Shown piece after piece: positions 1 through 64,000 of a DNA stretch of 64,000 nt. This DNA comes from Nitratireductor sp. B36 (GTDB lineage Bacteria > Pseudomonadota > Alphaproteobacteria > Rhizobiales > Rhizobiaceae). The position numbers and the translations under genes were made by a program. The stretch spans positions 262,997 to 326,996 of the forward strand of contig NZ_JACKZY010000003.1 in assembly GCF_020833685.1 (NCBI RefSeq), in the 5' to 3' direction. Every line of letters begins with the position of its first letter. Position 1 is the first letter of the stretch. Below the pieces are notes generated by a model. The model made no database searches and was not told the DNA's origin. It was given only the letters and a program-made list of their open reading frames with translations.

Positions 1-600
1 GGCGCCAGGCACCCTCGTCCTTCGACAGGCTCAGGATGAGGGTTGCTGGAAGCTCCGGCCTTCTTCAAACGTGAAATGCGGATGCAGGAGCATATGCCAC
101 GCGTGGCGCGATGAAGCTGACCGGTACGGCGCCAGGCACTCTCGCCCGTCGACGAGCTCAGGATGAGGGGTACTGGAAGCTCCGTGCTTTCTTCAAACGT
201 GAAATGCGGATGCAGTAGCATATGCCACGCGTGGCGCGATGAAGTTCACCGGTACGGCGCCAGGCACCCTCGTCCTTCGACAGGCTCAGGATGAGGGTTG
301 CTGGAAGCTCCGGCCTTCTTCAAACGTGAAATGTGGATGCGGGAGCATATGCCACGCGTGACGCGGTGAAGCTGACCGGTACCGCGCCAGGCACCCTCGC
401 CCTTCGACAGGCTCAGGATGAGGGTTACTGGAAGCTCCGTGCCTTCTTCAAACGTGAAACGCGGATGCAGGAGCATATGCCACGCGTGGCGCGATGAAGC
501 TGACCGGTACGGCGCCAGGCACCCTCGCCCTTCGACAGGCTCAGGATGAGGTTTGCTGGAAGCCCCGTGCCTTCTTCAAACGTGAAACGCGCACGCAGAA
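1..600. repeat. Tandem repeat array, unit about 127-128 bp, at least 4.7 copies
   Basis: Units begin at about 1, 128, 256, 383 and 511, each starting with GGCGCCAGGCAC or a one-base variant. Each holds the palindromic core CTTCGACAGGCTCAGGATGA followed by TTCTTCAAACGTGAAA and CATATGCCACGCGTGGCGCG. Copies differ by scattered single bases, so they are not an assembly duplicate. The last unit decays near 600. The window starts inside the array, so it may extend to the left. No credible coding sequence lies here; short open frames across it just translate the repeat. Confidence 0.9.
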
Positions 601-647
601 ATATACACCGTACGTAGCGCTACCGCTTTTCTGAGCGGGTTAAAGAG

Positions 648-680
648 CCCTCACCCTGAGCTTGTCGAAGGGCGAGGGCG
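648..680. repeat. Inverted copy of the dispersed CTTCGACA..AGGATGAGGG repeat
   Basis: The stretch CTGAGCTTGTCGAAGGGCGA is the reverse complement of the core found in the tandem array at 1-600, and of the isolated copies at 45147-45177 and 45288-45318. This short element is widely dispersed between genes in alphaproteobacteria. With the last array copy it could form a long hairpin downstream of the Rid gene, which ends at 722 on the minus strand. I see no gene in 601-721. Confidence 0.75.
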
Positions 681-721
681 CTTGGCTCCGGAGCAAAGTG
701 CTTGCGACGAGCGTCGTTGGG

Positions 722-1129
722 CTAATCGGGCAGGACCGCCGTGGCCTCGATTTCCACCTTCGCTTCGTCCTCGATGAGCGCGGTGACCTGAACGACGCTC
801 ATGGGCGGGAAGTTGCGGCCCATGACGGAGCGATAGGCTTCGCCCAGCTCGCGCAGGCGGGTGGCGTAGGCTTGCTTGTCGGTGATGAACCAGGTGAGGC
901 GCACCACATGCTCCGGGCCGGCGCCGGCTTCCTTCAGAAGCGTGACGATGTTTTCAAGCGCCTGTCGCACCTGGGCGATGAAATCGTCCGTCTCGAACAC
1001 CTGATTGCCGTTCCAGCCGATCTGTCCACCAAGGAAGACGGTGCGCCCCCTTGCAACAACACCATTGGAATACCCTCTGGCCGGAACCCAGTCGGCGGGC
1101 TGGAGAATCTGGTGAAGCGGGACAGTCAT
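722..1129 (-). CDS. Rid (YjgF/YER057c/UK114) family protein without the canonical arginine
   Basis: A 135-residue protein of the family's usual size, starting MTVPLHQILQPADWVPARGY and ending with the typical VEIEATAV strand. Family members form trimers; RidA proper hydrolyses reactive enamines and imines. At the place where RidA has its catalytic arginine (a YPAR-type motif) this protein reads FPPMS, so it belongs to a Rid subgroup lacking that residue. It is the last gene of the long leftward anthranilate-CoA/ABC transporter cluster, 57 bp after the LivF-type ATPase. The dearomatised product of that pathway is itself an enamine, so a role on that intermediate is possible but inferred only from context. 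Confidence 0.85.
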   Translation of the reverse strand: MTVPLHQILQPADWVPARGYSNGVVARGRTVFLGGQIGWNGNQVFETDDFIAQVRQALENIVTLLKEAGAGPEHVVRLTWFITDKQAYATRLRELGEAYRSVMGRNFPPMSVVQVTALIEDEAKVEIEATAVLPD

Positions 1130-1186
1130 GCTATTTCCTTCGTGCTTGGGAACTAAGGTCAGTCGATCCTGACCGTAAAGGCGTGG

Positions 1187-1873
1187 TCACACGCCGAGAA
1201 AGCGCTCCTGGATCTCATCCGTGAGTGCGGAGGGTGCACCGGTCCATGCGGTGCGGCCTTTTTCGAGAATGACGCAGCGATCCGCAACGGGCAAAAGCTC
1301 GCTGAGAGTCTTGTCGACGATCAGGATCGACTGGCCTTCCGCGCGGATGGCGCGGATGGCGCGCCAGATATCCTGACGGATCACCGGGGCAAGCCCTTCG
1401 GTCGCCTCGTCGAGAATGAGCAGGCGCGGATTGGTGGCCAGCGCCCGGCCAATGGCGAGCATCTGCTGCTCGCCGCCAGAAAGTGTGCGCGCATATTGAT
1501 CGCGCCGCTCCGCCAGGCGCGGGAACAGCGCGTTCACGCCATCGAGCGTCCACTTGCCCGGACGGGCAGCGGCGAGGATGTTTTCTTCCACCGTCAGGTT
1601 CGGGAAGCAGCGGCGGCCTTCCGGCACCAGCCCGACACCCAGCCGCGCGATGCGGTGCGGCTTGAGGCGCATGATATCTTTGCCGGCAAAGTTTATGCTG
1701 CCTGACTGTGCGGGCGTGAGGTGGCAGACGGAGCGGATCGTCGTCGTCTTGCCCATGCCGTTACGGCCCATCAGCGCCACTGCCTCGCCTTCCTCGACCG
1801 AAAGGTCGACGCCGAACAGCGCCTGCGATTTGCCGTAGAAGGTTTTCAGATCCCGGATGTCGAGCAGCTTCAT
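1187..1873 (-). CDS. ABC transporter ATP-binding protein, LivF type
   Basis: A 228-residue ATPase of the branched-chain amino acid (HAAT) importer family. Walker A is GRNGMGKTT at residues 36-44, the signature is LSGGEQQM, and Walker B is RLLILDEATEGL. The length matches LivF. Its start overlaps the stop of the LivG-type gene by 4 bp, so the two are translationally coupled. It would couple ATP hydrolysis to uptake by the two permeases encoded upstream. Because the operon carries anthranilate and tryptophan catabolic genes, the substrate is more likely an aromatic compound than leucine or valine; that is inferred from context, as the family also imports aromatic acids and amides. Confidence 0.92.
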   Translation of the reverse strand: MKLLDIRDLKTFYGKSQALFGVDLSVEEGEAVALMGRNGMGKTTTIRSVCHLTPAQSGSINFAGKDIMRLKPHRIARLGVGLVPEGRRCFPNLTVEENILAAARPGKWTLDGVNALFPRLAERRDQYARTLSGGEQQMLAIGRALATNPRLLILDEATEGLAPVIRQDIWRAIRAIRAEGQSILIVDKTLSELLPVADRCVILEKGRTAWTGAPSALTDEIQERFLGV

Positions 1874-2619
1874 GCGCCGTCTCCCAGATAGGCTTCGCGC
1901 ACGGCGGGATGATTGCGGATGTCGTCCACCGTGCCGGTGGCGATGATCCGCCCATAGACGAGGACCGAGATGCGGTCGGCAAGGGCGAAGACGGCGTCCA
2001 TGTCATGCTCGATCAGGAGGATCGGCGCTTCGGCTCGAAGCCCGTCAAGAAAAGTTGTGAGCGCCTGCGAGCCTTCGGGCCCCATGCCGGCCATGGGCTC
2101 ATCCAGCAAAAACGCCTTTGCGCCGAGCGCCAGGGCGATGGCGATTTCGAGCTGGCGGCGTTCGCCGTGCGAAAGCTCGGCGGCGGACACGTCAGCGCGG
2201 TCCGACAGGCCGACGCGGGCAAGCGCTTCATGAGCGGGCTCGGTCAGGCTTCTGTCGTGCATGACGGGTTTGAAGAAACGGAAGCTGGAACCCTGTCGCG
2301 CCTGCACCGCGAGCATCACATTGCGCAGGGCGGAAAATTCCGGGGCGAGTGACGAGACCTGAAATGTGCGGCCCATGCCAAGCCGCGCGCGGGCGGCCAC
2401 ATCGAGCGGTTTCACATCGCGGCCCTCGAAACGGATTTCGCCGCTGTCCGGCTTCAGCGAGCCGGCAATCTGATGAATGAGGGTCGATTTGCCGGCACCG
2501 TTCGGGCCGATCAGGGCGTGTATTTCACCCGGCCTGAGATCGAGGCTCACACCATCAGTCGCCTTCAGCGCGCCGAAGCTTTTTCTCAGGTCACGGATAT
2601 CGAGAATGGGTTCAGCCAT
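1870..2619 (-). CDS. ABC transporter ATP-binding protein, LivG type
   Basis: A 249-residue ATPase with Walker A GPNGAGKST at residues 38-46, signature LSHGERRQLEIA and Walker B AFLLDEPMAGMG. The C-terminal extension with the LVYGRIIATG segment is typical of LivG. It overlaps the LivM-type permease by 8 bp and the LivF-type ATPase by 4 bp. It should form the ATPase heterodimer with that LivF-type protein on the cytoplasmic face of the importer. Confidence 0.92.
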   Translation of the reverse strand: MAEPILDIRDLRKSFGALKATDGVSLDLRPGEIHALIGPNGAGKSTLIHQIAGSLKPDSGEIRFEGRDVKPLDVAARARLGMGRTFQVSSLAPEFSALRNVMLAVQARQGSSFRFFKPVMHDRSLTEPAHEALARVGLSDRADVSAAELSHGERRQLEIAIALALGAKAFLLDEPMAGMGPEGSQALTTFLDGLRAEAPILLIEHDMDAVFALADRISVLVYGRIIATGTVDDIRNHPAVREAYLGDGA

Positions 2620-3601
2620 GACGCGCCCTCCCGGCCAGAAGGCCCATCACGCCGCCGCGGGCAAACAGCACCACGGCCAGCAGGATCAGCCCGAGGAAAA
2701 ACTGCCAATGCTCTGTGATGCCGCCCAGCGCGAACTCGAACAGGACATAGACGATGGCGCCCGCGAGCGGCCCGGCAAGCCGGCCGACCCCGCCGATGAT
2801 AATCAAAACGATCAGCTCGCCCGACATGTGCCAGGAAAACATGGATGGGCTGACGAAGCGGTTGAGATCGGCAAAAAGCGCTCCGGCGAGCGCCGTCATC
2901 ATCGCGGAGATGACGAAGGCCACCAAACGCACCCTGAACGGGCCGATGCCGACGGCGGCAAGCCGCGTATCGTTCTGTCGCCCGGCCTGAAGTGCAGCAC
3001 CGAAGCGGGAATCCCGTATCAGCGCGAAAAAGACGAGGCCGATCACCAGAAGGCCAAAACAGATGAGGAAGAAGCTCATCGGGGCGAGTGTGTTCGTGCC
3101 GGGGAAGGTGTTGCGGACATAGATCGAAAGACCGTCCTCGCCTCCATAGGCGGGCCAGGAGATGGCGAAATAGTAGATCATCTGCGCGAAGGCGAGGGTG
3201 ATCATGATGAAGTAGACGCCGGAGGTCCTGAGCGAAATCAGGCCGATCAGAACGGCAACGAGCCCGGCGGCGATCGCGCCGGCGATCCAGATGACAATCA
3301 TCTGGTTGGTGCCGGGCAGGCCGAGGAGAAGCGGTTCGCTGTTGAAGGCGTGGGTGGCTAGAATGCCTGCCGCATAGCCGCCAATGCCGAAGAAGGCGGC
3401 ATGGCCGAAGGAGACCAGCCCGCCGAGACCGAGCGCGATGTTGAGCCCGGTGGCGGCAAGGCCGAGGATCGCCATGCGGGTCGCAAGCGTGATGTAGAAG
3501 GTCTCGCCCATCGCCTGCGCGATGAAGGCTGCAGCGAGAAGGCCGGCGACGATGACGATGCTGATGGTTGTTTCGCGTGTCATGGCCTGTCCCTCATGCA
3601 T
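2612..3601 (-). CDS. ABC transporter permease, LivM type
   Basis: A 329-residue, very hydrophobic protein with about eight to ten predicted membrane segments. The LivM hallmarks are GLNIALGLGGLVSFGHAAFF near the N-terminus and the EAA-like cytoplasmic loop in the C-terminal third. Start ATG overlaps the LivH-type stop by 8 bp. It is one of the two membrane subunits of the importer. The substrate is unknown; location in the anthranilate-CoA cluster points to an aromatic substrate. Confidence 0.92.
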   Translation of the reverse strand: MHEGQAMTRETTISIVIVAGLLAAAFIAQAMGETFYITLATRMAILGLAATGLNIALGLGGLVSFGHAAFFGIGGYAAGILATHAFNSEPLLLGLPGTNQMIVIWIAGAIAAGLVAVLIGLISLRTSGVYFIMITLAFAQMIYYFAISWPAYGGEDGLSIYVRNTFPGTNTLAPMSFFLICFGLLVIGLVFFALIRDSRFGAALQAGRQNDTRLAAVGIGPFRVRLVAFVISAMMTALAGALFADLNRFVSPSMFSWHMSGELIVLIIIGGVGRLAGPLAGAIVYVLFEFALGGITEHWQFFLGLILLAVVLFARGGVMGLLAGRARHG

Positions 3602-4514
3602 TCGCCGCGAACAGGCCCTGCGGCCTGAAAGCGAGGATGAGGGCCATGACGATGTAGATCAGCATGGAGGCAAGCGCTGCGCCGACGGTTGCGGCTTCGG
3701 AATTGGGCATGAACAGGCCGAAGACATGCGGCAGCAGAAAGCGGCCAAGCGTTTCTGTCAGCCCCACCAGTATGGAGCCGACCAGCGCGCCCTTGATGGA
3801 GCCGATGCCGCCAATGACGATGACCACGAAGGCGAGGATCAGCACCGGCTCGCCCATGCCCACCTGCACCGACTGAAGCGCGCCGACCATCGCGCCGGCA
3901 AGGCCGGCAAGGGCAGCGCCCAGCGCGAAAACGAGCGTGTAGAGCGTGCCGATGTCGATGCCGAGGGCGCCGATCATTTCACGGTCGGACTCGCCGGCGC
4001 GGATGCGCATGCCAAGGCGCGTCTTGCCGATCAGGAGATAGAGCCCGATGGCAACCGCGATGCCGACGCCGATCACCGCGAGACGGTAGATGGGGTATTG
4101 CGCGCCGCCGGGCAGGTGCACCGCGCCGGAAAGAAGCTGCGGAATGTCGAGATAGAGCGGGAAGGAGCCGAAAACCCAGCGCGTGCCCTCGGAGAAGATG
4201 AGGATCAGCGCGAAGGTGGCGAGCACCTGATCGAGATGGTCGCGTTCGTAAAGCCGTCTTATGACGAGGATTTCGACCAGCGCGCCAGCGGCGGCGGCGG
4301 CAGCGAGACTGGCGACGAGGCCGAGCCAGAAGGAGCCGGTCGCTGCGGCCACGGTCGCGCAGGCAAATGCGCCGACCATGAAGAGCGAACCATGCGCAAG
4401 GTTGATGAGCCCCATGACGCCGAAGATCAGCGTCAGGCCGGCGGCCATCAGAAACAGCATCACGCCGAACTGCAGGCCATTCAGGATTTGCTCTATGAGA
4501 AGGGTCAGGGACAC
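3594..4514 (-). CDS. ABC transporter permease, LivH type
   Basis: A 306-residue membrane protein beginning MSLTLLIEQILNGLQFGVML, with the family motif FGVMGLINLAHGSLFMVGAF and the later VIGGIGSIKGALVG loop. It is the partner of the LivM-type permease, which it overlaps by 8 bp. A 175-bp gap upstream, filled by a pair of opposed repeats (4561-4684), separates it from the binding-protein gene. Such repeats within an operon often stabilise the upstream message, which would favour high binding-protein levels; that role is inferred. Confidence 0.92.
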   Translation of the reverse strand: MSLTLLIEQILNGLQFGVMLFLMAAGLTLIFGVMGLINLAHGSLFMVGAFACATVAAATGSFWLGLVASLAAAAAAGALVEILVIRRLYERDHLDQVLATFALILIFSEGTRWVFGSFPLYLDIPQLLSGAVHLPGGAQYPIYRLAVIGVGIAVAIGLYLLIGKTRLGMRIRAGESDREMIGALGIDIGTLYTLVFALGAALAGLAGAMVGALQSVQVGMGEPVLILAFVVIVIGGIGSIKGALVGSILVGLTETLGRFLLPHVFGLFMPNSEAATVGAALASMLIYIVMALILAFRPQGLFAANA

Positions 4515-4560
4515 GGGGAATTTTCACCGTCTGGTTTTTGGGGAGGAGCGCTGCGTGGAC

Positions 4561-4684
4561 GCCTCCCTCTCCCCGTTCACGGGGAGAGGGTGAGGGTGAG
4601 GGGCTGCGCCATGATCTGCAAACATGGGCGCCCGCCCCTCATCCGCCTGCCGGCACCTTCTCCCCGCCAGCGGGGAGAAGGAGG
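4561..4684. repeat. Intergenic palindromic repeat pair (family B), copy 1
   Basis: Two hairpin arms in opposite orientation. The first contains CTCTCCCCGTTCACGGGGAG followed by GGTGAGGGTGAGGGGC. The second contains CCCCTCATCCGCCTGCCGGC followed by CTTCTCCCCGCCAGCGGGGA. The same pair recurs at 5874-5986 and 11690-11797. It lies between the LivH-type permease and the binding-protein gene, in the untranslated part of the operon. It resembles BIME/REP-type elements in size and position. Confidence 0.85.
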
Positions 4685-4689
4685 CTGTC

Positions 4690-5826
4690 CTACATCTTGC
4701 ACTCGGCCGCGTAGGCGTCCTTGTGATCGGTGAATGCGGTGGCCACGATCTTGTTGGTCAGCGTGTCACCATCCTTCACCACCTCGCGGACATAGAAATC
4801 CTGGATCGGGTGGTTGTTGGTGTTGAAAGAGAATTTTCCGCGAACGGAATCGAAATCCGCTTCCTTCAACGCCGCGCGGAAGGCGTCCTTATCCTTCACG
4901 CTTGCCTTTTCGGCGGCAGAAAGGATGAGGTTTGCCGTGTCATACCCTTGCGCGGCATAGACGGAGGGCAGGCGGCCATAGGCTTCCTTGAAGCCTTCGA
5001 CGAAAGCCTTGTTGGCCTCATTGTCGAGATCATAGGCCCAGGAAGCGGTGTTTTTCACCCCAAGCGCCGCATCGCCAATGGCGGGCAGCACGTCCTGGCT
5101 GAAGGAGAAAGCAGGTCCAAGCAGCGGCAGGCCAACGCCCGACTGGGCATATTGCTTGGTGAAGGCAATGCCCATGCCGCCCGGTAGGAAGATGAACACC
5201 GAATCCGCACCCGAAGCGCGAATCTGGGCGATCTCGGCGGCATAGTCCGTCTGACCGAGCTTGGTGTAGACCTCACCCGCCAGTTCACCCTTGTAGAAGC
5301 GCTTGAAGCCGGTCAGCGAATCTTTGCCGGCCGGATAGTTGGGCGCCATGATGAAGGTCTTTTTGTAGTCCTTGTTGGCGGCCTCGCCCATCGCCTCGTG
5401 GAAATTGTCGTTCTGATAGGCGACGTTGAAATAGCTCGGGCTGCATCCGGCACCGGCAAGGGCCGAGGGGCCGGCGTTGACTGACAGATAGATCACGTCC
5501 TGCGCCGTGGCCGACGGCACGACCGCCATGGCCAGGTTCGACCAGATGATGCCGGTCATCAGGTCCACCTTGTCGCTCTGGATCATCTTGTCGGCGATCT
5601 GGACCGCAAGTTCCGGCTTCTGGGCGTCGTCTTCAATAACGACATCGACTTCCTTGTTGCCGGACTGCTCGATGGCGAGCATGAAACCGTCGCGGGCATC
5701 AATGCCAAGGCCTGCGCCGCCGCCCGAAAGCGTGGTGATCATGCCGATCTTGATCGGTTCGGCGAAGGCGTTTCCGGCGACGCTTGCCGAAAGGGCAAGC
5801 AGGCTTGCTGCAAGTAGCTTCTTCAT
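4690..5826 (-). CDS. ABC transporter substrate-binding protein, LivJ/K type
   Basis: The ATG at 5826 gives 378 residues starting MKKLLAASLLALSASVAGNA with a clean signal peptide cut after AFA at about residue 22. It is preceded by GGGAGAA at good spacing; an open frame reaching 5934 runs through repeat sequence and is not the true start. The mature part opens EPIKIGMITTLSGGGAGLG, typical of type I periplasmic binding proteins for amino acids and aromatic acids. It delivers the substrate to the two permeases and two ATPases encoded downstream. The ligand is not readable from sequence. Confidence 0.92.
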   Translation of the reverse strand: MKKLLAASLLALSASVAGNAFAEPIKIGMITTLSGGGAGLGIDARDGFMLAIEQSGNKEVDVVIEDDAQKPELAVQIADKMIQSDKVDLMTGIIWSNLAMAVVPSATAQDVIYLSVNAGPSALAGAGCSPSYFNVAYQNDNFHEAMGEAANKDYKKTFIMAPNYPAGKDSLTGFKRFYKGELAGEVYTKLGQTDYAAEIAQIRASGADSVFIFLPGGMGIAFTKQYAQSGVGLPLLGPAFSFSQDVLPAIGDAALGVKNTASWAYDLDNEANKAFVEGFKEAYGRLPSVYAAQGYDTANLILSAAEKASVKDKDAFRAALKEADFDSVRGKFSFNTNNHPIQDFYVREVVKDGDTLTNKIVATAFTDHKDAYAAECKM

Positions 5827-5873
5827 GTGTGTTCTCCCTTTTTTGTTCCCGTTTATCTGCTGGGCAGGTGTTT

Positions 5874-5986
5874 GCCCCTCATCCGCCTGCCGGCACCTTC
5901 TCCCCGCAAGCGAGGAGAAGGGGGCTGAATGCAACGTTTATGCCTCCCTCGCCCGGCTTGCGGGGAGAGGGTAAGGGTGAGGGGCT
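5874..5986. repeat. Intergenic palindromic repeat pair (family B), copy 2
   Basis: This is the same two-armed element as at 4561-4684: CCCCTCATCCGCCTGCCGGC then CTCCCCGCAAGCGAGGAGAA, and in the other arm CGGGGAGAGGGTAAGGGTGAGGGG. It fills most of the 185-bp gap between the binding-protein gene and tryptophan 2,3-dioxygenase. I see no independent promoter in the remaining bases, though one cannot be excluded. Confidence 0.85.
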
Positions 5987-6011
5987 GGTGCGGCGGTTCA
6001 TCATCATCTCC

Positions 6012-6845
6012 TCACATGTCCGTTCGAACTCTCCAGAGCTCGGGGAATAGTTCCACATCCAGCATCTTGCGCAAGTAGGAAACGCCGGATGTGCCGCCGG
6101 TCCCGCGTTTCAGCCCGATGATCCGTTCGACGGTGGTCACGTGGTTGAAGCGCCAGCGGCGGAAATAGTCTTCGAAATCAATCAGTTTTTCGGCCAGCTC
6201 GTAAAGCGCCCAATGTGCATCGGGCCGCGCATAGACTGCCTTCCATGCGGCCTGAACCTGTTCATTGGACTCGCGCTTCTCACGCCAGCTCGTCCGCTCC
6301 GCATCGGGGCCAATGTCGAAACCGTTGCGCGCCAGAAGCTGCAGCGCCTCGTCATAGAGGCTGGGCTCGGCCAGAATTTCTTCAAGCCGCGCCGTAATCT
6401 GCGGCAGATCGGAGTGCGGCTTGAGCATGGCAAGATTTCTATTGCCGGCCAGAAACTCGATGGAGCGATATTGCCACGACTGGAAGCCCGAGGACTGGCC
6501 AAGCGCATCGCGGAAGGTGGAATACTCGCTGGGCGTCATGGTGCGCAGTACGTCCCAGGCGCTGTTCAACTGCTCGAAGATGCGTGCCACGCGGGTCAGC
6601 ATCTTGAAGGCCGGGCGCAGGCGGTCTTCGGCGATGGCCGCGCGTGCGGAGCGGATCTCGGTGATGGCGAGTTTCATCCAGAGCTCGGAGGTCTGGTGCT
6701 GGATGATGAACAGCAGCTCATCACGCGCTTCAGACAGGGGTTCCTGCGCATCGAGGATCTTTTCCAGATGCAGATAGTCGCTGTAGGACATGGGCGGCTT
6801 GATATCCGCTGCCCTGTCGTCGTCGAGCTCCGGCTGGCTTGCCAT
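6012..6845 (-). CDS. kynA: Tryptophan 2,3-dioxygenase
   Basis: A 277-residue protein of normal bacterial length. It is a cytoplasmic heme enzyme that opens the indole ring of L-tryptophan to N-formylkynurenine with O2. The family signature [14 protein letters not shown] contains the active-site histidine. The C-terminal [20 protein letters not shown] holds the proximal heme histidine. The stop-to-start gap to the CoA ligase gene is 2 bp, so the two are co-transcribed. Its presence beside an anthranilate-CoA pathway and opposite a formamidase-like gene links tryptophan breakdown to anthranilate; kynureninase, needed in between, is missing from this window. Confidence 0.97.
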
Positions 6846-6847
6846 GG

Positions 6848-8467
6848 TCAGTTTTTCTCCCGCAGGCGGAAACGCTGGATCTTGCCCGTCTCGGTCTTCG
6901 GCAGAGCGTCCAGAAACTTGATGGAACGTGGATATTTGTAAGGCGCGATTGCTGCCTTCACGTGGTCCTGAAGCCGTTTCACCGTGAGCTCATCGCGCGC
7001 GACCCCTTCGGCCAGCACCACATGGGCTTCGACAATCTGTCCGCGCTCCTCGCTCGGTGCACCGATGACGGCGCATTCCATGACCTCGGCATGGGCAAGC
7101 AATGCCGCTTCCACCTCGGGACCGGCGATGTTGTAGCCTGCAGAGACGATCATGTCGTCGGAGCGGGCTGCGAAATGGAAGCGGCCGTCCTCATCCTGAT
7201 AAAAGCTGTCGCCCGTCAGATTCCAGCCGTCGCGGACATACTCCTTCTGCCGTTCGTCGGCGAGATAGCGGCAGCCGGTCGGGCCGCGCACGGCCAGTCG
7301 GCCGGTTTCGCCGCGCGGCAGTTCGTTCATGTCTTCATCAACGATCCGCGCTTCATAGCCCGTCACCGGGCGGCCCGTGGTGGCGGGATGACGATCATCG
7401 AAACGGTTGGAGATGAAGATATGCAGCATCTCGGTTGCGCCAATACCGTCGAGGATCGGTTTGCCTGTCTTTTCCGTCCACGCCTCGAACACCGGGCCGG
7501 GCAGGGTCTCGCCCGCCGAGACGGCAACGCGGAGCGAGGAGAGATCCGCCCCCTCGTCCATCGCCGCCATCATGGCGCGGTAGGCGGTGGGAGCAGTGAA
7601 GCTCACCGTGGCACGGTATTTTTCGATGATCTCGATCATATTGGGCGGGGTGGCGCTTTCAAGCAGCGTCGCCGTTGCGCCAAAACGCAAGGGAAAGATC
7701 GCCAGACCGCCAAGCCCGAAGGTGAAGGCGAGCGGTGGCGAGCCGACGAACACATCGTCAGGCGTGACCTGAAGCACTTCCTTCGCATAGGCATCGGCGA
7801 TGATCAGCAGATCGCGATGGAAATGCATGGTCGCCTTGGGCGTGCCGGTGGTGCCGGAGGTGAACCCCAGAAGCGCGACATCGTCACGACCGGTTTTGAC
7901 GGCATCGAACTGAACAGGCTTGTCGAGGGCGATGCGGTCTAGCTCGGCGTCGAAATTGGCGGTGCCGTCGAAGCCGACGACTTTCTTGAGGAATTTGCTG
8001 TCCTTGGCGCAGGCGACGAGCTCGTCCTTGATGCGGGTGTCGCACAGCGCAAGGCCGATCTCTGCCTTGTCGACAATCTTGGCCAGTTCGCCGGCGCGCA
8101 GCATCGGCATGGTGTTGACGACAACTGCGCCTGCCTTCGTGGCGGCCAGCCAGCACGCCACCATGGCCGGGTTGTTGGCCGAGCGGATGAGGATTCGGTT
8201 GCCCGGCTTGACGCCGTAATCTTCCACCAGCGCATGGGCGAGGCGGCTCGTCCAGTCTGCCAGTTCCTTGTATGTGCGTCGCCGGCCATTGCCGATCAGC
8301 GCCACGCGGTCGCCAAAACCACGCTCGACCATGCGGTCGGTCAGTTCGACGCCGGCATTCAGATAGTCGGGGTATTCAAAACCGTCGAGCAGGAATTCCG
8401 GCCATTGGTCCTGCGGCGGGAGATTGTCCCGCGCGAATGTGTCTGTGTGACCCGTCGGTCCGAGCAT
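6848..8467 (-). CDS. Benzoate-CoA / 2-aminobenzoate-CoA ligase (AMP-forming)
   Basis: A 539-residue member of the acyl-adenylate-forming family. The ATP-binding loop [15 protein letters not shown] is near residues 203-217, and the C-terminal catalytic lysine motif [13 protein letters not shown] is intact. The family converts an aryl acid, ATP and CoA to aryl-CoA, AMP and pyrophosphate. Benzoate-CoA ligases and the Azoarcus 2-aminobenzoate-CoA ligase (AbmG) are the closest types by architecture. Context (tryptophan dioxygenase next door, aminobenzoyl-CoA monooxygenase in the same operon) favours 2-aminobenzoate as substrate. It starts at ATG 8467, 10 bp after the acyl-CoA dehydrogenase stop. 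Confidence 0.9.
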
Positions 8468-8477
8468 ATGTTCACCC

Positions 8478-9617
8478 TCATTTTATCTGCCGTGCAATGA
8501 CGACTTTCTGGACGTCTGATGCGCCCTCATAGATGCGCAGAGCCCTGATCTCCCGGTAAAGGCTCTCCACGATATGTCCGCGGCGCACGCCATCACCGCC
8601 GTGGATTTGCACTGCCTTGTCGATGACCTGCTGTGCGCGGTCGGTGGCGAAGAGTTTTGCCATGGCAGCCTCGCGGGTCACGCGCGGCGCGCCCATGTCC
8701 TTGGTCCATGCGGCGCGGTAAATGAGGAGAGCGGCAGCGTCGACATCAAGCGCCATATCCGCGATGTGGCCCTGCACCATCTGCAGGTCGAACAGCGGTG
8801 CGCCGAAAAGCTCGCGGCTGCCTGCCCGGTCCAGTGTCTCGTCCAGCGCGCGACGCGCAAAGCCGAGTGCGGCCGCACCCACGGTCGAGCGGAACACGTC
8901 GAGCACCGACATGGCGATCTTGAATCCTTCGCCCGGCTTGCCGATCAGTGCGGAGGCCGGCACGCGCACATCGTTGAAAGAGAGCCGCGCCAACGGATGC
9001 GGCGCGATCACGTCCAGACGTTCTGCGACCTCCAGCCCCGGCGTGTCCGCAGGGACGAGAAAGGCGGAGATGCCCTTCGCGCCCGGCGCTTCGCCGGTGC
9101 GGGCAAAGACCGTGTAGAGATCGGCGATGCCACCATTGGAAATCCAGGTCTTTTCGCCTGAAAGCACATAATCATCGCCATCGCGGGTGGCGGTCATGTC
9201 CATGTTTGCGACGTCCGAACCGGAGCGTGGCTCGGAAAGGGCGAAGGCGGATATAGCCTTGCCGGCGCGGGTCCTGTCGAGCCATTGCTGCTGTTCGGGC
9301 GTGCCGAACAGGCTGATCGCGCCGGTGCCGAGCCCCTGCATGGCGAAGGCGAAATCGGCCAGCCCGTCATGACGGGCCAGCGTTTCGCGCGTCAGGCAAA
9401 GCGTGCGCACATCGAGCGGGCCGGGATTGGCGGTGTCGAGCGCGGTGGGCTTCAGGAAGCCGGCTTCGCCGAGCCGCGCAACGAGGTCGCGGCAGGCGGC
9501 GTCCACATCGCTGTGGTCGACGGGGAGGTTTTGGGCGCACCATGCGTCGAGTTTATCGGCCCAGTCGCGGTGGCGCTGTTCGAAGAAGGGCCAGTCGAGG
9601 AAGGAGCGGTCAGGCAT
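8478..9617 (-). CDS. Acyl-CoA dehydrogenase
   Basis: A 379-residue FAD enzyme of normal family length. It has the FAD-binding [15 protein letters not shown] region, the [20 protein letters not shown] strand and the C-terminal [18 protein letters not shown] signature. I use the ATG at 9617, which shares one base with the stop of the enoyl-CoA hydratase gene; a TTG one codon earlier is the alternative. It is likely to oxidise an alicyclic acyl-CoA formed after ring reduction of aminobenzoyl-CoA, feeding electrons to ETF. That role rests on operon context; exact substrate unknown. Confidence 0.92.
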
Positions 9618-10429
9618 CAATCCCCCTCAAATACCGGTTTTTCCTTGGCGACGAACGCCCGGTACGCCCGCTCGAAATCCTTTGTCTGCATGCAGATGGC
9701 CTGGGCCTGGGCTTCTGCCTCGATGGCCTGTTCGAGACCCATCGACCATTCCTGATTAAGCTGCGTCTTGGTGATGCCGTGCGCAAAGGTCGGCCCGGCA
9801 GCGATCCGCGAGGCCATGGACAACGCTTCTGTTTCCAGTGCGTCGGCGGCCACGAGCCGGTTATAGAAACCCCAGCGCTCGCCTTCTTCGGCGCTCATGG
9901 AGCGGCCGGTGTAAAGCAGCTCCGCCGCACGGCCCTGACCGATGATGCGGGGCAGCATGGCGCAGGCGCCCATGTCGCAGCCGGCAAGCCCGACACGGGT
10001 GAACAGGAAAGCCGTTTTCGCTTCTGGTGTGGCGAGCCGCATATCCGAAGCCATTGCGATGATCGCGCCAGCTCCGACAGCCACGCCGTCGACCGCCGAA
10101 ATGATCGGCTTGTTGCAGGCGATCATGGCCTTGACCAGATCGCCGGTCATGCGGGTGAAGGCGAGCAGGCCCTTCATGTCCATATCGACCAGCGGGCCGA
10201 TGATGTCGTGCACATCTCCACCCGAGCAGAAATTGCCGCCATTGGGCAGGAACACGACCGCGTCCACATCATCCGCATAGGGCAGGGCGCGGAACGTGTC
10301 GCGCAGCTCCGCATAGGAATCGAAGGTGAGCGGATTCTTGCGGTCCGGGCGGTCGAGCTGGATCAGCGCGACGCTGCCTTCCATGCGCCATATGAAATGC
10401 TTCGGCTTCAGGTTGGCCATGGTGCTCAT
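9617..10429 (-). CDS. Enoyl-CoA hydratase/isomerase family protein (crotonase fold)
   Basis: About 270 residues. Crotonase motifs are visible: [16 protein letters not shown] forms the first oxyanion-hole region and [20 protein letters not shown] the second. I chose the ATG at 10429 because it makes an ATGA overlap with the MarR gene's stop; a longer frame begins with TTG at 10444. It would hydrate or cleave the ring of a cyclohexenoyl-CoA intermediate in anthraniloyl-CoA breakdown. A ring-opening activity is plausible but cannot be told from sequence. Confidence 0.9.
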
Positions 10430-10902
10430 ACGCCGCCCTCCCAATTGCTTTCGAATGTCTTGAGCGTGCCGGCAAGCGCGCGCGCCTCATCTTCCGGCAA
10501 ATTGCCGAGAAGTTCGTCGATCCAGCGCTCATGAGCTTCGGCCATCGCCGCGAAAGCCTCCTTGCCGGCCGGTGTCAGCTTGATGATGGAGGTGCGGCGG
10601 TCGCCATCGCGCTTGGTTCGACTGGCCAGACCATCGGTCACCAGCCGCTCGACAATGCCGGTCACATTGCCGTTCGAAACAAGCAGGAAGCGCGATATGT
10701 CGCTCATCGCCATACCTTCGGGTGCACGGTCGAGGGCCGAGAGCACATCAAAGCGGGGCAGGGTCGTGTCGAAGCGGGTCTTGAGCCTTTCGCGCAGAAC
10801 GGCTTCGATGAGGCGCGAGGCACGCAGGATCCTGATCCACAGGCGCAGACGTTCCTTTGCCGGAGCTCCGCTGCGGACGGAAGCCAGGGGGGCGCTTACC
10901 AT
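10426..10902 (-). CDS. MarR family transcriptional regulator
   Basis: A 158-residue winged-helix regulator. The recognition region reads [20 protein letters not shown] followed by [20 protein letters not shown], the standard MarR wing. MarR proteins in aromatic-CoA clusters usually repress until an aryl-CoA thioester binds. The gene sits inside the operon it probably controls, overlapping the SDR gene upstream by 7 bp and the hydratase gene downstream by 4 bp. A good candidate operator is the A/T-rich inverted repeat at 14185-14218, in front of the first gene of the operon. Confidence 0.93.
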
Positions 10903-11654
10903 GTTTCACCTCCAGAGATGGAAATCGACTGGCCGGTGACCGACGAGGCGGCCGGACTGACGAGCCACAATGCCGCCGCCGCCACTTCATCCGGCTGGAT
11001 CAGCCGGCCATGGGGATTGGCTTCGACAAAACCCTTGCGGGCTTCTTCGTGGCTGCGCCCGGTCTTCTCGACCACGCGCTCGATGGATTCTTCCAGCATC
11101 TCGGTTTCCACGTAACCGGGACAGATGGCATTGACCGTGACGCCGGTCTTGACCAGTTCCACGGAAAGCGCCCGCATGAGCCCGATGACGCCGTGCTTGG
11201 ATGCGACATAGGGCGCGACATAGGCATAGCCCTTGAGGCCAGCGACGGAGGCGACGAAGATGATGCGCCCGCTGCCGCGCTTTGCCATCGGAGAAAGCGC
11301 GGGCTTCACCGTGAGGAACGCGCCGGTCATGTTGACGTCGAGGATGCGGTTCCAGTCTTCGAGCTTCGTGCGATGGGCCGGCGCGCTGGATGCCGTGCCG
11401 GCATTGGCGATGACAATGTCAAAGGGCCTGCGTGCGGCTTCTGCCGTTTCATAGAGCGCCTGCATGGAGGCTTCGTCGGTCACGTCGGCGGTCTGCGCGT
11501 GGATGCGCTCGTGGCGAGCGGCGACTTTTTCCAGCGGCTCGGCACGCCGCCCGCATATGGTGACGTCGATGCCGGCTTCCGCGAGGGAGAGCGCGATCGC
11601 TTCGCCGACGCCCGTTCCGCCGCCTGTCACGAGTGCGTGGCGTGAACTGGTCAT
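10896..11654 (-). CDS. Short-chain dehydrogenase/reductase
   Basis: A 252-residue classical SDR. The Rossmann glycine motif is TGGGTGVGEA near residue 10, NAG is in VIANAGTASS, and the catalytic Tyr-Lys pair is in APYVASKHGV, with the serine in SVAGLKGYAY. The C-terminus [12 protein letters not shown] is typical. It is likely the 3-hydroxyacyl-CoA (alicyclic) dehydrogenase step of the pathway. A 166-bp gap with repeat family B separates it from the monooxygenase/reductase gene upstream. Confidence 0.92.
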   Translation of the reverse strand: MTSSRHALVTGGGTGVGEAIALSLAEAGIDVTICGRRAEPLEKVAARHERIHAQTADVTDEASMQALYETAEAARRPFDIVIANAGTASSAPAHRTKLEDWNRILDVNMTGAFLTVKPALSPMAKRGSGRIIFVASVAGLKGYAYVAPYVASKHGVIGLMRALSVELVKTGVTVNAICPGYVETEMLEESIERVVEKTGRSHEEARKGFVEANPHGRLIQPDEVAAAALWLVSPAASSVTGQSISISGGETW

Positions 11655-11689
11655 TGTGCTGGCCTTTTCCTTGAAGTCTGGCGATGCCC

Positions 11690-11797
11690 CTCATCCGCCT
11701 GCCGGCACCTTCTCCCCGCACGCGGGGAGAAGGACGAAGCGGCGACGTCTATACCCCCTTCTCCCCTTGGGCGGGGAGAAGGTGAGGATGAGGGGCA
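11690..11797. repeat. Intergenic palindromic repeat pair (family B), copy 3
   Basis: This is the third copy of the two-armed element: CCCCTCATCCGCCTGCCGGC with CTCCCCGCACGCGGGGAGAA, then the opposing arm with GGGCGGGGAGAAGGTGAGGA. It occupies the gap between the monooxygenase/reductase gene and the SDR gene. All three copies in the window lie inside the same leftward transcription unit. Confidence 0.85.
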
Positions 11798-11820
11798 GAG
11801 CAGGCATTCGGAAAACATCG

Positions 11821-14112
11821 TCAAACCTTCCCCGTCATCTGTTCGGCCCGCTCGGCGAGCCGGTAGAGCTGATCGCGGCCTGGCAGATAGGGATCGGGCC
11901 AGGTCACGCTCTTGTCTCCAAGGGTTGCCGCAGCGTGGAGCGTCCAATAGGGATCGGCCAGATGCGGGCGGGCGAGGCAGACGAGGTCGGCGCGGCCGGC
12001 CATCAAGATCGAATTGACGTGATCCGGCTCGTAGATATTGCCGACGGCCATGGTCGCCATGCCGGTCTCGTTGCGGATGCGGTCGGAGAAGGGCGTCTGG
12101 AACATGCGTCCATAGACGGGGCGGGCGCGCTTCGAGGTCTGGCCTGCCGAGACGTCGCAAATGTCCACACCCGCATCCTGCAGCATGCGGGCGATCTCGA
12201 CGGCCTCCTCCGGCGTCACGCCTTCATCGCCGACCCAGTCATTGGCAGAAATGCGCACCGAGATGGGTTTGTCGTCTGGCCAGACAGCCCGCACAGCATG
12301 GAAGATCTCCAGCGGATAGCGCATGCGGTTCTCAAGGCTTCCGCCATATTCATCCTCGCGCCGGTTGGTGAGCGGCGATATGAAGGACGACAGGAGATAG
12401 CCATGGGCGCAGTGCAGTTCGAGCATGTCGAACCCGCAGCGCTCGGCCATTTCTGCAGCGGAAACGAACTGGTCGCGCACCATGTCCATATCGGCGCGAT
12501 CCATGGCCTTGGGTGTCTGGTTCTTTTCTGACCAGGACACATCGGAAGCAGCCAGAAGCGGCCAGTTGCCTTCTTTCAGCGGCGCGTCCATTTCCTCCCA
12601 GCCGAGCTGGGTGGAGCCCTTCGGACCGGAATGGCCGATCTGCGCGCAGATCTTCGCATCCGTTTCCCGATGAACGAAATCGACGATGCGTGTCCACGCG
12701 GCTTCGTGCTCGGGCTTGTAGAAGCCAGGGCATCCGGGCGTGATGCGCCCCTCGGGGCTGACACAGGTCATCTCAATATAGACAAGGCCTGCGCCGCCTT
12801 TGGCGCGCTCGCAATAATGCACCATGTGCCAGTCGGTCGGGCAGCCGTCGACAGCCTTGTACTGGGCCATGGGTGAGACCACGACGCGGTTTTTCAGCGT
12901 AAGACCGCGCAGCTTGTAGGGCGCGAACATGGGCGGGCGGGGGGTATTGTCTTCGGCACCGGCCTGCTGCTGGAACCAGCTTTCGGCGCCTGAGAGCCAT
13001 TCGGGGTCGCGCAGGCGCAGGTTCTCATGGCTGATGCGCTGCGAGCGGGTGAGCAGCGAATAGTTGAACTGCACCGGATCGAGATCGAGATAGCGCTCCA
13101 CCTCCTCGAACCATTCCAGCGAGTTGCGTGCCGCCGACTGAAGACGCAGGACTTCCAGACGCCTTGCATCCTCGTATTTGTCGAAGGCTTCCTTCAGCGT
13201 CGGCTCGGTGTGGAGATATTCGGCCAGGGCAATGGCACTCTCGAGCGCCAGCTTGGTGCCTGAGCCGATGGAGAAGTGGGCGCTGGCGGCGGCGTCGCCC
13301 ATCAGCGCGATGTTTTCATGCGACCAGCGCTCGCAAAGGACACGCGGGAAGTTGATCCACGCTGACCCGCGAATGTGGTTGGCATTGGTCATCAGGCTGT
13401 GGCCACCCAGATGATCCTTGAAGATCCGCTCGCAGACGGCGATGGATTCCTGCTGGCTCATCTCGCCAAAGCCGAATTTCTCCCAGGTCTCCGGGCCGCA
13501 TTCCACGATGAAGGTCGCGGTGTCGTCGTCGAACTGGTAGGCGTGTGCCCAGACCCAGCCATGCTCGGTCTTTTCGAAGATGAAGGTGAAGGCGTCGTCG
13601 AATTTCTGATGCGTGCCGAGCCAGACGAACTTGCACTTGCGCACGTCGATGTCGGGCTTGAACACATCCGCAAATGTGGTGCGGGTCTTGGAGTTCAAGC
13701 CATCGGCCGCCAGCACCATGTCGTATTCGGCCATGAAGGGGCGGGGGTCGTCGATCTCAGTCTGAAACTGGAGATTGATGCCAAGCTCACGGGCGCGTTC
13801 CTGCAGGAGGATGAGGAGGCGCATGCGGCCGATGCCACAGAAACCGTGTCCCGTTGAGAGGGTGCGCACGCCCTGGTGCACCACGGCGATGTCGTCCCAA
13901 TAGGCGAAATGTTCGCGGATGCGTTCGGCGCTTACCGGATCGTTTTCAGCCAGATTGTCGAGGGTCTCGTCGGAAAGAACCACGCCCCAGCCGAATGTGT
14001 CGTCTGGCTTGTTTCGTTCAAAAACCGTGATGTCGTGAGCCGCATTCCGCAGCTTCATCGAGATTGCGAAGTAGAGGCCTGCCGGGCCCCCGCCGAGAAC
14101 AGCAACTTTCAT
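11821..14112 (-). CDS. 2-aminobenzoyl-CoA monooxygenase/reductase-type fusion flavoenzyme
   Basis: A 763-residue two-domain flavoprotein. Residues 1 to about 375 form an aromatic-ring FAD monooxygenase ([14 protein letters not shown] at residues 7-20, [20 protein letters not shown] later). Residues about 390-755 form an old-yellow-enzyme domain ([20 protein letters not shown], then [20 protein letters not shown]). This is the layout of the Azoarcus enzyme that hydroxylates 2-aminobenzoyl-CoA and reduces the ring to a non-aromatic keto product. Databases often name the family bifunctional salicylyl-CoA 5-hydroxylase/oxidoreductase. It heads the operon, with GGAGGAAGGAG 10 bases ahead of its ATG. 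Aminobenzoyl-CoA as substrate is inferred from neighbours; salicylyl-CoA is the alternative. Confidence 0.9.
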
Positions 14113-14184
14113 GCTCGCGCTCCTTCCTCCCAGGATCGCTTAACACCTGGCCTTATAAGCTCGGAGCATTGCACCGGAGAAACG

Positions 14185-14218
14185 ATATTTCAAGTATGAA
14201 ATTTTAAGGTTGAAATAT
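14185..14218. promoter_or_regulatory. Inverted-repeat operator candidate upstream of the anthranilate-CoA operon
   Basis: ATATTTCAA at 14185-14193 is matched by TTGAAATAT at 14210-14218. Nested inside is a tighter palindrome, ATTTCAAGTATGAAAT (14187-14202). Such A/T-rich palindromes are typical MarR-family operators. It lies 73 bp before the monooxygenase/reductase start and 88 bp before the divergent hydrolase, so one site could control both directions. The pairing to the MarR protein at 10426-10902 is inferred. Confidence 0.6.
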
Positions 14219-14305
14219 ATCCGGTCTGGACGCAGTCTACACGACGCAGTGTGATGATGACAGAATACCCCGGCAAGGCCAAGCAGGGTGTTTCGGCATC
14301 GGCAG

Positions 14306-15148
14306 ATGGAGGGGCGTGTGTTCTATCATCAGATCAACGATTGGGACGATGCTTATGCCAATGGAGCAAACATCCCACGAGGAGACCGATGGCCTGGCGT
14401 TTGGGTAGAACCTGCGCAGGCCTACCGCGATGGGCTTTCGGCTGCAGGACGCGCCGAACTCGACCTGCCCTATGGCGATGGTGCGCGCAATCGGTTTGAT
14501 CTTTTCCTACCGGAGGGTAAGCCAGCCGGGCTCGTGGTCTTCATCCATGGTGGCTTTTGGTTGAAGCTCGACAAAAGCTACTGGTCGCATCTGGCTGCCG
14601 GCGCGGTGGATAGTGGTTACGCGGTTGCCATGCCGTCCTACACGCTGTGTCCCGAAAATTCGATCTCAGGCATTGTGCGCGAGATCGGCGATGCCGTGCG
14701 CGCCGCGGCGAAACGCGTTGATGGCCCCCTCATCCTGACCGGACATTCGGCAGGCGGTCATCTCGCATCCCGCATGGCGTGTGAGACGTCGCCCCTGCCC
14801 GCAGAGGTGCAGGCACGCCTTCGTCATGTTCTGTCCATTTCCGGGGTGCATGATCTGCGTCCGATGATCAACACCGCCATGAACGAGAATCTTAAGATCA
14901 CGCCTGAAGAGGCGCGGGCTGAAAGCCCGGCCTTGCTGGCGCCTTTGCCAGGCGTCAGGCTGACTTGCTGGGTCGGAGCTTCGGAGCGAAGCGAATTCCT
15001 GCGCCAGAATGCGTTGCTTGCGAATGTCTGGATCGGTCTTGGCGCAAACACGGCCGCTGTGGAAGAACCAGACCGTCATCATTTCGATGTCATTGACGGC
15101 CTCGCGGATTCCGACCATCAGATCGTCCGCTGTCTGTTGACAGCGTAA
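14306..15148 (+). CDS. Alpha/beta hydrolase, kynurenine formamidase-like
   Basis: About 280 residues. The HGGFW motif (VVFIHGGFWLKLDKSYW) is the oxyanion signature typical of kynurenine formamidases and related esterases. The nucleophile serine is in LTGHSAGGHLA and a histidine follows in PDRHHFDVIDG. The start is uncertain: ATG 14306, or GTG 14318 with GGAGGGG just before it. It would hydrolyse N-formylkynurenine, the product of the dioxygenase at 6012-6845, to kynurenine and formate. Divergent placement from the anthranilate-CoA operon supports that, but other esters remain possible. Confidence 0.85.
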   Translation: MEGRVFYHQINDWDDAYANGANIPRGDRWPGVWVEPAQAYRDGLSAAGRAELDLPYGDGARNRFDLFLPEGKPAGLVVFIHGGFWLKLDKSYWSHLAAGAVDSGYAVAMPSYTLCPENSISGIVREIGDAVRAAAKRVDGPLILTGHSAGGHLASRMACETSPLPAEVQARLRHVLSISGVHDLRPMINTAMNENLKITPEEARAESPALLAPLPGVRLTCWVGASERSEFLRQNALLANVWIGLGANTAAVEEPDRHHFDVIDGLADSDHQIVRCLLTA

Positions 15149-15203
15149 GTCTGTGGGCCAAGTCTGGCCAGATCCTGTTTAGAATCCGCTCCATGGAGCC
15201 CCT

Positions 15204-15440
15204 ATGAGACCTGTTTTCGTTCAATTGCGCTGCAAGCCCGGCAAGACCTATGAGGTGGCCGATGAACTCTACAAGCGCGAAATCGCCTCCGAACTTTACT
15301 CCACCAGTGGCGATTACGACCTCCTCATGAAGGTCTATATCGATGATGGCGTGGATATCGGCAAATTCGTCAGTGAGAACATTGCCAACGTGCCGGGTAT
15401 TCGCCGCTCGCTCACCACGTTGACCTTCAAGGCGTTCTAG
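15204..15440 (+). CDS. Stand-alone Lrp/AsnC ligand-binding (RAM) domain protein
   Basis: 78 residues beginning MRPVFVQLRCKPGKTYEVAD and ending NVPGIRRSLTTLTFKAF. This is the alpha-beta ligand-binding domain of Lrp/AsnC regulators without any helix-turn-helix. Such stand-alone domains form dimers or octamers that bind amino acids and may modulate full-length Lrp proteins. It lies 55 bp downstream of the formamidase-like gene on the same strand, so it may be co-transcribed and sense tryptophan-related amino acids, which is speculative. Confidence 0.85.
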   Translation: MRPVFVQLRCKPGKTYEVADELYKREIASELYSTSGDYDLLMKVYIDDGVDIGKFVSENIANVPGIRRSLTTLTFKAF

Positions 15441-15518
15441 AAAACAAACGCCTTGGCGCGGGGTCTCTCTTGCGATACGAACCAACAATCTAAATCGGTT
15501 CGCATCTGGGAGGCGTCG

Positions 15519-16202
15519 GTGAAACGGTCGAAAGTCAATGAGATTCTGCGTGAGGGCGATGCATTCATCCGCTCGTTCGGCTACGTGATGCCGCCCTTCG
15601 CGGATTGGACTCCCGATGAGATGAAGCGGAGGCGCGATTCGATCGGCGGGATCGTGGACGCAAGCCTTGGCTGGGACATTACCGATTATGGCCGTGGCGA
15701 TTTTGATCGATGCGGACTTTTCCTGTTCACGGTTCGCAACGGCAATCAGGAAGATTTGAAGCACGGGCGAGGCATGCTTTATGCCGAGAAAATCATGATC
15801 TCCCGGCGGGACCAGCTCGCACCGATGCATACGCATGCGATCAAGGCTGAAGACATCATCAATCGCGGCGGCGGTACGCTTTGCCTGGAACTGTTTGCCT
15901 CGGATGCCGAGGGAAACATTGATAGGACAGCACCTGTCAGTGTGCCGACGGATGGCGTGATGCGCCGCTTGGATGCTGGCGGTGTCTTGCGATTGGAGCC
16001 CGGTGAAAGTGTAACGCTGTTGCCTGGCACATGGCATGCCTTCTGGGGTGAGAAGAAGGATGTGCTGATCGGTGAGGTTTCCACCGTCAACGATGACGTT
16101 ACGGACAATATCTTTGCTGATCCGGTTTCGCGTTTTTCCGACATTGAGGAAGACGAAGACCCCTATCGACTGCTGGTCTCCGATTACCCACGCTGGCTCT
16201 GA
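15519..16202 (+). CDS. D-lyxose isomerase
   Basis: 227 residues from the GTG at 15519 (RBS GGGAGG at 15508-15513); the longer frame from 15453 has no support. It matches the E. coli O157-type D-lyxose isomerase along its length: the start (V/M)KRSKVNEI, LGWDITDYG, YAEKIM, the metal-binding MHTHAIKAEDIINRGGG, TWHAFWGE and GEVSTVNDD. It is a cupin-fold Mn-dependent enzyme interconverting D-lyxose and D-xylulose (and D-mannose with D-fructose). There are no other pentose genes beside it, so its pathway role here is unclear. Confidence 0.92.
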   Translation: MKRSKVNEILREGDAFIRSFGYVMPPFADWTPDEMKRRRDSIGGIVDASLGWDITDYGRGDFDRCGLFLFTVRNGNQEDLKHGRGMLYAEKIMISRRDQLAPMHTHAIKAEDIINRGGGTLCLELFASDAEGNIDRTAPVSVPTDGVMRRLDAGGVLRLEPGESVTLLPGTWHAFWGEKKDVLIGEVSTVNDDVTDNIFADPVSRFSDIEEDEDPYRLLVSDYPRWL

Positions 16203-16281
16203 GGGAACCTGCACGGCGGTGTGCCCGTTGCCTTCCGTGGCAGAACATGTTTTCTGCGCGACGACGAGACGGGATTGAACC

Positions 16282-16779
16282 ATGAATTTGAGCATCATGG
16301 CTCGGCCGACAACGGGCGAAGCCAGAATTCACTTGATTACCGCTGTGGCGCTCGTGGCGGCGTTTGTCCTGCAGACTCCGCTTTTCGCACAAGGCTTGCA
16401 GCGGGAAGAAGCGATCGACGCAATCGTCGGCTCCGAGGTGAAAACCGAGGAGGTGGAAGCGGAGTCGGCGAGCAGCCGCATTTTGGCGGCGATAGACGCC
16501 ACTGCCGCGAATGCCGAGCGGGTGCGCAAGACCTTCTCGCTCGACGAAATTGACATTGTTTTTCTTCCAGATCTGGAAGAAAAGGATAGCCGCATTTCCT
16601 CCGCCATTGCCGAGAACGAAGAGCAGATAGCGATGTTGCGGGAAGCCATAGAGGGAAGTGCCCTCTTTTTTCACGCCGTCGATTCGCGCTCCATCCCGTT
16701 GAGGGATGTGGTTGCCCTGGAATATGCCGAACGCGGTGGGGTGACGATCTTCGTGAAGGGTGGTGCCAACGGAAACTGA
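16282..16779 (+). CDS. Hypothetical secreted protein
   Basis: 165 residues, family not recognised. A hydrophobic stretch HLITAVALVAAFVLQTPLFA with AQG after it looks like a signal peptide cleaved near residue 37. The mature part is acidic and alanine/glutamate rich (SEVKTEEVEAESASSRILAA), probably helical. It ends in a short strand-rich tail (GGVTIFVKGGANGN). Codon use looks like its neighbours. It is followed after 146 bp by the NodF-like carrier protein on the same strand; a functional link is possible but unproven. Confidence 0.65.
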   Translation: MNLSIMARPTTGEARIHLITAVALVAAFVLQTPLFAQGLQREEAIDAIVGSEVKTEEVEAESASSRILAAIDATAANAERVRKTFSLDEIDIVFLPDLEEKDSRISSAIAENEEQIAMLREAIEGSALFFHAVDSRSIPLRDVVALEYAERGGVTIFVKGGANGN

Positions 16780-16925
16780 CTGTGCGGCATCGGCGGATAT
16801 GCACCACATACACTTGCCGCACGCCGCGCTTTGGTTTCTTATGGCTCCAAATTGTTGAGAGTAAAGCGCGGACGCCTTGCCCATGGCATCCCAGCCAGCG
16901 CAAAAGTGGTCCGAGGAGATGGTTC

Positions 16926-17201
16926 ATGAATGCTGAAGCCAGTTTGAGCACCGATGAAATCGGCAAGACAATCCTGGAAAAGATCAAGACGCATGCACAG
17001 GATGATGTCGAGACCATCACGCTGGACACGCCCCTGGCTGATCTCGGCATTCACTCTCTCGAGCTCACCGAGATCATTTTTGATGTGGAAGATGAGTTCA
17101 ACATCGAAGTCGAGATGAACACGGCTGAGGCCTGGGAGAGCATGGAGACGGTGAAAGATATTGTCGCCGCCGTTCGCGAACTGGTGGATGCCAAAAAATA
17201 A
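16926..17201 (+). CDS. Acyl carrier protein, NodF-like
   Basis: 91 residues from ATG 16926; the longer frame from 16782 has no support. The phosphopantetheine serine is Ser44 in DLGIHSLELTE, where the usual DSL reads HSL. The C-terminal half, VEMNTAEAWESMETVKDIVA, follows rhizobial NodF (IEMNTADAWSN..) more closely than housekeeping AcpP or AcpXL. NodF carries unusual unsaturated acyl chains made by NodE for Nod factors. The ketosynthase gene begins directly after its stop, with no gap. No nodABC genes are nearby, so this pair probably makes a special fatty acyl chain for a lipid or secondary product; that is inferred. Confidence 0.85.
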   Translation: MNAEASLSTDEIGKTILEKIKTHAQDDVETITLDTPLADLGIHSLELTEIIFDVEDEFNIEVEMNTAEAWESMETVKDIVAAVRELVDAKK

Positions 17202-18416
17202 ATGACAGCGCCGCGCATCGTCATAACCGGCATCGGCGGCATCTGTGCGCTTGGAACCGACGTCCCGTCCATCTGGTCTTCAATGCAGGCCGGGCGACAG
17301 GCTATCGGGCCGATAACCACTGCTCCGCTTCATGAACTGAAAGTTCGGATAGGCGCTGAAATCAAGGAATTGCCCGAGCACGGGATTGACCGCAAGCGGC
17401 TTGTGACAATGGACCGATTCAGCCTTCTTGCGGCGATTTCCGCGCAGGAGGCTCTCGCGCAGTCGGGTTTTGCGGTGAATGACGGGAACACACATCGCGT
17501 GGGCGCTGTGGTCGGCACGGGAGTTTGCGGCTGGGAAGCCATCGAAGACAGCTACCGCGCCATCCTTCTGGAAGGAAAACCGCGTACCGGCATTTTTACC
17601 GTTCCGCGCGTAATGCCAGGCGCCGCCGCCGGACAGGTCAGCATGACACTTGGTCTGCGTGGTCCTGTTTTTGGCGCCACATCCGCCTGTTCCTCGTCCA
17701 ACCATGCGATATTGGCGGCTGCCGACCAAATCAGGCTCGGCCGTGCGGACGTGATGCTTGCTGGCGGTTCTGATGCGCCTCTCATTTACGGGATTCTGAA
17801 AGGGTGGGAAGCGCTGCGGGTTCTCGCGCCCGAGACCTGCCGCCCGTTTTCAGCCGATCGCAATGGTCTGGTGCTAGGGGAGGGCGCCGGCATCGCGGTG
17901 CTCGAAACACTGGAGCATGCTCAGGCGCGGGGTGCGAGAATTCTTGCCGAACTGGCCGGTGGCGGCATGTCGGCCGATGCCTCTGACATTGTGGCTCCCA
18001 CGGTGGAGGGTCCGGTCTCAGCCCTGAAAGCGTGTCTGCACGAAGCCGGCCTTTCGGTCGAGGATGTGGATTACATCAACGCGCATGGCACCGGCACCAA
18101 AGCCAACGACAAGATCGAGACGGAGGCGATCAAGCGTGTGTTTGGAAAGCACGCGCCAAGGCTCTCCGTGTCTTCCACCAAGTCGATGCATGGGCATTGC
18201 CTCGGGGCATCCGGTGCCCTTGAACTGATCGCCGGTGTGATGGCAATCCAGGACGGGGTGGTGCCTCCCACCGCCGGCTATCGGGAAAACGACCCCGATT
18301 GCGATCTGGACGTGACGCCCAACGAGGCGCGCAAGCGAGACGTGCGTGTCGCTTTGAGCAACAGCTTTGCATTCGGCGGCACCAATGCAGTGATCGCGGT
18401 CAAGGCAATGGAGTAA
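17202..18416 (+). CDS. Beta-ketoacyl-ACP synthase, NodE-like
   Basis: 404 residues, an elongating KAS of the FabF/NodE type. The catalytic triad is complete: Cys163 in [10 protein letters not shown], His295 in [11 protein letters not shown], His332 in [10 protein letters not shown]. Many segments match rhizobial NodE as I recall it: [54 protein letters not shown]. It condenses malonyl-ACP with acyl chains held on the adjacent NodF-like carrier. The gene starts with the base after the carrier's stop codon, so the pair is coupled. The next gene (imelysin) is 140 bp further and unrelated. Confidence 0.92.
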
Positions 18417-18556
18417 TGCCCGCAAAAGTGGCGTCGGGCTTGCCTTCATAAACCTGATAATCTAAATCCACATTATTTGGTGGCGGTTGTCGGCCGCTGT
18501 CCGGCAGCGTTTTCTTGCGCTGCCGGTGATCTGGATTGGACGAGAGGGGAAGTCAC

Positions 18557-19813
18557 ATGAAGCGTCGTTTACTCATCGGTACCGCACTCGCAGCCGTCAT
18601 GGCCTCGCCGGCTGTTGCAGCCGAGCCGCAGGAGGTGGTTTCCACCTATGCAGACATTGCGCTGGCCACCTATGAAGACAGCCTTGAGACCGCGAAGACG
18701 CTGCGCGAAGCGGTGAACCGGCTGGTGGAGGCGCCGTCTGAAGAAACGATGGCAGCCGCCCGTGAAGCCTGGCTCGCGGCGCGTGTTCCCTACCAGCAGA
18801 GTGAGGCCTATCGCTTCGGCAATGCCATCGTCGATGAATGGGAAGGCAAGGTGAACGCCTGGCCGCTCGATGAGGGCCTGATCGACTATGTCGACGCCAG
18901 CTACGGCACGGAATCCGATGCCAACGAATTCTATACGGTCAATGTGGTCGCCAATGACAAGGTGAGCGCCGGCGGTACGGAGATCGATGTCTCCGAGATC
19001 ACGCCCGAAGTGATCCAGTCGCTTCATGAGGTAGGCGGTATCGAGGCGAATGTGGCCACGGGCTACCATGCCATCGAGTTTCTCCTCTGGGGGCAGGATC
19101 TTAATGGAACGGATGCTGGCGCCGGAGCGCGGCCCTATACCGATTTTGATACGGCGAACTGCACCGGTGACAATTGTGACCGCCGTGGACAGTATCTTCA
19201 GGCCGCTGCCGATCTCCTGGTCACAGATCTGGAAGAGATGGTGGCCAATTGGCAGACCGACGGTGAGGCGCGCGCGGAGGTGACGGCTGACCCGAAGGCC
19301 GGCCTGACCGCCATGCTGACGGGGCTCGGATCGCTTTCCTATGGCGAACTGGCCGGTGAGCGCATGAAGCTGGGACTGCTTTTGAACGATCCCGAAGAGG
19401 AGCATGACTGCTTCTCCGACAACACGCACAACAGTCATTATTATGATCTCGTCGGCATCCGGAATGTCTATTTCGGTTCCTATGAGCGCGTGGATGGCTC
19501 CAAGGTCGAAGGTCCGAGCCTTGCGGACCTGGTGTCGGAGAAGGACCCGGCGCTGGCGGAGGAGATGAAGGCGAAACTCGACGCGACCCTGGAAGCGATG
19601 ACGGCGATGAAGGAACGCGCCGAGGGCGGCGAAGCCTATGACCAGATGATCGGCCAGGGGAACGAGGAAGGGAATGCGGTCGTGCAGGCGGCTATCGACG
19701 GTCTTGTAGACCAGACCCGTTCCCTTGAACGGGTGGTTGTGGCGCTCGACCTTTCGGGGATCGAGCTTGAAGGCTCTGACAGTCTCGACAATCCAGACGC
19801 TGTTTTTGAGTGA
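18557..19813 (+). CDS. Imelysin family iron-regulated periplasmic protein
   Basis: 418 residues from the ATG at 18557 (GAGAGGGGAAG ahead). The signal peptide is MKRRLLIGTALAAVMASPAVAA. It is an imelysin/insulin-cleaving-membrane-protease (IrpA/EfeO-like) protein with the diagnostic GxHxxE motif in ATGYHAIEFLLWGQDLNGT and two repeat halves. It probably binds iron or heme in the periplasm. The next gene, 58 bp on, is a di-heme cytochrome, which is the usual partner of imelysins in iron-uptake operons. A strong hairpin lies between the two genes. Confidence 0.92.
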   Translation: MKRRLLIGTALAAVMASPAVAAEPQEVVSTYADIALATYEDSLETAKTLREAVNRLVEAPSEETMAAAREAWLAARVPYQQSEAYRFGNAIVDEWEGKVNAWPLDEGLIDYVDASYGTESDANEFYTVNVVANDKVSAGGTEIDVSEITPEVIQSLHEVGGIEANVATGYHAIEFLLWGQDLNGTDAGAGARPYTDFDTANCTGDNCDRRGQYLQAAADLLVTDLEEMVANWQTDGEARAEVTADPKAGLTAMLTGLGSLSYGELAGERMKLGLLLNDPEEEHDCFSDNTHNSHYYDLVGIRNVYFGSYERVDGSKVEGPSLADLVSEKDPALAEEMKAKLDATLEAMTAMKERAEGGEAYDQMIGQGNEEGNAVVQAAIDGLVDQTRSLERVVVALDLSGIELEGSDSLDNPDAVFE

Positions 19814-19824
19814 CACCAATTCTG

Positions 19825-19849
19825 CACCGGGCCGCTTGTCGGCCCGGTG
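19825..19849 (+). terminator. Strong intercistronic hairpin between imelysin and di-heme cytochrome genes
   Basis: CACCGGGCCG (19825-19834) pairs perfectly with CGGCCCGGTG (19840-19849) around the 5-base loop CTTGT. It is followed by TCCGTTTGTA, a poor U-tract. It starts 11 bp after the imelysin stop. It could act as a partial terminator or mRNA stabiliser that makes the imelysin more abundant than the cytochrome. Confidence 0.6.
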
Positions 19850-19871
19850 TCCGTTTGTATAGACCCTTTCC

Positions 19872-21392
19872 ATGAGCATTTCTGTCCGCGCCGCGCTTCT
19901 GACCGGCCTGTTTTCTCTCGTGGCGTTGTTCGCTCAAGCGGATAACCTGTCACAAGGTGTCCGTGATGATCTGAGCGAGAAGGATCGCAAGCGGGTGGAA
20001 AAAGTGACCCGGCCCGCGATCACTTTTGACAAACCCGAACGTTTCGAACGCATGTCCGCCGGGGCAGCCACGTCGACGAAGCTGATTAATGCGGACGCGT
20101 TCTCGCACTCCTCGGCCAATCTGGAGTTTGCCGAACTGGAGCGCTTCCTGCTCGGCAACGGTCTTTTCCGCAAGGACTGGGTTTCCTCGCCGTCGTCAAC
20201 GCAGGCCTCGGACGGGCTTGGACCGCTGTTCAACGCGCGGGCCTGCCAGTCGTGCCATATCAAGGACGGGCGCGGTCATGCGCCGGCGCGGCCGGAGGAT
20301 GCGGCGGTGTCGCTGCTCGTGCGCCTGTCCGTTCCAGCGAACGATGAGCAGGAAGCGGCGATTGCAGACGGTCGTTTGCCGGCGGCACCTGACCCTGTTT
20401 ACGGGTTGCAGCTTCAGGACCATGCGGTGGCCGGGCTCAATCCCGAGGGTCGCGTCGCGCTTACCTATGAGGACGTGCCCGTGGCGCTTTCCGGGGGCGA
20501 GACGGTCACACTGCGCAAGCCGACGCTTCGGGTCGCCGATCCCGGTTTCGGCCCGATGCGCGATGATCTGATGATGTCGGCGCGCGTCGCGCCGCCTATG
20601 ATCGGGCTCGGTCTTCTGGAAAGCGTGCATGAGGCCGACATTCTCGCCTGGGCCGACCCCGACGATGAAGACGGCGACGGCATTTCCGGACGCGCGGCAA
20701 GAGTGCGCGATGCGGAGGGCCGTTGGAAGCTGGGCCGCTTCGGCTGGAAGGCCATCGCGCCCACCATCGCCGAACAGACCGCAGACGCGTTTTCCGGCGA
20801 TATGGGGCTTTCGACCCCGCTTGCGCCGGACCATTGGGGTGACTGCACCGAGGCGCAGACCGAATGCCGGGCCCTGCCGCATGGCGCGCAGGAGCGACTG
20901 GGCGCCGAGGAGGTGCCGGAAGACCTGTTGAACCTCGTGACCTTCTATTCGAGCCACCTCGCCGTACCCGCGCGGCGTGATGTGGACGACGCTGCGGTGC
21001 TTGCCGGGAAGAAGGTCTTTTACGAGAGCGGCTGTGCCTCGTGCCATCGGCCGAAATATGTGACCCGGCTCGATGTGGACGATCCGGCCCTGCGCTTCCA
21101 GCTGATCTGGCCGTATACCGACATGCTGCTGCATGACATGGGCGAGGGGCTGGCCGATGGTCGCGGCGAGGGGCTGGCCGATGGCTATGAATGGCGCACG
21201 CCGCCGCTCTGGGGCATCGGCCTTACCGCGACGGTGAATGCGGAAGCGACCTTCCTGCATGACGGTCGTGCGCGAACACTGCTTGAGGCCATTCTCTGGC
21301 ACGGCGGCGAGGCGCAGGCGGCGCGTGATCGCGTGGTCGAGATGGCAAAGCAGGATCGGGACAATCTGATCCGTTTCCTGGAATCGCTTTAA
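19872..21392 (+). CDS. Di-heme oxidoreductase (DHOR) family c-type cytochrome
   Basis: 506 residues with an N-terminal signal peptide (MSISVRAALLTGLFSLVALF). Two CxxCH heme sites are visible: RACQSCHIKDG near residue 125 and SGCASCHRPKYV near residue 390. This layout is the DHOR (thiol oxidoreductase) family usually encoded beside imelysins. It is periplasmic and its hemes should be attached by the Ccm system encoded at 39582-42488. It probably serves iron reduction or oxidation during uptake, as inferred from the pairing. The stop overlaps the convergent GntR gene by 4 bp. A near-perfect duplication of GEGLADG occurs in its C-terminal third. Confidence 0.9.
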   Translation: MSISVRAALLTGLFSLVALFAQADNLSQGVRDDLSEKDRKRVEKVTRPAITFDKPERFERMSAGAATSTKLINADAFSHSSANLEFAELERFLLGNGLFRKDWVSSPSSTQASDGLGPLFNARACQSCHIKDGRGHAPARPEDAAVSLLVRLSVPANDEQEAAIADGRLPAAPDPVYGLQLQDHAVAGLNPEGRVALTYEDVPVALSGGETVTLRKPTLRVADPGFGPMRDDLMMSARVAPPMIGLGLLESVHEADILAWADPDDEDGDGISGRAARVRDAEGRWKLGRFGWKAIAPTIAEQTADAFSGDMGLSTPLAPDHWGDCTEAQTECRALPHGAQERLGAEEVPEDLLNLVTFYSSHLAVPARRDVDDAAVLAGKKVFYESGCASCHRPKYVTRLDVDDPALRFQLIWPYTDMLLHDMGEGLADGRGEGLADGYEWRTPPLWGIGLTATVNAEATFLHDGRARTLLEAILWHGGEAQAARDRVVEMAKQDRDNLIRFLESL

Positions 21393-22180
21393 GTTTCCCG
21401 GTGCAGATTGAGTTCGGCGACGAAGTCAAACCGATCACCTTTGAAGTGGGAGCGGGTGAACTCCACCACGCGCCCTTCGACCGTGCGGGATATGCGTTCC
21501 AGAAAAAGGGCTGGCTCTCCGGCCTCGGCTTCGAGAAGGCGCGCTTCGAACTCCGGCAGGGCACAGGCATGCATGCGCTGCAACGCCTTGTGCGGCCGCG
21601 CCCCGGCTGATGCCATGGATTCGTAGAGCGAGGTCCCCAGGGCCGAAAGGTCCGGCAGAAGGTCTGCCGGCACGATGGCCAGCTCGACCGCAAGCGGCAG
21701 GGCATCGGCAAGACGCAGGCGATGCAGGCGCAGAACGCGATCGCCGGGCGAGAGACCGAGCGTCATGGCCTCCTGTGCCGAAGGGCTTGCATATTCGCGC
21801 GCCAGCCAGCGTGTTTGGGGCTTGCGGCCGTAGGACAGCATATCCTCCGTGAAGCTGGTGATCGCTGCCAGCGGCTGCTCGAAACGCTCGACCGGTGCGA
21901 GAACATAGGTGCCCGAGCCCCGGCGCTGTTCCAGAACACCCTCGCGCACCAGAAGCTCGATGCCACGTCGCACCGTGACGCGCGAAAGACCGGTTATTTC
22001 AGCCAGGAGACGCTCTGAGGGCAGTGCTGCGCCGGTAGCCAGAACCATGCTCTCAACCACCTGTCGCAGTGCATTGGCGAGCCGGATGTATCGCGGCGTG
22101 GCGTCTGCCGCGCCCGACTGGATCTCCCGGGCGAGCAAAGTGCCAAGGTCTTCCTTCGGTCCCGGAAGAGCGTTTGTCAT
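21389..22180 (-). CDS. GntR/HutC family transcriptional regulator
   Basis: 263 residues: an N-terminal winged helix (LPSERLLAEITGLSRVTVRR) followed by a UTRA effector domain (from about residue 100 to the end, with VEGRVVEFTRSHFKGDRFDF). HutC-type regulators of amino-sugar genes (NagR/DasR) have this layout and bind phosphorylated sugars. It is divergent from murQ and a SIS deaminase, with operator-like sequences in the 243-bp gap. It is likely the repressor of that amino-sugar operon. Confidence 0.92.
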   Translation of the reverse strand: MTNALPGPKEDLGTLLAREIQSGAADATPRYIRLANALRQVVESMVLATGAALPSERLLAEITGLSRVTVRRGIELLVREGVLEQRRGSGTYVLAPVERFEQPLAAITSFTEDMLSYGRKPQTRWLAREYASPSAQEAMTLGLSPGDRVLRLHRLRLADALPLAVELAIVPADLLPDLSALGTSLYESMASAGARPHKALQRMHACALPEFEARLLEAEAGEPALFLERISRTVEGRVVEFTRSHFKGDRFDFVAELNLHRET

Positions 22181-22206
22181 CGTTCAGTCAGGCTCGCTGA
22201 GAAAAG

Positions 22207-22394
22207 TGGTATATAATTTGTGAGTCCAATTATGAATGGGACGAACAAGCTTTGCAAGAAATTCGGAGGAGTTTAGCGCTGTCATACCGCGTAAACAGCT
22301 TCAAAATTTGCCCAACGAGATTTTTTCGGTGCGGGAATGGATTTTTTCGGCAATGACGGTATAAGCTATTTGGTATTAAATTGGTCTAGAGAAC
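22207..22394. promoter_or_regulatory. Candidate NagR/DasR-like operators between gntR and murQ
   Basis: TGGTATATAA at 22207-22216 lies 26 bp before the gntR start. TTGGTATTAAATTGGTCTAGA (22370-22390) lies just before murQ; its TGGTCTAGA part matches nine bases of the DasR/NagR ideal TGGTCTAGACCA. The resemblance is partial, and binding by the GntR protein at 21389-22180 is inferred. The rest of the gap is A/T-rich and probably holds both promoters. Confidence 0.5.
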
Positions 22395-22423
22395 GCAGGC
22401 GTTTTGCAATCTGAGAGCCGTCG

Positions 22424-23314
22424 ATGAGAACTTCAACTGAAACAGCAAGCCAGGCGTATCGTGACATTGAGCGGTTTTCGACCGCGGATATGCTGAGCGC
22501 CATGCTTGATGGTCAGCGGGCCGCCGTGGATGCGGTCGCTGCCGCCCTCCCGGCGCTGGAAGGGGCTGTCGAAGCCGCGGCGCAGCGTCTGGGGAACCCC
22601 AAGAGCCGTCTCATCTATGTGGGGGCTGGCACTTCAGGCCGTGTGGCGATGCTGGATGCGGTGGAGCTTTACCCTACCTTTGGCTGGCCTGAGGAACGCA
22701 GTCTCTTTCTGCTGGCCGGCGGCAGCATCAGCGTGGCTGAAGCGCGTGAAAGCGCCGAAGATGATGAGGTCGCGGGCCGAGACGAGATTGACGCGCTGGC
22801 TTGCGGGCCTCTCGATGTGGTGGTGGGGCTCGCCGCGAGCGGAAGCACGCCCTATACGCTTGCGGCAATCGAGACCGCGAAGGCGCGCGGGGCGCTGACC
22901 ATCGGTATCGCCAACAATCCCGGTACTGCGCTTCTGGAACGTGCTGATTGCGCGGTGCTCCTGGAAACGGGAGCAGAGGTGCTTGCCGGCTCTACGCGTA
23001 TGGCGGCCGGCACGAGCCAGAAGATCGCAGTCAACCTCTTCTCCACAGCGGTCATGATGCGGCTTGGCAAGGTCTATCGCGGCCGCATGGTGGATATGAA
23101 GCCATCGAACAAGAAGCTGGTGCGTCGCGCCGTCGAAATGCTCATGCAGGTGGAGGGGTGTGATGAAGCGTCGGCGCGCGCCGCGCTCGAGAAAACGAAC
23201 TTTCATGTAAAGCCGGCGGTTCTCGTCGTGCGGGGGCTCTCGCCCGAGGAAGCGCGCGCCACGCTCGATCGCAACGGTGATGATTTGCATCGTGCAATTG
23301 CGGCACTGGGCTGA
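22424..23314 (+). CDS. murQ: N-acetylmuramic acid 6-phosphate etherase
   Basis: 296 residues, full length. It is a SIS-fold cytoplasmic enzyme that splits the lactyl ether of MurNAc-6-phosphate to GlcNAc-6-phosphate and D-lactate. Family motifs are LIYVGAGTSGRVAMLDAVEL, GSTPYTLAAIE, GAEVLAGSTRMAAGTSQKIA and the C-terminal MLMQVEGCDEASARAAL UBA-like tail. It is the first gene of an operon with a SIS deaminase, under a divergent GntR regulator. It serves recycling of cell-wall sugars. Confidence 0.96.
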   Translation: MRTSTETASQAYRDIERFSTADMLSAMLDGQRAAVDAVAAALPALEGAVEAAAQRLGNPKSRLIYVGAGTSGRVAMLDAVELYPTFGWPEERSLFLLAGGSISVAEARESAEDDEVAGRDEIDALACGPLDVVVGLAASGSTPYTLAAIETAKARGALTIGIANNPGTALLERADCAVLLETGAEVLAGSTRMAAGTSQKIAVNLFSTAVMMRLGKVYRGRMVDMKPSNKKLVRRAVEMLMQVEGCDEASARAALEKTNFHVKPAVLVVRGLSPEEARATLDRNGDDLHRAIAALG

Positions 23315-23352
23315 ATGACGTCACACTCTTTTATCAACCACGGAACACCGAA

Positions 23353-24384
23353 ATGACAGATACGCCTTCCCTGATGTTTCAGGAAACCGCTGAGGCCGCC
23401 GAGGCGGTAGACCGGCTTTTTGCGCATGAGGCAAAGACCTTCGCCGAACTTGGCCGGGTGATTGCCGAGCGCGGGCCCGCCGTGGTGAGCATGTCGGCGC
23501 GGGGCTCGTCGGATCATGCCGCGAGCTTCTTCAAATATCTGTTCGAGATCCACACGGGCATTCCCGTGGCCTCCATCGGCCCTTCGGTGGCCTCCGTCTA
23601 TGATGCGTCGCTAAAGCTGGAGCGCGCGCTTCACATCACGATTTCCCAATCCGGCGGGAGTCCTGACATCGTTGCCGCGCAGGCATCGGCCAAGAAGGGC
23701 GGCGCGGTGACGCTCGCTGTGGTCAACGTGGCCGACAGCCCGCTTGCGAAGGCGGCCGACATCGTCTTGCCGATCCATGCCGGACCGGAGCGGAGCGTCG
23801 CGGCGACCAAGAGCTTCATCGCATCTGCAGCAGCACTTGCCGGTGTCACGCAGGCAGCCTCGGGCGATGCAGCGCTCAAGGACGCGCTCGGTCGGTTGCC
23901 CGGGGCGCTGGCCGCCGCCTGCGACGTGGACTGGGAGCCGGCGCTGCCACTCCTGACAAATGCCGGGTCGATCTACACTGCCGGTCGTGGGCCGGGCTTC
24001 GCCATCGCGCTGGAAGCGGCCCTAAAGGCAAAAGAGACGGCTCAGCTTCATGCGGAAGCCTTCTCCCTCGCCGAGCTGATGCACGGGCCCATGCAGCTGG
24101 TCGACAAGGGCTTTCCCATTCTAGCCTTTGTGCCGGAAGACGCAGCGCTTGCTTCAAGCGCGCAGTCACTCGAAAAGCTGCGCGGCTTCGGTGCGCAGAT
24201 TGCGAGCTTCTCTTCGCGCGATCTCGGAGAATGCACCATCAGAACGCCGTCCACCGGCCATGGCCAGGTGGACCCGCTGGTCTCGCTCGTCGGTTACTAT
24301 CGCCTGATCGAGCGGGTCGCGCGGGAGCGTGGGCTCAATCCGGATACACCGGACAAGCTCAAGAAGGTGACGGAAACAATCTGA
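23353..24384 (+). CDS. SIS domain sugar-phosphate protein, probable glucosamine-6-phosphate deaminase (NagB-II type)
   Basis: 343 residues with two SIS domains (VSMSARGSSDHAASFFKYLF; then AGRGPGFAIALEAALKAKET and EAFSLAELMHGPMQL). It resembles the isomerase half of GlmS, including the C-terminal NPDTPDKLKKVTETI, but has no glutaminase domain. Such proteins include NagB-II, which deaminates glucosamine-6-phosphate to fructose-6-phosphate. It follows murQ by 38 bp in the same direction, which supports an amino-sugar role. An AgaS-like galactosamine deaminase is the alternative. Confidence 0.88.
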   Translation: MTDTPSLMFQETAEAAEAVDRLFAHEAKTFAELGRVIAERGPAVVSMSARGSSDHAASFFKYLFEIHTGIPVASIGPSVASVYDASLKLERALHITISQSGGSPDIVAAQASAKKGGAVTLAVVNVADSPLAKAADIVLPIHAGPERSVAATKSFIASAAALAGVTQAASGDAALKDALGRLPGALAAACDVDWEPALPLLTNAGSIYTAGRGPGFAIALEAALKAKETAQLHAEAFSLAELMHGPMQLVDKGFPILAFVPEDAALASSAQSLEKLRGFGAQIASFSSRDLGECTIRTPSTGHGQVDPLVSLVGYYRLIERVARERGLNPDTPDKLKKVTETI

Positions 24385-24441
24385 AGCCTGCACCAGTGGT
24401 CTGCCAAATGTGCCGCTGGCGTGAGCTTTGATCCTGCGTTA

Positions 24442-24472
24442 GCTTCCGGCAGATCAACGCCGTGCCGGAAGC
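24442..24472 (+). promoter_or_regulatory. Hairpin that covers the ribosome binding site of the following LysE gene
   Basis: GCTTCCGGCA (24442-24451) pairs perfectly with TGCCGGAAGC (24463-24472) around an 11-base loop. The only good Shine-Dalgarno sequence for the gene at 24479, GGAAG (24467-24471), lies inside the 3-prime arm, 7 bases before its ATG. The hairpin also sits 58 bp after the SIS gene. It may gate translation or act as a weak terminator of the murQ operon, though there is no U-tract. Confidence 0.55.
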
Positions 24473-24478
24473 ACTTCC

Positions 24479-25120
24479 ATGACCTTCATTCCCGACTCCG
24501 CCACCATTCTCCAGTTTGCCCTCGCCACCTTCGTGATCTCGATCACGCCGGGTCCGGATATGACGTTGTTCGTCGGCCGGGCGCTGAGCCAGGGCAGGGC
24601 GGCCGGCTTCGCCTGCATGTTCGGTGCGATGACCGGGATCATGATCCACACGGCGCTTGTGGCGCTGGGGCTCTCGGCGCTGATCGTCGCTTCGCCCGAG
24701 GCATTCCTTGCGCTCAAGGTGTTCGGTGCGGGCTATCTGATCTGGCTGGCCATTCAGGCGATCCGCAAAGGCTCCGCCTTCTCGCCGGAGAAGAAGGGCG
24801 GGGCGGGGCGGTCGCTCTTGAAGAACTGGGCCACGGGGCTCGGCATCAATCTTCTGAACCCGAAGATCATCCTGTTCTTCATGACATTTCTGCCGCAGTT
24901 CGTGTCGGCCAGCGATCCGCACGCCCCGGGCAAGCTGTTCTTTCTTGGGCTTCTGTTCATTCCGCTGGCGCTGCCCATCGTCGCGCCGATGGTGATCGCG
25001 GCAGACAGTTTTTCCAAGCTTCTGAAGAAGAGCCCGCGTGTCACCCGCGTGGTCGACTATCTGTTCGCAGGCGTTTTCTCCGCCTTCGCGCTGAAGATCC
25101 TGACAGCGCAGGCGCGGTGA
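24479..25120 (+). CDS. LysE/RhtB family amino acid exporter
   Basis: 213 residues, six predicted membrane helices. Family features are the N-terminal ISITPGPDMTLFVGRALSQG and the mid-protein LLNPKIILFFMTFLPQF. Such inner-membrane exporters remove amino acids or derivatives. The start ATG at 24479 sits just after a hairpin that hides its ribosome binding site. The substrate is unknown. Two more members of the family are at 43825-45052. Confidence 0.9.
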   Translation: MTFIPDSATILQFALATFVISITPGPDMTLFVGRALSQGRAAGFACMFGAMTGIMIHTALVALGLSALIVASPEAFLALKVFGAGYLIWLAIQAIRKGSAFSPEKKGGAGRSLLKNWATGLGINLLNPKIILFFMTFLPQFVSASDPHAPGKLFFLGLLFIPLALPIVAPMVIAADSFSKLLKKSPRVTRVVDYLFAGVFSAFALKILTAQAR

Positions 25121-25132
25121 GCCAGAATTGCC

Positions 25133-26359
25133 CTATTCGCCGTGGCCGGCGATCATCATGGCTTCCAGCTTCAGCCGGTCGGCCTTCTTCATCCGCTCCG
25201 ATGCGGATTTGAGCTGACCGCAGGCGGCCAGGATGTCGCGCCCGCGCGGGGTGCGGATGGGCGAGGCGTATCCGGCCTTGTTGACCAGATCCGCAAACTC
25301 CTCGATCTGCTCCCAGTCGGAGCATTCATAGTCGCTGCCCGGCCATGGATTGAAGGGGATCAGGTTGATCTTGGCAGGGATGCCCTTCAGAAGCCGCACC
25401 AGTTCGCGGGCATCGTCGAGCGAGTCGTTGACACCCTTCAGCATCACATACTCAAACGTGATGCGCCGCGCGTTCGAGAGGCCCGGATAGGCGCGGCAGG
25501 CGTCGAACAGCTCCTTCAGCGGATACTTTTTGTTGATCGGCACCAGCTCGTTGCGCAGCTCATCGCGCACGGCGTGCAGCGAGATCGCCAGCATGACGCC
25601 GATTTCCTCGCCGGTGCGATAGATTTCCGGAACCACGCCGGAGGTTGAAAGCGTGATACGACGCTTGGAGAGAGAAAGGCCTTCGCCATCGGAGGCGATG
25701 AGAAGCGCCTGCTTCACATTCTCGAAATTGTAGAGCGGCTCGCCCATGCCCATCATGACGATGTTGGTGACCTTGCGGCCTTCCGCCGGCACGATGGCCC
25801 CGTCGGGTGTGTCGGCATCGGGAAAATCGCCGAGGCGATCGCGCGCGACGAGAAGCTGGTCGAGAATTTCGCCCGGTGTCAGGTTGCGCACCAGCTTTTG
25901 TGTGCCGGTGTGGCAGAAGGTGCAGGTAAGCGTGCAGCCTACCTGGCTGGAGATGCACAGCGTGCCACGGCCTTCCTCGGGAATGTAGACCGTTTCCACA
26001 TCCACCGGGCGACCCGCGCCGCGTGCTGGAAAGCGCATCAGCCACTTGCAGGTGCCGTCCTTCGAAATCTGCTCTTCGATGATTTCCGGACGGGCAATGG
26101 TGAAATGTGCGTCGAGCTTTGCCCGCAGGTCCTTCGAGATGTTGAACATCTGCGAGAAATCGGAAACGCCGCGAACATAGAGCCAGTGCCAGAGCTGGCG
26201 CACGCGCATGCGTGTCTGCCGCTCCGGCACGCCCAGTGAAAGCAGCGCTTCTGCCAGTTCGTCACGCGAAAGGCCGATCAACGATTGCTTTTCGGTTTTC
26301 GTGGCGGGGCGCAGGTCAGCGCGCCCCTCGGGCGTCGATAGATCGAGTGTCAGTGCCAT
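25133..26359 (-). CDS. rlmN: 23S rRNA/tRNA adenine-C2 methyltransferase RlmN
   Basis: 408 residues. It is a radical-SAM enzyme that methylates C2 of A2503 in 23S rRNA and A37 in some tRNAs. The cluster motif [11 protein letters not shown] is intact, preceded by [12 protein letters not shown]. The conserved [15 protein letters not shown] and the C-terminal [14 protein letters not shown] carry the second catalytic cysteine. Monocistronic, convergent with the LysE gene (12 bp gap). Confidence 0.97.
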
Positions 26360-26497
26360 GGCGTTCTTGAAGTGCGTTGCGGGCAGCGCCTTGCGGATTC
26401 GTCTCTCGAATTCAGCGGATGCCCTTCATTCGCCGCGCTCATAGCACGCCTGAAGGCTGCCGTCACCTGTTGCGGCCGGCAGCCGCTTCTACGATGG

Positions 26498-26998
26498 CTA
26501 TTTGCAGTTCTGGGTGGCGTTGATCGCAGCAGTGACGCCGCTCAGCGAGAATGTGTAGCTGGTGTCGTTGCCGCGGCCAGATTTCGCTGCAACCTTCATG
26601 TCTGAACCGCCCTTCATCGCCGCGATTAACTGCGGCTCTTCAGCTGCGTTCTCAAGCCATGCGGACTTGCCCTGTGTGAACATGGTGAAGCTCTTGTTGC
26701 CCACCGTGACAATCACCTTGGAATTGGTCTGGAAATTGTAGGCAGCGATGAACTGCGGTTCGGAGGCCACGTTCTGACCGGGCTTCTGGCTGACGAAGAA
26801 GAATATATCGCCATGATCGAGGCTGGCCGGTTGCTTTTCCTTTGGCACGCTCATGGCGTAGCACACCTTGCCGTTTCCGGACTGGTAGCTGTAGACGCCC
26901 CAGTCGCGATGCTGTCCCACCGCCGTTGCCTGGGCCAGCGCGGGGCTTGCCGCCGCCATTCCGCAAATGAGCATCAGTGTCGAAATCAGTACGCGCAT
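26498..26998 (-). CDS. Invasion-associated locus B (IalB) family periplasmic protein
   Basis: 166 residues with a signal peptide (MRVLISTLMLICGMAAASPALA). The mature part begins near HRDWGVYSYQSGNGKVCYAM, the typical IalB start. It ends with a C-terminal cysteine (ATQNCK) that may pair with the cysteine in KVCYAM. The family is common in Rhizobiales and named from Bartonella, where IalB aids erythrocyte invasion; function in free-living relatives is unknown. It stands alone with a 216-bp upstream region that should hold its promoter. Confidence 0.85.
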   Translation of the reverse strand: MRVLISTLMLICGMAAASPALAQATAVGQHRDWGVYSYQSGNGKVCYAMSVPKEKQPASLDHGDIFFFVSQKPGQNVASEPQFIAAYNFQTNSKVIVTVGNKSFTMFTQGKSAWLENAAEEPQLIAAMKGGSDMKVAAKSGRGNDTSYTFSLSGVTAAINATQNCK

Positions 26999-27214
26999 CG
27001 TCTTGACCGTCTTTTTTTGCCAGTGTTTGGAGACCGGCTGGTCCCTCTAGATCACTTCATTTTTATTTAATCTGGGTTACCAAAGCGTGAAGCAAATCGA
27101 CGGATTCTTCATGCGGTCAACCCCGATATCCGTTGCCGCGAAAGAAATGCGCCAACGTCCGAACACCCCTTCACCAGCGGTTGAAACGAATGAAAGAGGC
27201 AAGAATTTGACTGG

Positions 27215-27595
27215 CTAGCTGTCGCGGGTCGTTTCGGCGAGGGCTCGTCTGGCCGCGAGACGATGCGCCGGTGTGATGTGCCGGCGGACAGCGTTCAAGG
27301 CGGCTGCCAGTACGGCGATGTCATCCGTAAAGCCGAAACCAAGCAGAAAGTCCGGCACCACGTCGAGTGGAAGCACAAAATAAGCCAAGGCAGCGAGGAG
27401 CAGGCCGCGCACCTTCGGTGGGGTGTCGTTATCGAGCGCGCAGTAATATCCCGCTACCAGATCCTCCATGAAGGGCACCTGACGTGCCGCCTTCTTCACC
27501 GTGCGCCAGAATTTCGCACGTACGCGCTCTTCACGGTTCCGGTTTTCACGGGGACCGACCGGTTCCAGAATTTCCCCGATTTTCACATCGTCCAT
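27215..27595 (-). CDS. YkvA family (DUF1232) protein
   Basis: 126 residues. The DUF1232 core lies at about 65-105: GLLLAALAYFVLPLDVVPDF followed by LLGFGFTDDIAVLAAAL, a hydrophobic helical hairpin with the DxxPD and TDD motifs. Function of the family is unknown; it is probably membrane-associated. It is 72 bp downstream of the pterin dehydratase gene on the same strand. Confidence 0.88.
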   Translation of the reverse strand: MDDVKIGEILEPVGPRENRNREERVRAKFWRTVKKAARQVPFMEDLVAGYYCALDNDTPPKVRGLLLAALAYFVLPLDVVPDFLLGFGFTDDIAVLAAALNAVRRHITPAHRLAARRALAETTRDS

Positions 27596-27667
27596 AGTGT
27601 GCTCCTGCTGATGAAGATGTGGGAATCAGCCGGCGAAATTCAATGTTTGCGCGGAATCCAACCAAAA

Positions 27668-27964
27668 TCAGCTCTTGGCAAATTCATCCATCGCCATGGC
27701 GAGCTTGAGATCAAGTTCAGTCACCCCACTTGCATCATGCGTGGAAAGACTGACATCGACGATCTTGTAGACATTCGACCAGTCCGGATGGTGGTTGAGT
27801 TTTTCGGCCATCAGCGCTGAGCGGGTCATGAAAGCGAATGCTTGGGAAAAATCAGCGAAGACGAAGCGCCGCTGGATGGAGTCCCCATCTTCTCCTAGAT
27901 CCCATCCGTCGAGGGTTTTGAGCGCTTGTTCCAATGCAGCCGGATCGAGCTTTGCCCTTGCCAT
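27668..27964 (-). CDS. Pterin-4a-carbinolamine dehydratase family protein
   Basis: 98 residues, the normal length. The motif region MAEKLNHHPDWSNVYKIVDV contains the two active-site histidines, with the third in SLSTHDASGVTELD. The enzyme dehydrates 4a-hydroxytetrahydrobiopterin formed by aromatic amino acid hydroxylases. No phenylalanine hydroxylase gene is in the window. Many bacteria keep this gene without a known hydroxylase, where a role in molybdopterin or other pterin chemistry is suspected. Confidence 0.92.
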   Translation of the reverse strand: MARAKLDPAALEQALKTLDGWDLGEDGDSIQRRFVFADFSQAFAFMTRSALMAEKLNHHPDWSNVYKIVDVSLSTHDASGVTELDLKLAMAMDEFAKS

Positions 27965-28022
27965 CGCGTCTCTCCATGGTATCGCCTGTTGGTGTCTTCA
28001 TCGGGATGATAGCGCACCAGCC

Positions 28023-28496
28023 ATGAACGCAAAGCCTCGTATCTCCATACTCTTCGTCTGCCTCGGCAATATCTGCCGCTCTCCACTCGCAGAGGGTGTC
28101 TTTCGCAGTGTCGTAACAGAGCATGGGCGAGCGGCGGATTTCATGATCGGTTCGGCTGGTACGGGCGCGTGGCACGTGGGCAACCCGCCAGACCCGCGTT
28201 CGATCGACATCGCCCGTAGATTCGGTGTCGATATTTCTCACCAGCGGGCACGACAGGTGGAAGCGGCGGATTTCAACCGCTACGATCTTCTCCTGGGCAT
28301 GGACCGCAACAATGTACAAACACTGCGCCAGCGCGCTGCAGGCGGGACGCTCGGGAAGATTCACCTTTTTCTCGATTATGCGAACGACCGCGTCATCGAT
28401 ATCCCCGATCCTTATTATGGAGGCGAGGACGGCTTTGCGTCGGTTTACCAGATGATCCGTGAGGCTTCTGAAGCGCTGCTTTCGAAGTTCGACTGA
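28023..28496 (+). CDS. Low-molecular-weight protein tyrosine phosphatase
   Basis: 157 residues from the ATG at 28023; an open frame from 27795 runs antisense into the pterin dehydratase gene and is not used. The phosphatase loop is VCLGNICRSPLAE with Cys13 and Arg19, and the acid is in IDIPDPYYGGED. It is cytoplasmic and dephosphorylates tyrosine; its target is not known. The last 52 bp overlap the 3-prime end of the convergent thpR gene. Confidence 0.95.
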   Translation: MNAKPRISILFVCLGNICRSPLAEGVFRSVVTEHGRAADFMIGSAGTGAWHVGNPPDPRSIDIARRFGVDISHQRARQVEAADFNRYDLLLGMDRNNVQTLRQRAAGGTLGKIHLFLDYANDRVIDIPDPYYGGEDGFASVYQMIREASEALLSKFD

Positions 28497-29044
28497 CGAT
28501 CATACTCCGCGCCCACCAGTGGCCAGGTCTCCTCAATGATGTACGGGCCACCCCCAAAGGAAGCGCGCGACGACATCAGTACAAAACGGCCTATGGAGAA
28601 GGGTACCGAGGCAAAGTTGCCGCGGGCGGAAAGATAGCCTGCCACATCGCGCGGATTGGAATTTTTAAGGCGGGCCAGGGTGACGTGCGGCGTAAATTTT
28701 CTGGGATCCGGTGGCAAGCGTAAGCGCCGGCAGATGCCATCTATTTCTCCCTGTAGTGCGTAGAGGTCGGGCGAGGCAGACACACCGGCCCAGATGGAGT
28801 GCGGTTTTTTCTGTCCGAATGCCCCCACACCGGAAAGTTTCATCGTGAAGGCTGGCCGTCGAACCCTATCGAGCGCATTGGCGATCTCGTCTGCCGTATG
28901 ACCTTCAACGTCACCGAAGAACCGCAATGTCAGATGATAGTTTTCGACATCGATCCAACGAGCTCCTGGGAGGCCCCCGCGGAGAAGTGACAACGACAAG
29001 GCGGCGTCACGCGGGATCTCGAGGGCGGTGAAAAGTCGCGGCAT
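28445..29044 (-). CDS. thpR: RNA 2',3'-cyclic phosphodiesterase
   Basis: 199 residues of the 2H phosphoesterase family. Both HxTx motifs are present: NYHLTLRFFG and TPHVTLARLKN, about 85 residues apart. It opens 2',3'-cyclic phosphate ends on RNA. The start ATG at 29044 is clear (MPRLFTALEIPRDAA). Its last 17 codons overlap the end of the convergent phosphatase gene. Confidence 0.93.
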   Translation of the reverse strand: MPRLFTALEIPRDAALSLSLLRGGLPGARWIDVENYHLTLRFFGDVEGHTADEIANALDRVRRPAFTMKLSGVGAFGQKKPHSIWAGVSASPDLYALQGEIDGICRRLRLPPDPRKFTPHVTLARLKNSNPRDVAGYLSARGNFASVPFSIGRFVLMSSRASFGGGPYIIEETWPLVGAEYDRQSNFESSASEASRIIW

Positions 29045-29123
29045 GGCAACCTCCTCGAATCGCAGTGTCGATTACAGCGAATCACCGATTGCCATCGTGA
29101 GCAAGCGGTTTCTTCATCAAGTT

Positions 29124-29795
29124 TTACGCGCCTTCTTGGGATCGCTCATCGAGCACTTTGCGAAAGGTGGGCAGAATACGCTCCACCATGCGTTCTACGC
29201 CCTGGGCATTGGGGTGCATGCCGTCTTCCAGAAGAAGAGACGGCTCGGCGGCCACCCCGTCGAGAAAGAACGGGATCAGCGGGATTTCGTGTTTCTCCGC
29301 CAGCCGCTCATAGAGCGGGTTGAAGGCGGCGGCGTAATCTTCACCGAGATTGGGTGCTGCCAGCATGCCAGCCAGGATCACCTGCTGCCCGCGTTCCTTC
29401 AGTGTGGCGATCATCCGGTCGAGATTTTGTTCGGTGGATGCGGGTGGAATGCCACGCAGCATGTCGTTGGCGCCGAGTTCCAGAAGCACAATGTCCGCCT
29501 CTTCGGGAACAGACCATTCAAGACGAGAGAGCCCGCCGCTCGTCGTATCGCCGGACACGCCTGCATTGGCGATGGAGATATCATAGCCCTCAGCCTTGAG
29601 CGCGTTTTCGAGCTGTTCAGGGAAACCCTCGTCCGGCCCAAGATTGTAGCCCGCCATGAGGCTATCGCCGAAGCCAACAATCTGGATGGTTTCGGCACGC
29701 GCGGCGACGCATATGGAAAGCGCCAGAATGAGTGCTGCAGCAGCCGATGAAATTTTTGTGAACTGACCGACAGGACGAAAGAATTTGAATGCCAT
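29124..29795 (-). CDS. Arylesterase / lysophospholipase, TesA type (GDSL/SGNH)
   Basis: I use the ATG at 29795 (MAFKFFRPVGQFTKISSAAA), giving 223 residues with a signal sequence ending near ICVAARA; a longer frame reaches 29858. The SGNH hydrolase blocks are all visible: GFGDSLMAGYNL, GVSGDTTSGGLSR, LELGANDMLRG and the C-terminal DGMHPNAQG. It is probably periplasmic and acts on thioesters, aryl esters or lysophospholipids. It is divergent from the YbbA-type ABC genes, the usual partner arrangement in proteobacteria. Confidence 0.93.
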   Translation of the reverse strand: MAFKFFRPVGQFTKISSAAAALILALSICVAARAETIQIVGFGDSLMAGYNLGPDEGFPEQLENALKAEGYDISIANAGVSGDTTSGGLSRLEWSVPEEADIVLLELGANDMLRGIPPASTEQNLDRMIATLKERGQQVILAGMLAAPNLGEDYAAAFNPLYERLAEKHEIPLIPFFLDGVAAEPSLLLEDGMHPNAQGVERMVERILPTFRKVLDERSQEGA

Positions 29796-29875
29796 GCGGG
29801 ATAACCCATATTTGCCAAAACCGTGCAGTGGTCCGATTCCAGCGTCGCTTTCTCCCAATATAGGATGTCTTTTCC

Positions 29876-30577
29876 GTGACAGAAGCCGTGATCGAACTTG
29901 AGAACGTGTCGCTTACACTGGGTGAGGGTGCCTCCTCGGTGCATGTTCTCAAAGGTGTCAGCCTCTCCGTCGAGCGGGGGCGTTCCACGGCGATCGTCGG
30001 TCCGTCCGGTTCGGGCAAGTCCACGCTGCTGATGGTGATCGCGGGCCTGGAGCGCGTCGATGAGGGTATCGTGCGCGTTGGCGGGACGCAGATCAACGGG
30101 CTGAGCGAAGATGCGATTGCTGCCTTTCGCGGCCGTTCGATCGGCATCGTTTTCCAGTCCTTTCACCTCATTCCCAACATGACGGCGCTGGAGAACGTCG
30201 CCGTGCCGCTGGAACTGGCCGGGCACGCCGATCCGTTTGGCGCAGCCGAGGAGGAACTGGCGGCTGTCGGCCTTTCGCAGCGCCTGACACATTATCCGGG
30301 AGAACTCTCGGGCGGTGAACAGCAGCGCGTGGCTATTGCTCGTGCGTTGGCGCCGGGGCCGGCGATCCTGATCGCCGATGAGCCGACCGGAAATCTCGAC
30401 CAGGCAACCGGCAGGCAGATTTCGGACATGCTTTTCGCCAAGGCAAGGGAACGCGGCACCTCCTTGGTGCTTGTCACCCACGATCCGGCTCTTGCCGCTC
30501 GCTGTGAGCGTCAGGTGGCGATGCGCTCCGGCCGTATCGAGCAGGACGCTGCCTTGGAGAAGGCTGCGATGGCATGA
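29876..30577 (+). CDS. ABC transporter ATP-binding protein, YbbA type
   Basis: 233 residues from a GTG start (29876). Walker A is GPSGSGKST, the signature LSGGEQQRVAIARAL and Walker B ILIADEPTGNLD, the LolD/MacB-like subgroup. Its stop overlaps the permease start as ATGA. With that permease and the divergent TesA-like esterase it forms the conserved ybbAP-tesA cluster, thought to extract hydrophobic compounds from the inner membrane. Confidence 0.93.
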   Translation: MTEAVIELENVSLTLGEGASSVHVLKGVSLSVERGRSTAIVGPSGSGKSTLLMVIAGLERVDEGIVRVGGTQINGLSEDAIAAFRGRSIGIVFQSFHLIPNMTALENVAVPLELAGHADPFGAAEEELAAVGLSQRLTHYPGELSGGEQQRVAIARALAPGPAILIADEPTGNLDQATGRQISDMLFAKARERGTSLVLVTHDPALAARCERQVAMRSGRIEQDAALEKAAMA

Positions 30578-33147
30578 GTGCGGGCAGCACACGTTCGACC
30601 GGCATGAGTTTTGGCCGCATGATCGGTCTGGCGATCCGCTTCTCGCTGCGAGAGATGCGGGGTGGACTTTCCGGCTTCTTCATCTTCCTGGCCTGCATCG
30701 CGCTGGGTGTGGGCGCCATTGGCGGTGTCAATTCGGTCGCCACCGCCATTACCGAAGCTGTGGAAGCGGAAGGCCAGTCGTTGCTGGCCGCCGATCTGCG
30801 CTTTGAATTGAACCAGCGGCGCGCCAGCGAAGCTGAGCAAACCTTTTTGTCGGATCTGGGGGATGTGGCCGAGAGCGCGAATATGCGTTCCATGGCACGG
30901 CTTGCCGACGGTTCGGACCAGACACTGGTGGAGGTTAAGGCCGTCGATGCGCTCTATCCGCTTTATGGGGCGCGGGTGACGGAGCCGCAGCTCTCGCATG
31001 ACGCGCTCTTTGAAAAAATCAATGGCGCCTATGGGGCGGCGGCACCGGATTTGCTCTTCGAACGTCTGGGTCTTGGCATTGGCGACCGTATCATGCTGGG
31101 CAGCGAGACCATCGAGCTTCGCGCTGTTCTTGTCACGGAGCCGGATGCCGTGTCCGACGGGTTCGGTTTTGCCCCACGGCTGATGATTTCGCTGGATGCG
31201 CTTCAGGCGACCGGGCTCATTCAGCCGGGCAGTCTCGTCGAGCACGTCTACAAGGTGCGGCTCGATGGCGAAGAGAGCGACCTGGAAACCGTGCAGGCAC
31301 GCGCCGCAGCGGAGTTTCCGGAGGCCGGATGGAGCATCCGTACCCGCAGCAATGCGGCCCCATCTCTTTCACGCAATATCGAGCGGTTCTCGCAGTTTCT
31401 CACTCTGGTGGGGCTGACAGCTCTTGTCGTCGGGGGCGTGGGTGTGGCGAATGCGGTGCGCGCCTATCTCGACAGCAAGCGTGCCGTGATCGCGACCTTC
31501 AAGAGCCTTGGCGCTTCGGGTGGGTTCGTCTTTACCGTCTATCTCGTGCAGATATTGATGATCGCCGGCATCGGTATTCTTGCCGGCCTCGCGATTGGCG
31601 CGCTGATGCCGTTCGGCGCGTCGGCGGTTCTGGCGAGTGTCCTGCCGGTTCCCGCGACGGGTGGGTTCTATCCGGCTGCGCTTTTTGTGGCCGCGCTGTT
31701 CGGCGTCATGATCACGCTCGTGTTTGCGCTGATGCCGCTTGGCCGGGCGCGTGATGTGCCGGCGACAGCGCTGTTCCGCGAAATGGGTGTCGACGGACGT
31801 GGCTGGCCGCGACCAGTCTATATCACCCGTTCGGTAGCTATCGCGGCCGGCCTCGCCGGGTTCGCTGTCTGGTTCTCCGACGATCGGCGCATGGCGGCCA
31901 TCTTTGTTGGTGCAACCGTGTTCGCGTTTATAGTTCTGAGGGTCGTGGCGCTTGGCATCGAGTGGTTGGCACGGCGCAGCCCGCGCGTCACGTCCACGCC
32001 GCTGCGCCTCGCTCTGGGCAACATCCACCGCCCAGGTGCGCTGACACCGTCCGTGGTCTTGTCATTGGGGCTCGGCCTCACCTTGCTCGCCACACTGGCG
32101 CTGATCGACGGCAATCTGCGACGGCAGATCACCGGTAATCTGCCGGAGGTCGCCCCGAACTTTTTCTTTGTCGACATCCAGAGCGGCGAGGTGGAGGCCT
32201 TTGCCGATCTGGTCAAACAGGAAGCGCCAGACGGAAAGCTCATTCAGGTGCCGATGCTTCGTGGGCGCATCACCGCGCTCAACGATGTCAATGTGCGGGA
32301 CATGGAGATTCCGCCGGAGGGTGGCTGGGTGCTGCGGGGCGACCGTGGCATTACCTATGCCCGCAACGCGCCGGAGAACACCACACTGACACAAGGGGAT
32401 TGGTGGCCGGCTGATTATGACGGTGAGCCGCTCGTGTCCTTCACGGCGGAAGAAGGTGGAGAGCTTGGTCTCAAGATTGGCGACACGATCACCGTCAATG
32501 TGCTTGGTCGCGAGGTCACGGCCCGGATAGCCAATTTCCGCGCCGTAGAATGGGAATCGCTGGCCATCAACTTCGTGATGGTGTTTTCGCCCAACACCTT
32601 TGCCGGCGCACCCCACGCCTGGCTGGCGACGCTTACGGATGCAAACGCCACGCAGGCCGACGAATCGAAGATCCTCAACGCTGTCACCCGCTCCTTCCCG
32701 ACGGTGACCACCGTGCGGGTGAAGGATGCTCTCGATGTGGTGAACCGGCTTGTAGAGCAATTGGCCACGGCGATCCGTGCGGCAGCCGCCGTCGCGCTGA
32801 TTGCTTCGGTTCTCGTGCTTTCCGGTGCACTGGCGGCTGGCAACCGGGCGCGGGTGCATGATGCTGTGGTTCTGAAGACCCTTGGCGCCACGCGGCGTAC
32901 CCTGATCGCCGCTTTCTCGCTCGAATATCTGCTGATCGGGCTTGCGACTGCGGTGTTCGCGCTGCTGGCCGGCGGGGTTGCTGCCTGGTTTGTGGTGGCA
33001 AAGGTCATGGGCCTGCCCTCAAGCTTCCTGCCGGAGGTGGCGTTCACCACCGTTGTGGTGGCGCTGGTGATGACGGTTGGCTTCGGCCTGATCGGCACAT
33101 GGCGGGTTCTCGGACACAAGGCCGCACCGGTTCTGCGCAATTTGTGA
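30574..33147 (+). CDS. ABC transporter permease, YbbP (FtsX/MacB-like) family
   Basis: 857 residues. It has an N-terminal helix, a large periplasmic domain, three helices at about 265-400, four-helix core segments near 410-520, a second periplasmic domain and a C-terminal FtsX bundle (VLVLSGALAAGNRARVHDAV, LKTLGATRRTLIAAFSLEYL). The ten-helix layout with two FtsX domains is the YbbP type. It is coupled to the ATPase by a 4-bp overlap. The start could also be the ATG for MSFGRM at 30604. Confidence 0.92.
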   Translation: MSAGSTRSTGMSFGRMIGLAIRFSLREMRGGLSGFFIFLACIALGVGAIGGVNSVATAITEAVEAEGQSLLAADLRFELNQRRASEAEQTFLSDLGDVAESANMRSMARLADGSDQTLVEVKAVDALYPLYGARVTEPQLSHDALFEKINGAYGAAAPDLLFERLGLGIGDRIMLGSETIELRAVLVTEPDAVSDGFGFAPRLMISLDALQATGLIQPGSLVEHVYKVRLDGEESDLETVQARAAAEFPEAGWSIRTRSNAAPSLSRNIERFSQFLTLVGLTALVVGGVGVANAVRAYLDSKRAVIATFKSLGASGGFVFTVYLVQILMIAGIGILAGLAIGALMPFGASAVLASVLPVPATGGFYPAALFVAALFGVMITLVFALMPLGRARDVPATALFREMGVDGRGWPRPVYITRSVAIAAGLAGFAVWFSDDRRMAAIFVGATVFAFIVLRVVALGIEWLARRSPRVTSTPLRLALGNIHRPGALTPSVVLSLGLGLTLLATLALIDGNLRRQITGNLPEVAPNFFFVDIQSGEVEAFADLVKQEAPDGKLIQVPMLRGRITALNDVNVRDMEIPPEGGWVLRGDRGITYARNAPENTTLTQGDWWPADYDGEPLVSFTAEEGGELGLKIGDTITVNVLGREVTARIANFRAVEWESLAINFVMVFSPNTFAGAPHAWLATLTDANATQADESKILNAVTRSFPTVTTVRVKDALDVVNRLVEQLATAIRAAAAVALIASVLVLSGALAAGNRARVHDAVVLKTLGATRRTLIAAFSLEYLLIGLATAVFALLAGGVAAWFVVAKVMGLPSSFLPEVAFTTVVVALVMTVGFGLIGTWRVLGHKAAPVLRNL

Positions 33148-33350
33148 GCGTGAAAAACGGTTAACCCTCCGGCGCGGACAGGCGCGATTCCGCCCGCGAA
33201 CTGTTGCCGCAGGCGCGTTTCCGGTGCGAAGAGGTCTTGTCCTGAACACAAACTGACATCATATTTGATCTACGCATGCTGGTATCCCGCCAGCGGCGCA
33301 CGGTCTTTCAGGCCGTCACCGGACGGGATTTAAGCCAGAAAGGGGTAATT

Positions 33351-34091
33351 ATGGCTGACCTTCGTAACTATCAGGCCCGCGCAACGCCCGGCGTGCGCGC
33401 GGACGCGGCCATCGACGAGGGCCTGCGCGCCTATATGATCCGCGTCTACAACCTTATGGCGCTCGGCCTGGCGATCACCGGCCTTGCAGCGTTTGGCGCG
33501 TTCAACCTTGCCATTGCCGACGGCCAGCTCACGGCTTTCGGCCAGCTCATCTATGCCAGCGCCTTCCGCTGGGTTGTCATTCTTGCACCGCTTGCGCTGG
33601 TGTTCTTCCTGAGCTTCCGCATTCAAAACATGAGCGTGGGAGCGGCGCAGACAACCTTCTGGGTCTATTCAGCTCTGGTGGGGCTGTCGCTTTCGACGGT
33701 CTTCCTCGTTTTCACGGGTGAAAGCATCGTCCGTACGTTCTTCATCACCGCCGCTTCGTTCGGCGCACTGTCGCTCTGGGGTTACACGACCAAGCGTGAC
33801 CTTTCGGGCATGGGGTCGTTCCTGTTCATGGGTCTGATCGGCATCATCATTGCCTCGATCGTGAACATCTTCCTCGGCTCGTCGGCGCTGCAGTTCGCCA
33901 TTTCGGTGATCGGTGTGCTGGTGTTCGCCGGCCTTACGGCCTACGACACCCAGCAGATCAAGGAGATGTATTACGAGGGCGACGACGCCACCGTATCCGG
34001 TCGCAAGGCGATCATGGGCGCTCTGCGTCTCTATCTTGACTTCATCAACCTGTTCATGTTCCTGCTGCAGTTCCTCGGTAATCGCGAGTAG
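33351..34091 (+). CDS. Bax inhibitor-1/YccA family membrane protein
   Basis: 246 residues from ATG 33351 (AAGGGG 10 bases before). Seven predicted membrane helices; the last region reads FAGLTAYDTQQIKEMYYEGD, with the conserved acidic pair of the family and the RLYLDFINLFMFLLQF end. Bacterial members are pH-sensitive calcium leak channels or FtsH modulators. The 203 bp before it contain no gene. A clear terminator follows at 34121. Confidence 0.95.
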   Translation: MADLRNYQARATPGVRADAAIDEGLRAYMIRVYNLMALGLAITGLAAFGAFNLAIADGQLTAFGQLIYASAFRWVVILAPLALVFFLSFRIQNMSVGAAQTTFWVYSALVGLSLSTVFLVFTGESIVRTFFITAASFGALSLWGYTTKRDLSGMGSFLFMGLIGIIIASIVNIFLGSSALQFAISVIGVLVFAGLTAYDTQQIKEMYYEGDDATVSGRKAIMGALRLYLDFINLFMFLLQFLGNRE

Positions 34092-34120
34092 TGCACACCG
34101 ACACTGAAACAGTGTTAAGT

Positions 34121-34151
34121 AAGGGCGGCTTCCGAGCCGCCCTTTTCTTTT
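34121..34151 (+). terminator. Rho-independent terminator after the BI-1 gene
   Basis: GGGCGGC (34123-34129), loop TTCCGA, GCCGCCC (34136-34142), then TTTTCTTTT. It lies 32 bp after the BI-1 stop and before the acetyltransferase start at 34178, so the latter probably has its own promoter or depends on read-through. Confidence 0.9.
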
Positions 34152-34177
34152 GCCGCCACAAGCCTTGTCGAGTTTCC

Positions 34178-34750
34178 ATGACAGCCACCATTCGCCCTGT
34201 TCATCCGGATGATGTTCCCGCGATTACCCGAATCTATGCTCATGCCGTGTCGAAAGGGACAGCCAGCTATGAGCTGGAACCGCCTGGCGAGGCCGAGATG
34301 CGCGAACGCATGGATGCGCTTGTGGGAAATGGTTATCCCTATATCGTTGTCGAGGAGGGAAACAATATTCTCGGCTATGCTTATGCGGGACCGTTTCGCG
34401 CGCGGCGGGCTTATCGTTTCATGGTCGAGGATTCGGTCTACCTCGCGCCCGAAGCCCAGGGGCGTGGGCTGGGTCGGCTCTTGCTCCAGGCTCTGGTGGA
34501 TGCGTGCGAGCAGTGCGGATTCCGTCAGATTGTCGCCGTCATTGGCGACGGCTCGCCGCAAAGCGCTTCGGTGAAATTGCATCGCTCCATGGGGTTTCGC
34601 GATGCCGGCATGCTTCGCGGCAGTGGCTATAAACATGAGCGCTGGCTCGATACGGTGTTTATGCAGCGCGCGCTGAATGAAGGTGACGATAGGCCACCTG
34701 ATCCCAATTCCGTCCCCGAACGCTTGTTCCGGGGAGAGAGATTGTCCTGA
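34178..34750 (+). CDS. GNAT N-acetyltransferase, phosphinothricin acetyltransferase-like
   Basis: 190 residues from ATG 34178. The N-terminus IRPVHPDDVPAITRIYAHAV and ASYELEPPGEAEM are typical of the Pat/MddA group. The acetyl-CoA loop is EAQGRGLGRLLLQAL and the end has GFRDAGMLRGSGYKHERW. Family members acetylate phosphinothricin, methionine sulfone/sulfoximine or similar amino acids; the substrate here is not known. The longer frame from 34091 crosses the terminator and is not used. Confidence 0.92.
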   Translation: MTATIRPVHPDDVPAITRIYAHAVSKGTASYELEPPGEAEMRERMDALVGNGYPYIVVEEGNNILGYAYAGPFRARRAYRFMVEDSVYLAPEAQGRGLGRLLLQALVDACEQCGFRQIVAVIGDGSPQSASVKLHRSMGFRDAGMLRGSGYKHERWLDTVFMQRALNEGDDRPPDPNSVPERLFRGERLS

Positions 34751-34757
34751 TGTCGCG

Positions 34758-35141
34758 TCAGGTAACGAGTTTCAGCTTCTTGTCGAACACCGCCAAGACA
34801 CGCGCCAATTCGTGTCCGCGTTTCAGGATTGCACCGGTCGCCGCAATGACACTGTAGGCACCTTGCTTTCGTGTCAGCTTAGGGTCTTTGACGATCTGAA
34901 AAAGCGGCACTTCGCTGGTCCGCCTGAATACGGAGAACACGGCCCGGTCCTTCAGATGGTCGATGGCATAGTCCCGCCATTCGCCCGCGGCAACCATGTG
35001 GCCATAAATGCGTAGGATCTGATCCAGTTCGCGCCGCTCGAAGGTTACGGGAAGGTCCGAACGTGCCCTGCGTGCCTCGTGCAGCGGGATCAGTATTCCG
35101 GACCCGTCCCTATCCTCCCCGGCGCTGCCGTAATCGGTCAT
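34758..35141 (-). CDS. DUF2794 family protein
   Basis: 127 residues from ATG 35141 (MTDYGSAGEDRDGSGILIPL). The core VTFERRELDQILRIYGHMVA, followed by GEWRDYAIDHLKDRAVFSVF, is the DUF2794 signature, a small family almost confined to alphaproteobacteria. Function is unknown. It is convergent with the acetyltransferase gene (7 bp gap). Confidence 0.88.
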   Translation of the reverse strand: MTDYGSAGEDRDGSGILIPLHEARRARSDLPVTFERRELDQILRIYGHMVAAGEWRDYAIDHLKDRAVFSVFRRTSEVPLFQIVKDPKLTRKQGAYSVIAATGAILKRGHELARVLAVFDKKLKLVT

Positions 35142-35439
35142 CGGCTGTACCTCATGACGATTTGGTGACAATGGAAGGTTCGCCTGCCATAGGCCGAATT
35201 GCAAGCCCGCATTGCCTCAATCCATATTTCACCACCCGCATGAGACTGCGAGGGCTGTCATCCTTCTTGATGGCATGAACATCAGAGTGGTTACATCCGT
35301 GCACATCTTTTGCCGACGTATGTGTTCGAGCTCTGCAACCCTCATTTCTTAGCCGGTAGTCACAAATCGGGACCGATTGTCGGAATTGGTGATGGCTTGC
35401 CTTTTTCTTGCCGCAATTTGTTCAAGCTCACGCCCCATT
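35142..35439. other. Non-coding stretch upstream of DUF2794
   Basis: I see no convincing gene here. The minus-strand promoter for the DUF2794 gene should lie in the right part. A T-rich patch (TGCCTTTTTCTTGCCG around 35397) and modest A/T content stand out from the surroundings. It leads directly into the structured region at 35440-35628. Confidence 0.4.
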
Positions 35440-35628
35440 GTGCCGCAACGATCCCAACGTTGCCTGAGACGGTTCGGTCCGGACACGGATCCCGAAAACC
35501 CCAAGCCCCCCCGCCCTCGGGGTCATGACCGGATCGAACCAACTCTCGGACGCCCGAGCGAGGCAACGGTCCCAAAGGAATACAGCCGGTGCTGAATGAG
35601 TCAGCACCGGTTTTTCTTTTGGGACCAG
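35440..35628 (+). ncRNA. Candidate structured small RNA with terminator
   Basis: Four successive hairpins end in a classical terminator on the plus strand. H1: GCAACG 35445-35450 with CGTTGC 35458-35463. H2: GGTTCGGTCCGG 35471-35482 with CCGGATCGAACC 35529-35540 (12 pairs, one G-U), capped by a C-rich/CGGGG inner stem. H3: CTCGG 35545-35549 with CCGAG 35554-35558. H4: the terminator at 35585-35620. GGTCCCAAA before and TTTGGGACC after H4 can pair as an outer stem. No ribosome binding site or good reading frame accounts for it. Family not recognised; 6S-like or an alphaproteobacterial trans-acting RNA are options. A minus-strand transcript from beyond DUF1223 cannot be excluded. Confidence 0.5.
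35585..35620 (+). terminator. Rho-independent terminator of the candidate small RNA
   Basis: CCGGTGCTGA and TCAGCACCGG form a perfect 10-bp stem around ATGAG, followed by TTTTTCTTTT. No annotated plus-strand gene lies immediately upstream, so it most likely ends a non-coding transcript. Confidence 0.85.
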
Positions 35629-35667
35629 CTCCTCGGACATTGGGGTTCGAGGGGGGTCGAGCGGGTG

Positions 35668-36432
35668 TTATGGGTTGAGGGCAATGGCTCCAAGTATGGC
35701 GCCAGGCAAACCGTTCTCATCGACCCGTTGGAGCAACAAGGCGCAGCCATTGCCCTTCTGGATCAGTTCCGATCTGGGCATCTCGAAATTCTTCGCGGCG
35801 CCGTCCCACATGCCGATGGTCTGGATCCGGTTGACCGCGTTTCGATACTCGATAGTGCGTCCGCGATTCTCCCCGGCCCGAATCTCCACTGTGGTTCTCG
35901 GTGTATAGTCGACAAAGACGAGATGCGCGCTGAGGTCTTCACCATCAAGGCCTTCGGGCAATGCGCCGACGCTTACGATTATGCTGTCACCTCTGTCCTC
36001 TAAAGACAGATCCACCTGAAGCCCCGCCGCGGTGCCCGCCAGCGCTTCAAGGGTCGACACCACCTTGGTTCGGTTGGCGCCGTTCATGTCTTGGCGCCCA
36101 TTGACGATAGCCTGAGGTGTATAAACCGAACTCTTCTGAAGAGTACCTGCGTATTTCCTCTGCCGTTCAGAGTTGGCCGGGTGCGCCAATGCGTCTCGCC
36201 AACCCAGGTAATCCCAATAATCGACATGATAGGCAAGGGCGACCACATCTTCTCGGGAGGCGAGCTCGTCAAGAACCGCGTCCGCTGGAGGGCACGAGTT
36301 GCAGCCCTGACTCGTAAAGAGTTCTACCACGCCAATTGGGCGAACCGTGTTTTCGGCTCCCGCAGGACCGATAAGGGCGAGAAAGCCTAAAGCCAGGGCA
36401 AGGATATGGCCTGGTGTCCAGAGCCGGAACAT
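35668..36432 (-). CDS. DUF1223 family thioredoxin-like secreted protein
   Basis: 254 residues from the ATG near 36432 (MFRLWTPGHILALALGFLAL), with a signal peptide ending near PAGA; a TTG-started frame reaches 36504 but lacks a signal at its N-terminus. The mature start RPIGVVELFTSQGCNSCPPA carries a thioredoxin-like CNSC motif, diagnostic for DUF1223. The middle HVDYWDYLGWRDALAHP is also conserved. It is probably a periplasmic disulfide-handling protein. The neighbourhood with cytochrome c maturation genes fits a redox role, but that is inferred. Confidence 0.88.
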   Translation of the reverse strand: MFRLWTPGHILALALGFLALIGPAGAENTVRPIGVVELFTSQGCNSCPPADAVLDELASREDVVALAYHVDYWDYLGWRDALAHPANSERQRKYAGTLQKSSVYTPQAIVNGRQDMNGANRTKVVSTLEALAGTAAGLQVDLSLEDRGDSIIVSVGALPEGLDGEDLSAHLVFVDYTPRTTVEIRAGENRGRTIEYRNAVNRIQTIGMWDGAAKNFEMPRSELIQKGNGCALLLQRVDENGLPGAILGAIALNP

Positions 36433-36547
36433 ACGCTCTCCGTTTGGAATGTGAAGCGAACATTGCTTTGATTCAGAACTATAGGAGCGAGCGTACCTCA
36501 ACAAGAAGTCACGTTCAGGTGAGCCGATTAACTGAGCGCCTTGAACT

Positions 36548-36580
36548 CAAAAAAAACCGCCGGCGTCTCCACCGGCGGTC
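36548..36580 (-). terminator. Rho-independent terminator of aconitase
   Basis: Read on the minus strand, ACCGCCGGTGGAGACGCCGG continues to CGGT followed by a run of eight T. It lies 26 bp after the acnA stop and is a textbook terminator. Confidence 0.9.
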
Positions 36581-36605
36581 TGATCAGTGTGTTTGCGTGG
36601 CCCTA

Positions 36606-39302
<2,697 letters not shown>

Positions 39303-39581
39303 GGGCGATCCTATCCTGTTCTGCTATCCGAAACGGGAACGGACTCCTCGAGGCATCACGCGCAAAAGGTGCGGGTACGGTCATTTCCGCTGTCCGCCCC
39401 CAAGCGTCCCGGCCGTTCAAGGCGGCGCGCGCGCGGGTATCGGCACAAAGAGTTACACGCCGACCGCTGGCGTGGTTGAGGCGGATATAGAGAATTTTGT
39501 AGAAGAGTTCTAGAGTGAGAAATGGCAAATCTGCCATGTCGTAAAAAATTCAGGACCATATCTTTGCCGAAGGACGACCAC

Positions 39582-40196
39582 ATGATGCGGCTTGCTGCCG
39601 AGGGGCTTGGCGGTGAGCGCGGCGGCGAGACCGTGTTCTCCGGCATCTCTTTCACGCTCGGTGAAGGCGAGGCGCTGACGGTCACGGGGCCAAATGGCGC
39701 CGGCAAGTCGACGCTGTTGCGCGTGATCTGCGGCCTTTTGCCAGCCTTGGAGGGCAAGGTGCAGTTTTTCGGTGGAGGGGAGGCGTTTCCGGATGTGGCG
39801 TCCGCCTGCCACTATCTCGGCCACCGCAATGCGATGAAAGCAGAGCTTGGCGTCGAGGAAAATTTGCGGTTTTGGCAGGAATTCATGGGCGAGGCCCATC
39901 TGCCGCCGTTCGAAGCGCTGGAGATGGTGGGGCTCGGCGATATCGGCCATTTGCCGTTCGGCTATCTCTCCACGGGGCAGAGACGGCGCGCTTCCATCGC
40001 GCGGCTTCTGGTGAGCTATCGGCCCGTCTGGCTGCTCGATGAGCCGACATCCGGCCTCGACAAGGCATCCGAAGCGCAATTCGCCGACCTCATGGGCGTG
40101 CACCTTGAAGATGGCGGAATGATCGTGGCTGCCACGCATCTGCCGCTTGGCCTGAAGGGCGCGCAGGAGCTGAGAATGGGGGAGGCTGCGGGTTGA
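39582..40196 (+). CDS. ccmA: Heme exporter ATP-binding protein CcmA
   Basis: 204 residues from ATG 39582 (a second ATG follows directly at 39585); the frame from 39522 has no support. Walker A is GPNGAGKSTLL, the signature LSTGQRRRASIARL, Walker B WLLDEPTSGLD. It forms the ATPase of the CcmABCD complex that loads heme on CcmE for cytochrome c maturation. It heads the ccmABCDG operon, divergent from acnA. Confidence 0.95.
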   Translation: MMRLAAEGLGGERGGETVFSGISFTLGEGEALTVTGPNGAGKSTLLRVICGLLPALEGKVQFFGGGEAFPDVASACHYLGHRNAMKAELGVEENLRFWQEFMGEAHLPPFEALEMVGLGDIGHLPFGYLSTGQRRRASIARLLVSYRPVWLLDEPTSGLDKASEAQFADLMGVHLEDGGMIVAATHLPLGLKGAQELRMGEAAG

Positions 40197-40245
40197 CGAT
40201 GCTGGACGTGCGCCCCCTCAAACAGCAACCATCCCGGTTTGCACC

Positions 40246-40911
40246 ATGCTAGCGCTTTTCCGACGCGAATTGCAGATTGGCGTGCGCACCGGCAACGGGG
40301 CGCTGACCGGTGTGCTCTTCTTTCTTGCCGTTGTCGCCGTCATACCTTTCGGCGTCGGGCCGGATCTCAATCTTCTGGCGCGCCTCGGCCCGGCAATTCT
40401 CTGGATCGGTGCTCTGCTTGCCGGCCTTCTCGGGCTTGAACGCCTGTTCCAGGCTGATCGTGAGGACGGCTCTCTGGACCTGATGCTTCTGGCCGACAGC
40501 CGGCACATGATGGCTTTGACCGTGTTTGTAAAATGCTGCGCGCACTGGACGGTCAACGTCCTGCCGCTCGTGGTGGTGACGCCGCTGCTCGGCCTTTTCA
40601 TGAATGTCGAGCCGGCGGGCATTCTCGCGGCGACCGCGACGCTGGCCGTCGGCACGCCGGCCATCACCTTCATTGGCGCGGTCGGGGCGGCCCTCGCCGT
40701 GGCGCTGCCGCGGGGCGGGCTTCTGGTTTCGGTGCTCGTGCTGCCGCTCACCATCCCGGTTCTGATCTTCGGTGTGGCGGCGGCGCGCGGCGCGGTGGCC
40801 GACCCCGATCCTTTTCTGCCGCCTTTCCTCATTCTTGCCGCGCTGATGCTGTTCTTTGCCGTCATCGGGCCGCTGGCCGCTTCCCTTGCACTGCGCTGGG
40901 GCGGCGACTGA
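40246..40911 (+). CDS. ccmB: Heme exporter membrane protein CcmB
   Basis: 221 residues, six hydrophobic segments. The start MLALFRRELQIGVRTGNGAL and the segment EDGSLDLMLLADSRHMM follow the CcmB family. It is the membrane partner of CcmA. It starts 49 bp after ccmA. The reading frame is clean and the length is normal. Confidence 0.95.
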   Translation: MLALFRRELQIGVRTGNGALTGVLFFLAVVAVIPFGVGPDLNLLARLGPAILWIGALLAGLLGLERLFQADREDGSLDLMLLADSRHMMALTVFVKCCAHWTVNVLPLVVVTPLLGLFMNVEPAGILAATATLAVGTPAITFIGAVGAALAVALPRGGLLVSVLVLPLTIPVLIFGVAAARGAVADPDPFLPPFLILAALMLFFAVIGPLAASLALRWGGD

Positions 40912-40954
40912 TGTGCGGCAATCGATTCGATTGCGGAACAGGACATGCAACGCT

Positions 40955-41743
40955 ATGGGTTCAGGCATGACAAACGCCACGCCGCAAGCCTCCACGCTCT
41001 CCGGTCGCCTGACGGCGCTCGCCAATCCCACGCGTTTTCTCGCGCTGGCCGACACGCTTGTTCCATGGTTCGGCGGCCTGTCGCTGGCCGTTCTCGCTGC
41101 CGGCTTCTACATGGCGTTCTCCGCCCCGGAGGACTACCAGCAGGGCATCACCGTGCGGATCATGTATATCCATGTGCCGTTCGCCTGGCTTGCCATGTTC
41201 TGCTATTCACTGATGGCCATATCCGCGCTTGGAACACTGGTGTGGAAACATCCGCTTGCCGATGTGGCGCTCAAGTCCGCCGCTCCCATCGGCGCGGCAT
41301 TCACGGCGCTGGCGCTGTTCACCGGCTCCGTCTGGGGCAAGCCCATGTGGGGCACGTGGTGGGTCTGGGATGCGCGGCTGACCTCCGTGTTCATCCTGTT
41401 CCTGATGTATCTCGGCATCATCGCCCTGACACGGGCCATGGATGATCCCGGCCGTTCGGCGCGGGCGGCGGCAATTCTCACGCTCGTCGGCTTCGTCAAC
41501 ATACCGATCATCAAGTTCTCGGTGGACTGGTGGAACACGCTGCATCAACCGGCCTCGGTGTTCCGTCTCGATGGGCCAACGATCCACACCTCGCTGCTGT
41601 GGCCGCTGCTCATCTGCGCGCTGGGCTTCACACTGCTTTTCGTCACGCTGCATCTGATGGCGATGCGGGCGGACATCTGGCGCCGTCGTGTGGTTGCCAT
41701 GCGCCGGCTTTCGGCGCGGGCGGCGGAAAGGGCGGCCCGATGA
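40955..41743 (+). CDS. ccmC: Heme exporter/handling protein CcmC
   Basis: 262 residues if the ATG at 40955 (MGSGMTNATPQAS) is used, with AGGA at 40940-40943 ahead; ATG 40967 is an equal alternative. The heme-binding tryptophan-rich motif WGTWWVWDARLTS is present between membrane segments, with flanking histidines (YIHVPFAWLAM; TIHTSLLWPL). CcmC delivers heme to CcmE on the periplasmic side. The stop overlaps ccmD as ATGA. Confidence 0.95.
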   Translation: MGSGMTNATPQASTLSGRLTALANPTRFLALADTLVPWFGGLSLAVLAAGFYMAFSAPEDYQQGITVRIMYIHVPFAWLAMFCYSLMAISALGTLVWKHPLADVALKSAAPIGAAFTALALFTGSVWGKPMWGTWWVWDARLTSVFILFLMYLGIIALTRAMDDPGRSARAAAILTLVGFVNIPIIKFSVDWWNTLHQPASVFRLDGPTIHTSLLWPLLICALGFTLLFVTLHLMAMRADIWRRRVVAMRRLSARAAERAAR

Positions 41744-41907
41744 CCCACGCAGCCTATGTCTTTGCCGCCTATGGAATCTCGGCGTTGGTGATCGCGGGGC
41801 TCGGCCTTTGGATCCTGATCGATCAGGCCGGCCGCAAGCGAGAGCTCAAAGAGCTTGAGGAGCGTGGCATTCGCCGCCGCTCGGACCGCAAGGCGCCGAA
41901 GAAATGA
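41740..41907 (+). CDS. ccmD: Heme exporter small membrane protein CcmD
   Basis: 55 residues: a single membrane helix (YVFAAYGISALVIAGLGLWI) and a very basic cytoplasmic tail (RKRELKELEERGIRRRSDRK), the usual CcmD layout. It overlaps ccmC and ccmG by 4 bp each. It releases holo-CcmE from CcmC. Confidence 0.93.
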   Translation: MTHAAYVFAAYGISALVIAGLGLWILIDQAGRKRELKELEERGIRRRSDRKAPKK

Positions 41908-42488
41908 GCGTGACAAGCGAAAAGCCGGCCCGCTCGCGGCGGCTTCTGTTCCTGCTGCCGCTTCTTTTCTTTCTGGCGCTTTCGGGGGTCTTTCTGGTTC
42001 AGTTGATCTCCGGCAAGGACACGTCTGTGGTGCCATCCGCACTGATTGGCCGCCCCGCGCCGCAGATCGATCTTCCACCGCTCGAGGGGATGAACCTGCC
42101 TGGTCTGTCATCGGAGGCCTTCAGCGGCCGGGTCACGCTGGTCAATGTCTGGGGTTCCTGGTGCCTGCCATGCCGTCAGGAGCACCCGCTGCTGATGCAG
42201 CTCGCCACGAATGAGCGCGTCGTGATTGCGGGACTCAACTACAAGGACAAGCCGGAAAACGCCCGCCGGTTTCTGGGCGATCTCGGCAATCCCTACGATG
42301 CCATCGGTGTCGACCAGAATGGTCGCGCGGCGATCGACTGGGGTGTCTATGGCGTTCCTGAAACCTTTCTCGTCGGACCTGATGGCACGATTCGCTACAA
42401 GCATGTGGGGCCGTTCACGCCCGAGAGTATCCGGGAAAGTCTGATGCCCGAGATTGAAAAAGCTCTGGCGGAGCGCCCGGCGGGCTGA
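41904..42488 (+). CDS. ccmG: Thiol:disulfide interchange protein CcmG/DsbE
   Basis: 194 residues with an N-terminal membrane anchor (RRLLFLLPLLFFLALSGVFL). The thioredoxin-fold active site is WGSWCLPCRQEHP, and the cis-proline region is YGVPETFLVGPDG. It keeps apocytochrome c cysteines reduced in the periplasm for heme ligation. It ends the ccmABCDG operon; ccmE, ccmF and ccmH are not in this window. Confidence 0.95.
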   Translation: MSVTSEKPARSRRLLFLLPLLFFLALSGVFLVQLISGKDTSVVPSALIGRPAPQIDLPPLEGMNLPGLSSEAFSGRVTLVNVWGSWCLPCRQEHPLLMQLATNERVVIAGLNYKDKPENARRFLGDLGNPYDAIGVDQNGRAAIDWGVYGVPETFLVGPDGTIRYKHVGPFTPESIRESLMPEIEKALAERPAG

Positions 42489-42521
42489 TTGGCCACACCA
42501 TATTCTCTGGCCCAGATAAAA

Positions 42522-42536
42522 TGCTGCACTGCAGCA
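42522..42536. promoter_or_regulatory. Perfect 15-bp palindrome TGCTGCACTGCAGCA
   Basis: The palindrome is TGCTGCA-C-TGCAGCA, flanked by A-runs on both sides, 54 bp before the DUF2332 start. It contains CTGC-N3-GCAG, the pattern reported for PhaR (polyhydroxyalkanoate regulator) sites in alphaproteobacteria. Regulation of the downstream gene by PhaR is inferred only from this match. Confidence 0.5.
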
Positions 42537-42590
42537 AAAGTGCCGTGAAACGCATGCTAGGGTTTTCCTCCCAACGAACAGGAGGGATGT

Positions 42591-43625
42591 ATGACGACCC
42601 ATATCAGCGCGCATTTCGAGAAGCAGGCGCAGGCCTGCGATCGCATGGGTTCTCCCTTTACGGCGCAGTTATGCCGTCTCCTGCCTGACATACTGGACCG
42701 CGAGACCGCCACCGGTGCGCGCGTGCTCGGCTGGCCGGGCGAGGCCGGGGAGGATGCGCTGGCGCTGCGTCTGTGTGGCGGGCTCCACGCGCTTGTGCTT
42801 GCCGGTGAAGATGCCGCACTTGCCGGTGTCTATCCACCGAACGCGGCTTCGCCTGAGGCGCTTCGAAAGGCCGTGAGTTCTGCCATCGCCCGCCATGATG
42901 AGCGTCTTTGCGCCAATCTGGACAGCGCACCACAGACCAACGAGATCGGTCGTTCTGCGATGCTCCTGCCGGGTTTTCTCCAGATCGCGCGCGACACAGG
43001 CCTGCCGCTCGATCTTTATGAAATCGGCTCGAGTGCAGGGCTCAACCTTCTGTTTGACCGCTTTCACTACCGCTATGGCGATAGCGTATGGGGCGACGCC
43101 GCTTCACCCGTGAGGCTGGCGCCCGAGACGCGGGGGGCAGCCCCGGACCTGTCGGGGGCGCTGGATATCGCCACGCGCCAGGGCAGCGACATCGCGCCCA
43201 TCGACGTGTCCCGTGATGATCAGCGGTTGCGATTGACTTTCTATGTGTGGGCGGATCAGGAGGCGCGGCTTTCCCGCTTGCGCGCGGCAATGGAGCTGGC
43301 AAACGAGACGCCTTTCGCACTGGAAAAGGCGGATGCCGCTGACTTTGTGGATGCCGCGCTTGCCGCCCGCCGGTCTGATCGCGTCACGGTGCTGTTCCAT
43401 TCGATCATGTGGCAATACCTTCGCCATGAAACGCGGACCCGTATAGAGACCGCGCTTGAAACGGCTGGCCGGGCAGGCGGTCCACCCATCGCATGGCTGC
43501 GCATGGAACCCTCGGACACGAATGAGCCATTCGCGCTGGTTTCGCTCACGCTGTGGCCAACCGGAGAGCGCCGCGATCTTGCGCGCTGCGACTTCCATGG
43601 CCGCTGGATCGAGTGGTTGCTCTAA
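42591..43625 (+). CDS. DUF2332 family protein
   Basis: 344 residues, ATG at 42591 with AGGAGGGA ahead. The conserved block LDLYEIGSSAGLNLLFDRFH and the end FHGRWIEWLL are typical of DUF2332. The family has a methyltransferase-like glycine pattern but no known activity. It stands alone, with a palindromic PhaR-box-like site in its promoter region and a mosaic of palindromes after its stop. Confidence 0.85.
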   Translation: MTTHISAHFEKQAQACDRMGSPFTAQLCRLLPDILDRETATGARVLGWPGEAGEDALALRLCGGLHALVLAGEDAALAGVYPPNAASPEALRKAVSSAIARHDERLCANLDSAPQTNEIGRSAMLLPGFLQIARDTGLPLDLYEIGSSAGLNLLFDRFHYRYGDSVWGDAASPVRLAPETRGAAPDLSGALDIATRQGSDIAPIDVSRDDQRLRLTFYVWADQEARLSRLRAAMELANETPFALEKADAADFVDAALAARRSDRVTVLFHSIMWQYLRHETRTRIETALETAGRAGGPPIAWLRMEPSDTNEPFALVSLTLWPTGERRDLARCDFHGRWIEWLL

Positions 43626-43634
43626 TGCATGTCG

Positions 43635-43825
43635 CTTTCAAATGAATTCATTTGAAAGACAAAGAACATGCATCATTTGAAAGTGTTACAGCGTCCTTTG
43701 CGCGTCTTATAAGACGCGCGGCGCTGTAGATCGCCATGCATCCATCCGGACGCATGGCGATCCAGACTATTGATGGAGCATCGGAATAGTCCGAAAACCG
43801 GGTTCCACTTTTCGGTCCGATGCTC
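43635..43825. repeat. Mosaic of four intergenic palindromes
   Basis: Four palindromes in tandem fill the gap. First, 43635-43658, a perfect 24-bp palindrome centred on GAATTC. Second, 43701-43718, CGCGTCTTATAAGACGCG. Third, GATCGCCATGC (43729-43739) with GCATGGCGATC (43752-43762). Fourth, GAGCATCGGA (43776-43785) with TCCGATGCTC (43816-43825), enclosing CCGAAAA and TTTTCGG. Similar mosaics are dispersed in Rhizobiales genomes. The fourth abuts the LysE stop codon and could act as its 3-prime hairpin. Confidence 0.85.
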
Positions 43826-44436
43826 TAGCGCGTTGCGATGGCCGCCGCAGCACCGGCCATCATCGAGGCGCTGGTGCGGTTCGCAATCCGCATGGCACGC
43901 GGGCTTTTCAGCAGCCTGCGTGCCTGCGTGGCGGCAAGCACCCACACGGCATCCACCGCCACCAGAACAACCACCATGGTGAGCGTCAGCTCCGCCCAGC
44001 CCATCAGCGTCACGGAGGCGACGTCGATGATGGTGGGCAGCAGCGCCAGGTAAAACATCATGATTTTCGGATTTCCGAGGGTCACTGCCATGCCGGTGAA
44101 GAAGAGACGCAGGCGCGAGCCGGCATTGGGCAGGGCTTCGCCACCCGTTTCCACGGGCGCGGTCCACATCTTCCATGCGAGATAGAGCAGATAGGCCACG
44201 CCCGCATATTTGATCGCCACAAAAGCCATGTGGAAGGTCTCCGCCACATAGGCGAGGCCTAAAATGGCGAAGGAGAGCCAGATACCCTCACCGATCCACA
44301 TGGCGGCCAGGAACGGCAACACATCGCGCCAGCCGCGTGTGATGACGCGGGCAACCAGTGCCGCGATGCTGGGGCCGGGAGAGCCGGCCGCGACAAGCAG
44401 GGCGCCGGCAAAGATGATGAGGGCGGAGATATCCAT
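43825..44436 (-). CDS. LysE/RhtB family exporter (second of a tandem pair)
   Basis: 203 residues from ATG 44436 (MDISALIIFAGALLVAAGSP). Features are the GPSIAALVARVITRGWRD stretch, LGNPKIMMFYLALLPTI, and a weaker C-terminal membrane segment. Six helices are expected. It follows its paralogue at 44441-45052 by 4 bp, so both are co-transcribed. The substrate is unknown. Confidence 0.9.
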   Translation of the reverse strand: MDISALIIFAGALLVAAGSPGPSIAALVARVITRGWRDVLPFLAAMWIGEGIWLSFAILGLAYVAETFHMAFVAIKYAGVAYLLYLAWKMWTAPVETGGEALPNAGSRLRLFFTGMAVTLGNPKIMMFYLALLPTIIDVASVTLMGWAELTLTMVVVLVAVDAVWVLAATQARRLLKSPRAMRIANRTSASMMAGAAAAIATR

Positions 44437-44440
44437 TGTT

Positions 44441-45052
44441 CTACCTTGCTGAGAGCGCCAGACGCAGGCCGAGCGCGGCAAAGGCTGCCGCAAACGAGCG
44501 CCGCAGCCATTTCATGATGGTCGGGCTCGACAGGACCCGGCCGCGCACGAGCGAGGCCATCTGCCCATAGAGCACGAAGACGACGAAGGTCATCGCCATG
44601 AAGATGAAGCCCAGCCACGCCATGTTGAGCGCCGGCAGGGCGCTTTCAGCGGGAATGAACTGGGGCAGGAAAGCGAGAAAGAAGATCGAGAGCTTTGGGT
44701 TCAGAATGTTGATCAGGAAGCCGCGGCGGATGATTGCCCGATGCGGGATCGCGCTGCGGTCTGGCTCGGCATTCAGCATGCCGCTCTCCTTCAGCGCGCC
44801 CCATGCCATCCAGAGGAGATAGAGCACCCCGGCGAATTTCACGATCTGGAACAGCATCGCGCTGGCATGCAGCAGGGCGGCGATGCCGAGGATCGCGGCT
44901 GCGATATGGGGCAGAATGCCGAGCGTGCAGCCGAACGCGGCCGAAACGGATGCCAGCCCGCCGCGGCCAAGCGCGATGGCCAGTGTGTAGATCACACCAG
45001 TGCCTGGAATGAGCACGACGACAAGCGCCGTGAGCAGGAATGTGGGATCCAT
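44441..45052 (-). CDS. LysE/RhtB family exporter (first of a tandem pair)
   Basis: 203 residues from ATG 45052, preceded by GGAGGAG; a frame reaching 45163 runs into repeat sequence and is rejected. The family start is MDPTFLLTALVVVLIPGTGV and the mid motif is LNILNPKLSIFFLAFLPQF. It differs clearly from its downstream neighbour (GTGVIY in place of GPSIAA), so the pair is not a recent duplication and may form a heteromer or handle different substrates. Confidence 0.9.
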   Translation of the reverse strand: MDPTFLLTALVVVLIPGTGVIYTLAIALGRGGLASVSAAFGCTLGILPHIAAAILGIAALLHASAMLFQIVKFAGVLYLLWMAWGALKESGMLNAEPDRSAIPHRAIIRRGFLINILNPKLSIFFLAFLPQFIPAESALPALNMAWLGFIFMAMTFVVFVLYGQMASLVRGRVLSSPTIMKWLRRSFAAAFAALGLRLALSAR

Positions 45053-45446
45053 TGGGGGGCTCCTCCACAAAGGTACGGAGATTAGGGCGCCATGTATGGA
45101 AACTGTCAACCCGGATGGCGGGATGTATTGACGGCTGAGCCTGGCACCCTCGCCCTTCGACAAGCTCAGGATGAGGGCTACTGAAGACGGCCAGTAAGCT
45201 CACCATTGAAATGTCGAGGTGACAGAGCGGTGGGCGGTTGATCCTCGCGGACGATAAACCTTTCGAGCCACTGCCACGTCCCAGTAACCCTCATCCTGAG
45301 CTTGTCGAAGGGCGAGGGTGCTGGGCAACAACGTCGATGTTGCTCTCAAGACGCACAGTATCACAACTTAAAAAGAGGATGATGACGCCGCATTCTCGCT
45401 GGTTTAGGGCCCGCAAGGCAAGTGCGGGCTCATGTGCCAGTCAACC
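45053..45446. other. Gene-free gap with an inverted pair of dispersed repeats
   Basis: There is no supportable gene. Two opposed copies of the CTTCGACAAGCTCAGGATGA repeat lie at 45147-45177 and 45288-45318; they could form a 31-bp-stem hairpin with a 110-base loop. GCCCGCA (45409-45415) and TGCGGGC (45423-45429) form a short hairpin after the typA stop, without a U-tract. The promoter of the tandem LysE genes should be near 45060-45130. Confidence 0.7.
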
Positions 45447-47270
45447 TCAAGCCGCGCCGGCGCGGCTTTTCTCGAAGCGTTTCCGCTCGTGCGGGTCGAG
45501 ATAGAGTTTGCGCAGGCGGATCGACTTCGGCGTCACTTCCACCAGCTCGTCTTCCTGGATCCAGGAAAGCGCGCGCTCCAGCGTCATGCGGATCGGCGGG
45601 GTCAGTTTCACCGCTTCATCCTTGCCAGCGGCGCGGATGTTGGTGAGCTTCTTCCCCTTCAGCACGTTCACTTCCAGATCGTTGTCGCGGGAGTGAATGC
45701 CGATGATCATGCCCTGATAGACTTTCACGCCGGCATCGATCACCATCGGGCCGCGATCTTCCAGGTTGAACAGGGCGTAGGCCGCTGCCTCGCCGTCATC
45801 ATTGGAGATCAGGACGCCGTTCACGCGGCCGCCGATCTCGCCCTTGTAGGGCTGATAATCGTGGAACAGCCGGTTCATGATGGCCGTGCCGCGCGTGTCG
45901 GTCAAAAGCTCCGACTGATAGCCGATCAGGCCGCGCGTGGGCGCGTGAAAGACGAGGCGCTGGCGGTCGCCGCCAGAGGGGCGCAGCTCGATCATCTCGG
46001 CCTTGCGCTCCGACATCTTCTGCACGACGACGCCGGAATGCTCCTCGTCCACGTCGATGACCACTTCCTCGATGGGCTCGAGAAGCTGGCCGTTTTCGTC
46101 TTTCTGCATCACCACGCGGGGGCGCGAGACGGCGAGCTCGAAGCCTTCGCGGCGCATGGTTTCGATGAGAACGGCGAGCTGAAGTTCGCCACGGCCGGAG
46201 ACGTAGAAGGAATCCTTGTCGTCGGCTTCCTCGATCTTCAGTGCCACATTGCCCTCGGCTTCCTTCAGGAGGCGGTCGCGGATCACGCGGCTCGTCACCT
46301 TGTCGCCCTCGGTGCCGGCCAGCGGCGAGTCGTTGACGATGAAGCTCATGGTCACGGTCGGCGGGTCGATCGGCTGAGCTTCCATCGGCTGGGTGACCGA
46401 CGGGTCGCAGAACGTGTCGGCGACGGTGCCCTTGGAGAGACCTGCAATGGCGACGATGTCGCCTGCATGGGCCTCCTCGATGGGCTGGCGCTCGAGCCCG
46501 CGGAAGGCGAGGATCTTGGAGATGCGTCCGTTTTCCAGAAGCGTGCCGTCGTGATGCAGCACCTTCACGGCCTGGTTCGGCTTGATGGATCCGGCCGCGA
46601 TACGGCCGGTAATGATGCGGCCGAGGAAGGGGTTGGCTTCCAGAATGGTGCCGATCATGCGGAAAGGGCCGGGCTCGGTGGTGGGCTCGGGCACATGCTT
46701 GAGCACGAGGTCGAACAGCGGGGCGAGACCCTGATCCTTGGGACCTTCGGGCTCGTAGTTCATCCAGCCGTCGCGGCCCGAACCGTAGAGGATCGGAAAG
46801 TCGAGCTGCTCGTCAGTGGCGTCGAGCGCGGCGAAGAGGTCGAACACCTCGTTGATCACCTCGTCGGCACGGGCGTCCGGACGGTCGATCTTGTTGATGG
46901 CGACGATCGGCTTCAGGCCGACCTTGAGCGCCTTGCCGACAACGAACTTGGTCTGGGGCATCGGGCCTTCGGCCGCGTCCACCAGAAGCACGGCGCCATC
47001 CACCATGGAGAGGATGCGCTCCACCTCGCCGCCGAAATCGGCGTGGCCGGGCGTGTCGACGATGTTGATGCGGGTGTCCTTCCACTCCACCGAAGTGGCC
47101 TTGGCAAGAATGGTGATGCCGCGTTCTTTTTCGAGGTCGTTGGAGTCCATGGCCCGCTCGGCGACGCGCTGGTTGTCGCGGAAGGCGCCGGACTGCTTCA
47201 TAAGCTCGTCGACGAGTGTCGTTTTCCCATGGTCAACGTGGGCGATGATCGCAATATTGCGCAGTTTCAT
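45447..47270 (-). CDS. typA: Ribosome-associated GTPase TypA/BipA
   Basis: 607 residues from ATG 47270 (MKLRNIAIIAHVDHGKTTLV). It is a translational GTPase: G1 AHVDHGKTT, G2 in ERGITILAKA, G3 DTPGHADFGGE, G4 NKIDRPDAR. The EF-G-like domains and the TypA C-terminal domain (GLIGYQSELLTDTRGTAIMN) follow. It acts in ribosome assembly and stress or cold adaptation. The last codons form an AAGCCGCGCC/GGCGCGGCTT palindrome that may help end transcription. Confidence 0.97.
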   Translation of the reverse strand: MKLRNIAIIAHVDHGKTTLVDELMKQSGAFRDNQRVAERAMDSNDLEKERGITILAKATSVEWKDTRINIVDTPGHADFGGEVERILSMVDGAVLLVDAAEGPMPQTKFVVGKALKVGLKPIVAINKIDRPDARADEVINEVFDLFAALDATDEQLDFPILYGSGRDGWMNYEPEGPKDQGLAPLFDLVLKHVPEPTTEPGPFRMIGTILEANPFLGRIITGRIAAGSIKPNQAVKVLHHDGTLLENGRISKILAFRGLERQPIEEAHAGDIVAIAGLSKGTVADTFCDPSVTQPMEAQPIDPPTVTMSFIVNDSPLAGTEGDKVTSRVIRDRLLKEAEGNVALKIEEADDKDSFYVSGRGELQLAVLIETMRREGFELAVSRPRVVMQKDENGQLLEPIEEVVIDVDEEHSGVVVQKMSERKAEMIELRPSGGDRQRLVFHAPTRGLIGYQSELLTDTRGTAIMNRLFHDYQPYKGEIGGRVNGVLISNDDGEAAAYALFNLEDRGPMVIDAGVKVYQGMIIGIHSRDNDLEVNVLKGKKLTNIRAAGKDEAVKLTPPIRMTLERALSWIQEDELVEVTPKSIRLRKLYLDPHERKRFEKSRAGAA

Positions 47271-47397
47271 ATGTGCTCTTTGGGGTCGGTAGGCGCGCGA
47301 AAGGCATGGCGCGGCCAGTTGCGTTGCCGCGCTCATACAGGTTTTTTCGCAATTGCGAAAGTGCGCAGTGCCAATGCCGGGCGAGAGCCGGCCGTGT

Positions 47398-48327
47398 TTA
47401 GCCCCAGCTTGCGCCTTCCAGCGCGTTTAGAGGAAACTTCAGATAGCGCTTGCCATTGGCTTCCGGCGCCGGCAGTTGCCCTGCATTCATGTTTACCTGC
47501 AAGGCATGGAGGATGAGCTTGGGCATGGGCAGGGTTTTATCGCGCGCCTCACGCATCGCGACGAATTCTGCTTCCGTCTTGCACTTGGAAATATGGCTGT
47601 TGGTGGCCCGTTGCTCGGCAACGGTGCTTTCAAAACGCGGCTCGCGCCCATCGGGCTGATAGTCGTGTCCGACGAAGATGCGGGTCTCGTCAGGCAGGCT
47701 GAGAATTTCCTGAATGGACTTCCAGAGCCGTTCGGCGCTGCCGCCGGGAAAATCGCAGCGGGCGGTCCCAGAATCGGGCATGAACAGCGTGTCGTGAACG
47801 AACGCTGCATCGCCGATCACATAGGTAATCGAAGCCAGGGTGTGACCGGGCGAGAACATCACCTTTGCTGGCAGCGTCCCAATGGAAAAAGTCTCGCCAT
47901 CGGCAAACAGCCTGTCCCATTGCGAGCCGTCTGCCTTGAAGTCGGGCCAGTTGTAGATCGTCTTCCAGAGCTTCTGGACCTCGATAACCTTCTCGCCAAT
48001 GGCCGTGGGTTTACCCGTCTTCTCCTTGAGATAGCCTGCGGCAGAGAAATGGTCGGCATGGGGATGCGTGTCCAGAATCCACTCAAGCTCCAGGCCTTTC
48101 TCATGAATAAATGCCAGAAGCTTGTCCGCGTGCTCCGTGGAGGTGTTGCCGGATTTTTCGTCGAAATCGAGAACCGGGTCGATAATAGCGCATTTTCCGG
48201 TTGCCGGGTCGGCAACGATATATTGGGCGGAAAAGGTGCGCTTGTCGAAGAAGACGGTCACATCCGGCCGTGCGGAAGCAGTTCTCACCGCCGAATCGGC
48301 TTGCTGAGGCGCCTGCGTATGGTCCAT
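47398..48327 (-). CDS. MBL-fold metallo-hydrolase, persulfide dioxygenase/glyoxalase II-like
   Basis: 309 residues. Metal motif DTHPHADHFSAAGYLK (HxHxDH), then SPGHTLASITYVIGD, HDTLFMPDSGTARCDFPGGS and GHDYQPDGREP. The ARCDFPGG segment is typical of the ETHE1/Blh persulfide dioxygenase group rather than classical glyoxalase II. It should act in sulfide or persulfide detoxification in the cytoplasm. The ArsR-type regulator BigR, a common partner, is not adjacent. Confidence 0.88.
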   Translation of the reverse strand: MDHTQAPQQADSAVRTASARPDVTVFFDKRTFSAQYIVADPATGKCAIIDPVLDFDEKSGNTSTEHADKLLAFIHEKGLELEWILDTHPHADHFSAAGYLKEKTGKPTAIGEKVIEVQKLWKTIYNWPDFKADGSQWDRLFADGETFSIGTLPAKVMFSPGHTLASITYVIGDAAFVHDTLFMPDSGTARCDFPGGSAERLWKSIQEILSLPDETRIFVGHDYQPDGREPRFESTVAEQRATNSHISKCKTEAEFVAMREARDKTLPMPKLILHALQVNMNAGQLPAPEANGKRYLKFPLNALEGASWG

Positions 48328-48343
48328 CGTGCTCTCCGTGAGT

Positions 48344-48358
48344 GCTTGCGATGCAAGC
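48344..48358. promoter_or_regulatory. Inverted repeat upstream of the MBL hydrolase gene
   Basis: GCTTGC-GAT-GCAAGC is a 6-bp inverted repeat with a 3-base centre, 17-31 bp before the start codon. The position would suit an operator overlapping the translation start region. The binding protein is unknown. Confidence 0.35.
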
Positions 48359-48474
48359 TAGATAGTGCCGATGGGAAGAAGATTCAATTTTCCCAACTGC
48401 GACCATTTGGGCATGTCGTTCTAACAAATTGGTGGTTTGAGCCAACAGTTGGCTTATTCTTTTAAAGACGCGCA

Positions 48475-48503
48475 AGAAAAAACCGGGGCCAGAGACCCCG
48501 GTT
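48475..48503 (-). terminator. Rho-independent terminator of the PhoD gene
   Basis: On the minus strand the sequence is AACCGGGG, loop TCTCTGG, CCCCGGTT, then TTTTCTTG. It starts 20 bp after the PhoD stop. A separate 13-bp palindrome, GCCAACAGTTGGC, lies at 48441-48453 beyond it. Confidence 0.88.
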
Positions 48504-48522
48504 GATGGTTCGTCAAACCCGT

Positions 48523-50091
48523 TCAGGCAGAGCGCACGGGGTCGAGCGTCACCTTGTAGAGCTCGTTGTCGTCGCGATCCATGAGGCGTACCGTCATCTG
48601 TTCTGTGCTCGCGTCGATGTCGACGAGACCGAAGAACTGGAAGCCGGCGGAGGGAGGCAGATTTGCCCCCTGTTCCTCGCTTGGGGCCTTCACATATTTG
48701 AGTTCCGGGCCGAACGTGCCGTCAAGCTTGTTGGGGCCGAACGTGCCGGCGTGAAGCGGGCCGGAAACGAATTCCCAGAAAGGCTTGAAGTCCTGGAAGG
48801 CTGCTTTGTCGGGATTATAGTAATGGGCGGCCGTGTAGTGCACATCGGCGGTGAACCAGACAGTGTTTTCGATGCCGGCATTCTTGATGTAGCGCAGGAG
48901 ATCGGCGATCTCGAATTCACGGCCTTTCGGGGCGGAATTGTCGCCATTGGCGATGGCCTCGATCTTGTCGCCATCCGGTACCACCAGGCCGATCGGCATG
49001 TCGGCGGCAATGACCTTCCATGTGGCGCGGGAGTTGGCAAGCTCGCGCTTCAGCCAGCGGATCTGCTCGTCTCCGAGGAAGCGGGTTTCCTCGCTCGCAG
49101 TTTCCTGCAGGCTGTCGGAGTTGGCGGCGCGGTAGGAGCGCATGTCGAGGAAGAAGACGTCGAGCATCGGCCCGTAGGCGATCTTGCGGTAGACCCGGCC
49201 CGGCTCTGCGGGGGTATAGCGGATCGGCGTCATTTCATGGAACGCACGGGCCGCGCGGGCCTGCAGCAGGGGCACGGATTTTTCGGTGTAGCGATCGTCT
49301 TCGGAAAGATCCTTGGAGGCCGACCAGTTGTTGACCACTTCATGGTCGTCCCATTGGAAGAAGGTTGGGCAGACGGCGTTCAGCGCGCGCACATGATCAT
49401 CCATCATGTTGTACTTCCACTGGCCACGGAACTCGTCCAGCGTTTCTGCCACCTTGCGCTTCTCGTCGATGAGAACCGTGTTTTTCCAGACGCTGCTGTC
49501 TTTCAGCGTGACCTCGTCCTCCATCGGGCCATCGGCATAGATGGTGTCACCGGAATGGAGGAAGAAATCTGGCCGGTGCTTCTCCATGGTGGCATAGGTT
49601 TTCATGCCGGCTTCGTCGATGCCCCAGCCCTGTCCGGCCGTGTCACCCGACCAGGCGAAGCGGATGTTGCGCCGGGCCGAGGGCGCCGTGCGAAAGCGGC
49701 CGAGGATCCACTCGGAAGTGGCGTTGCTGTCGCTGAGATCGGCAGCGCGCATGCGATAGAAGATCTCCTGGTCCGGCGTGAGATCCGTCAGAAGCCGCTT
49801 CACCGCGAAGTCGCTCTCCGGCAGCGCATCCATAGTGGGCAGTCGGGTGGCGTTCGAGAAGCTCTCCGTGGAGGAAACCTCGAACTCGATCCGAGCCGGT
49901 CGGTCGGCCCGCGTCCAGATCATGCCGCTCGTCGTGTCGACATCGCCGGACTGAACACCATGGGTGAACATCGGGCGCGAAGAGGCCCGCGAGATGGCGG
50001 GCATGGAAACCCCGCCCACGGCGGTGGCGAGTGCGGTTGCGCCGGTTCCAAGGAGGAATTTACGGCGGGTACTCACTGCAAAGGACTTCAT
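48523..50091 (-). CDS. phoD: Alkaline phosphatase D (PhoD) family phosphodiesterase, Tat-exported
   Basis: 522 residues from ATG 50091. The N-terminus MKSFAVSTRRKFLLGTGATA is a twin-arginine signal (TRRKFL). Metal-binding segments typical of PhoD are visible: GVQSGDVDTTSGMIWTRADR, WSGDTAGQG, FLHSGDTIYADG, QWDDHEVVNNW and WFTADVHYTAAHYY. The enzyme is a Ca/Fe-dependent phosphodiesterase/phosphomonoesterase exported folded to the periplasm. It is often phosphate-starvation induced; I did not see a clear Pho box upstream. Confidence 0.95.
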   Translation of the reverse strand: MKSFAVSTRRKFLLGTGATALATAVGGVSMPAISRASSRPMFTHGVQSGDVDTTSGMIWTRADRPARIEFEVSSTESFSNATRLPTMDALPESDFAVKRLLTDLTPDQEIFYRMRAADLSDSNATSEWILGRFRTAPSARRNIRFAWSGDTAGQGWGIDEAGMKTYATMEKHRPDFFLHSGDTIYADGPMEDEVTLKDSSVWKNTVLIDEKRKVAETLDEFRGQWKYNMMDDHVRALNAVCPTFFQWDDHEVVNNWSASKDLSEDDRYTEKSVPLLQARAARAFHEMTPIRYTPAEPGRVYRKIAYGPMLDVFFLDMRSYRAANSDSLQETASEETRFLGDEQIRWLKRELANSRATWKVIAADMPIGLVVPDGDKIEAIANGDNSAPKGREFEIADLLRYIKNAGIENTVWFTADVHYTAAHYYNPDKAAFQDFKPFWEFVSGPLHAGTFGPNKLDGTFGPELKYVKAPSEEQGANLPPSAGFQFFGLVDIDASTEQMTVRLMDRDDNELYKVTLDPVRSA

Positions 50092-50195
50092 GACAGTCTC
50101 CCTCAATCTGGTTGATTCTCGGGAGGCAATCTGGTGGTTCAATGTTGCAGTGAGTTATCGCTCACATGACACATCCGTGACTGTCAAAAGCTCTT

Positions 50196-52250
50196 TCAGG
50201 CAAGCCCCTTCTTCTCCATCATCGCTTCCGGGGTGGGCATGCGGCCGCGGAAGGCTTTGTAGAGGTCTTCAGGATCCGCTGAACCGCCCGCAGAATAGAT
50301 GTGCTGACGCAGCTTCTGTGCCGTTTCTGGATCGAAGGGATCGCCTTTCTCCTCGAAAGCGCGGAAGGCATCGGCATCGAGAACTTCCGACCACATGTAG
50401 GAGTAGTAGCCGGCTGAATATCCATCGCCGGCAAATACATGCAGGAAATGCGGGGTGCGGTGGCGCATGACGATGGCATCTGGCATCCCGAGCTTTTCCA
50501 GCGTTTCCGCTTCAAAGCGCAGTGGGTCGTCCGGCGCTTCAGCCTGGCTGTGAAAGGCCATATCGACCAGCGCTGATGCGGTGAACTCCACTGTGGCAAA
50601 GCCGGCATCGAACGTGCGGGCGGCGCGCATTTTCTCCACCAATTCCTGAGGCATGGGAGCGCCGGTCACATGGTGCTTTGCAAATTTCTGCAGCACGTCA
50701 GGCACGGTAAACCAGTGCTCGAAGAGCTGCGAGGGCAGCTCGACGAAGTCGCGGGAGACGGAAGTGCCGGAAATTGACGGCCAGGTCACATCACTCAGGA
50801 GGCCGTGCAGCGCATGGCCGAATTCATGGAACAGGGTGCGCGCCTCGTCCACGGACAGCAGGGCTGTCTGGCCCTTTGGCGGCTTCGCGAAATTCATCAC
50901 ATTGTAGATGATCGGCGATTTTCCCTCACCCAGGCGATAGCCGGATTGGAGAGCGCTCATCCACGCGCCGGAGCGCTTGGAAGGCCGGTTGAAATAATCG
51001 GCCAGGAAAAGACCACGCCTTGTGCCATCAGCGTTGCACACGGCGAATGTGCACACATCCTCGTGCCATGCAGGCACCCCTTTCAGCTCTTCGAAGGTAA
51101 GGCCGAACAGCCGGTGTGCCACGTCAAATGCGGCAGCGATGACATTCTCCAGAGCGAGATAGGGTTTGAGTGCGCTCTCATCGAATGCAAACCGCTCTGC
51201 GCGCCGCTTTTCGGCGTAATAGCGCCAGTCCCAGGGGGCAATGGCGTGGTTTTGCCCTTCCTGTGCGGCAAGGCGGGCCAGTTCTTTCTCGTCTTCTGCG
51301 GCCTTCTCGCGCGCTTTCTGCCAGACAGGCTGCAACAGATCCTGCACGGCATCAGGGGTCTTGGCCATGGTATCATCGAGTTTCAACGCTGCGTAGGATG
51401 CATATCCAAGCAACTTCGCTTTCTTGGCGCGCAGCTTCAAGGTTTTGGCGATCACATCCGTATTGTCTGTTTTCCCGCCATTCTCGCCTCGCTTGGCAAA
51501 GGCTTTGAACACCTTTTCGCGTAGGTCACGCCGTTCCGATGAGGCGAGAAACGGTTCGACAATGGAGCGCGACAGCGTGGCCGCATACAGGCCTTTTTTG
51601 CCACGGGCCTCTGCAGCTTCTGACATGGCGCTCTTCACCGCATCGGAGATCCCCCCAAGATCACTCTCCTCGAGAAACAACGCCCAGCCGCTTTCGTCGG
51701 CGAGCACGTTTTGCCCAAATTGCGCACCAAGGCCAGCGAGCTCCTCGTTGATCGCCGCAAGGCGCTCCTTGTCGGTCTGGTCGAGCTGTGCGCCGCCACG
51801 CACGAAGCGCTTCCAGGTCTTTTCGAGAACGCGGCTTGTTTCGGCATCGAGACCCAGCCTCGCTCGATCCTGATAGAGCCGGTCGATGCGGGAGAAGAGC
51901 ATCTCGTTCATGAAGATTGCAGAAACGTGCCGAGCCATGCGCGGCGAAATCTCACGCTCCAGTTCCTGGATGGTCTCATTCGTGTGCGCCCCGGCACGGC
52001 ACCAGAATATGGCGGAAACCTTCGACAGAGCATCTCCTGCAAGCTCCAATGCGGTCAGCGTGTTCTCTATGTCGGGCGCCTTGGTGTTGCCGGCAATCCT
52101 GGCAATTTCCGTTTCGTGCGCGGTCAACGCTGCCTCGAACACGGGGGCAAAAGCTGCGTCGTCAAAAGCGGTGAAATCCGGGAGGCCATGCGGGCCCGTC
52201 CAGTTCGTCAGTGGGTGGGTTGCAAGGTCAATGGGCGCGGATTTCTGCAT
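50196..52250 (-). CDS. M3 family metallopeptidase (oligopeptidase A / dipeptidyl carboxypeptidase type)
   Basis: 684 residues. The zinc motif is RTLFHEFGHALHGLLSDV (HExxH), followed further on by SQLFEHWFTVPDVL with the third ligand region. The rest, including YYAEKRRAERFAFDESALKP, follows the OpdA/Dcp group. It is probably cytoplasmic as there is no signal peptide, and degrades short peptides. Start ATG 52250; upstream region shared with a divergent MarR gene. Confidence 0.94.
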   Translation of the reverse strand: MQKSAPIDLATHPLTNWTGPHGLPDFTAFDDAAFAPVFEAALTAHETEIARIAGNTKAPDIENTLTALELAGDALSKVSAIFWCRAGAHTNETIQELEREISPRMARHVSAIFMNEMLFSRIDRLYQDRARLGLDAETSRVLEKTWKRFVRGGAQLDQTDKERLAAINEELAGLGAQFGQNVLADESGWALFLEESDLGGISDAVKSAMSEAAEARGKKGLYAATLSRSIVEPFLASSERRDLREKVFKAFAKRGENGGKTDNTDVIAKTLKLRAKKAKLLGYASYAALKLDDTMAKTPDAVQDLLQPVWQKAREKAAEDEKELARLAAQEGQNHAIAPWDWRYYAEKRRAERFAFDESALKPYLALENVIAAAFDVAHRLFGLTFEELKGVPAWHEDVCTFAVCNADGTRRGLFLADYFNRPSKRSGAWMSALQSGYRLGEGKSPIIYNVMNFAKPPKGQTALLSVDEARTLFHEFGHALHGLLSDVTWPSISGTSVSRDFVELPSQLFEHWFTVPDVLQKFAKHHVTGAPMPQELVEKMRAARTFDAGFATVEFTASALVDMAFHSQAEAPDDPLRFEAETLEKLGMPDAIVMRHRTPHFLHVFAGDGYSAGYYSYMWSEVLDADAFRAFEEKGDPFDPETAQKLRQHIYSAGGSADPEDLYKAFRGRMPTPEAMMEKKGLA

Positions 52251-52355
52251 GGCGGTTCCGGGAGGTTGGGAGAGAAAACTCTTAGCGATGTAAGCGTTGC
52301 GCGCCAGGGGTGCAATGGTGGGCGTTGACGGTCATTCATCATGACTATATGTAAT

Positions 52356-52384
52356 GCTTATATTAAGCTTGCCTTATAATAAGG
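52356..52384. promoter_or_regulatory. Tandem palindromic operators before the MarR/MFS pair
   Basis: GCTTATATTAAGC at 52356-52368 and CCTTATAATAAGG at 52372-52384 are two palindromes with centres 16 bp apart. They overlap the expected promoter and end 8 bp before the GTG start. The layout is typical for an autoregulating MarR repressor. Confidence 0.7.
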
Positions 52385-52392
52385 GTCCTGTT

Positions 52393-52860
52393 GTGACGCA
52401 TTCCGTCAATCCTGATTCCTTCGGCTTTCTGGTCGCAGATATCCATCGTTTGTTCCGCAGCACGATGGACCGTGCCATAGCGGAGGCTGGTCTCGGTGTA
52501 ACACCTGGTGAAGCGAGAACGCTGGTCCATGCGGCGCGCGCGGGGGCCGTCCGGCAGAATGTTCTGGCGGAGCGCATGGGTGTTGAGGCCATGACGCTGA
52601 GCGGTTATCTCGACCGGCTGGAAGCGCGTGCGCTTGTTCGGCGTTTGAATGACCCGAGGGACCGACGCGCCAAACTGGTCGAACTCACCGACGCAGCCGA
52701 TAGCGTGCTGGAAGCGATTGGTGCGATGGCTGCGGAAATGCGAAAGAAGGCGGCAGGATCGCTCAGCCAGTCCGAGTGGGAGAGCCTGCTTGAGCAGTTA
52801 AAGCTCGTTCGCGCCAACCTGGCGATGGCTTCTGAAAAGCCCGCGGAGGCAGGTTTATGA
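52393..52860 (+). CDS. MarR family transcriptional regulator
   Basis: 155 residues from GTG 52393 with AAGGG 8 bases before; the ATG at 52354 would place the start upstream of both operator palindromes and is less likely. The winged helix is clear: RQNVLAERMGVEAMTLSGYL, then DRLEARALVRRLNDPRDRRA. It overlaps the efflux gene by 4 bp. It probably represses itself and that pump until a ligand binds. Confidence 0.93.
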   Translation: MTHSVNPDSFGFLVADIHRLFRSTMDRAIAEAGLGVTPGEARTLVHAARAGAVRQNVLAERMGVEAMTLSGYLDRLEARALVRRLNDPRDRRAKLVELTDAADSVLEAIGAMAAEMRKKAAGSLSQSEWESLLEQLKLVRANLAMASEKPAEAGL

Positions 52861-54119
52861 ACCTGCGTGCCGAAACATCGAGTGAGGTTGTCGCATCGCC
52901 ACTGATGAGCGAGCGGCGTGTCAGCATCATCGGGGCGATGCTCGTGGCGCTCGGACCGGTCTCAATGGCGCTTTTTACGCCTGCCATGCCTCAGATCGTC
53001 GAAGCGTTCGGCACAACGGAAGCCGCGGTCAAGATGACCATATCGCTTTACTTTGCCGGCTTTGCATTGGCGCAACTCTTTTGCGGCCCGCTTTCGGACG
53101 GGCTGGGGCGCAAACCAGTCACCTTCGGCTTTATCGGCATTTACGTGGTGGCAAGCTTTGCCGCACTGATGTCACCCAACATAGAGATGCTTATCGCCGC
53201 CCGATTCTTGCAGGGTTTTGGCGCGGCCGTCGGCGTCGCGGTATCGCGCGCGGTCGTACGCGATCTCTTCACCCATGAGAGCTCTGCTCGCATCATGAAC
53301 CTGATCGGCATCATCCTTGCGATAGGGCCGGCCTTCGCGCCCACCCTCGGCGGGCTGACCATGCAGCTTGCGGGGTGGCATGCGATCTTTGGGCTGATGC
53401 TTGTAGCAGGCGTTGTGATTTCTCTCGTGATCCATTTCTGCATGCGGGAAACGGTCGAACGTGATCTGTCGCGGATCAGTCCGAAAGCCTTGATCCATTC
53501 CTACGGTCTTTTGCTTGGCAACGCCTATTTCATGCTTTCAAGTATGGTCATCGCAGGCGCGGTTGGCGCTCTCTATACCCAGGCCACGGTGCTGCCTTTT
53601 ATTCTGATGAGCCGGGTTGGTCTCACTCCTGCCGAGTTCGGTATCGGCATGCTGGCGCAGTCAGGCATGTATTTCACCGGCGCGCTCGTGGCGCGTTTTC
53701 TGATGAGGTCGCTAGGAGCTTACAAGCTCGTGCCCATCGGTCTTGCAGCCATCGGGGCAGGCAGCCTGCTTCTTATCATCACCCTGACCCAGTTCGAACC
53801 GAGCTTTATCGGGGTGATGGGCCCCGTTGGAATCTATGCATTCGGCATCGCATTTGTGATGCCCGCGATGATGACGGCCGGGCTCGCGCCTTTTCCGCGC
53901 ATTGCGGGTTCAGCTTCTTCGCTCACGGGATTTTTGCAGATGGGCACCGGGCTCGCCGGAGGCAGCATCGCCGCCCTGATTGGCGATCCGGTGCTGGCCA
54001 TGGTGCTGATCATCCCGACGCTCGGAAGCGTGGCAATTATTTCGTGGCTGATCTGGAACAGGCTGCCGGAACCGGCATTGGCAACGGCGCTACGGCCAAG
54101 CCCGCCGGGTCCGGTCTAA
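52857..54119 (+). CDS. MFS drug efflux transporter, Bcr/CflA family
   Basis: 420 residues with 12 expected helices. MFS motif A is GPLSDGLGRKPVTFGFIGIY and the Bcr/CflA pattern is RFLQGFGAAVGVAVSRAVVR. It would export a toxic compound by proton antiport. Coupled to the MarR gene. The C-terminus is convergent with carbonic anhydrase, 9 bp apart. Confidence 0.93.
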   Translation: MNLRAETSSEVVASPLMSERRVSIIGAMLVALGPVSMALFTPAMPQIVEAFGTTEAAVKMTISLYFAGFALAQLFCGPLSDGLGRKPVTFGFIGIYVVASFAALMSPNIEMLIAARFLQGFGAAVGVAVSRAVVRDLFTHESSARIMNLIGIILAIGPAFAPTLGGLTMQLAGWHAIFGLMLVAGVVISLVIHFCMRETVERDLSRISPKALIHSYGLLLGNAYFMLSSMVIAGAVGALYTQATVLPFILMSRVGLTPAEFGIGMLAQSGMYFTGALVARFLMRSLGAYKLVPIGLAAIGAGSLLLIITLTQFEPSFIGVMGPVGIYAFGIAFVMPAMMTAGLAPFPRIAGSASSLTGFLQMGTGLAGGSIAALIGDPVLAMVLIIPTLGSVAIISWLIWNRLPEPALATALRPSPPGPV

Positions 54120-54128
54120 CAAGAGCCG

Positions 54129-54773
54129 TCAATCAAGCTGCGGCCGCTCAAAATCGCCGGTCTGGGGATTCATCACCCACAACTCGCCGCTTGAAATATC
54201 GAACCAGGCGCCGTGAAGGGAGAGCTTTCCCTTGTCTTCCAGTATCTTCACGCAGGGGAAGCTGCGCAGGTTCTGAAGCTGATAGCGGATTGAAATGCGC
54301 TCAAGTGCGGTCTGACGCTCAGACTGGGTCATCAGCTCGTTGCCGGCCACAGCTTCGGCTGCCGGTGCGACGAGCCCCATCCATTTTCCGATGAAATCGC
54401 CCGGAGAAAGTGGCTCTGCCGAGGGATTGAGTGCGGCTCCGATACCGCCGCAGCGGCCATGCCCCATCACGACAATATGCTTCACCTTCAGGCTTTGCAC
54501 AGCAAACTCGAGCGCGGCTGAGGTGCCGTGATGGTGATCGTCAGGCTCGTAAGGCGGCACAAGATTGGCCACATTGCGCACGACGAAAAGCTCACCCGGG
54601 CCGCAGTCGAAGATGGTTTCCGGTGCCGCGCGTGAATCGCAGCATGCGATAACCATGGTTTGCGGTGACTGGCCTTCGTTGGCCAGTTTGCGGTAGCGCT
54701 CACTCTCGGAGCTGTATCGGCCCGCCATGAAATTGCGGTAGCCGGAGATAAGGCGTTCAGGAAGGTGCGTCAT
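54129..54773 (-). CDS. Beta-class carbonic anhydrase
   Basis: 214 residues from ATG 54773. Zinc ligands lie in VIACCDSRAAPETIF (Cys, Asp-Arg dyad) and in VVMGHGRCGGIGAAL (His, Cys). It converts CO2 to bicarbonate in the cytoplasm. A longer frame to 54833 is not supported. It is separate from PdxY upstream (132 bp). Confidence 0.96.
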   Translation of the reverse strand: MTHLPERLISGYRNFMAGRYSSESERYRKLANEGQSPQTMVIACCDSRAAPETIFDCGPGELFVVRNVANLVPPYEPDDHHHGTSAALEFAVQSLKVKHIVVMGHGRCGGIGAALNPSAEPLSPGDFIGKWMGLVAPAAEAVAGNELMTQSERQTALERISIRYQLQNLRSFPCVKILEDKGKLSLHGAWFDISSGELWVMNPQTGDFERPQLD

Positions 54774-54905
54774 GAGCTTTCGAATAGCGAGAAAATGCGT
54801 GGCGTGCAATCCGGTTTGATCCACCTGCAACACCGCTGTGCATTGTTCCTGAAAGCCTCATCAGTGTGCAGTCTGTTCAACCTGCCCCCGGAAACTTTGG
54901 TGGCT

Positions 54906-55790
54906 TCAACCTTGAGCGGAAACGGAGCCAGCGACACGCTCGATCTCGATCATCATTTGCGGCCGCGTCAGAATCTGCCGGTCGGTTTCCAGCATCAGCT
55001 CATCCGACCCACGTTCGGTCGCCCTGTTGAGGATTGCGACCACGGAACCGGTGGTCTTGGCGAGCGCTTCCTCCTCCGACTCGCCGGCAAGCAGCCGGGC
55101 AAGATAGAGCGCCGCGGTGAGATCGCCGGTTCCGTTCGGAGCTTTGGGAATGCTGTCGTGAGCCGCGCGCAGCACTTCCCTTCTGCCCACCAGCAGATTT
55201 GCCAGGCGGTCGGGGCTGCTTGCAGGGGCGGAGGTTACCAGCACCTCGGCAGGGGCTGCCTTTCGCGCGGCACGGATCGCAGAATCGGTGCCGTCAGTAT
55301 CGACGCCCGTGAGCCAAGCCAGCTCATATCGATTTGGCGTTGTGATATCGGCCAGAGGCAGCAGCTTGTCGCGGATGGCCGCAGCCGTCGGCTCAGGCAC
55401 ATACAGGCCGCCTCGATCTCCAAGCACCGGATCACAGACATAGCGCGCTTCTGGATTGCGGCTTTTCAGGGTTTCCACCAGGCCGGCTATCGCATTTGCC
55501 TGTTCGGGGTCGCCCAGATAGCCGGAGAGAACCGCTGAGACTTCGCCCAGCCATGGCGCATGTTGAAGGTCGCTTACGAAACGCGCGAACTGGTCGGGTT
55601 CGGGCACAATGCGCGTGGCAGGGCCATGGCCCGGGTGCCACGGAAGGATTACCGTAGGCACTGCCCATACCGGAAAACCGAGCGCCTCCAACGTGAAAAC
55701 GGCGGCGCGGTTTCCAACACTGCCTCGGGCCACATGGCTGGATATGACAATGACAGCGCGGGTTCCGCGCCGGTTTTCTTCTCTGGTCAT
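54906..55790 (-). CDS. pdxY: Pyridoxal kinase PdxY
   Basis: 294 residues from ATG 55790 (MTREENRRGTRAVIVISSHV). It is a ribokinase-fold enzyme. Blocks are SSHVARGSVGNRAAVFTLEA, YVCDPVLGDRGGLYVPE and the anion-hole NGTGDLTAALYLARLL. It phosphorylates pyridoxal in vitamin B6 salvage. The start is 8 bp downstream of the stop of the small membrane protein gene, so the two are likely co-transcribed. Confidence 0.94.
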   Translation of the reverse strand: MTREENRRGTRAVIVISSHVARGSVGNRAAVFTLEALGFPVWAVPTVILPWHPGHGPATRIVPEPDQFARFVSDLQHAPWLGEVSAVLSGYLGDPEQANAIAGLVETLKSRNPEARYVCDPVLGDRGGLYVPEPTAAAIRDKLLPLADITTPNRYELAWLTGVDTDGTDSAIRAARKAAPAEVLVTSAPASSPDRLANLLVGRREVLRAAHDSIPKAPNGTGDLTAALYLARLLAGESEEEALAKTTGSVVAILNRATERGSDELMLETDRQILTRPQMMIEIERVAGSVSAQG

Positions 55791-55798
55791 GTTGTCAT

Positions 55799-56047
55799 TC
55801 ACCCGCCGATGATGCCGAAAACGTAAAGGAGAATCCAAAGGATGAGGGCGGTCAGGGTGGTCACCGCGATGGCTCTGCCGATCCGTGTTCCCCATAGTTC
55901 AATCGGATCGTTCTGCTCCGCGTCCCTGGCCGAAATGTGATCGCGCGCGCGGGTCATCATGGAGCTGCCTTCGCTCTCACGGCTGACCCGGTCGAGGATC
56001 CGCCGCGATTCCGCTTCGGCCTGTTCCTTGCGCTTCTGTGTTGACAC
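55799..56047 (-). CDS. Small hypothetical membrane protein
   Basis: 82 residues from a GTG start at 56047. A charged N-terminal part (KRKEQAEAESRRILDRVSRE) is followed by one C-terminal membrane helix (AIAVTTLTALILWILLYVFG). I recognise no named family, but the layout is common in Rhizobiales upstream of pdxY. It precedes pdxY by 8 bp on the same strand. Confidence 0.7.
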   Translation of the reverse strand: MSTQKRKEQAEAESRRILDRVSRESEGSSMMTRARDHISARDAEQNDPIELWGTRIGRAIAVTTLTALILWILLYVFGIIGG

Positions 56048-56175
56048 TGTACGAAAAACCCGTTGCCGTTGTTCAAGCCTGACCGTACATCATGCATCCA
56101 TTGTTCGGAATTGGTTTCCTATCAGTGGACCATGTTCTAATGTCGAGAGAGCCAATTTTCCGGAGGTGTCCCTTC

Positions 56176-56814
56176 ATGCCGATTGCCAAGCCGCTCGCCG
56201 CCATGCCCGTACGCGGCCTTTTTTCCCTACTGGCGCTTTGCCTGATGCTGCCGCTGTTGTCGGCTTGCGGCTTTAATACGATCCCGACTCGCGAAGAGCA
56301 GGCGAAAGCCGCCTGGAGCGAAGTGCTGAACCAGTATCAACGTCGCGCCGACCTGATCCCCAATCTCGTCGAGACCGTGAAGGGTTATGCCGCTCAGGAG
56401 CGCGAGGTGCTTGAAGGCGTTGTCGAAGCCCGCGCGAAAGCGACCCAGGTTCAGATTTCGCCGGATATGCTGACCGACCCAGAGGCCTTCAAGGCATTTC
56501 AGGAAAGCCAGGCCGGTCTCTCCGGCGCGCTGTCCCGCCTTCTTGCCGTGGTTGAAAATTATCCGGATCTGAAATCGAGCCAGAACTTTCTTGCTCTGCA
56601 GGCACAACTCGAGGGTACGGAAAACCGTATCGCCGTGGCGCGGCGTGACTATATCGAGGCGGTCCGGCTCTACAACACCTCCTTGAAAACGCTGCCCTCC
56701 ATGCTTTGGGCCATGTTCTGGTTCACCGGCAATGAACCTTATGAGACCTTCACAATCTCAGAAGAGAAGATGGATGTGCCGTCTGTGAATTTCGGCACAA
56801 GCAGCGGCGGCTGA
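56176..56814 (+). CDS. LemA family lipoprotein
   Basis: 212 residues from ATG 56176 (GGAGGTG ahead). The signal ends in a lipobox LLSACGF, so it is a lipoprotein. The LemA core NQYQRRADLIPNLVETVKGY and ENRIAVARRDYIEAVRLYNT is intact. It is a coiled-coil rich envelope protein of unclear function, usually next to TPM-domain proteins, as here (13 bp to the next gene). Confidence 0.94.
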   Translation: MPIAKPLAAMPVRGLFSLLALCLMLPLLSACGFNTIPTREEQAKAAWSEVLNQYQRRADLIPNLVETVKGYAAQEREVLEGVVEARAKATQVQISPDMLTDPEAFKAFQESQAGLSGALSRLLAVVENYPDLKSSQNFLALQAQLEGTENRIAVARRDYIEAVRLYNTSLKTLPSMLWAMFWFTGNEPYETFTISEEKMDVPSVNFGTSSGG

Positions 56815-56827
56815 CGGAGACTGATCC

Positions 56828-57667
56828 ATGGGGGAGGCTGTTTCGCGGGCTCTGACCACGTTTGGTCACCGCAGTATCTGGCTTGCGTTGGTTGCGGGAT
56901 TTATCTGGATTGCGGCGGCATCCGCAGTCGCTGCTGCCGAATTGCCTCGTCTCACCGGACGGGTGGTCGACAATGCAGGGATCATTGATGCAGCCAGCGA
57001 AGCGGCCCTCAATTCGAGGCTTGAAGCTTTCGAGGCCAGATCTTCAGATCAGATCGTGGTTGCCACGATTCGTAGTCTGGATGGAGAGGCGCTGGAACCG
57101 TTTGCCAACCGGCTGTTTCGCGCCTGGGGACTGGGGCAGGCAGGCGAAGACAATGGCGTCCTGCTCCTCGTTGCGCTTGATGATCGCAAGATGCGCATAG
57201 AGGTGGGTTACGGTCTTGAGGGAACGCTCACAGACCTGCATTCAAAACTCATTATCGAAAACACCATGGTGCCTGCCTTTCGTGCCGGCGATTTTTCGAC
57301 AGGCATCAGTGGTGCGGTCGATGACATCATCATGGTTCTGGAAGGCAATGCAGCCGAACTGGAAGCGCGCGCGAAGCGCAGCCAACAGAGTGACAAGGGG
57401 TCTGGCTGGCCGGTCATACTGTTCTTCCTCGTCTGGGCCACGTTCTTTTTTGGTGGTATCGCGATGGCGTTCCTGCCGCCGATTTTCGGCCGCAAGATCG
57501 GTCCTGGACGTTACAAATGGCTCGGCATGACGGTGGATTACACCAAGTCGCGTGGCGGTTCATCCGGTGGACGGTCATCGGGTGGCTGGTCTTCCGGCGG
57601 TGGCGGTGGGGGCTTTTCCGGCGGTGGTGGCTCATCGGGCGGCGGCGGTGCATCGGGGAGCTGGTAG
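56828..57667 (+). CDS. TPM domain (YgcG-type) membrane protein with glycine/serine tail
   Basis: 279 residues. Signal/anchor near residues 15-37, a TPM phosphatase-like domain at about 38-175 (LTGRVVDNAGIIDAASEAAL; VGYGLEGTLTDLHSKLII), one membrane helix (WPVILFFLVWATFFFGGIAM), and a C-terminal tail made of GGSSGG-type repeats. Members of the family have weak phosphatase or scaffold roles. The second gene of a lemA-TPM-TPM operon. Confidence 0.93.
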   Translation: MGEAVSRALTTFGHRSIWLALVAGFIWIAAASAVAAAELPRLTGRVVDNAGIIDAASEAALNSRLEAFEARSSDQIVVATIRSLDGEALEPFANRLFRAWGLGQAGEDNGVLLLVALDDRKMRIEVGYGLEGTLTDLHSKLIIENTMVPAFRAGDFSTGISGAVDDIIMVLEGNAAELEARAKRSQQSDKGSGWPVILFFLVWATFFFGGIAMAFLPPIFGRKIGPGRYKWLGMTVDYTKSRGGSSGGRSSGGWSSGGGGGGFSGGGGSSGGGGASGSW

Positions 57668-57669
57668 AA

Positions 57670-58314
57670 ATGACACGACACATCAAACGGCTTTCCGAGG
57701 CCGAACATGCGCGCATCGCCCGGGCAATCAGCGAAGCCGAGAAGAAGACATCGGGTGAGATATATTGCGTGCTCGCGCGTTCGAGTGATGCCTATCTCTA
57801 TCCTGCCTGCCTGATTGTGGCGCTTGCCATCCTCATTTTGGGGCCGTTCCTCGCCTTTGCGCTCAGCTACTGGTGGATATCCATCGATACGATGATTTTT
57901 GCGGTGGCTCAGCTTGCTGCTTTCGGCGCCGCTGCAGGATTGGTGACAGCGTTCGAGGGACTGCGTGTGGCGCTGGTGCCAAAAGCGCTGAAATACAGAC
58001 GCGCGCACGCAAACGCGCAAAACCAGTTCCTTGCCCACAACATTCACGTTACCGAAGGTCGGACCGGTGTTCTCATTTTCGTTTCGTTGGCGGAACGCTA
58101 TGTGGAAATCGTGGCCGATTCCGAGATCGATGCCCGCGTTGAGCAGACAGTCTGGAACGAGGGCGTTGCGCTGATGCTGGAGCACGCGCGGCGCGGGACC
58201 CTGGCTGATGGTTTCGTGGAAACGGTAGCATATACAGGCGAGGTGCTTTCTCGGCATTTTCCCGCCGGACGACGTAATTCCAATGAAATCGCGGACCGTT
58301 TGACCGAAATCTGA
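57670..58314 (+). CDS. TPM domain protein, short form
   Basis: 214 residues from ATG 57670, 2 bp after the preceding gene's stop. N-terminal TPM start (RLSEAEHARIARAISEAEKK), two membrane helices (YPACLIVALAILILGPFLAF; MIFAVAQLAAFGAAAGLVTA), and a TPM domain with GRTGVLIFVSLAERYVEIVA. It completes the lemA-TPM-TPM operon. The domain is split by the two helices, which is usual for the short form. Confidence 0.9.
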   Translation: MTRHIKRLSEAEHARIARAISEAEKKTSGEIYCVLARSSDAYLYPACLIVALAILILGPFLAFALSYWWISIDTMIFAVAQLAAFGAAAGLVTAFEGLRVALVPKALKYRRAHANAQNQFLAHNIHVTEGRTGVLIFVSLAERYVEIVADSEIDARVEQTVWNEGVALMLEHARRGTLADGFVETVAYTGEVLSRHFPAGRRNSNEIADRLTEI

Positions 58315-58402
58315 GAGCTTTTCGGCGATTTGTGTGTGACTGCAAAGATGCGTGCTCTAATGCTTGCGCATGTCGACCCGACGCAGCTATGGTTAAGAAA
58401 CC

Positions 58403-58909
58403 ATGAACACGCTGACGATCGATATCAGACGAGCAGAGCCGTACGACGCCGAGGCTATCGCCGAGGTCCATGACAGCGCGTGGCGCGGCGCATACACCGG
58501 CATTATCCCCTATCAGGCTCTTGGACGGATGATTGGCCGTCGCGGGCCGCGCTGGTGGGCCAACGCGATACGCCGCTCCGCTACCGTTCTGGTGATCGAG
58601 ATAGGTGGCGAGATTGCTGGCTATGCAACGCTCGGGCGGAACCGTGCTCGAGAACTCAGTCAGGAAGGCGAGATCTACGAGCTCTACCTCCGGCCTGAAT
58701 ATCAGGGTGTCGGGCTTGGTCGCCGGCTCTTCCAGGCAGCGCGCGATATGCTGGAAGCCCATGGCCTTAAAGGGCTTGTCGTCTGGGCGCTCGAGGACAA
58801 TGAACCGGCTCTCGCATTTTATTCGGGTGCTGGCGGACGAGATATCGCAGAGGGTGTAGAAGTGTTTGAGCACCGTGCGCTCCGCAAGCTGGCTTTTGTC
58901 TGGGATTAA
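58403..58909 (+). CDS. GNAT family N-acetyltransferase
   Basis: 168 residues. The acetyl-CoA binding loop is LRPEYQGVGLGRRLFQAARD and the final strand has EDNEPALAFYSGAGGRDIAE. The N-terminal IDIRRAEPYDAEAIAEVHDS is typical. The substrate is unknown. Its 88-bp upstream gap separates it from the TPM operon. Confidence 0.92.
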   Translation: MNTLTIDIRRAEPYDAEAIAEVHDSAWRGAYTGIIPYQALGRMIGRRGPRWWANAIRRSATVLVIEIGGEIAGYATLGRNRARELSQEGEIYELYLRPEYQGVGLGRRLFQAARDMLEAHGLKGLVVWALEDNEPALAFYSGAGGRDIAEGVEVFEHRALRKLAFVWD

Positions 58910-59114
58910 GGCCTGGCCTCGCGTTTTCAACGCATTCATATAGCCAAGCTGAGCGGCAAAACTTTCGCACTGCACCATTCGCTGCATTGCCATGCGGCTT
59001 ATGACGCGATAAAGCGGCAGCCATCCGTTTCCGGGCTGCTCCGTCTGGCTGACTCCACCGTCGTCATGCCGGTATCCGGCAGCCATAACTGTCAGAACAG
59101 AGGTTGCTTTTCCC

Positions 59115-59648
59115 ATGCGCATAGACGCCATCTCCACCGGTGACAATCCGCCAGAAGACGTGAACGTCATCATCGAAGTGCCGGTCGGCGGTCAGCCGAT
59201 CAAATACGAGATGGACAAGAACTCCGGGACGCTGGTCGTTGACCGGTTCCTGTACACGCCGATGACCTATCCGGGCAATTACGGCTTCGTGCCCCACACA
59301 CTGTCCGACGATGGCGATCCAATTGATGTGTTGGTCTGCAACACACGCCAGCTCATCCCCGGCTGCGTTATCAACGTCCGGCCGATCGGCGTGCTCATAA
59401 TGGAAGACAATTCCGGCCAGGACGAGAAGATCATTGCCGTACCATCGCCGCACCTGACACGCCGCTATGAAAACGTGACGAACTACACAGACCTGCCGGA
59501 AATCACGCTCCAGCAGATCCAGCACTTCTTTGAGCACTACAAGGATCTGGAGCCCGGCAAGTGGGTGAAGATCGGCGACTGGATGGATGCAGCGGCGGCC
59601 CGAAAGCTGATCGTCGAGGCCGTCGAGCGGGCCAAGGCGAGCAAGTAA
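59115..59648 (+). CDS. ppa: Inorganic pyrophosphatase
   Basis: 177 residues, hexameric family I enzyme. The metal-binding signature is [10 protein letters not shown] in [20 protein letters not shown]. The N-terminal [20 protein letters not shown] is typical for Rhizobiales. It hydrolyses pyrophosphate in the cytoplasm, driving biosynthesis and CoA-ligase reactions. Its promoter should lie in 58910-59114, a stretch with no other gene. Confidence 0.97.
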
Positions 59649-59660
59649 GAGGGGCGGCGC

Positions 59661-60272
59661 TCAACCGCCGCCATCGCTGCCTGTCGTCATGGGCAGCGGC
59701 ACATCGCCGGCGTCGATCACCGGCTGATCCGCGCCACACGCGAAATCGAAAGCCTGCCCATCGGCGATGCGGCGGGCTTTTTCATTGGCATTTTCGTTGC
59801 CGGTGGCGACAACATATCCGATGACGCAGCCTTCCCGCCCGAAAACCTGCCCGACCTTTTCTACGGCAAGTACTTCGATCTTGTCGCCTACACCCTCGCC
59901 ATCGTCAATGAACCATCGGTGGATCGTTGCGAAGGGCCACTTGCGGTCACCATCGCTCATAATGCGCCATTCTATGGTCGATCCCGTGGAATTGAAGCCG
60001 GCAAAGCTTTCCCATTCTGGCGCGAGATCCCCATCTGGCGGGAAGCCGTAAAAGATCGATTCCCGCGCATCACCATAGTAAATGAGCACCGGGTAGCCAC
60101 GCCAACCCTCGCAGACGAAATTCATCCATTCACCTGGATCATCGGCTGCAGGGGCGGCAAATGCCGCGCAATTCTCTTGTGTGTTTATTTCGGTGTAGGC
60201 GCTCTCGATCTCGCTGGCTTGTGCCAGGCCCCCAAGCGCTGCTACCAGAATTCCCGCTATTGCCAGTCGCAT
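59661..60272 (-). CDS. Hypothetical secreted protein
   Basis: 203 residues from ATG 60272, with a signal peptide MRLAIAGILVAALGGLAQAS. Four cysteines in the mature part (ENCAAF, NFVCEG, REGCVIG, DFACGA) suggest two disulfide bonds in the periplasm. Family not recognised; the GWRGYPVLIYYGDARESIFY region looks conserved. Convergent with ppa, 12 bp apart. It follows yggU on the same strand. Confidence 0.75.
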   Translation of the reverse strand: MRLAIAGILVAALGGLAQASEIESAYTEINTQENCAAFAAPAADDPGEWMNFVCEGWRGYPVLIYYGDARESIFYGFPPDGDLAPEWESFAGFNSTGSTIEWRIMSDGDRKWPFATIHRWFIDDGEGVGDKIEVLAVEKVGQVFGREGCVIGYVVATGNENANEKARRIADGQAFDFACGADQPVIDAGDVPLPMTTGSDGGG

Positions 60273-60326
60273 AAGCCATGCTCCTTCCTTAAGGGAAGTG
60301 AGCATAGACGCATTTCATGACAACGC

Positions 60327-60653
60327 CTATCGGCGTGTGACGACCGCCCCAATGCGCGCGAGGAGCTCCTCGGGCATTCCCTGGATTTCCACTGTCTTGA
60401 GCCGCGCCGTGGCTCCACCGGTAACCGAAACCGAGGTTGGGGGAACCTCGCACTCTTTGGCGAGCAGCTTCTCCAGTGCGGCGTTGGCTTTGCCATTCTC
60501 TGGAACGGCACGCACGCGCGCTTTCAGATGACAACGGCCGTCCGCGGTCTCGCCAGGGCCTTCGATCGCGTCGCGCGCGGATCTTGGCGTCAGGCGCACG
60601 AGAAGCGTCAGCCCTTGGTCAGATAACCGACAGAAGGCCGGTACCTCGACCAT
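60327..60653 (-). CDS. DUF167 (YggU) family protein
   Basis: 108 residues. The family core is LLVRLTPRSARDAIEGPGET, then HLKARVRAVPENGKANAALE, followed by the lysine-rich strand (LLAKECEVPPTSVSVTGGAT). Function unknown. It follows the YggT gene by 3 bp, the usual pairing across proteobacteria. Confidence 0.92.
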   Translation of the reverse strand: MVEVPAFCRLSDQGLTLLVRLTPRSARDAIEGPGETADGRCHLKARVRAVPENGKANAALEKLLAKECEVPPTSVSVTGGATARLKTVEIQGMPEELLARIGAVVTRR

Positions 60654-60656
60654 GCT

Positions 60657-60947
60657 TCACAAAAGAGCGGGAGCGATGGTCGTCAGTATGAACTGTCGAA
60701 CGAAGAACAATATCAGCAGCAGGATGATCGGCGAGATGTCGATGCCGCCGAGATCGGGCAAAAGATTCCGTATCGGTCGTAGCGCAGGCTCCGTGACGCG
60801 AAAGAGAAAATTGCCGACCGAACCCACAAACTGGTTGCGGGGATTGACCACGTTGAACGCGTAAAGCCAGGAAAAAACAGCTGACCCGATAATCAGCCAC
60901 CAATAAATGTCGAGCGCCATGATGATGGTCTGGATAAGCGCGAGCAT
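60657..60947 (-). CDS. YggT family membrane protein
   Basis: 96 residues, two hydrophobic regions flanking the family signature [20 protein letters not shown] followed by [20 protein letters not shown]. Linked to osmotic stress or cell division in some bacteria. It heads the yggT-yggU pair. Its promoter is expected in the 249-bp gap before tRNA-Ala. Confidence 0.94.
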
Positions 60948-61196
60948 GCCGGTCTCCTGGGCGGTGTTAAGCGCGGCGGTCGGGAAGCGGCGGCGATAAC
61001 AACCTTCGCTTCCTCAGCCGCGAATTTTGCGACATGTAGCCATTGCCGATGGATGCGGCAAGTCTGACGCGGTCATTTGCCGGATCGGGGCGGGAAATTG
61101 GGGGCGGATGTTTGCGTCTACGGAGAGATTGAAGCAGGTGATCTGGATTCTTGACAGCCTGCCTTTAGCGGACATAAATGCGGGTCACCGGCGAAT

Positions 61197-61272
<76 letters not shown>

Positions 61273-61312
61273 ACCACCCGCCGGTTGAGTTTCCTTGCCC
61301 ATTGATTTTTAG

Positions 61313-61329
61313 AAGGCATTGGCCTTTTC
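61313..61329 (+). terminator. Possible weak terminator after tRNA-Ala
   Basis: AAGGC-ATTG-GCCTT is followed by TTCGCC. The stem is only 5 bp and the U-tract is broken, so the call is tentative. Confidence 0.3.
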
Positions 61330-61386
61330 GCCTTTTCCGACCATCCGGTGAGCCGCTTGGCACAGGAAATCGGGGTGCTGCGGGTC

Positions 61387-62373
61387 TTAATTCTTGCAGC
61401 CGGCGATCTCGTGAATGGCGCGCGCCGTATCGCCATCCACGACAAGTGTTTTGATAATGCCGCTTTCAAGCAAGGCGCAGGTGGCTTCCGCTTTTTCGAT
61501 GCCGCCGGACAGCAGGACTGTATGGGTAGCGCGCAGCGCCTCAAAACCCACTGCCAGGGTCCGCTGGTTAAGCACATGCTGGACAGGCGCCCCGTGGGCG
61601 TCAAAGAAAATTCCGTTCGTATCACCAATCGCGCCTGCCTCGTGAAGCTCGTTGAGCTCGACTTGCGAGATCATGCCTGAACGACGAAGCAAGGAGTGCT
61701 CCGTGAGTTCGCCGACAGAGATGATGGCCATATCCGGCTGCCTGGCCATTTCGAGAACGGAGCGCACGGTGGTCTGCGACAACAGTATATCGCGGTCCTC
61801 CGGAGTGTTGGCAATGAACGGCACCGGCAGGAAATAGCCTTCGGCGCCGGTCGCCCTTGCCAGTGCCTGCACCACTTCAAATGGATTGAAGGCGCTGTTG
61901 GCGGTGAGTGAGCCCATAAGACTGACAAAGCGCGCTCCGGGTGCGCTGACGCCGGCCATGTTGCGCGTGATGTGGTCAAGGGTGCGGCCCCAGCCCGTGC
62001 CGATCACGGCGTCACCCTTGCGTGTGATCAGTTCTCTCACCAGCGTCGCCGCCAGCGATCCAACGGCGCGACGTGGGTATTCGGAAAGAGCACCTGGTAA
62101 TTGAACGTCTCTGCCGAGGCCCAGAGCGGGGGAGCAGATGCACCGTTCGAGATTGAAGCGTTGGCGCAGCTCGTCCTCCACCTCCAGGAGACCGTTGCTC
62201 CGTGAATCGATCGAGATCGACACGATGCCGGCATCCTTGGCGCTTTGCAGCAGCTTGTTCACGCGCGCTCTGGTGGTGCCCAGGCGGTTTGCGGTCTCTT
62301 CCTGATTGAGCCCCCCAACATAGTAGATCCATGCCGCACGGCTCATCAGTTCGTGGTCGTCACTCTCGATCAT
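61387..62373 (-). CDS. SorC/DeoR-type sugar-binding transcriptional regulator
   Basis: 328 residues. An N-terminal helix-turn-helix ([20 protein letters not shown]) is followed by the SorC sugar-phosphate binding domain ([36 protein letters not shown]). It is divergent from a sugar ABC importer, which it is likely to control. Direct repeats in the gap at 62429-62458 are candidate operators. Confidence 0.93.
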
Positions 62374-62420
62374 GATGATCTCCTAAACGGTGGCGCTTGG
62401 ACTGACAATCGAATATCGGC

Positions 62421-62461
62421 ATCGAATTACAAATGTATCGATGCTTGACAAATGTATCAAG
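62421..62461. promoter_or_regulatory. Operator/promoter region between the SorC regulator and the sugar ABC genes
   Basis: ACAAATGTATC occurs twice, at 62429-62439 and 62448-62458, 19 bp apart. The first is enclosed by ATCGA..TCGAT and the second by CTTGA..TCAAG, giving two dyads. TTGACA at 62445-62450 could be the -35 of the ABC operon, so binding there would block RNA polymerase. The pairing with the SorC protein is inferred. Confidence 0.6.
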
Positions 62462-62529
62462 CCGCGTCACGTTTGGCTTGTGGATGCCATCGGGAGGGCC
62501 GTGGGCATCTTCAGTTCAGGGAGGAAATC

Positions 62530-63486
62530 ATGAACAAGTTTGCAAAGAGCCTGGGACGCTGCGTGGCCGCAGGCGCTGTAATCGCAGCCACCACTGCCGT
62601 CGGCTTCACGCAGGATGCGCTGGAAATCGCGTGGGTTCATTCAAATGCTGCCGCTCAGTCCGAGCAGCGGGTCAAGGCGGGGTTCGAGGAATGGCTGGGT
62701 GAGAGCGGAAATTCCTGGAATGTCAGTTTCCTCGACAGCCAGGGCTCGGGCGAGGCCACCGCGTCGAATCTTCAGGATGCTGTTTCGCGCGGTGTGGACG
62801 CGATCATCATTACGATGTCGGACTTGCGCGCATCCAAGGCAGCTATCGACGTGGCCATCGAGGCTGGAATTCCGGTTTTCTCAGTCGATAGTGGTTTCGT
62901 TGAAGGCATTCAGGTGGATGTCACCACCAACAATTGGGCGATGTCGGCCGATGTCTCTCCGTATCTTCTCGATCAGATTGGCGGCGAGGGCAATCTCGTC
63001 TTCTTCCGCATGGCCGAGCACCATGGAACACGCAAGCGCGGCGACGTCATGGAGAAGGTCCTTCAGGAATACGGCAATGTGAAAGTGCTGGCCGAGCACA
63101 ATATCGATTACACGGCCTTCTTCGAGGACACGACGTCTTCGATGCAGGACTATGTGGCGCGCTTCGGTGACGAGATTGACGCTGTCTGGGCGCCCTGGGA
63201 TGAACCGGCGCAAGCGACCATCAACGTCATGAAAGCTGCGGGGCTGACCGATGTGAAAGTCATCGGCATCGACGGACACCCTCAGGCCGTTGCCGAGGTC
63301 TGCAAGCCGGACAGCATGATGATTGCAACTGTGAGCCAGCCCTTTGAGGGCATGGGGGCACAGGTCGGCGAGTGGATCAAATCCATCGTGGTGGACGGCA
63401 AGGCGCGCGACGAGGTGATTCCGAGCGACATCGTCTACATGGACGCGCCTCTCGTGACGAAGCAGAACTGCAAGGACTTTATGTAG
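62530..63486 (+). CDS. Sugar ABC transporter substrate-binding protein
   Basis: 318 residues from ATG 62530 (GGAGGAAA ahead). A signal peptide ends near AVGFTQ. The mature protein is a RbsB/XylF-like type I binding protein (ALEIAWVHSNAAAQSEQRVK; AVSRGVDAIIITMSDLRASK). The sugar cannot be read from the sequence; a pentose or polyol is plausible given the SorC regulator. First gene of an operon with the ATPase at 63568. Confidence 0.9.
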   Translation: MNKFAKSLGRCVAAGAVIAATTAVGFTQDALEIAWVHSNAAAQSEQRVKAGFEEWLGESGNSWNVSFLDSQGSGEATASNLQDAVSRGVDAIIITMSDLRASKAAIDVAIEAGIPVFSVDSGFVEGIQVDVTTNNWAMSADVSPYLLDQIGGEGNLVFFRMAEHHGTRKRGDVMEKVLQEYGNVKVLAEHNIDYTAFFEDTTSSMQDYVARFGDEIDAVWAPWDEPAQATINVMKAAGLTDVKVIGIDGHPQAVAEVCKPDSMMIATVSQPFEGMGAQVGEWIKSIVVDGKARDEVIPSDIVYMDAPLVTKQNCKDFM

Positions 63487-63567
63487 TCAAACGAGCTTGC
63501 GGACGGGGCGCATCTGGCGGCCCGTCCCGCGCTGTCCCATTTCACCAATCTCGACAGGAGACCGTGC

Positions 63568-64000
63568 ATGTCGGTGCATCTTGCCGATATCCTCATGGAA
63601 TTTCCGGGCACGCGAGCACTGGATCGCGTCGATGTGACATTCCGCTATGACGAAGTGCACGGTCTTGTCGGCGAGAACGGTGCCGGGAAAAGTACATTCG
63701 TCAACATTCTCGGTGGTTCACTCCAGCCCACGGGGGGATCCATCACCGTGAATGACAGCGCGGTGGTCCTTTCCAGCCCGCGCGTCGCGCTTGGCCATGG
63801 CATTGCGCATGTGAGCCAGGAGGGGAGCCTCGTACCCTCGCTGACCGGTGCGGAAAACATCATGCTCGGAGCAGAACCGCGCCGTCCTCTCGGTATCGTG
63901 CGCCGGCGCACGCTGCGAAGTGAGGCCGAACGCCTGATGTCGACATGGTTTCCAGGCTTGGAGATGGATCTTCACCGGCCGGTCAAGGACCTTGCGATGG
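63568..64000 (+). CDS. Sugar ABC transporter ATP-binding protein, RbsA/MglA type (3'-truncated by window end)
   Basis: ATG 63568 with GGAGA 7 bp ahead. The frame stays open for 144 codons to the end of the window. Visible: MSVHLADILMEFPGTRALDR, Walker A GENGAGKST, the Q-loop region HVSQEGSLVPSLTGAENIML, then MDLHRPVKDLAM. The second ATPase half and the permease lie beyond 64000. It is the energy subunit for the binding protein at 62530-63486. Confidence 0.92.
   Translation, partial: MSVHLADILMEFPGTRALDRVDVTFRYDEVHGLVGENGAGKSTFVNILGGSLQPTGGSITVNDSAVVLSSPRVALGHGIAHVSQEGSLVPSLTGAENIMLGAEPRRPLGIVRRRTLRSEAERLMSTWFPGLEMDLHRPVKDLAM

Follow-up and report, generated by a model that had tools for sequence, protein, structure and literature searches.

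What is the cluster at positions 722-15148 of this stretch of Nitratireductor sp. B36 DNA for, and does it join tryptophan breakdown to the anthraniloyl-CoA route? In the window, by which we mean the whole 64-kb stretch analysed, this segment holds 14 genes, 13 of them leftward and one, for a hydrolase, divergent (Table 1). The importer, catabolic and MarR genes named in the original prediction are all present, together with the divergent hydrolase; the outermost gene, coding for a Rid-family protein, had been left unnamed. From TDO to SDR, the genes lie close together (gaps of -19 to 10 bp), and wider gaps of 166-182 bp separate LivH from the binding protein, the binding protein from TDO, and SDR from ABMR. 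Gene order is identical for all 14 genes in seven of the nine other genus genomes and in the remaining two, truncated at contig ends, the readable part agrees, so the arrangement is not due to chance. Positions 1-16500 gave no Rfam hit at the gathering threshold. What was computed directly is the identity of the genes (by homology), their order, linkage and copy number, and the conserved palindrome. Judging from the sequence, we give a probability of roughly 80 % to the cluster serving MarR-controlled catabolism of tryptophan, kynurenine and anthranilate, for which it carries an almost full gene set with an importer and a likely repressor of its own.

Table 1. Features of the locus in window coordinates
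Feature	Position	Strand	Evidence
Rid-family protein, proposed enamine hydrolase	722..1129	-	PF01042, 87 bits
ABC importer ATPase, LivF-type by position	1187..1873	-	PF00005; synteny
ABC importer ATPase, LivG-type	1870..2619	-	PF00005, PF12399; synteny
ABC importer permease, LivM-type by position	2612..3601	-	PF02653; synteny
ABC importer permease, LivH-type by position	3594..4514	-	PF02653; synteny
Periplasmic substrate-binding protein (SBP), ligand probably an aromatic carboxylate	4690..5829	-	PF13458; relatives 4evq, 4ey3
Tryptophan 2,3-dioxygenase (TDO)	6012..6845	-	TIGR03036 above cut-off; 2nox alignment
Probable 2-aminobenzoate-CoA ligase (ABCL)	6848..8467	-	Top solved relative 4wv3, anthranilate-CoA ligase
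Acyl-CoA dehydrogenase (ACAD)	8478..9620	-	PF00441, PF02770
Enoyl-CoA hydratase (crotonase) family protein	9617..10444	-	NF006107 above cut-off
MarR-family regulator, likely cluster repressor	10426..10902	-	PF12802
Short-chain dehydrogenase/reductase (SDR)	10896..11654	-	PF00106
Predicted 2-aminobenzoyl-CoA monooxygenase/reductase (ABMR), FAD monooxygenase and old-yellow-enzyme fusion	11821..14112	-	NF006101 above cut-off
Two head-to-tail palindromes, putative MarR operator between ABMR and divergent hydrolase	14188..14215	.	Footprint alignment
Alpha/beta hydrolase (AFM), a probable kynurenine formamidase with uncertain start codon	14288..15148	+	Relatives 2pbl, 4e11

Proposed steps from tryptophan to anthranilate

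We infer all reactions, as well as the importer substrate and the regulation. TDO would convert tryptophan to N-formylkynurenine, from which the divergent hydrolase would take the formyl group, and an unlinked kynureninase would then yield anthranilate and alanine. The TDO scores 411 bits against a TIGR03036 cut-off of 391, aligns with 2nox across 264 residues and is present in a single copy in the genome. A location elsewhere in the genome was one of two options given for the missing kynureninase in the original prediction, and the genome-wide search recovered a single one (TIGR01814, 304.5 bits, cut-off 246.4; G000:C2:216324-217478), unlinked to the cluster as in all 10 genus genomes examined.

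Linkage was counted in the named loci, i.e. the best 80 of 592, which biases the sample towards close ABMR; 50 of these, selected on flank length, are called full. TDO is linked in 25 of the 80. Exactly between ligase and TDO lies kynU in 8/80 (Aquibium, Nitratireductor, Thalassospira and others), and among the 50 full loci of the best 80 it is linked in 12/19 with TDO vs 0/31 without, relatedness being ignored. The annotation of Thalassospira marina likewise reads kynU-kynA. These family matches and the presence of kynU both in the same genome and in relatives' clusters count for the main reading. The 31 of 50 full ABMR loci (best 80 of 592) with no TDO inside their flanks count against it.

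A fate through 3-hydroxyanthranilate or catechol was rejected for B36, as its genome gave no match to 3-hydroxyanthranilate dioxygenase (3-HAO) and none above cut-off to the anthranilate dioxygenase AntA, which also counts for the main reading. The genus is not uniform: 3-HAO exceeds the cut-off in 4/10 genomes (G290, G293, G294 and G295). It was not established that kynU simply moved out of the operon, as the genus and the clustered kynU are separated in the KynU tree. Grouping the genus with Aquibium L044 is rejected weakly (p-AU 0.039), and grouping it with L044, L046, L047 and L048 is rejected with more force (p-AU 0.0003), in a tree with one long branch (L121) and with the tested groups named only after its inspection. 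In the TDO tree the genus adjoins Aquibium. That the tree shows no simple descent of the genus kynU from clustered kynU counts against the main reading.

A classical KynB-type formamidase was not found above cut-off in the B36 genome (best 28.4 bits vs 223), another point in favour of the main reading. The hydrolase is related to 2pbl and to the kynurenine formamidase 4e11 (E 2e-15), kynurenine formamidases take Foldseek ranks 3-6 with its predicted fold, and it carries the motifs HGG-x-W and GHSAGG; S153 and H264 do not vary across 21 sequences. It thus has the fold and the nucleophile/His motifs of a kynurenine formamidase, a fold that lipases share. We infer, in line with the original prediction, that it is the likeliest kynurenine formamidase.

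It is unlikely that the protein is instead an unrelated esterase or thioesterase, with N-formylkynurenine deformylated by another enzyme or spontaneously. Such an activity would fit the match above cut-off to NF058665, which NCBI names hormone-sensitive lipase (this name counts against the main reading too), the Pseudomonas lipase as second-best fold and the deposition of 2pbl as a putative thioesterase; moreover, 3/12 full loci with the hydrolase (best 80 of 592) have no TDO in their flanks, and four TDO genomes lack both this hydrolase and KynB. The formamidase assignment is favoured by the folds ranked next, which are kynurenine formamidases, and by two Mesorhizobium genomes in which the hydrolase, away from ABMR, is found together with ligase, TDO and kynU, split clusters that also count for the main reading. 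Homologs with at least 50 % identity occur in 31/41 TDO genomes vs 0/9 others, with a threshold set after the list had been viewed (36/41 vs 3/9 at 45 %), and KynB exceeds its cut-off in 1/41, in a genome with no match to this hydrolase. These 50 genomes, mostly isolates with long contigs, were drawn from the named loci (best 80 of 592); the 41 comprise all near-full TDO matches (31 above cut-off; G375 in two pieces), with the fragment-only G369 excluded. As for locus linkage, these associations are raw counts that ignore relatedness.

Ligase, fusion flavoenzyme and Rid protein

The ligase would form 2-aminobenzoyl-CoA, which the fusion flavoenzyme would hydroxylate and reduce to 2-amino-5-oxocyclohex-1-ene-1-carbonyl-CoA; Rid, SDR, crotonase and acyl-CoA dehydrogenase may then serve in deamination, ring opening and beta-oxidation. 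The ligase is a member of the AMP-forming aryl-CoA ligase family. Its best solved relative is the anthranilate-CoA ligase 4wv3 (288 bits), followed by the benzoate-CoA ligase 2v7b (268 bits), and it falls just below the benzoate-CoA ligase family cut-off (370 vs 375 bits). That an anthranilate-CoA ligase comes first counts for the main reading; the lead of 20 bits is small and counts against it. The fusion scores 1313 bits with NF006101 (cut-off 1078), its N-terminal part resembling FAD monooxygenases and its C-terminal part being of the old-yellow-enzyme type; 12 full-length homologs were aligned, and it is the sole full-length copy in the genome. The NCBI name of this family, bifunctional salicylyl-CoA 5-hydroxylase/oxidoreductase, is an annotation, and it too counts against the main reading.

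Taken at face value, that name would have the core serving salicylate, with the ligase producing salicylyl-CoA, the fusion 5-hydroxylating it towards gentisyl-CoA and TDO as a passenger. The ligase is merely modestly closer to anthranilate-CoA than to benzoate-CoA ligases, and RPA0668, the nearest characterised binding protein, bound salicylate too according to the part of PMC3223731 that deals with it. We nevertheless regard salicylate as a very improbable substrate of the core, as TDO and kynU are repeatedly linked to it, the ligase itself sits in the hydrolase/ligase/TDO/kynU clusters of two Mesorhizobium genomes, and simple 5-hydroxylation would, by established chemistry, leave the old-yellow-enzyme half with no use. 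Moreover, a passage of PMC3534580 states that neither salicylate nor gentisate supported growth of Arthrobacter sp. Rue61a, in which anthranilate is degraded by the CoA route.

The archetypal RidA imine deaminase has an arginine in its active site. The Rid protein departs from this archetype: Met110 occupies the position of the arginine in the HI0719 motif FPARSC, and the score with TIGR00004 (59 bits, cut-off 106) as well as that with PRK11401 stays under the cut-off. W14, W39, W80, M110 and E120 are invariant in 71 sequences. We propose that it acts as the enamine hydrolase of the pathway. In full loci (best 80 of 592), the other accessory genes are nearly constant, i.e. crotonase and MarR 50/50, acyl-CoA dehydrogenase 47/50 and SDR 46/50; Rid and LivF are undercounted because both can fall beyond the 10-kb flank.

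Importer and putative operator

Among the five importer genes (1187-5829), two match ABC_tran, two BPD_transp_2 and one Peripla_BP_6, the start codon of the binding protein having been picked inside a longer ORF (4690-5934). By sequence and predicted fold, this protein is closest to 4evq and 4ey3, solved with 4-hydroxybenzoate. As it is most like aromatic-acid binders, anthranilate or another aryl acid is a likelier substrate than tryptophan, and the importer would take up an aromatic carboxylate, with anthranilate and kynurenine as the likeliest candidates. The predicted route to anthraniloyl-CoA agrees with the gene families and with kynU elsewhere in the genome and inside relatives' clusters, and import of anthranilate or kynurenine fits as well; tryptophan import is less supported.

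Should the cluster mainly scavenge anthranilate or another aryl acid, TDO would be a side entrance and endogenous tryptophan not the main substrate. The likeness to aryl-acid binders, the unlinked kynurenine step in the genus and the absence of TDO from 6/18 named loci (best 80 of 592) with a window-type importer (at least 58 % identity) all point this way. We consider it doubtful, as TDO lies between the importer and ligase genes and is retained there in 10/10 genus genomes, and as 5/5 examined genomes of the six TDO-less importer loci (L053, L055, L059, L066 and L079) encode TDO elsewhere. A window-type binding protein was found in 11/19 full loci with TDO vs 4/31 without (best 80 of 592), which is not decisive for the ligand.

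Two palindromes (14188-14201 and 14202-14215), read from a footprint alignment holding 9 of the 80 named loci, are conserved upstream of ABMR; nowhere else in the 64 kb does a site come within 2 mismatches of TTTCAAGCTTGAAA. The 14-mer scan covered 78 of the named loci (best 80 of 592), the two with too little upstream sequence being omitted. The palindrome recurs between hydrolase and ligase of the separate hydrolase/ligase/TDO/kynU clusters of the two Mesorhizobium genomes; a trained matrix placed a site in one of them (L189) and none in the other (L190), which was matched by the plain 14-mer only. Its presence at both places suggests that the ABMR branch and the split kynurenine clusters may form one MarR regulon. 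The idea that the unlinked kynU shares the operator was rejected, as L008 and L182-L188 contain no match to the trained matrix. When 3 mismatches to the plain 14-mer were allowed, L008, L182, L187 and L188 had one site each, always over 7 kb away from kynU. That the genus kynU lies outside palindrome control counts against the main reading.

Known systems and implications

The anthraniloyl-CoA route has long been known from Azoarcus. Schuhle et al. (2001) are said to have found 2-aminobenzoate clusters in Azoarcus evansii with three beta-oxidation-type enzymes, a MarR regulator, an ABC binding protein and a "translation inhibitor" (Rid), and a Phaeobacter inhibens study reportedly proposed tryptophan degradation through 2-aminobenzoyl-CoA. 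Compared by gene lists and not by sequences, A. evansii reportedly shares with our locus the AMP-forming ligase, the ABMR fusion, the beta-oxidation-type enzymes (here SDR, crotonase and acyl-CoA dehydrogenase), MarR, the binding protein and Rid; our locus has TDO, the divergent formamidase-like hydrolase and an entire importer in addition.

The plasmid of Thalassospira marina (L199) repeats the order hydrolase, ABMR, SDR, MarR, crotonase, ACAD, ligase, TDO and also encodes a RidA-family protein; it differs in having kynU between ligase and TDO and a thioesterase after TDO. On the Ruegeria pomeroyi DSS-3 megaplasmid (L198), genes for ABMR, SDR, MarR, crotonase, ACAD, ligase and RidA are found, from which those for TDO and an alpha/beta hydrolase diverge; unlike here, a cupin gene precedes the ligase and TDO is on the divergent side. 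Neither stretch shown includes a Liv-type importer. Arthrobacter sp. Rue61a also has an anthranilate-CoA ligase and ABMR, a likeness drawn with no sequence comparison, but its anthranilate is supplied by quinaldine degradation and not by tryptophan; ligase activity was shown for two genes and CoA-ester intermediates were detected, according to the same passage (PMC3534580). The section concerned of PMC8879955 assigns abm and kyn genes to Cupriavidus metallidurans and reports no growth on anthranilate, which counts against the main reading. In the part of the review PMC4539516 on this route, which supplies the Azoarcus chemistry, deamination and ring opening are described just as beta-oxidation-like.

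The bundling of importer and kynurenine genes is less unusual than the original prediction held, because the route is recognised in print and because of the TDO linkage counted above. A passage of PMC9007349 (2022), on a pathway tool, lists tryptophan degradation via anthraniloyl-CoA monooxygenase/reductase among omitted pathways for which knowledge is lacking; it is the same overall route, merely listed and with no genes given there. The tryptophan route via anthraniloyl-CoA is therefore already known, and our cluster adds another member. In the open-licence literature searched, no description of a single cluster with TDO/kynU and ABMR was found.

More tentatively, the kynurenine and anthraniloyl-CoA branches could form one MarR regulon across alphaproteobacteria, with an alpha/beta-hydrolase formamidase replacing KynB and a dedicated Met-for-Arg Rid subfamily (Trp14, Trp39, Trp80, Glu120) hydrolysing the cyclic enamine made by ABMR, a step into ring opening. 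Judging from our results, some automatic names may mislead: the fusion is called "salicylyl-CoA 5-hydroxylase", and the probable formamidase goes under "hormone-sensitive lipase" or "putative thioesterase". The fixed set of SDR, crotonase, acyl-CoA dehydrogenase and Rid provides good candidates for the last steps of the route and, together with the kynurenine genes and the putative operator, a compact, testable system.

Gene order and the kynureninase

The cluster was found in a genome of 4.19 Mb (9 contigs, 99.7 % complete). Intergenic gaps from TDO (tryptophan 2,3-dioxygenase) to the SDR (short-chain dehydrogenase/reductase) range from -19 to 10 bp, with the ligase-TDO junction 2 bp wide, and wider gaps of 166-182 bp separate SDR from ABMR (the 2-aminobenzoyl-CoA monooxygenase/reductase fusion), binding protein from TDO, and LivH from binding protein. 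A 29-base stretch is repeated exactly in these three larger gaps, and a scan of the 64 kb at up to 3 mismatches yielded no further copy. It is part of a palindromic repeat, and its presence varies across the genus (6 of 9 TDO loci, 0 of 7 kynU loci).

Features of the cluster and its surroundings (window coordinates unless a contig is given)
Feature	Position	Strand	Remark
ABMR	11821-14112	minus	
SDR, MarR, crotonase, acyl-CoA dehydrogenase, ligase, TDO		minus	in this order downstream of ABMR
Binding protein, two permeases, two ATPases, Rid protein		minus	in this order beyond TDO
Rid protein	722-1129	minus	outermost gene
Alpha/beta hydrolase	start ~14288	plus	divergent from ABMR side
29-base stretch	4637-4665, 5877-5905, 11689-11717		
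Palindromes	14188-14201, 14202-14215		head to tail
128-bp tandem repeat	1-598		4.7 copies; immediately downstream of Rid gene
D-lyxose isomerase family gene	15453-16202		PF07385, 336 bits; adjoins hydrolase
Kynureninase	G000:C2:216324-217478		contig other than the cluster's; over family cut-off

All 14 genes keep an identical order in 7 of the 9 other genus genomes; the remaining two loci are broken by contig ends and are consistent in their readable part. The closest named ABMR loci (best 80 of 592) belong to Aquibium, Mesorhizobium microcysteis, a Rhizobiaceae MAG, Aquamicrobium and Nitratireductor, at 83-88 % identity, which makes a hyphomicrobial host probable. For the isomerase family gene, no link to the pathway was evident.

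The original prediction noted that kynureninase is absent from the cluster and could be encoded elsewhere, and the genome search bore this out with a single copy over the family cut-off, whose alignment to 1qz9 is nearly full-length. In every one of the 10 genus genomes, kynureninase and TDO gave a single match each. The two genes share a contig in three genomes, about 0.8 Mb or more apart, and lie on different contigs in seven; none of the TDO loci examined from the genus contains kynU. In relatives, kynU is part of the cluster. Among full loci (50 of the best 80 of 592), TDO is present in 19, and KynU in 12 of these 19 vs none of the 31 without TDO. It lies exactly between ligase and TDO in 8 of the 80 named loci, and the Thalassospira marina annotation places kynU and kynA at this junction.

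A divergent GntR-like regulator (named by eye) adjoins kynU in B36 (locus L008, 8271-10343) and likewise in Mesorhizobium (L189, 10456-12603), so the unlinked gene may have its own regulator.

The divergent hydrolase and the Rid protein

No classical kynurenine formamidase KynB scored above the cut-off in the B36 genome (28 bits vs 223). The divergent hydrolase carries the motifs HGG-x-W and GHSAGG, and its S153 and H264 are invariant in 21 sequences. Among solved structures, 2pbl (49 % identity) most resembles its predicted fold (pLDDT 90), ahead of a Pseudomonas lipase and, after that, Drosophila kynurenine formamidase, which is also a sequence relative. In two Mesorhizobium genomes the hydrolase is transcribed divergently from adjoining ligase and TDO genes, kynU lies alongside (on the opposite strand in L189), and the contig is not the one that bears the ABMR locus.

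Fifty genomes carrying a close ABMR were compared, of which 41 have TDO. At 50 % identity or more, the hydrolase has a homolog in 31 of the 41 vs 0 of the other 9. KynB exceeded the cut-off in two of the 50, Pannonibacter (with TDO, no hydrolase match) and Aestuariivirga (without TDO, hydrolase homolog at 42 %). Four of the 41 TDO genomes had neither hydrolase nor KynB. The hydrolase-TDO link is weaker inside full loci (9 of 19 with TDO vs 3 of 31 others, best 80 of 592) than across genomes.

The Rid protein is linked in at least 33 of the 50 full loci (best 80 of 592), an undercount as the gene can sit outside the flank. Judged by its sequence, it is not an archetypal RidA: it scores under the family cut-offs, and its Met110 aligns with the FPARSC arginine of HI0719, an active-site residue of archetypal RidA. 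Met110, Trp14, Trp39, Trp80 and Glu120 are identical in 71 of 71 sequences, its own included. We propose that it may hydrolyse the enamine product of ABMR.

Anthraniloyl-CoA branch and importer

The ABMR fusion is the sole full-length copy in the genome; its solved relatives (best 60 of 144) each span one half, never both. The nearest solved relative of the ligase is the anthranilate-CoA ligase 4wv3 (288 bits), followed by a benzoate-CoA ligase (268 bits). 3-Hydroxyanthranilate dioxygenase had no match in the genome, and the best match to the anthranilate dioxygenase AntA reached 154 bits vs a cut-off of 672.

For Arthrobacter Rue61a, PMC3534580 reports anthranilate-CoA ligase activity from two ligase genes, no growth on salicylate or gentisate, and, in anthranilate-grown cells, anthraniloyl-CoA and a C7H8O4 CoA ester, possibly cyclohexanedione-carboxyl-CoA. 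This ester would come after deamination of the ABMR product. A review gives that product and assigns later breakdown to beta-oxidation enzymes (PMC4539516). Other ABMR clusters hold extra genes (L200 9681-11863, L199 10940-12928, L201 10746-11861) missing from the window's cluster: a divergent 3-hydroxyacyl-CoA dehydrogenase, which in L200 comes with a gene related to enoyl-CoA hydratases, and a thioesterase in L199 and L201. They widen the pool of candidate genes for the late, unsolved part of the pathway.

At the thresholds applied, the other 14 query genes were all absent from the neighbourhood of a set of ABMR homologs at 49-56 % identity (L141-L144, L147-L151, L153, L154, L156, L157, L160, L163). 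The four that were aligned are without a 12-residue segment, and this set may act on a different substrate.

By sequence and by predicted fold (pLDDT 90), the importer's binding protein is nearest to Rhodopseudomonas proteins solved with 4-hydroxybenzoate, at only ~30 % identity. One of these, RPA0668, was found by melting shift to bind benzoate, 4-hydroxybenzoate and salicylate (PMC3223731). Tryptophan is a poorer fit as a candidate ligand than anthranilate or kynurenine.

Putative operator and place in the known pathway

Alignment of the ABMR-hydrolase gap over the genus and relatives revealed a conserved block. In the window there are two palindromes resembling TTTCAAGCTTGAAA, the only such sites in the 64 kb at up to 2 mismatches. 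The palindrome was picked after the alignment had been viewed. Of 78 named loci (from the best 80 of 592), 43 have such a site no more than 150 bp upstream of ABMR; of the 67 sites in these loci, 53 take that position, with 0.6 expected if evenly spread. The corresponding counts are 7 of 8 for genus loci and, in a class sample, 7 of 17 loci with ABMR at 59 % identity or more vs 3 of 23 lower. Both split Mesorhizobium loci also have such a site between the hydrolase and ligase genes (at 7760 in L189, 8836 in L190); a trained matrix detected the former and missed the latter. A linked MarR gene is present in all 50 full loci (from the best 80 of 592), and the palindrome is a putative operator.

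A 2022 study counts the breakdown of tryptophan through anthraniloyl-CoA monooxygenase/reductase among the pathways that it left out for lack of knowledge (PMC9007349). In Cupriavidus metallidurans, abm and kyn genes were assigned, yet anthranilate growth was not seen (PMC8879955). The cluster is thus a well-assembled example of a pathway already known. It adds a probable formamidase, a putative operator, a Rid type that is distinct and a likely class of ligand for the importer.
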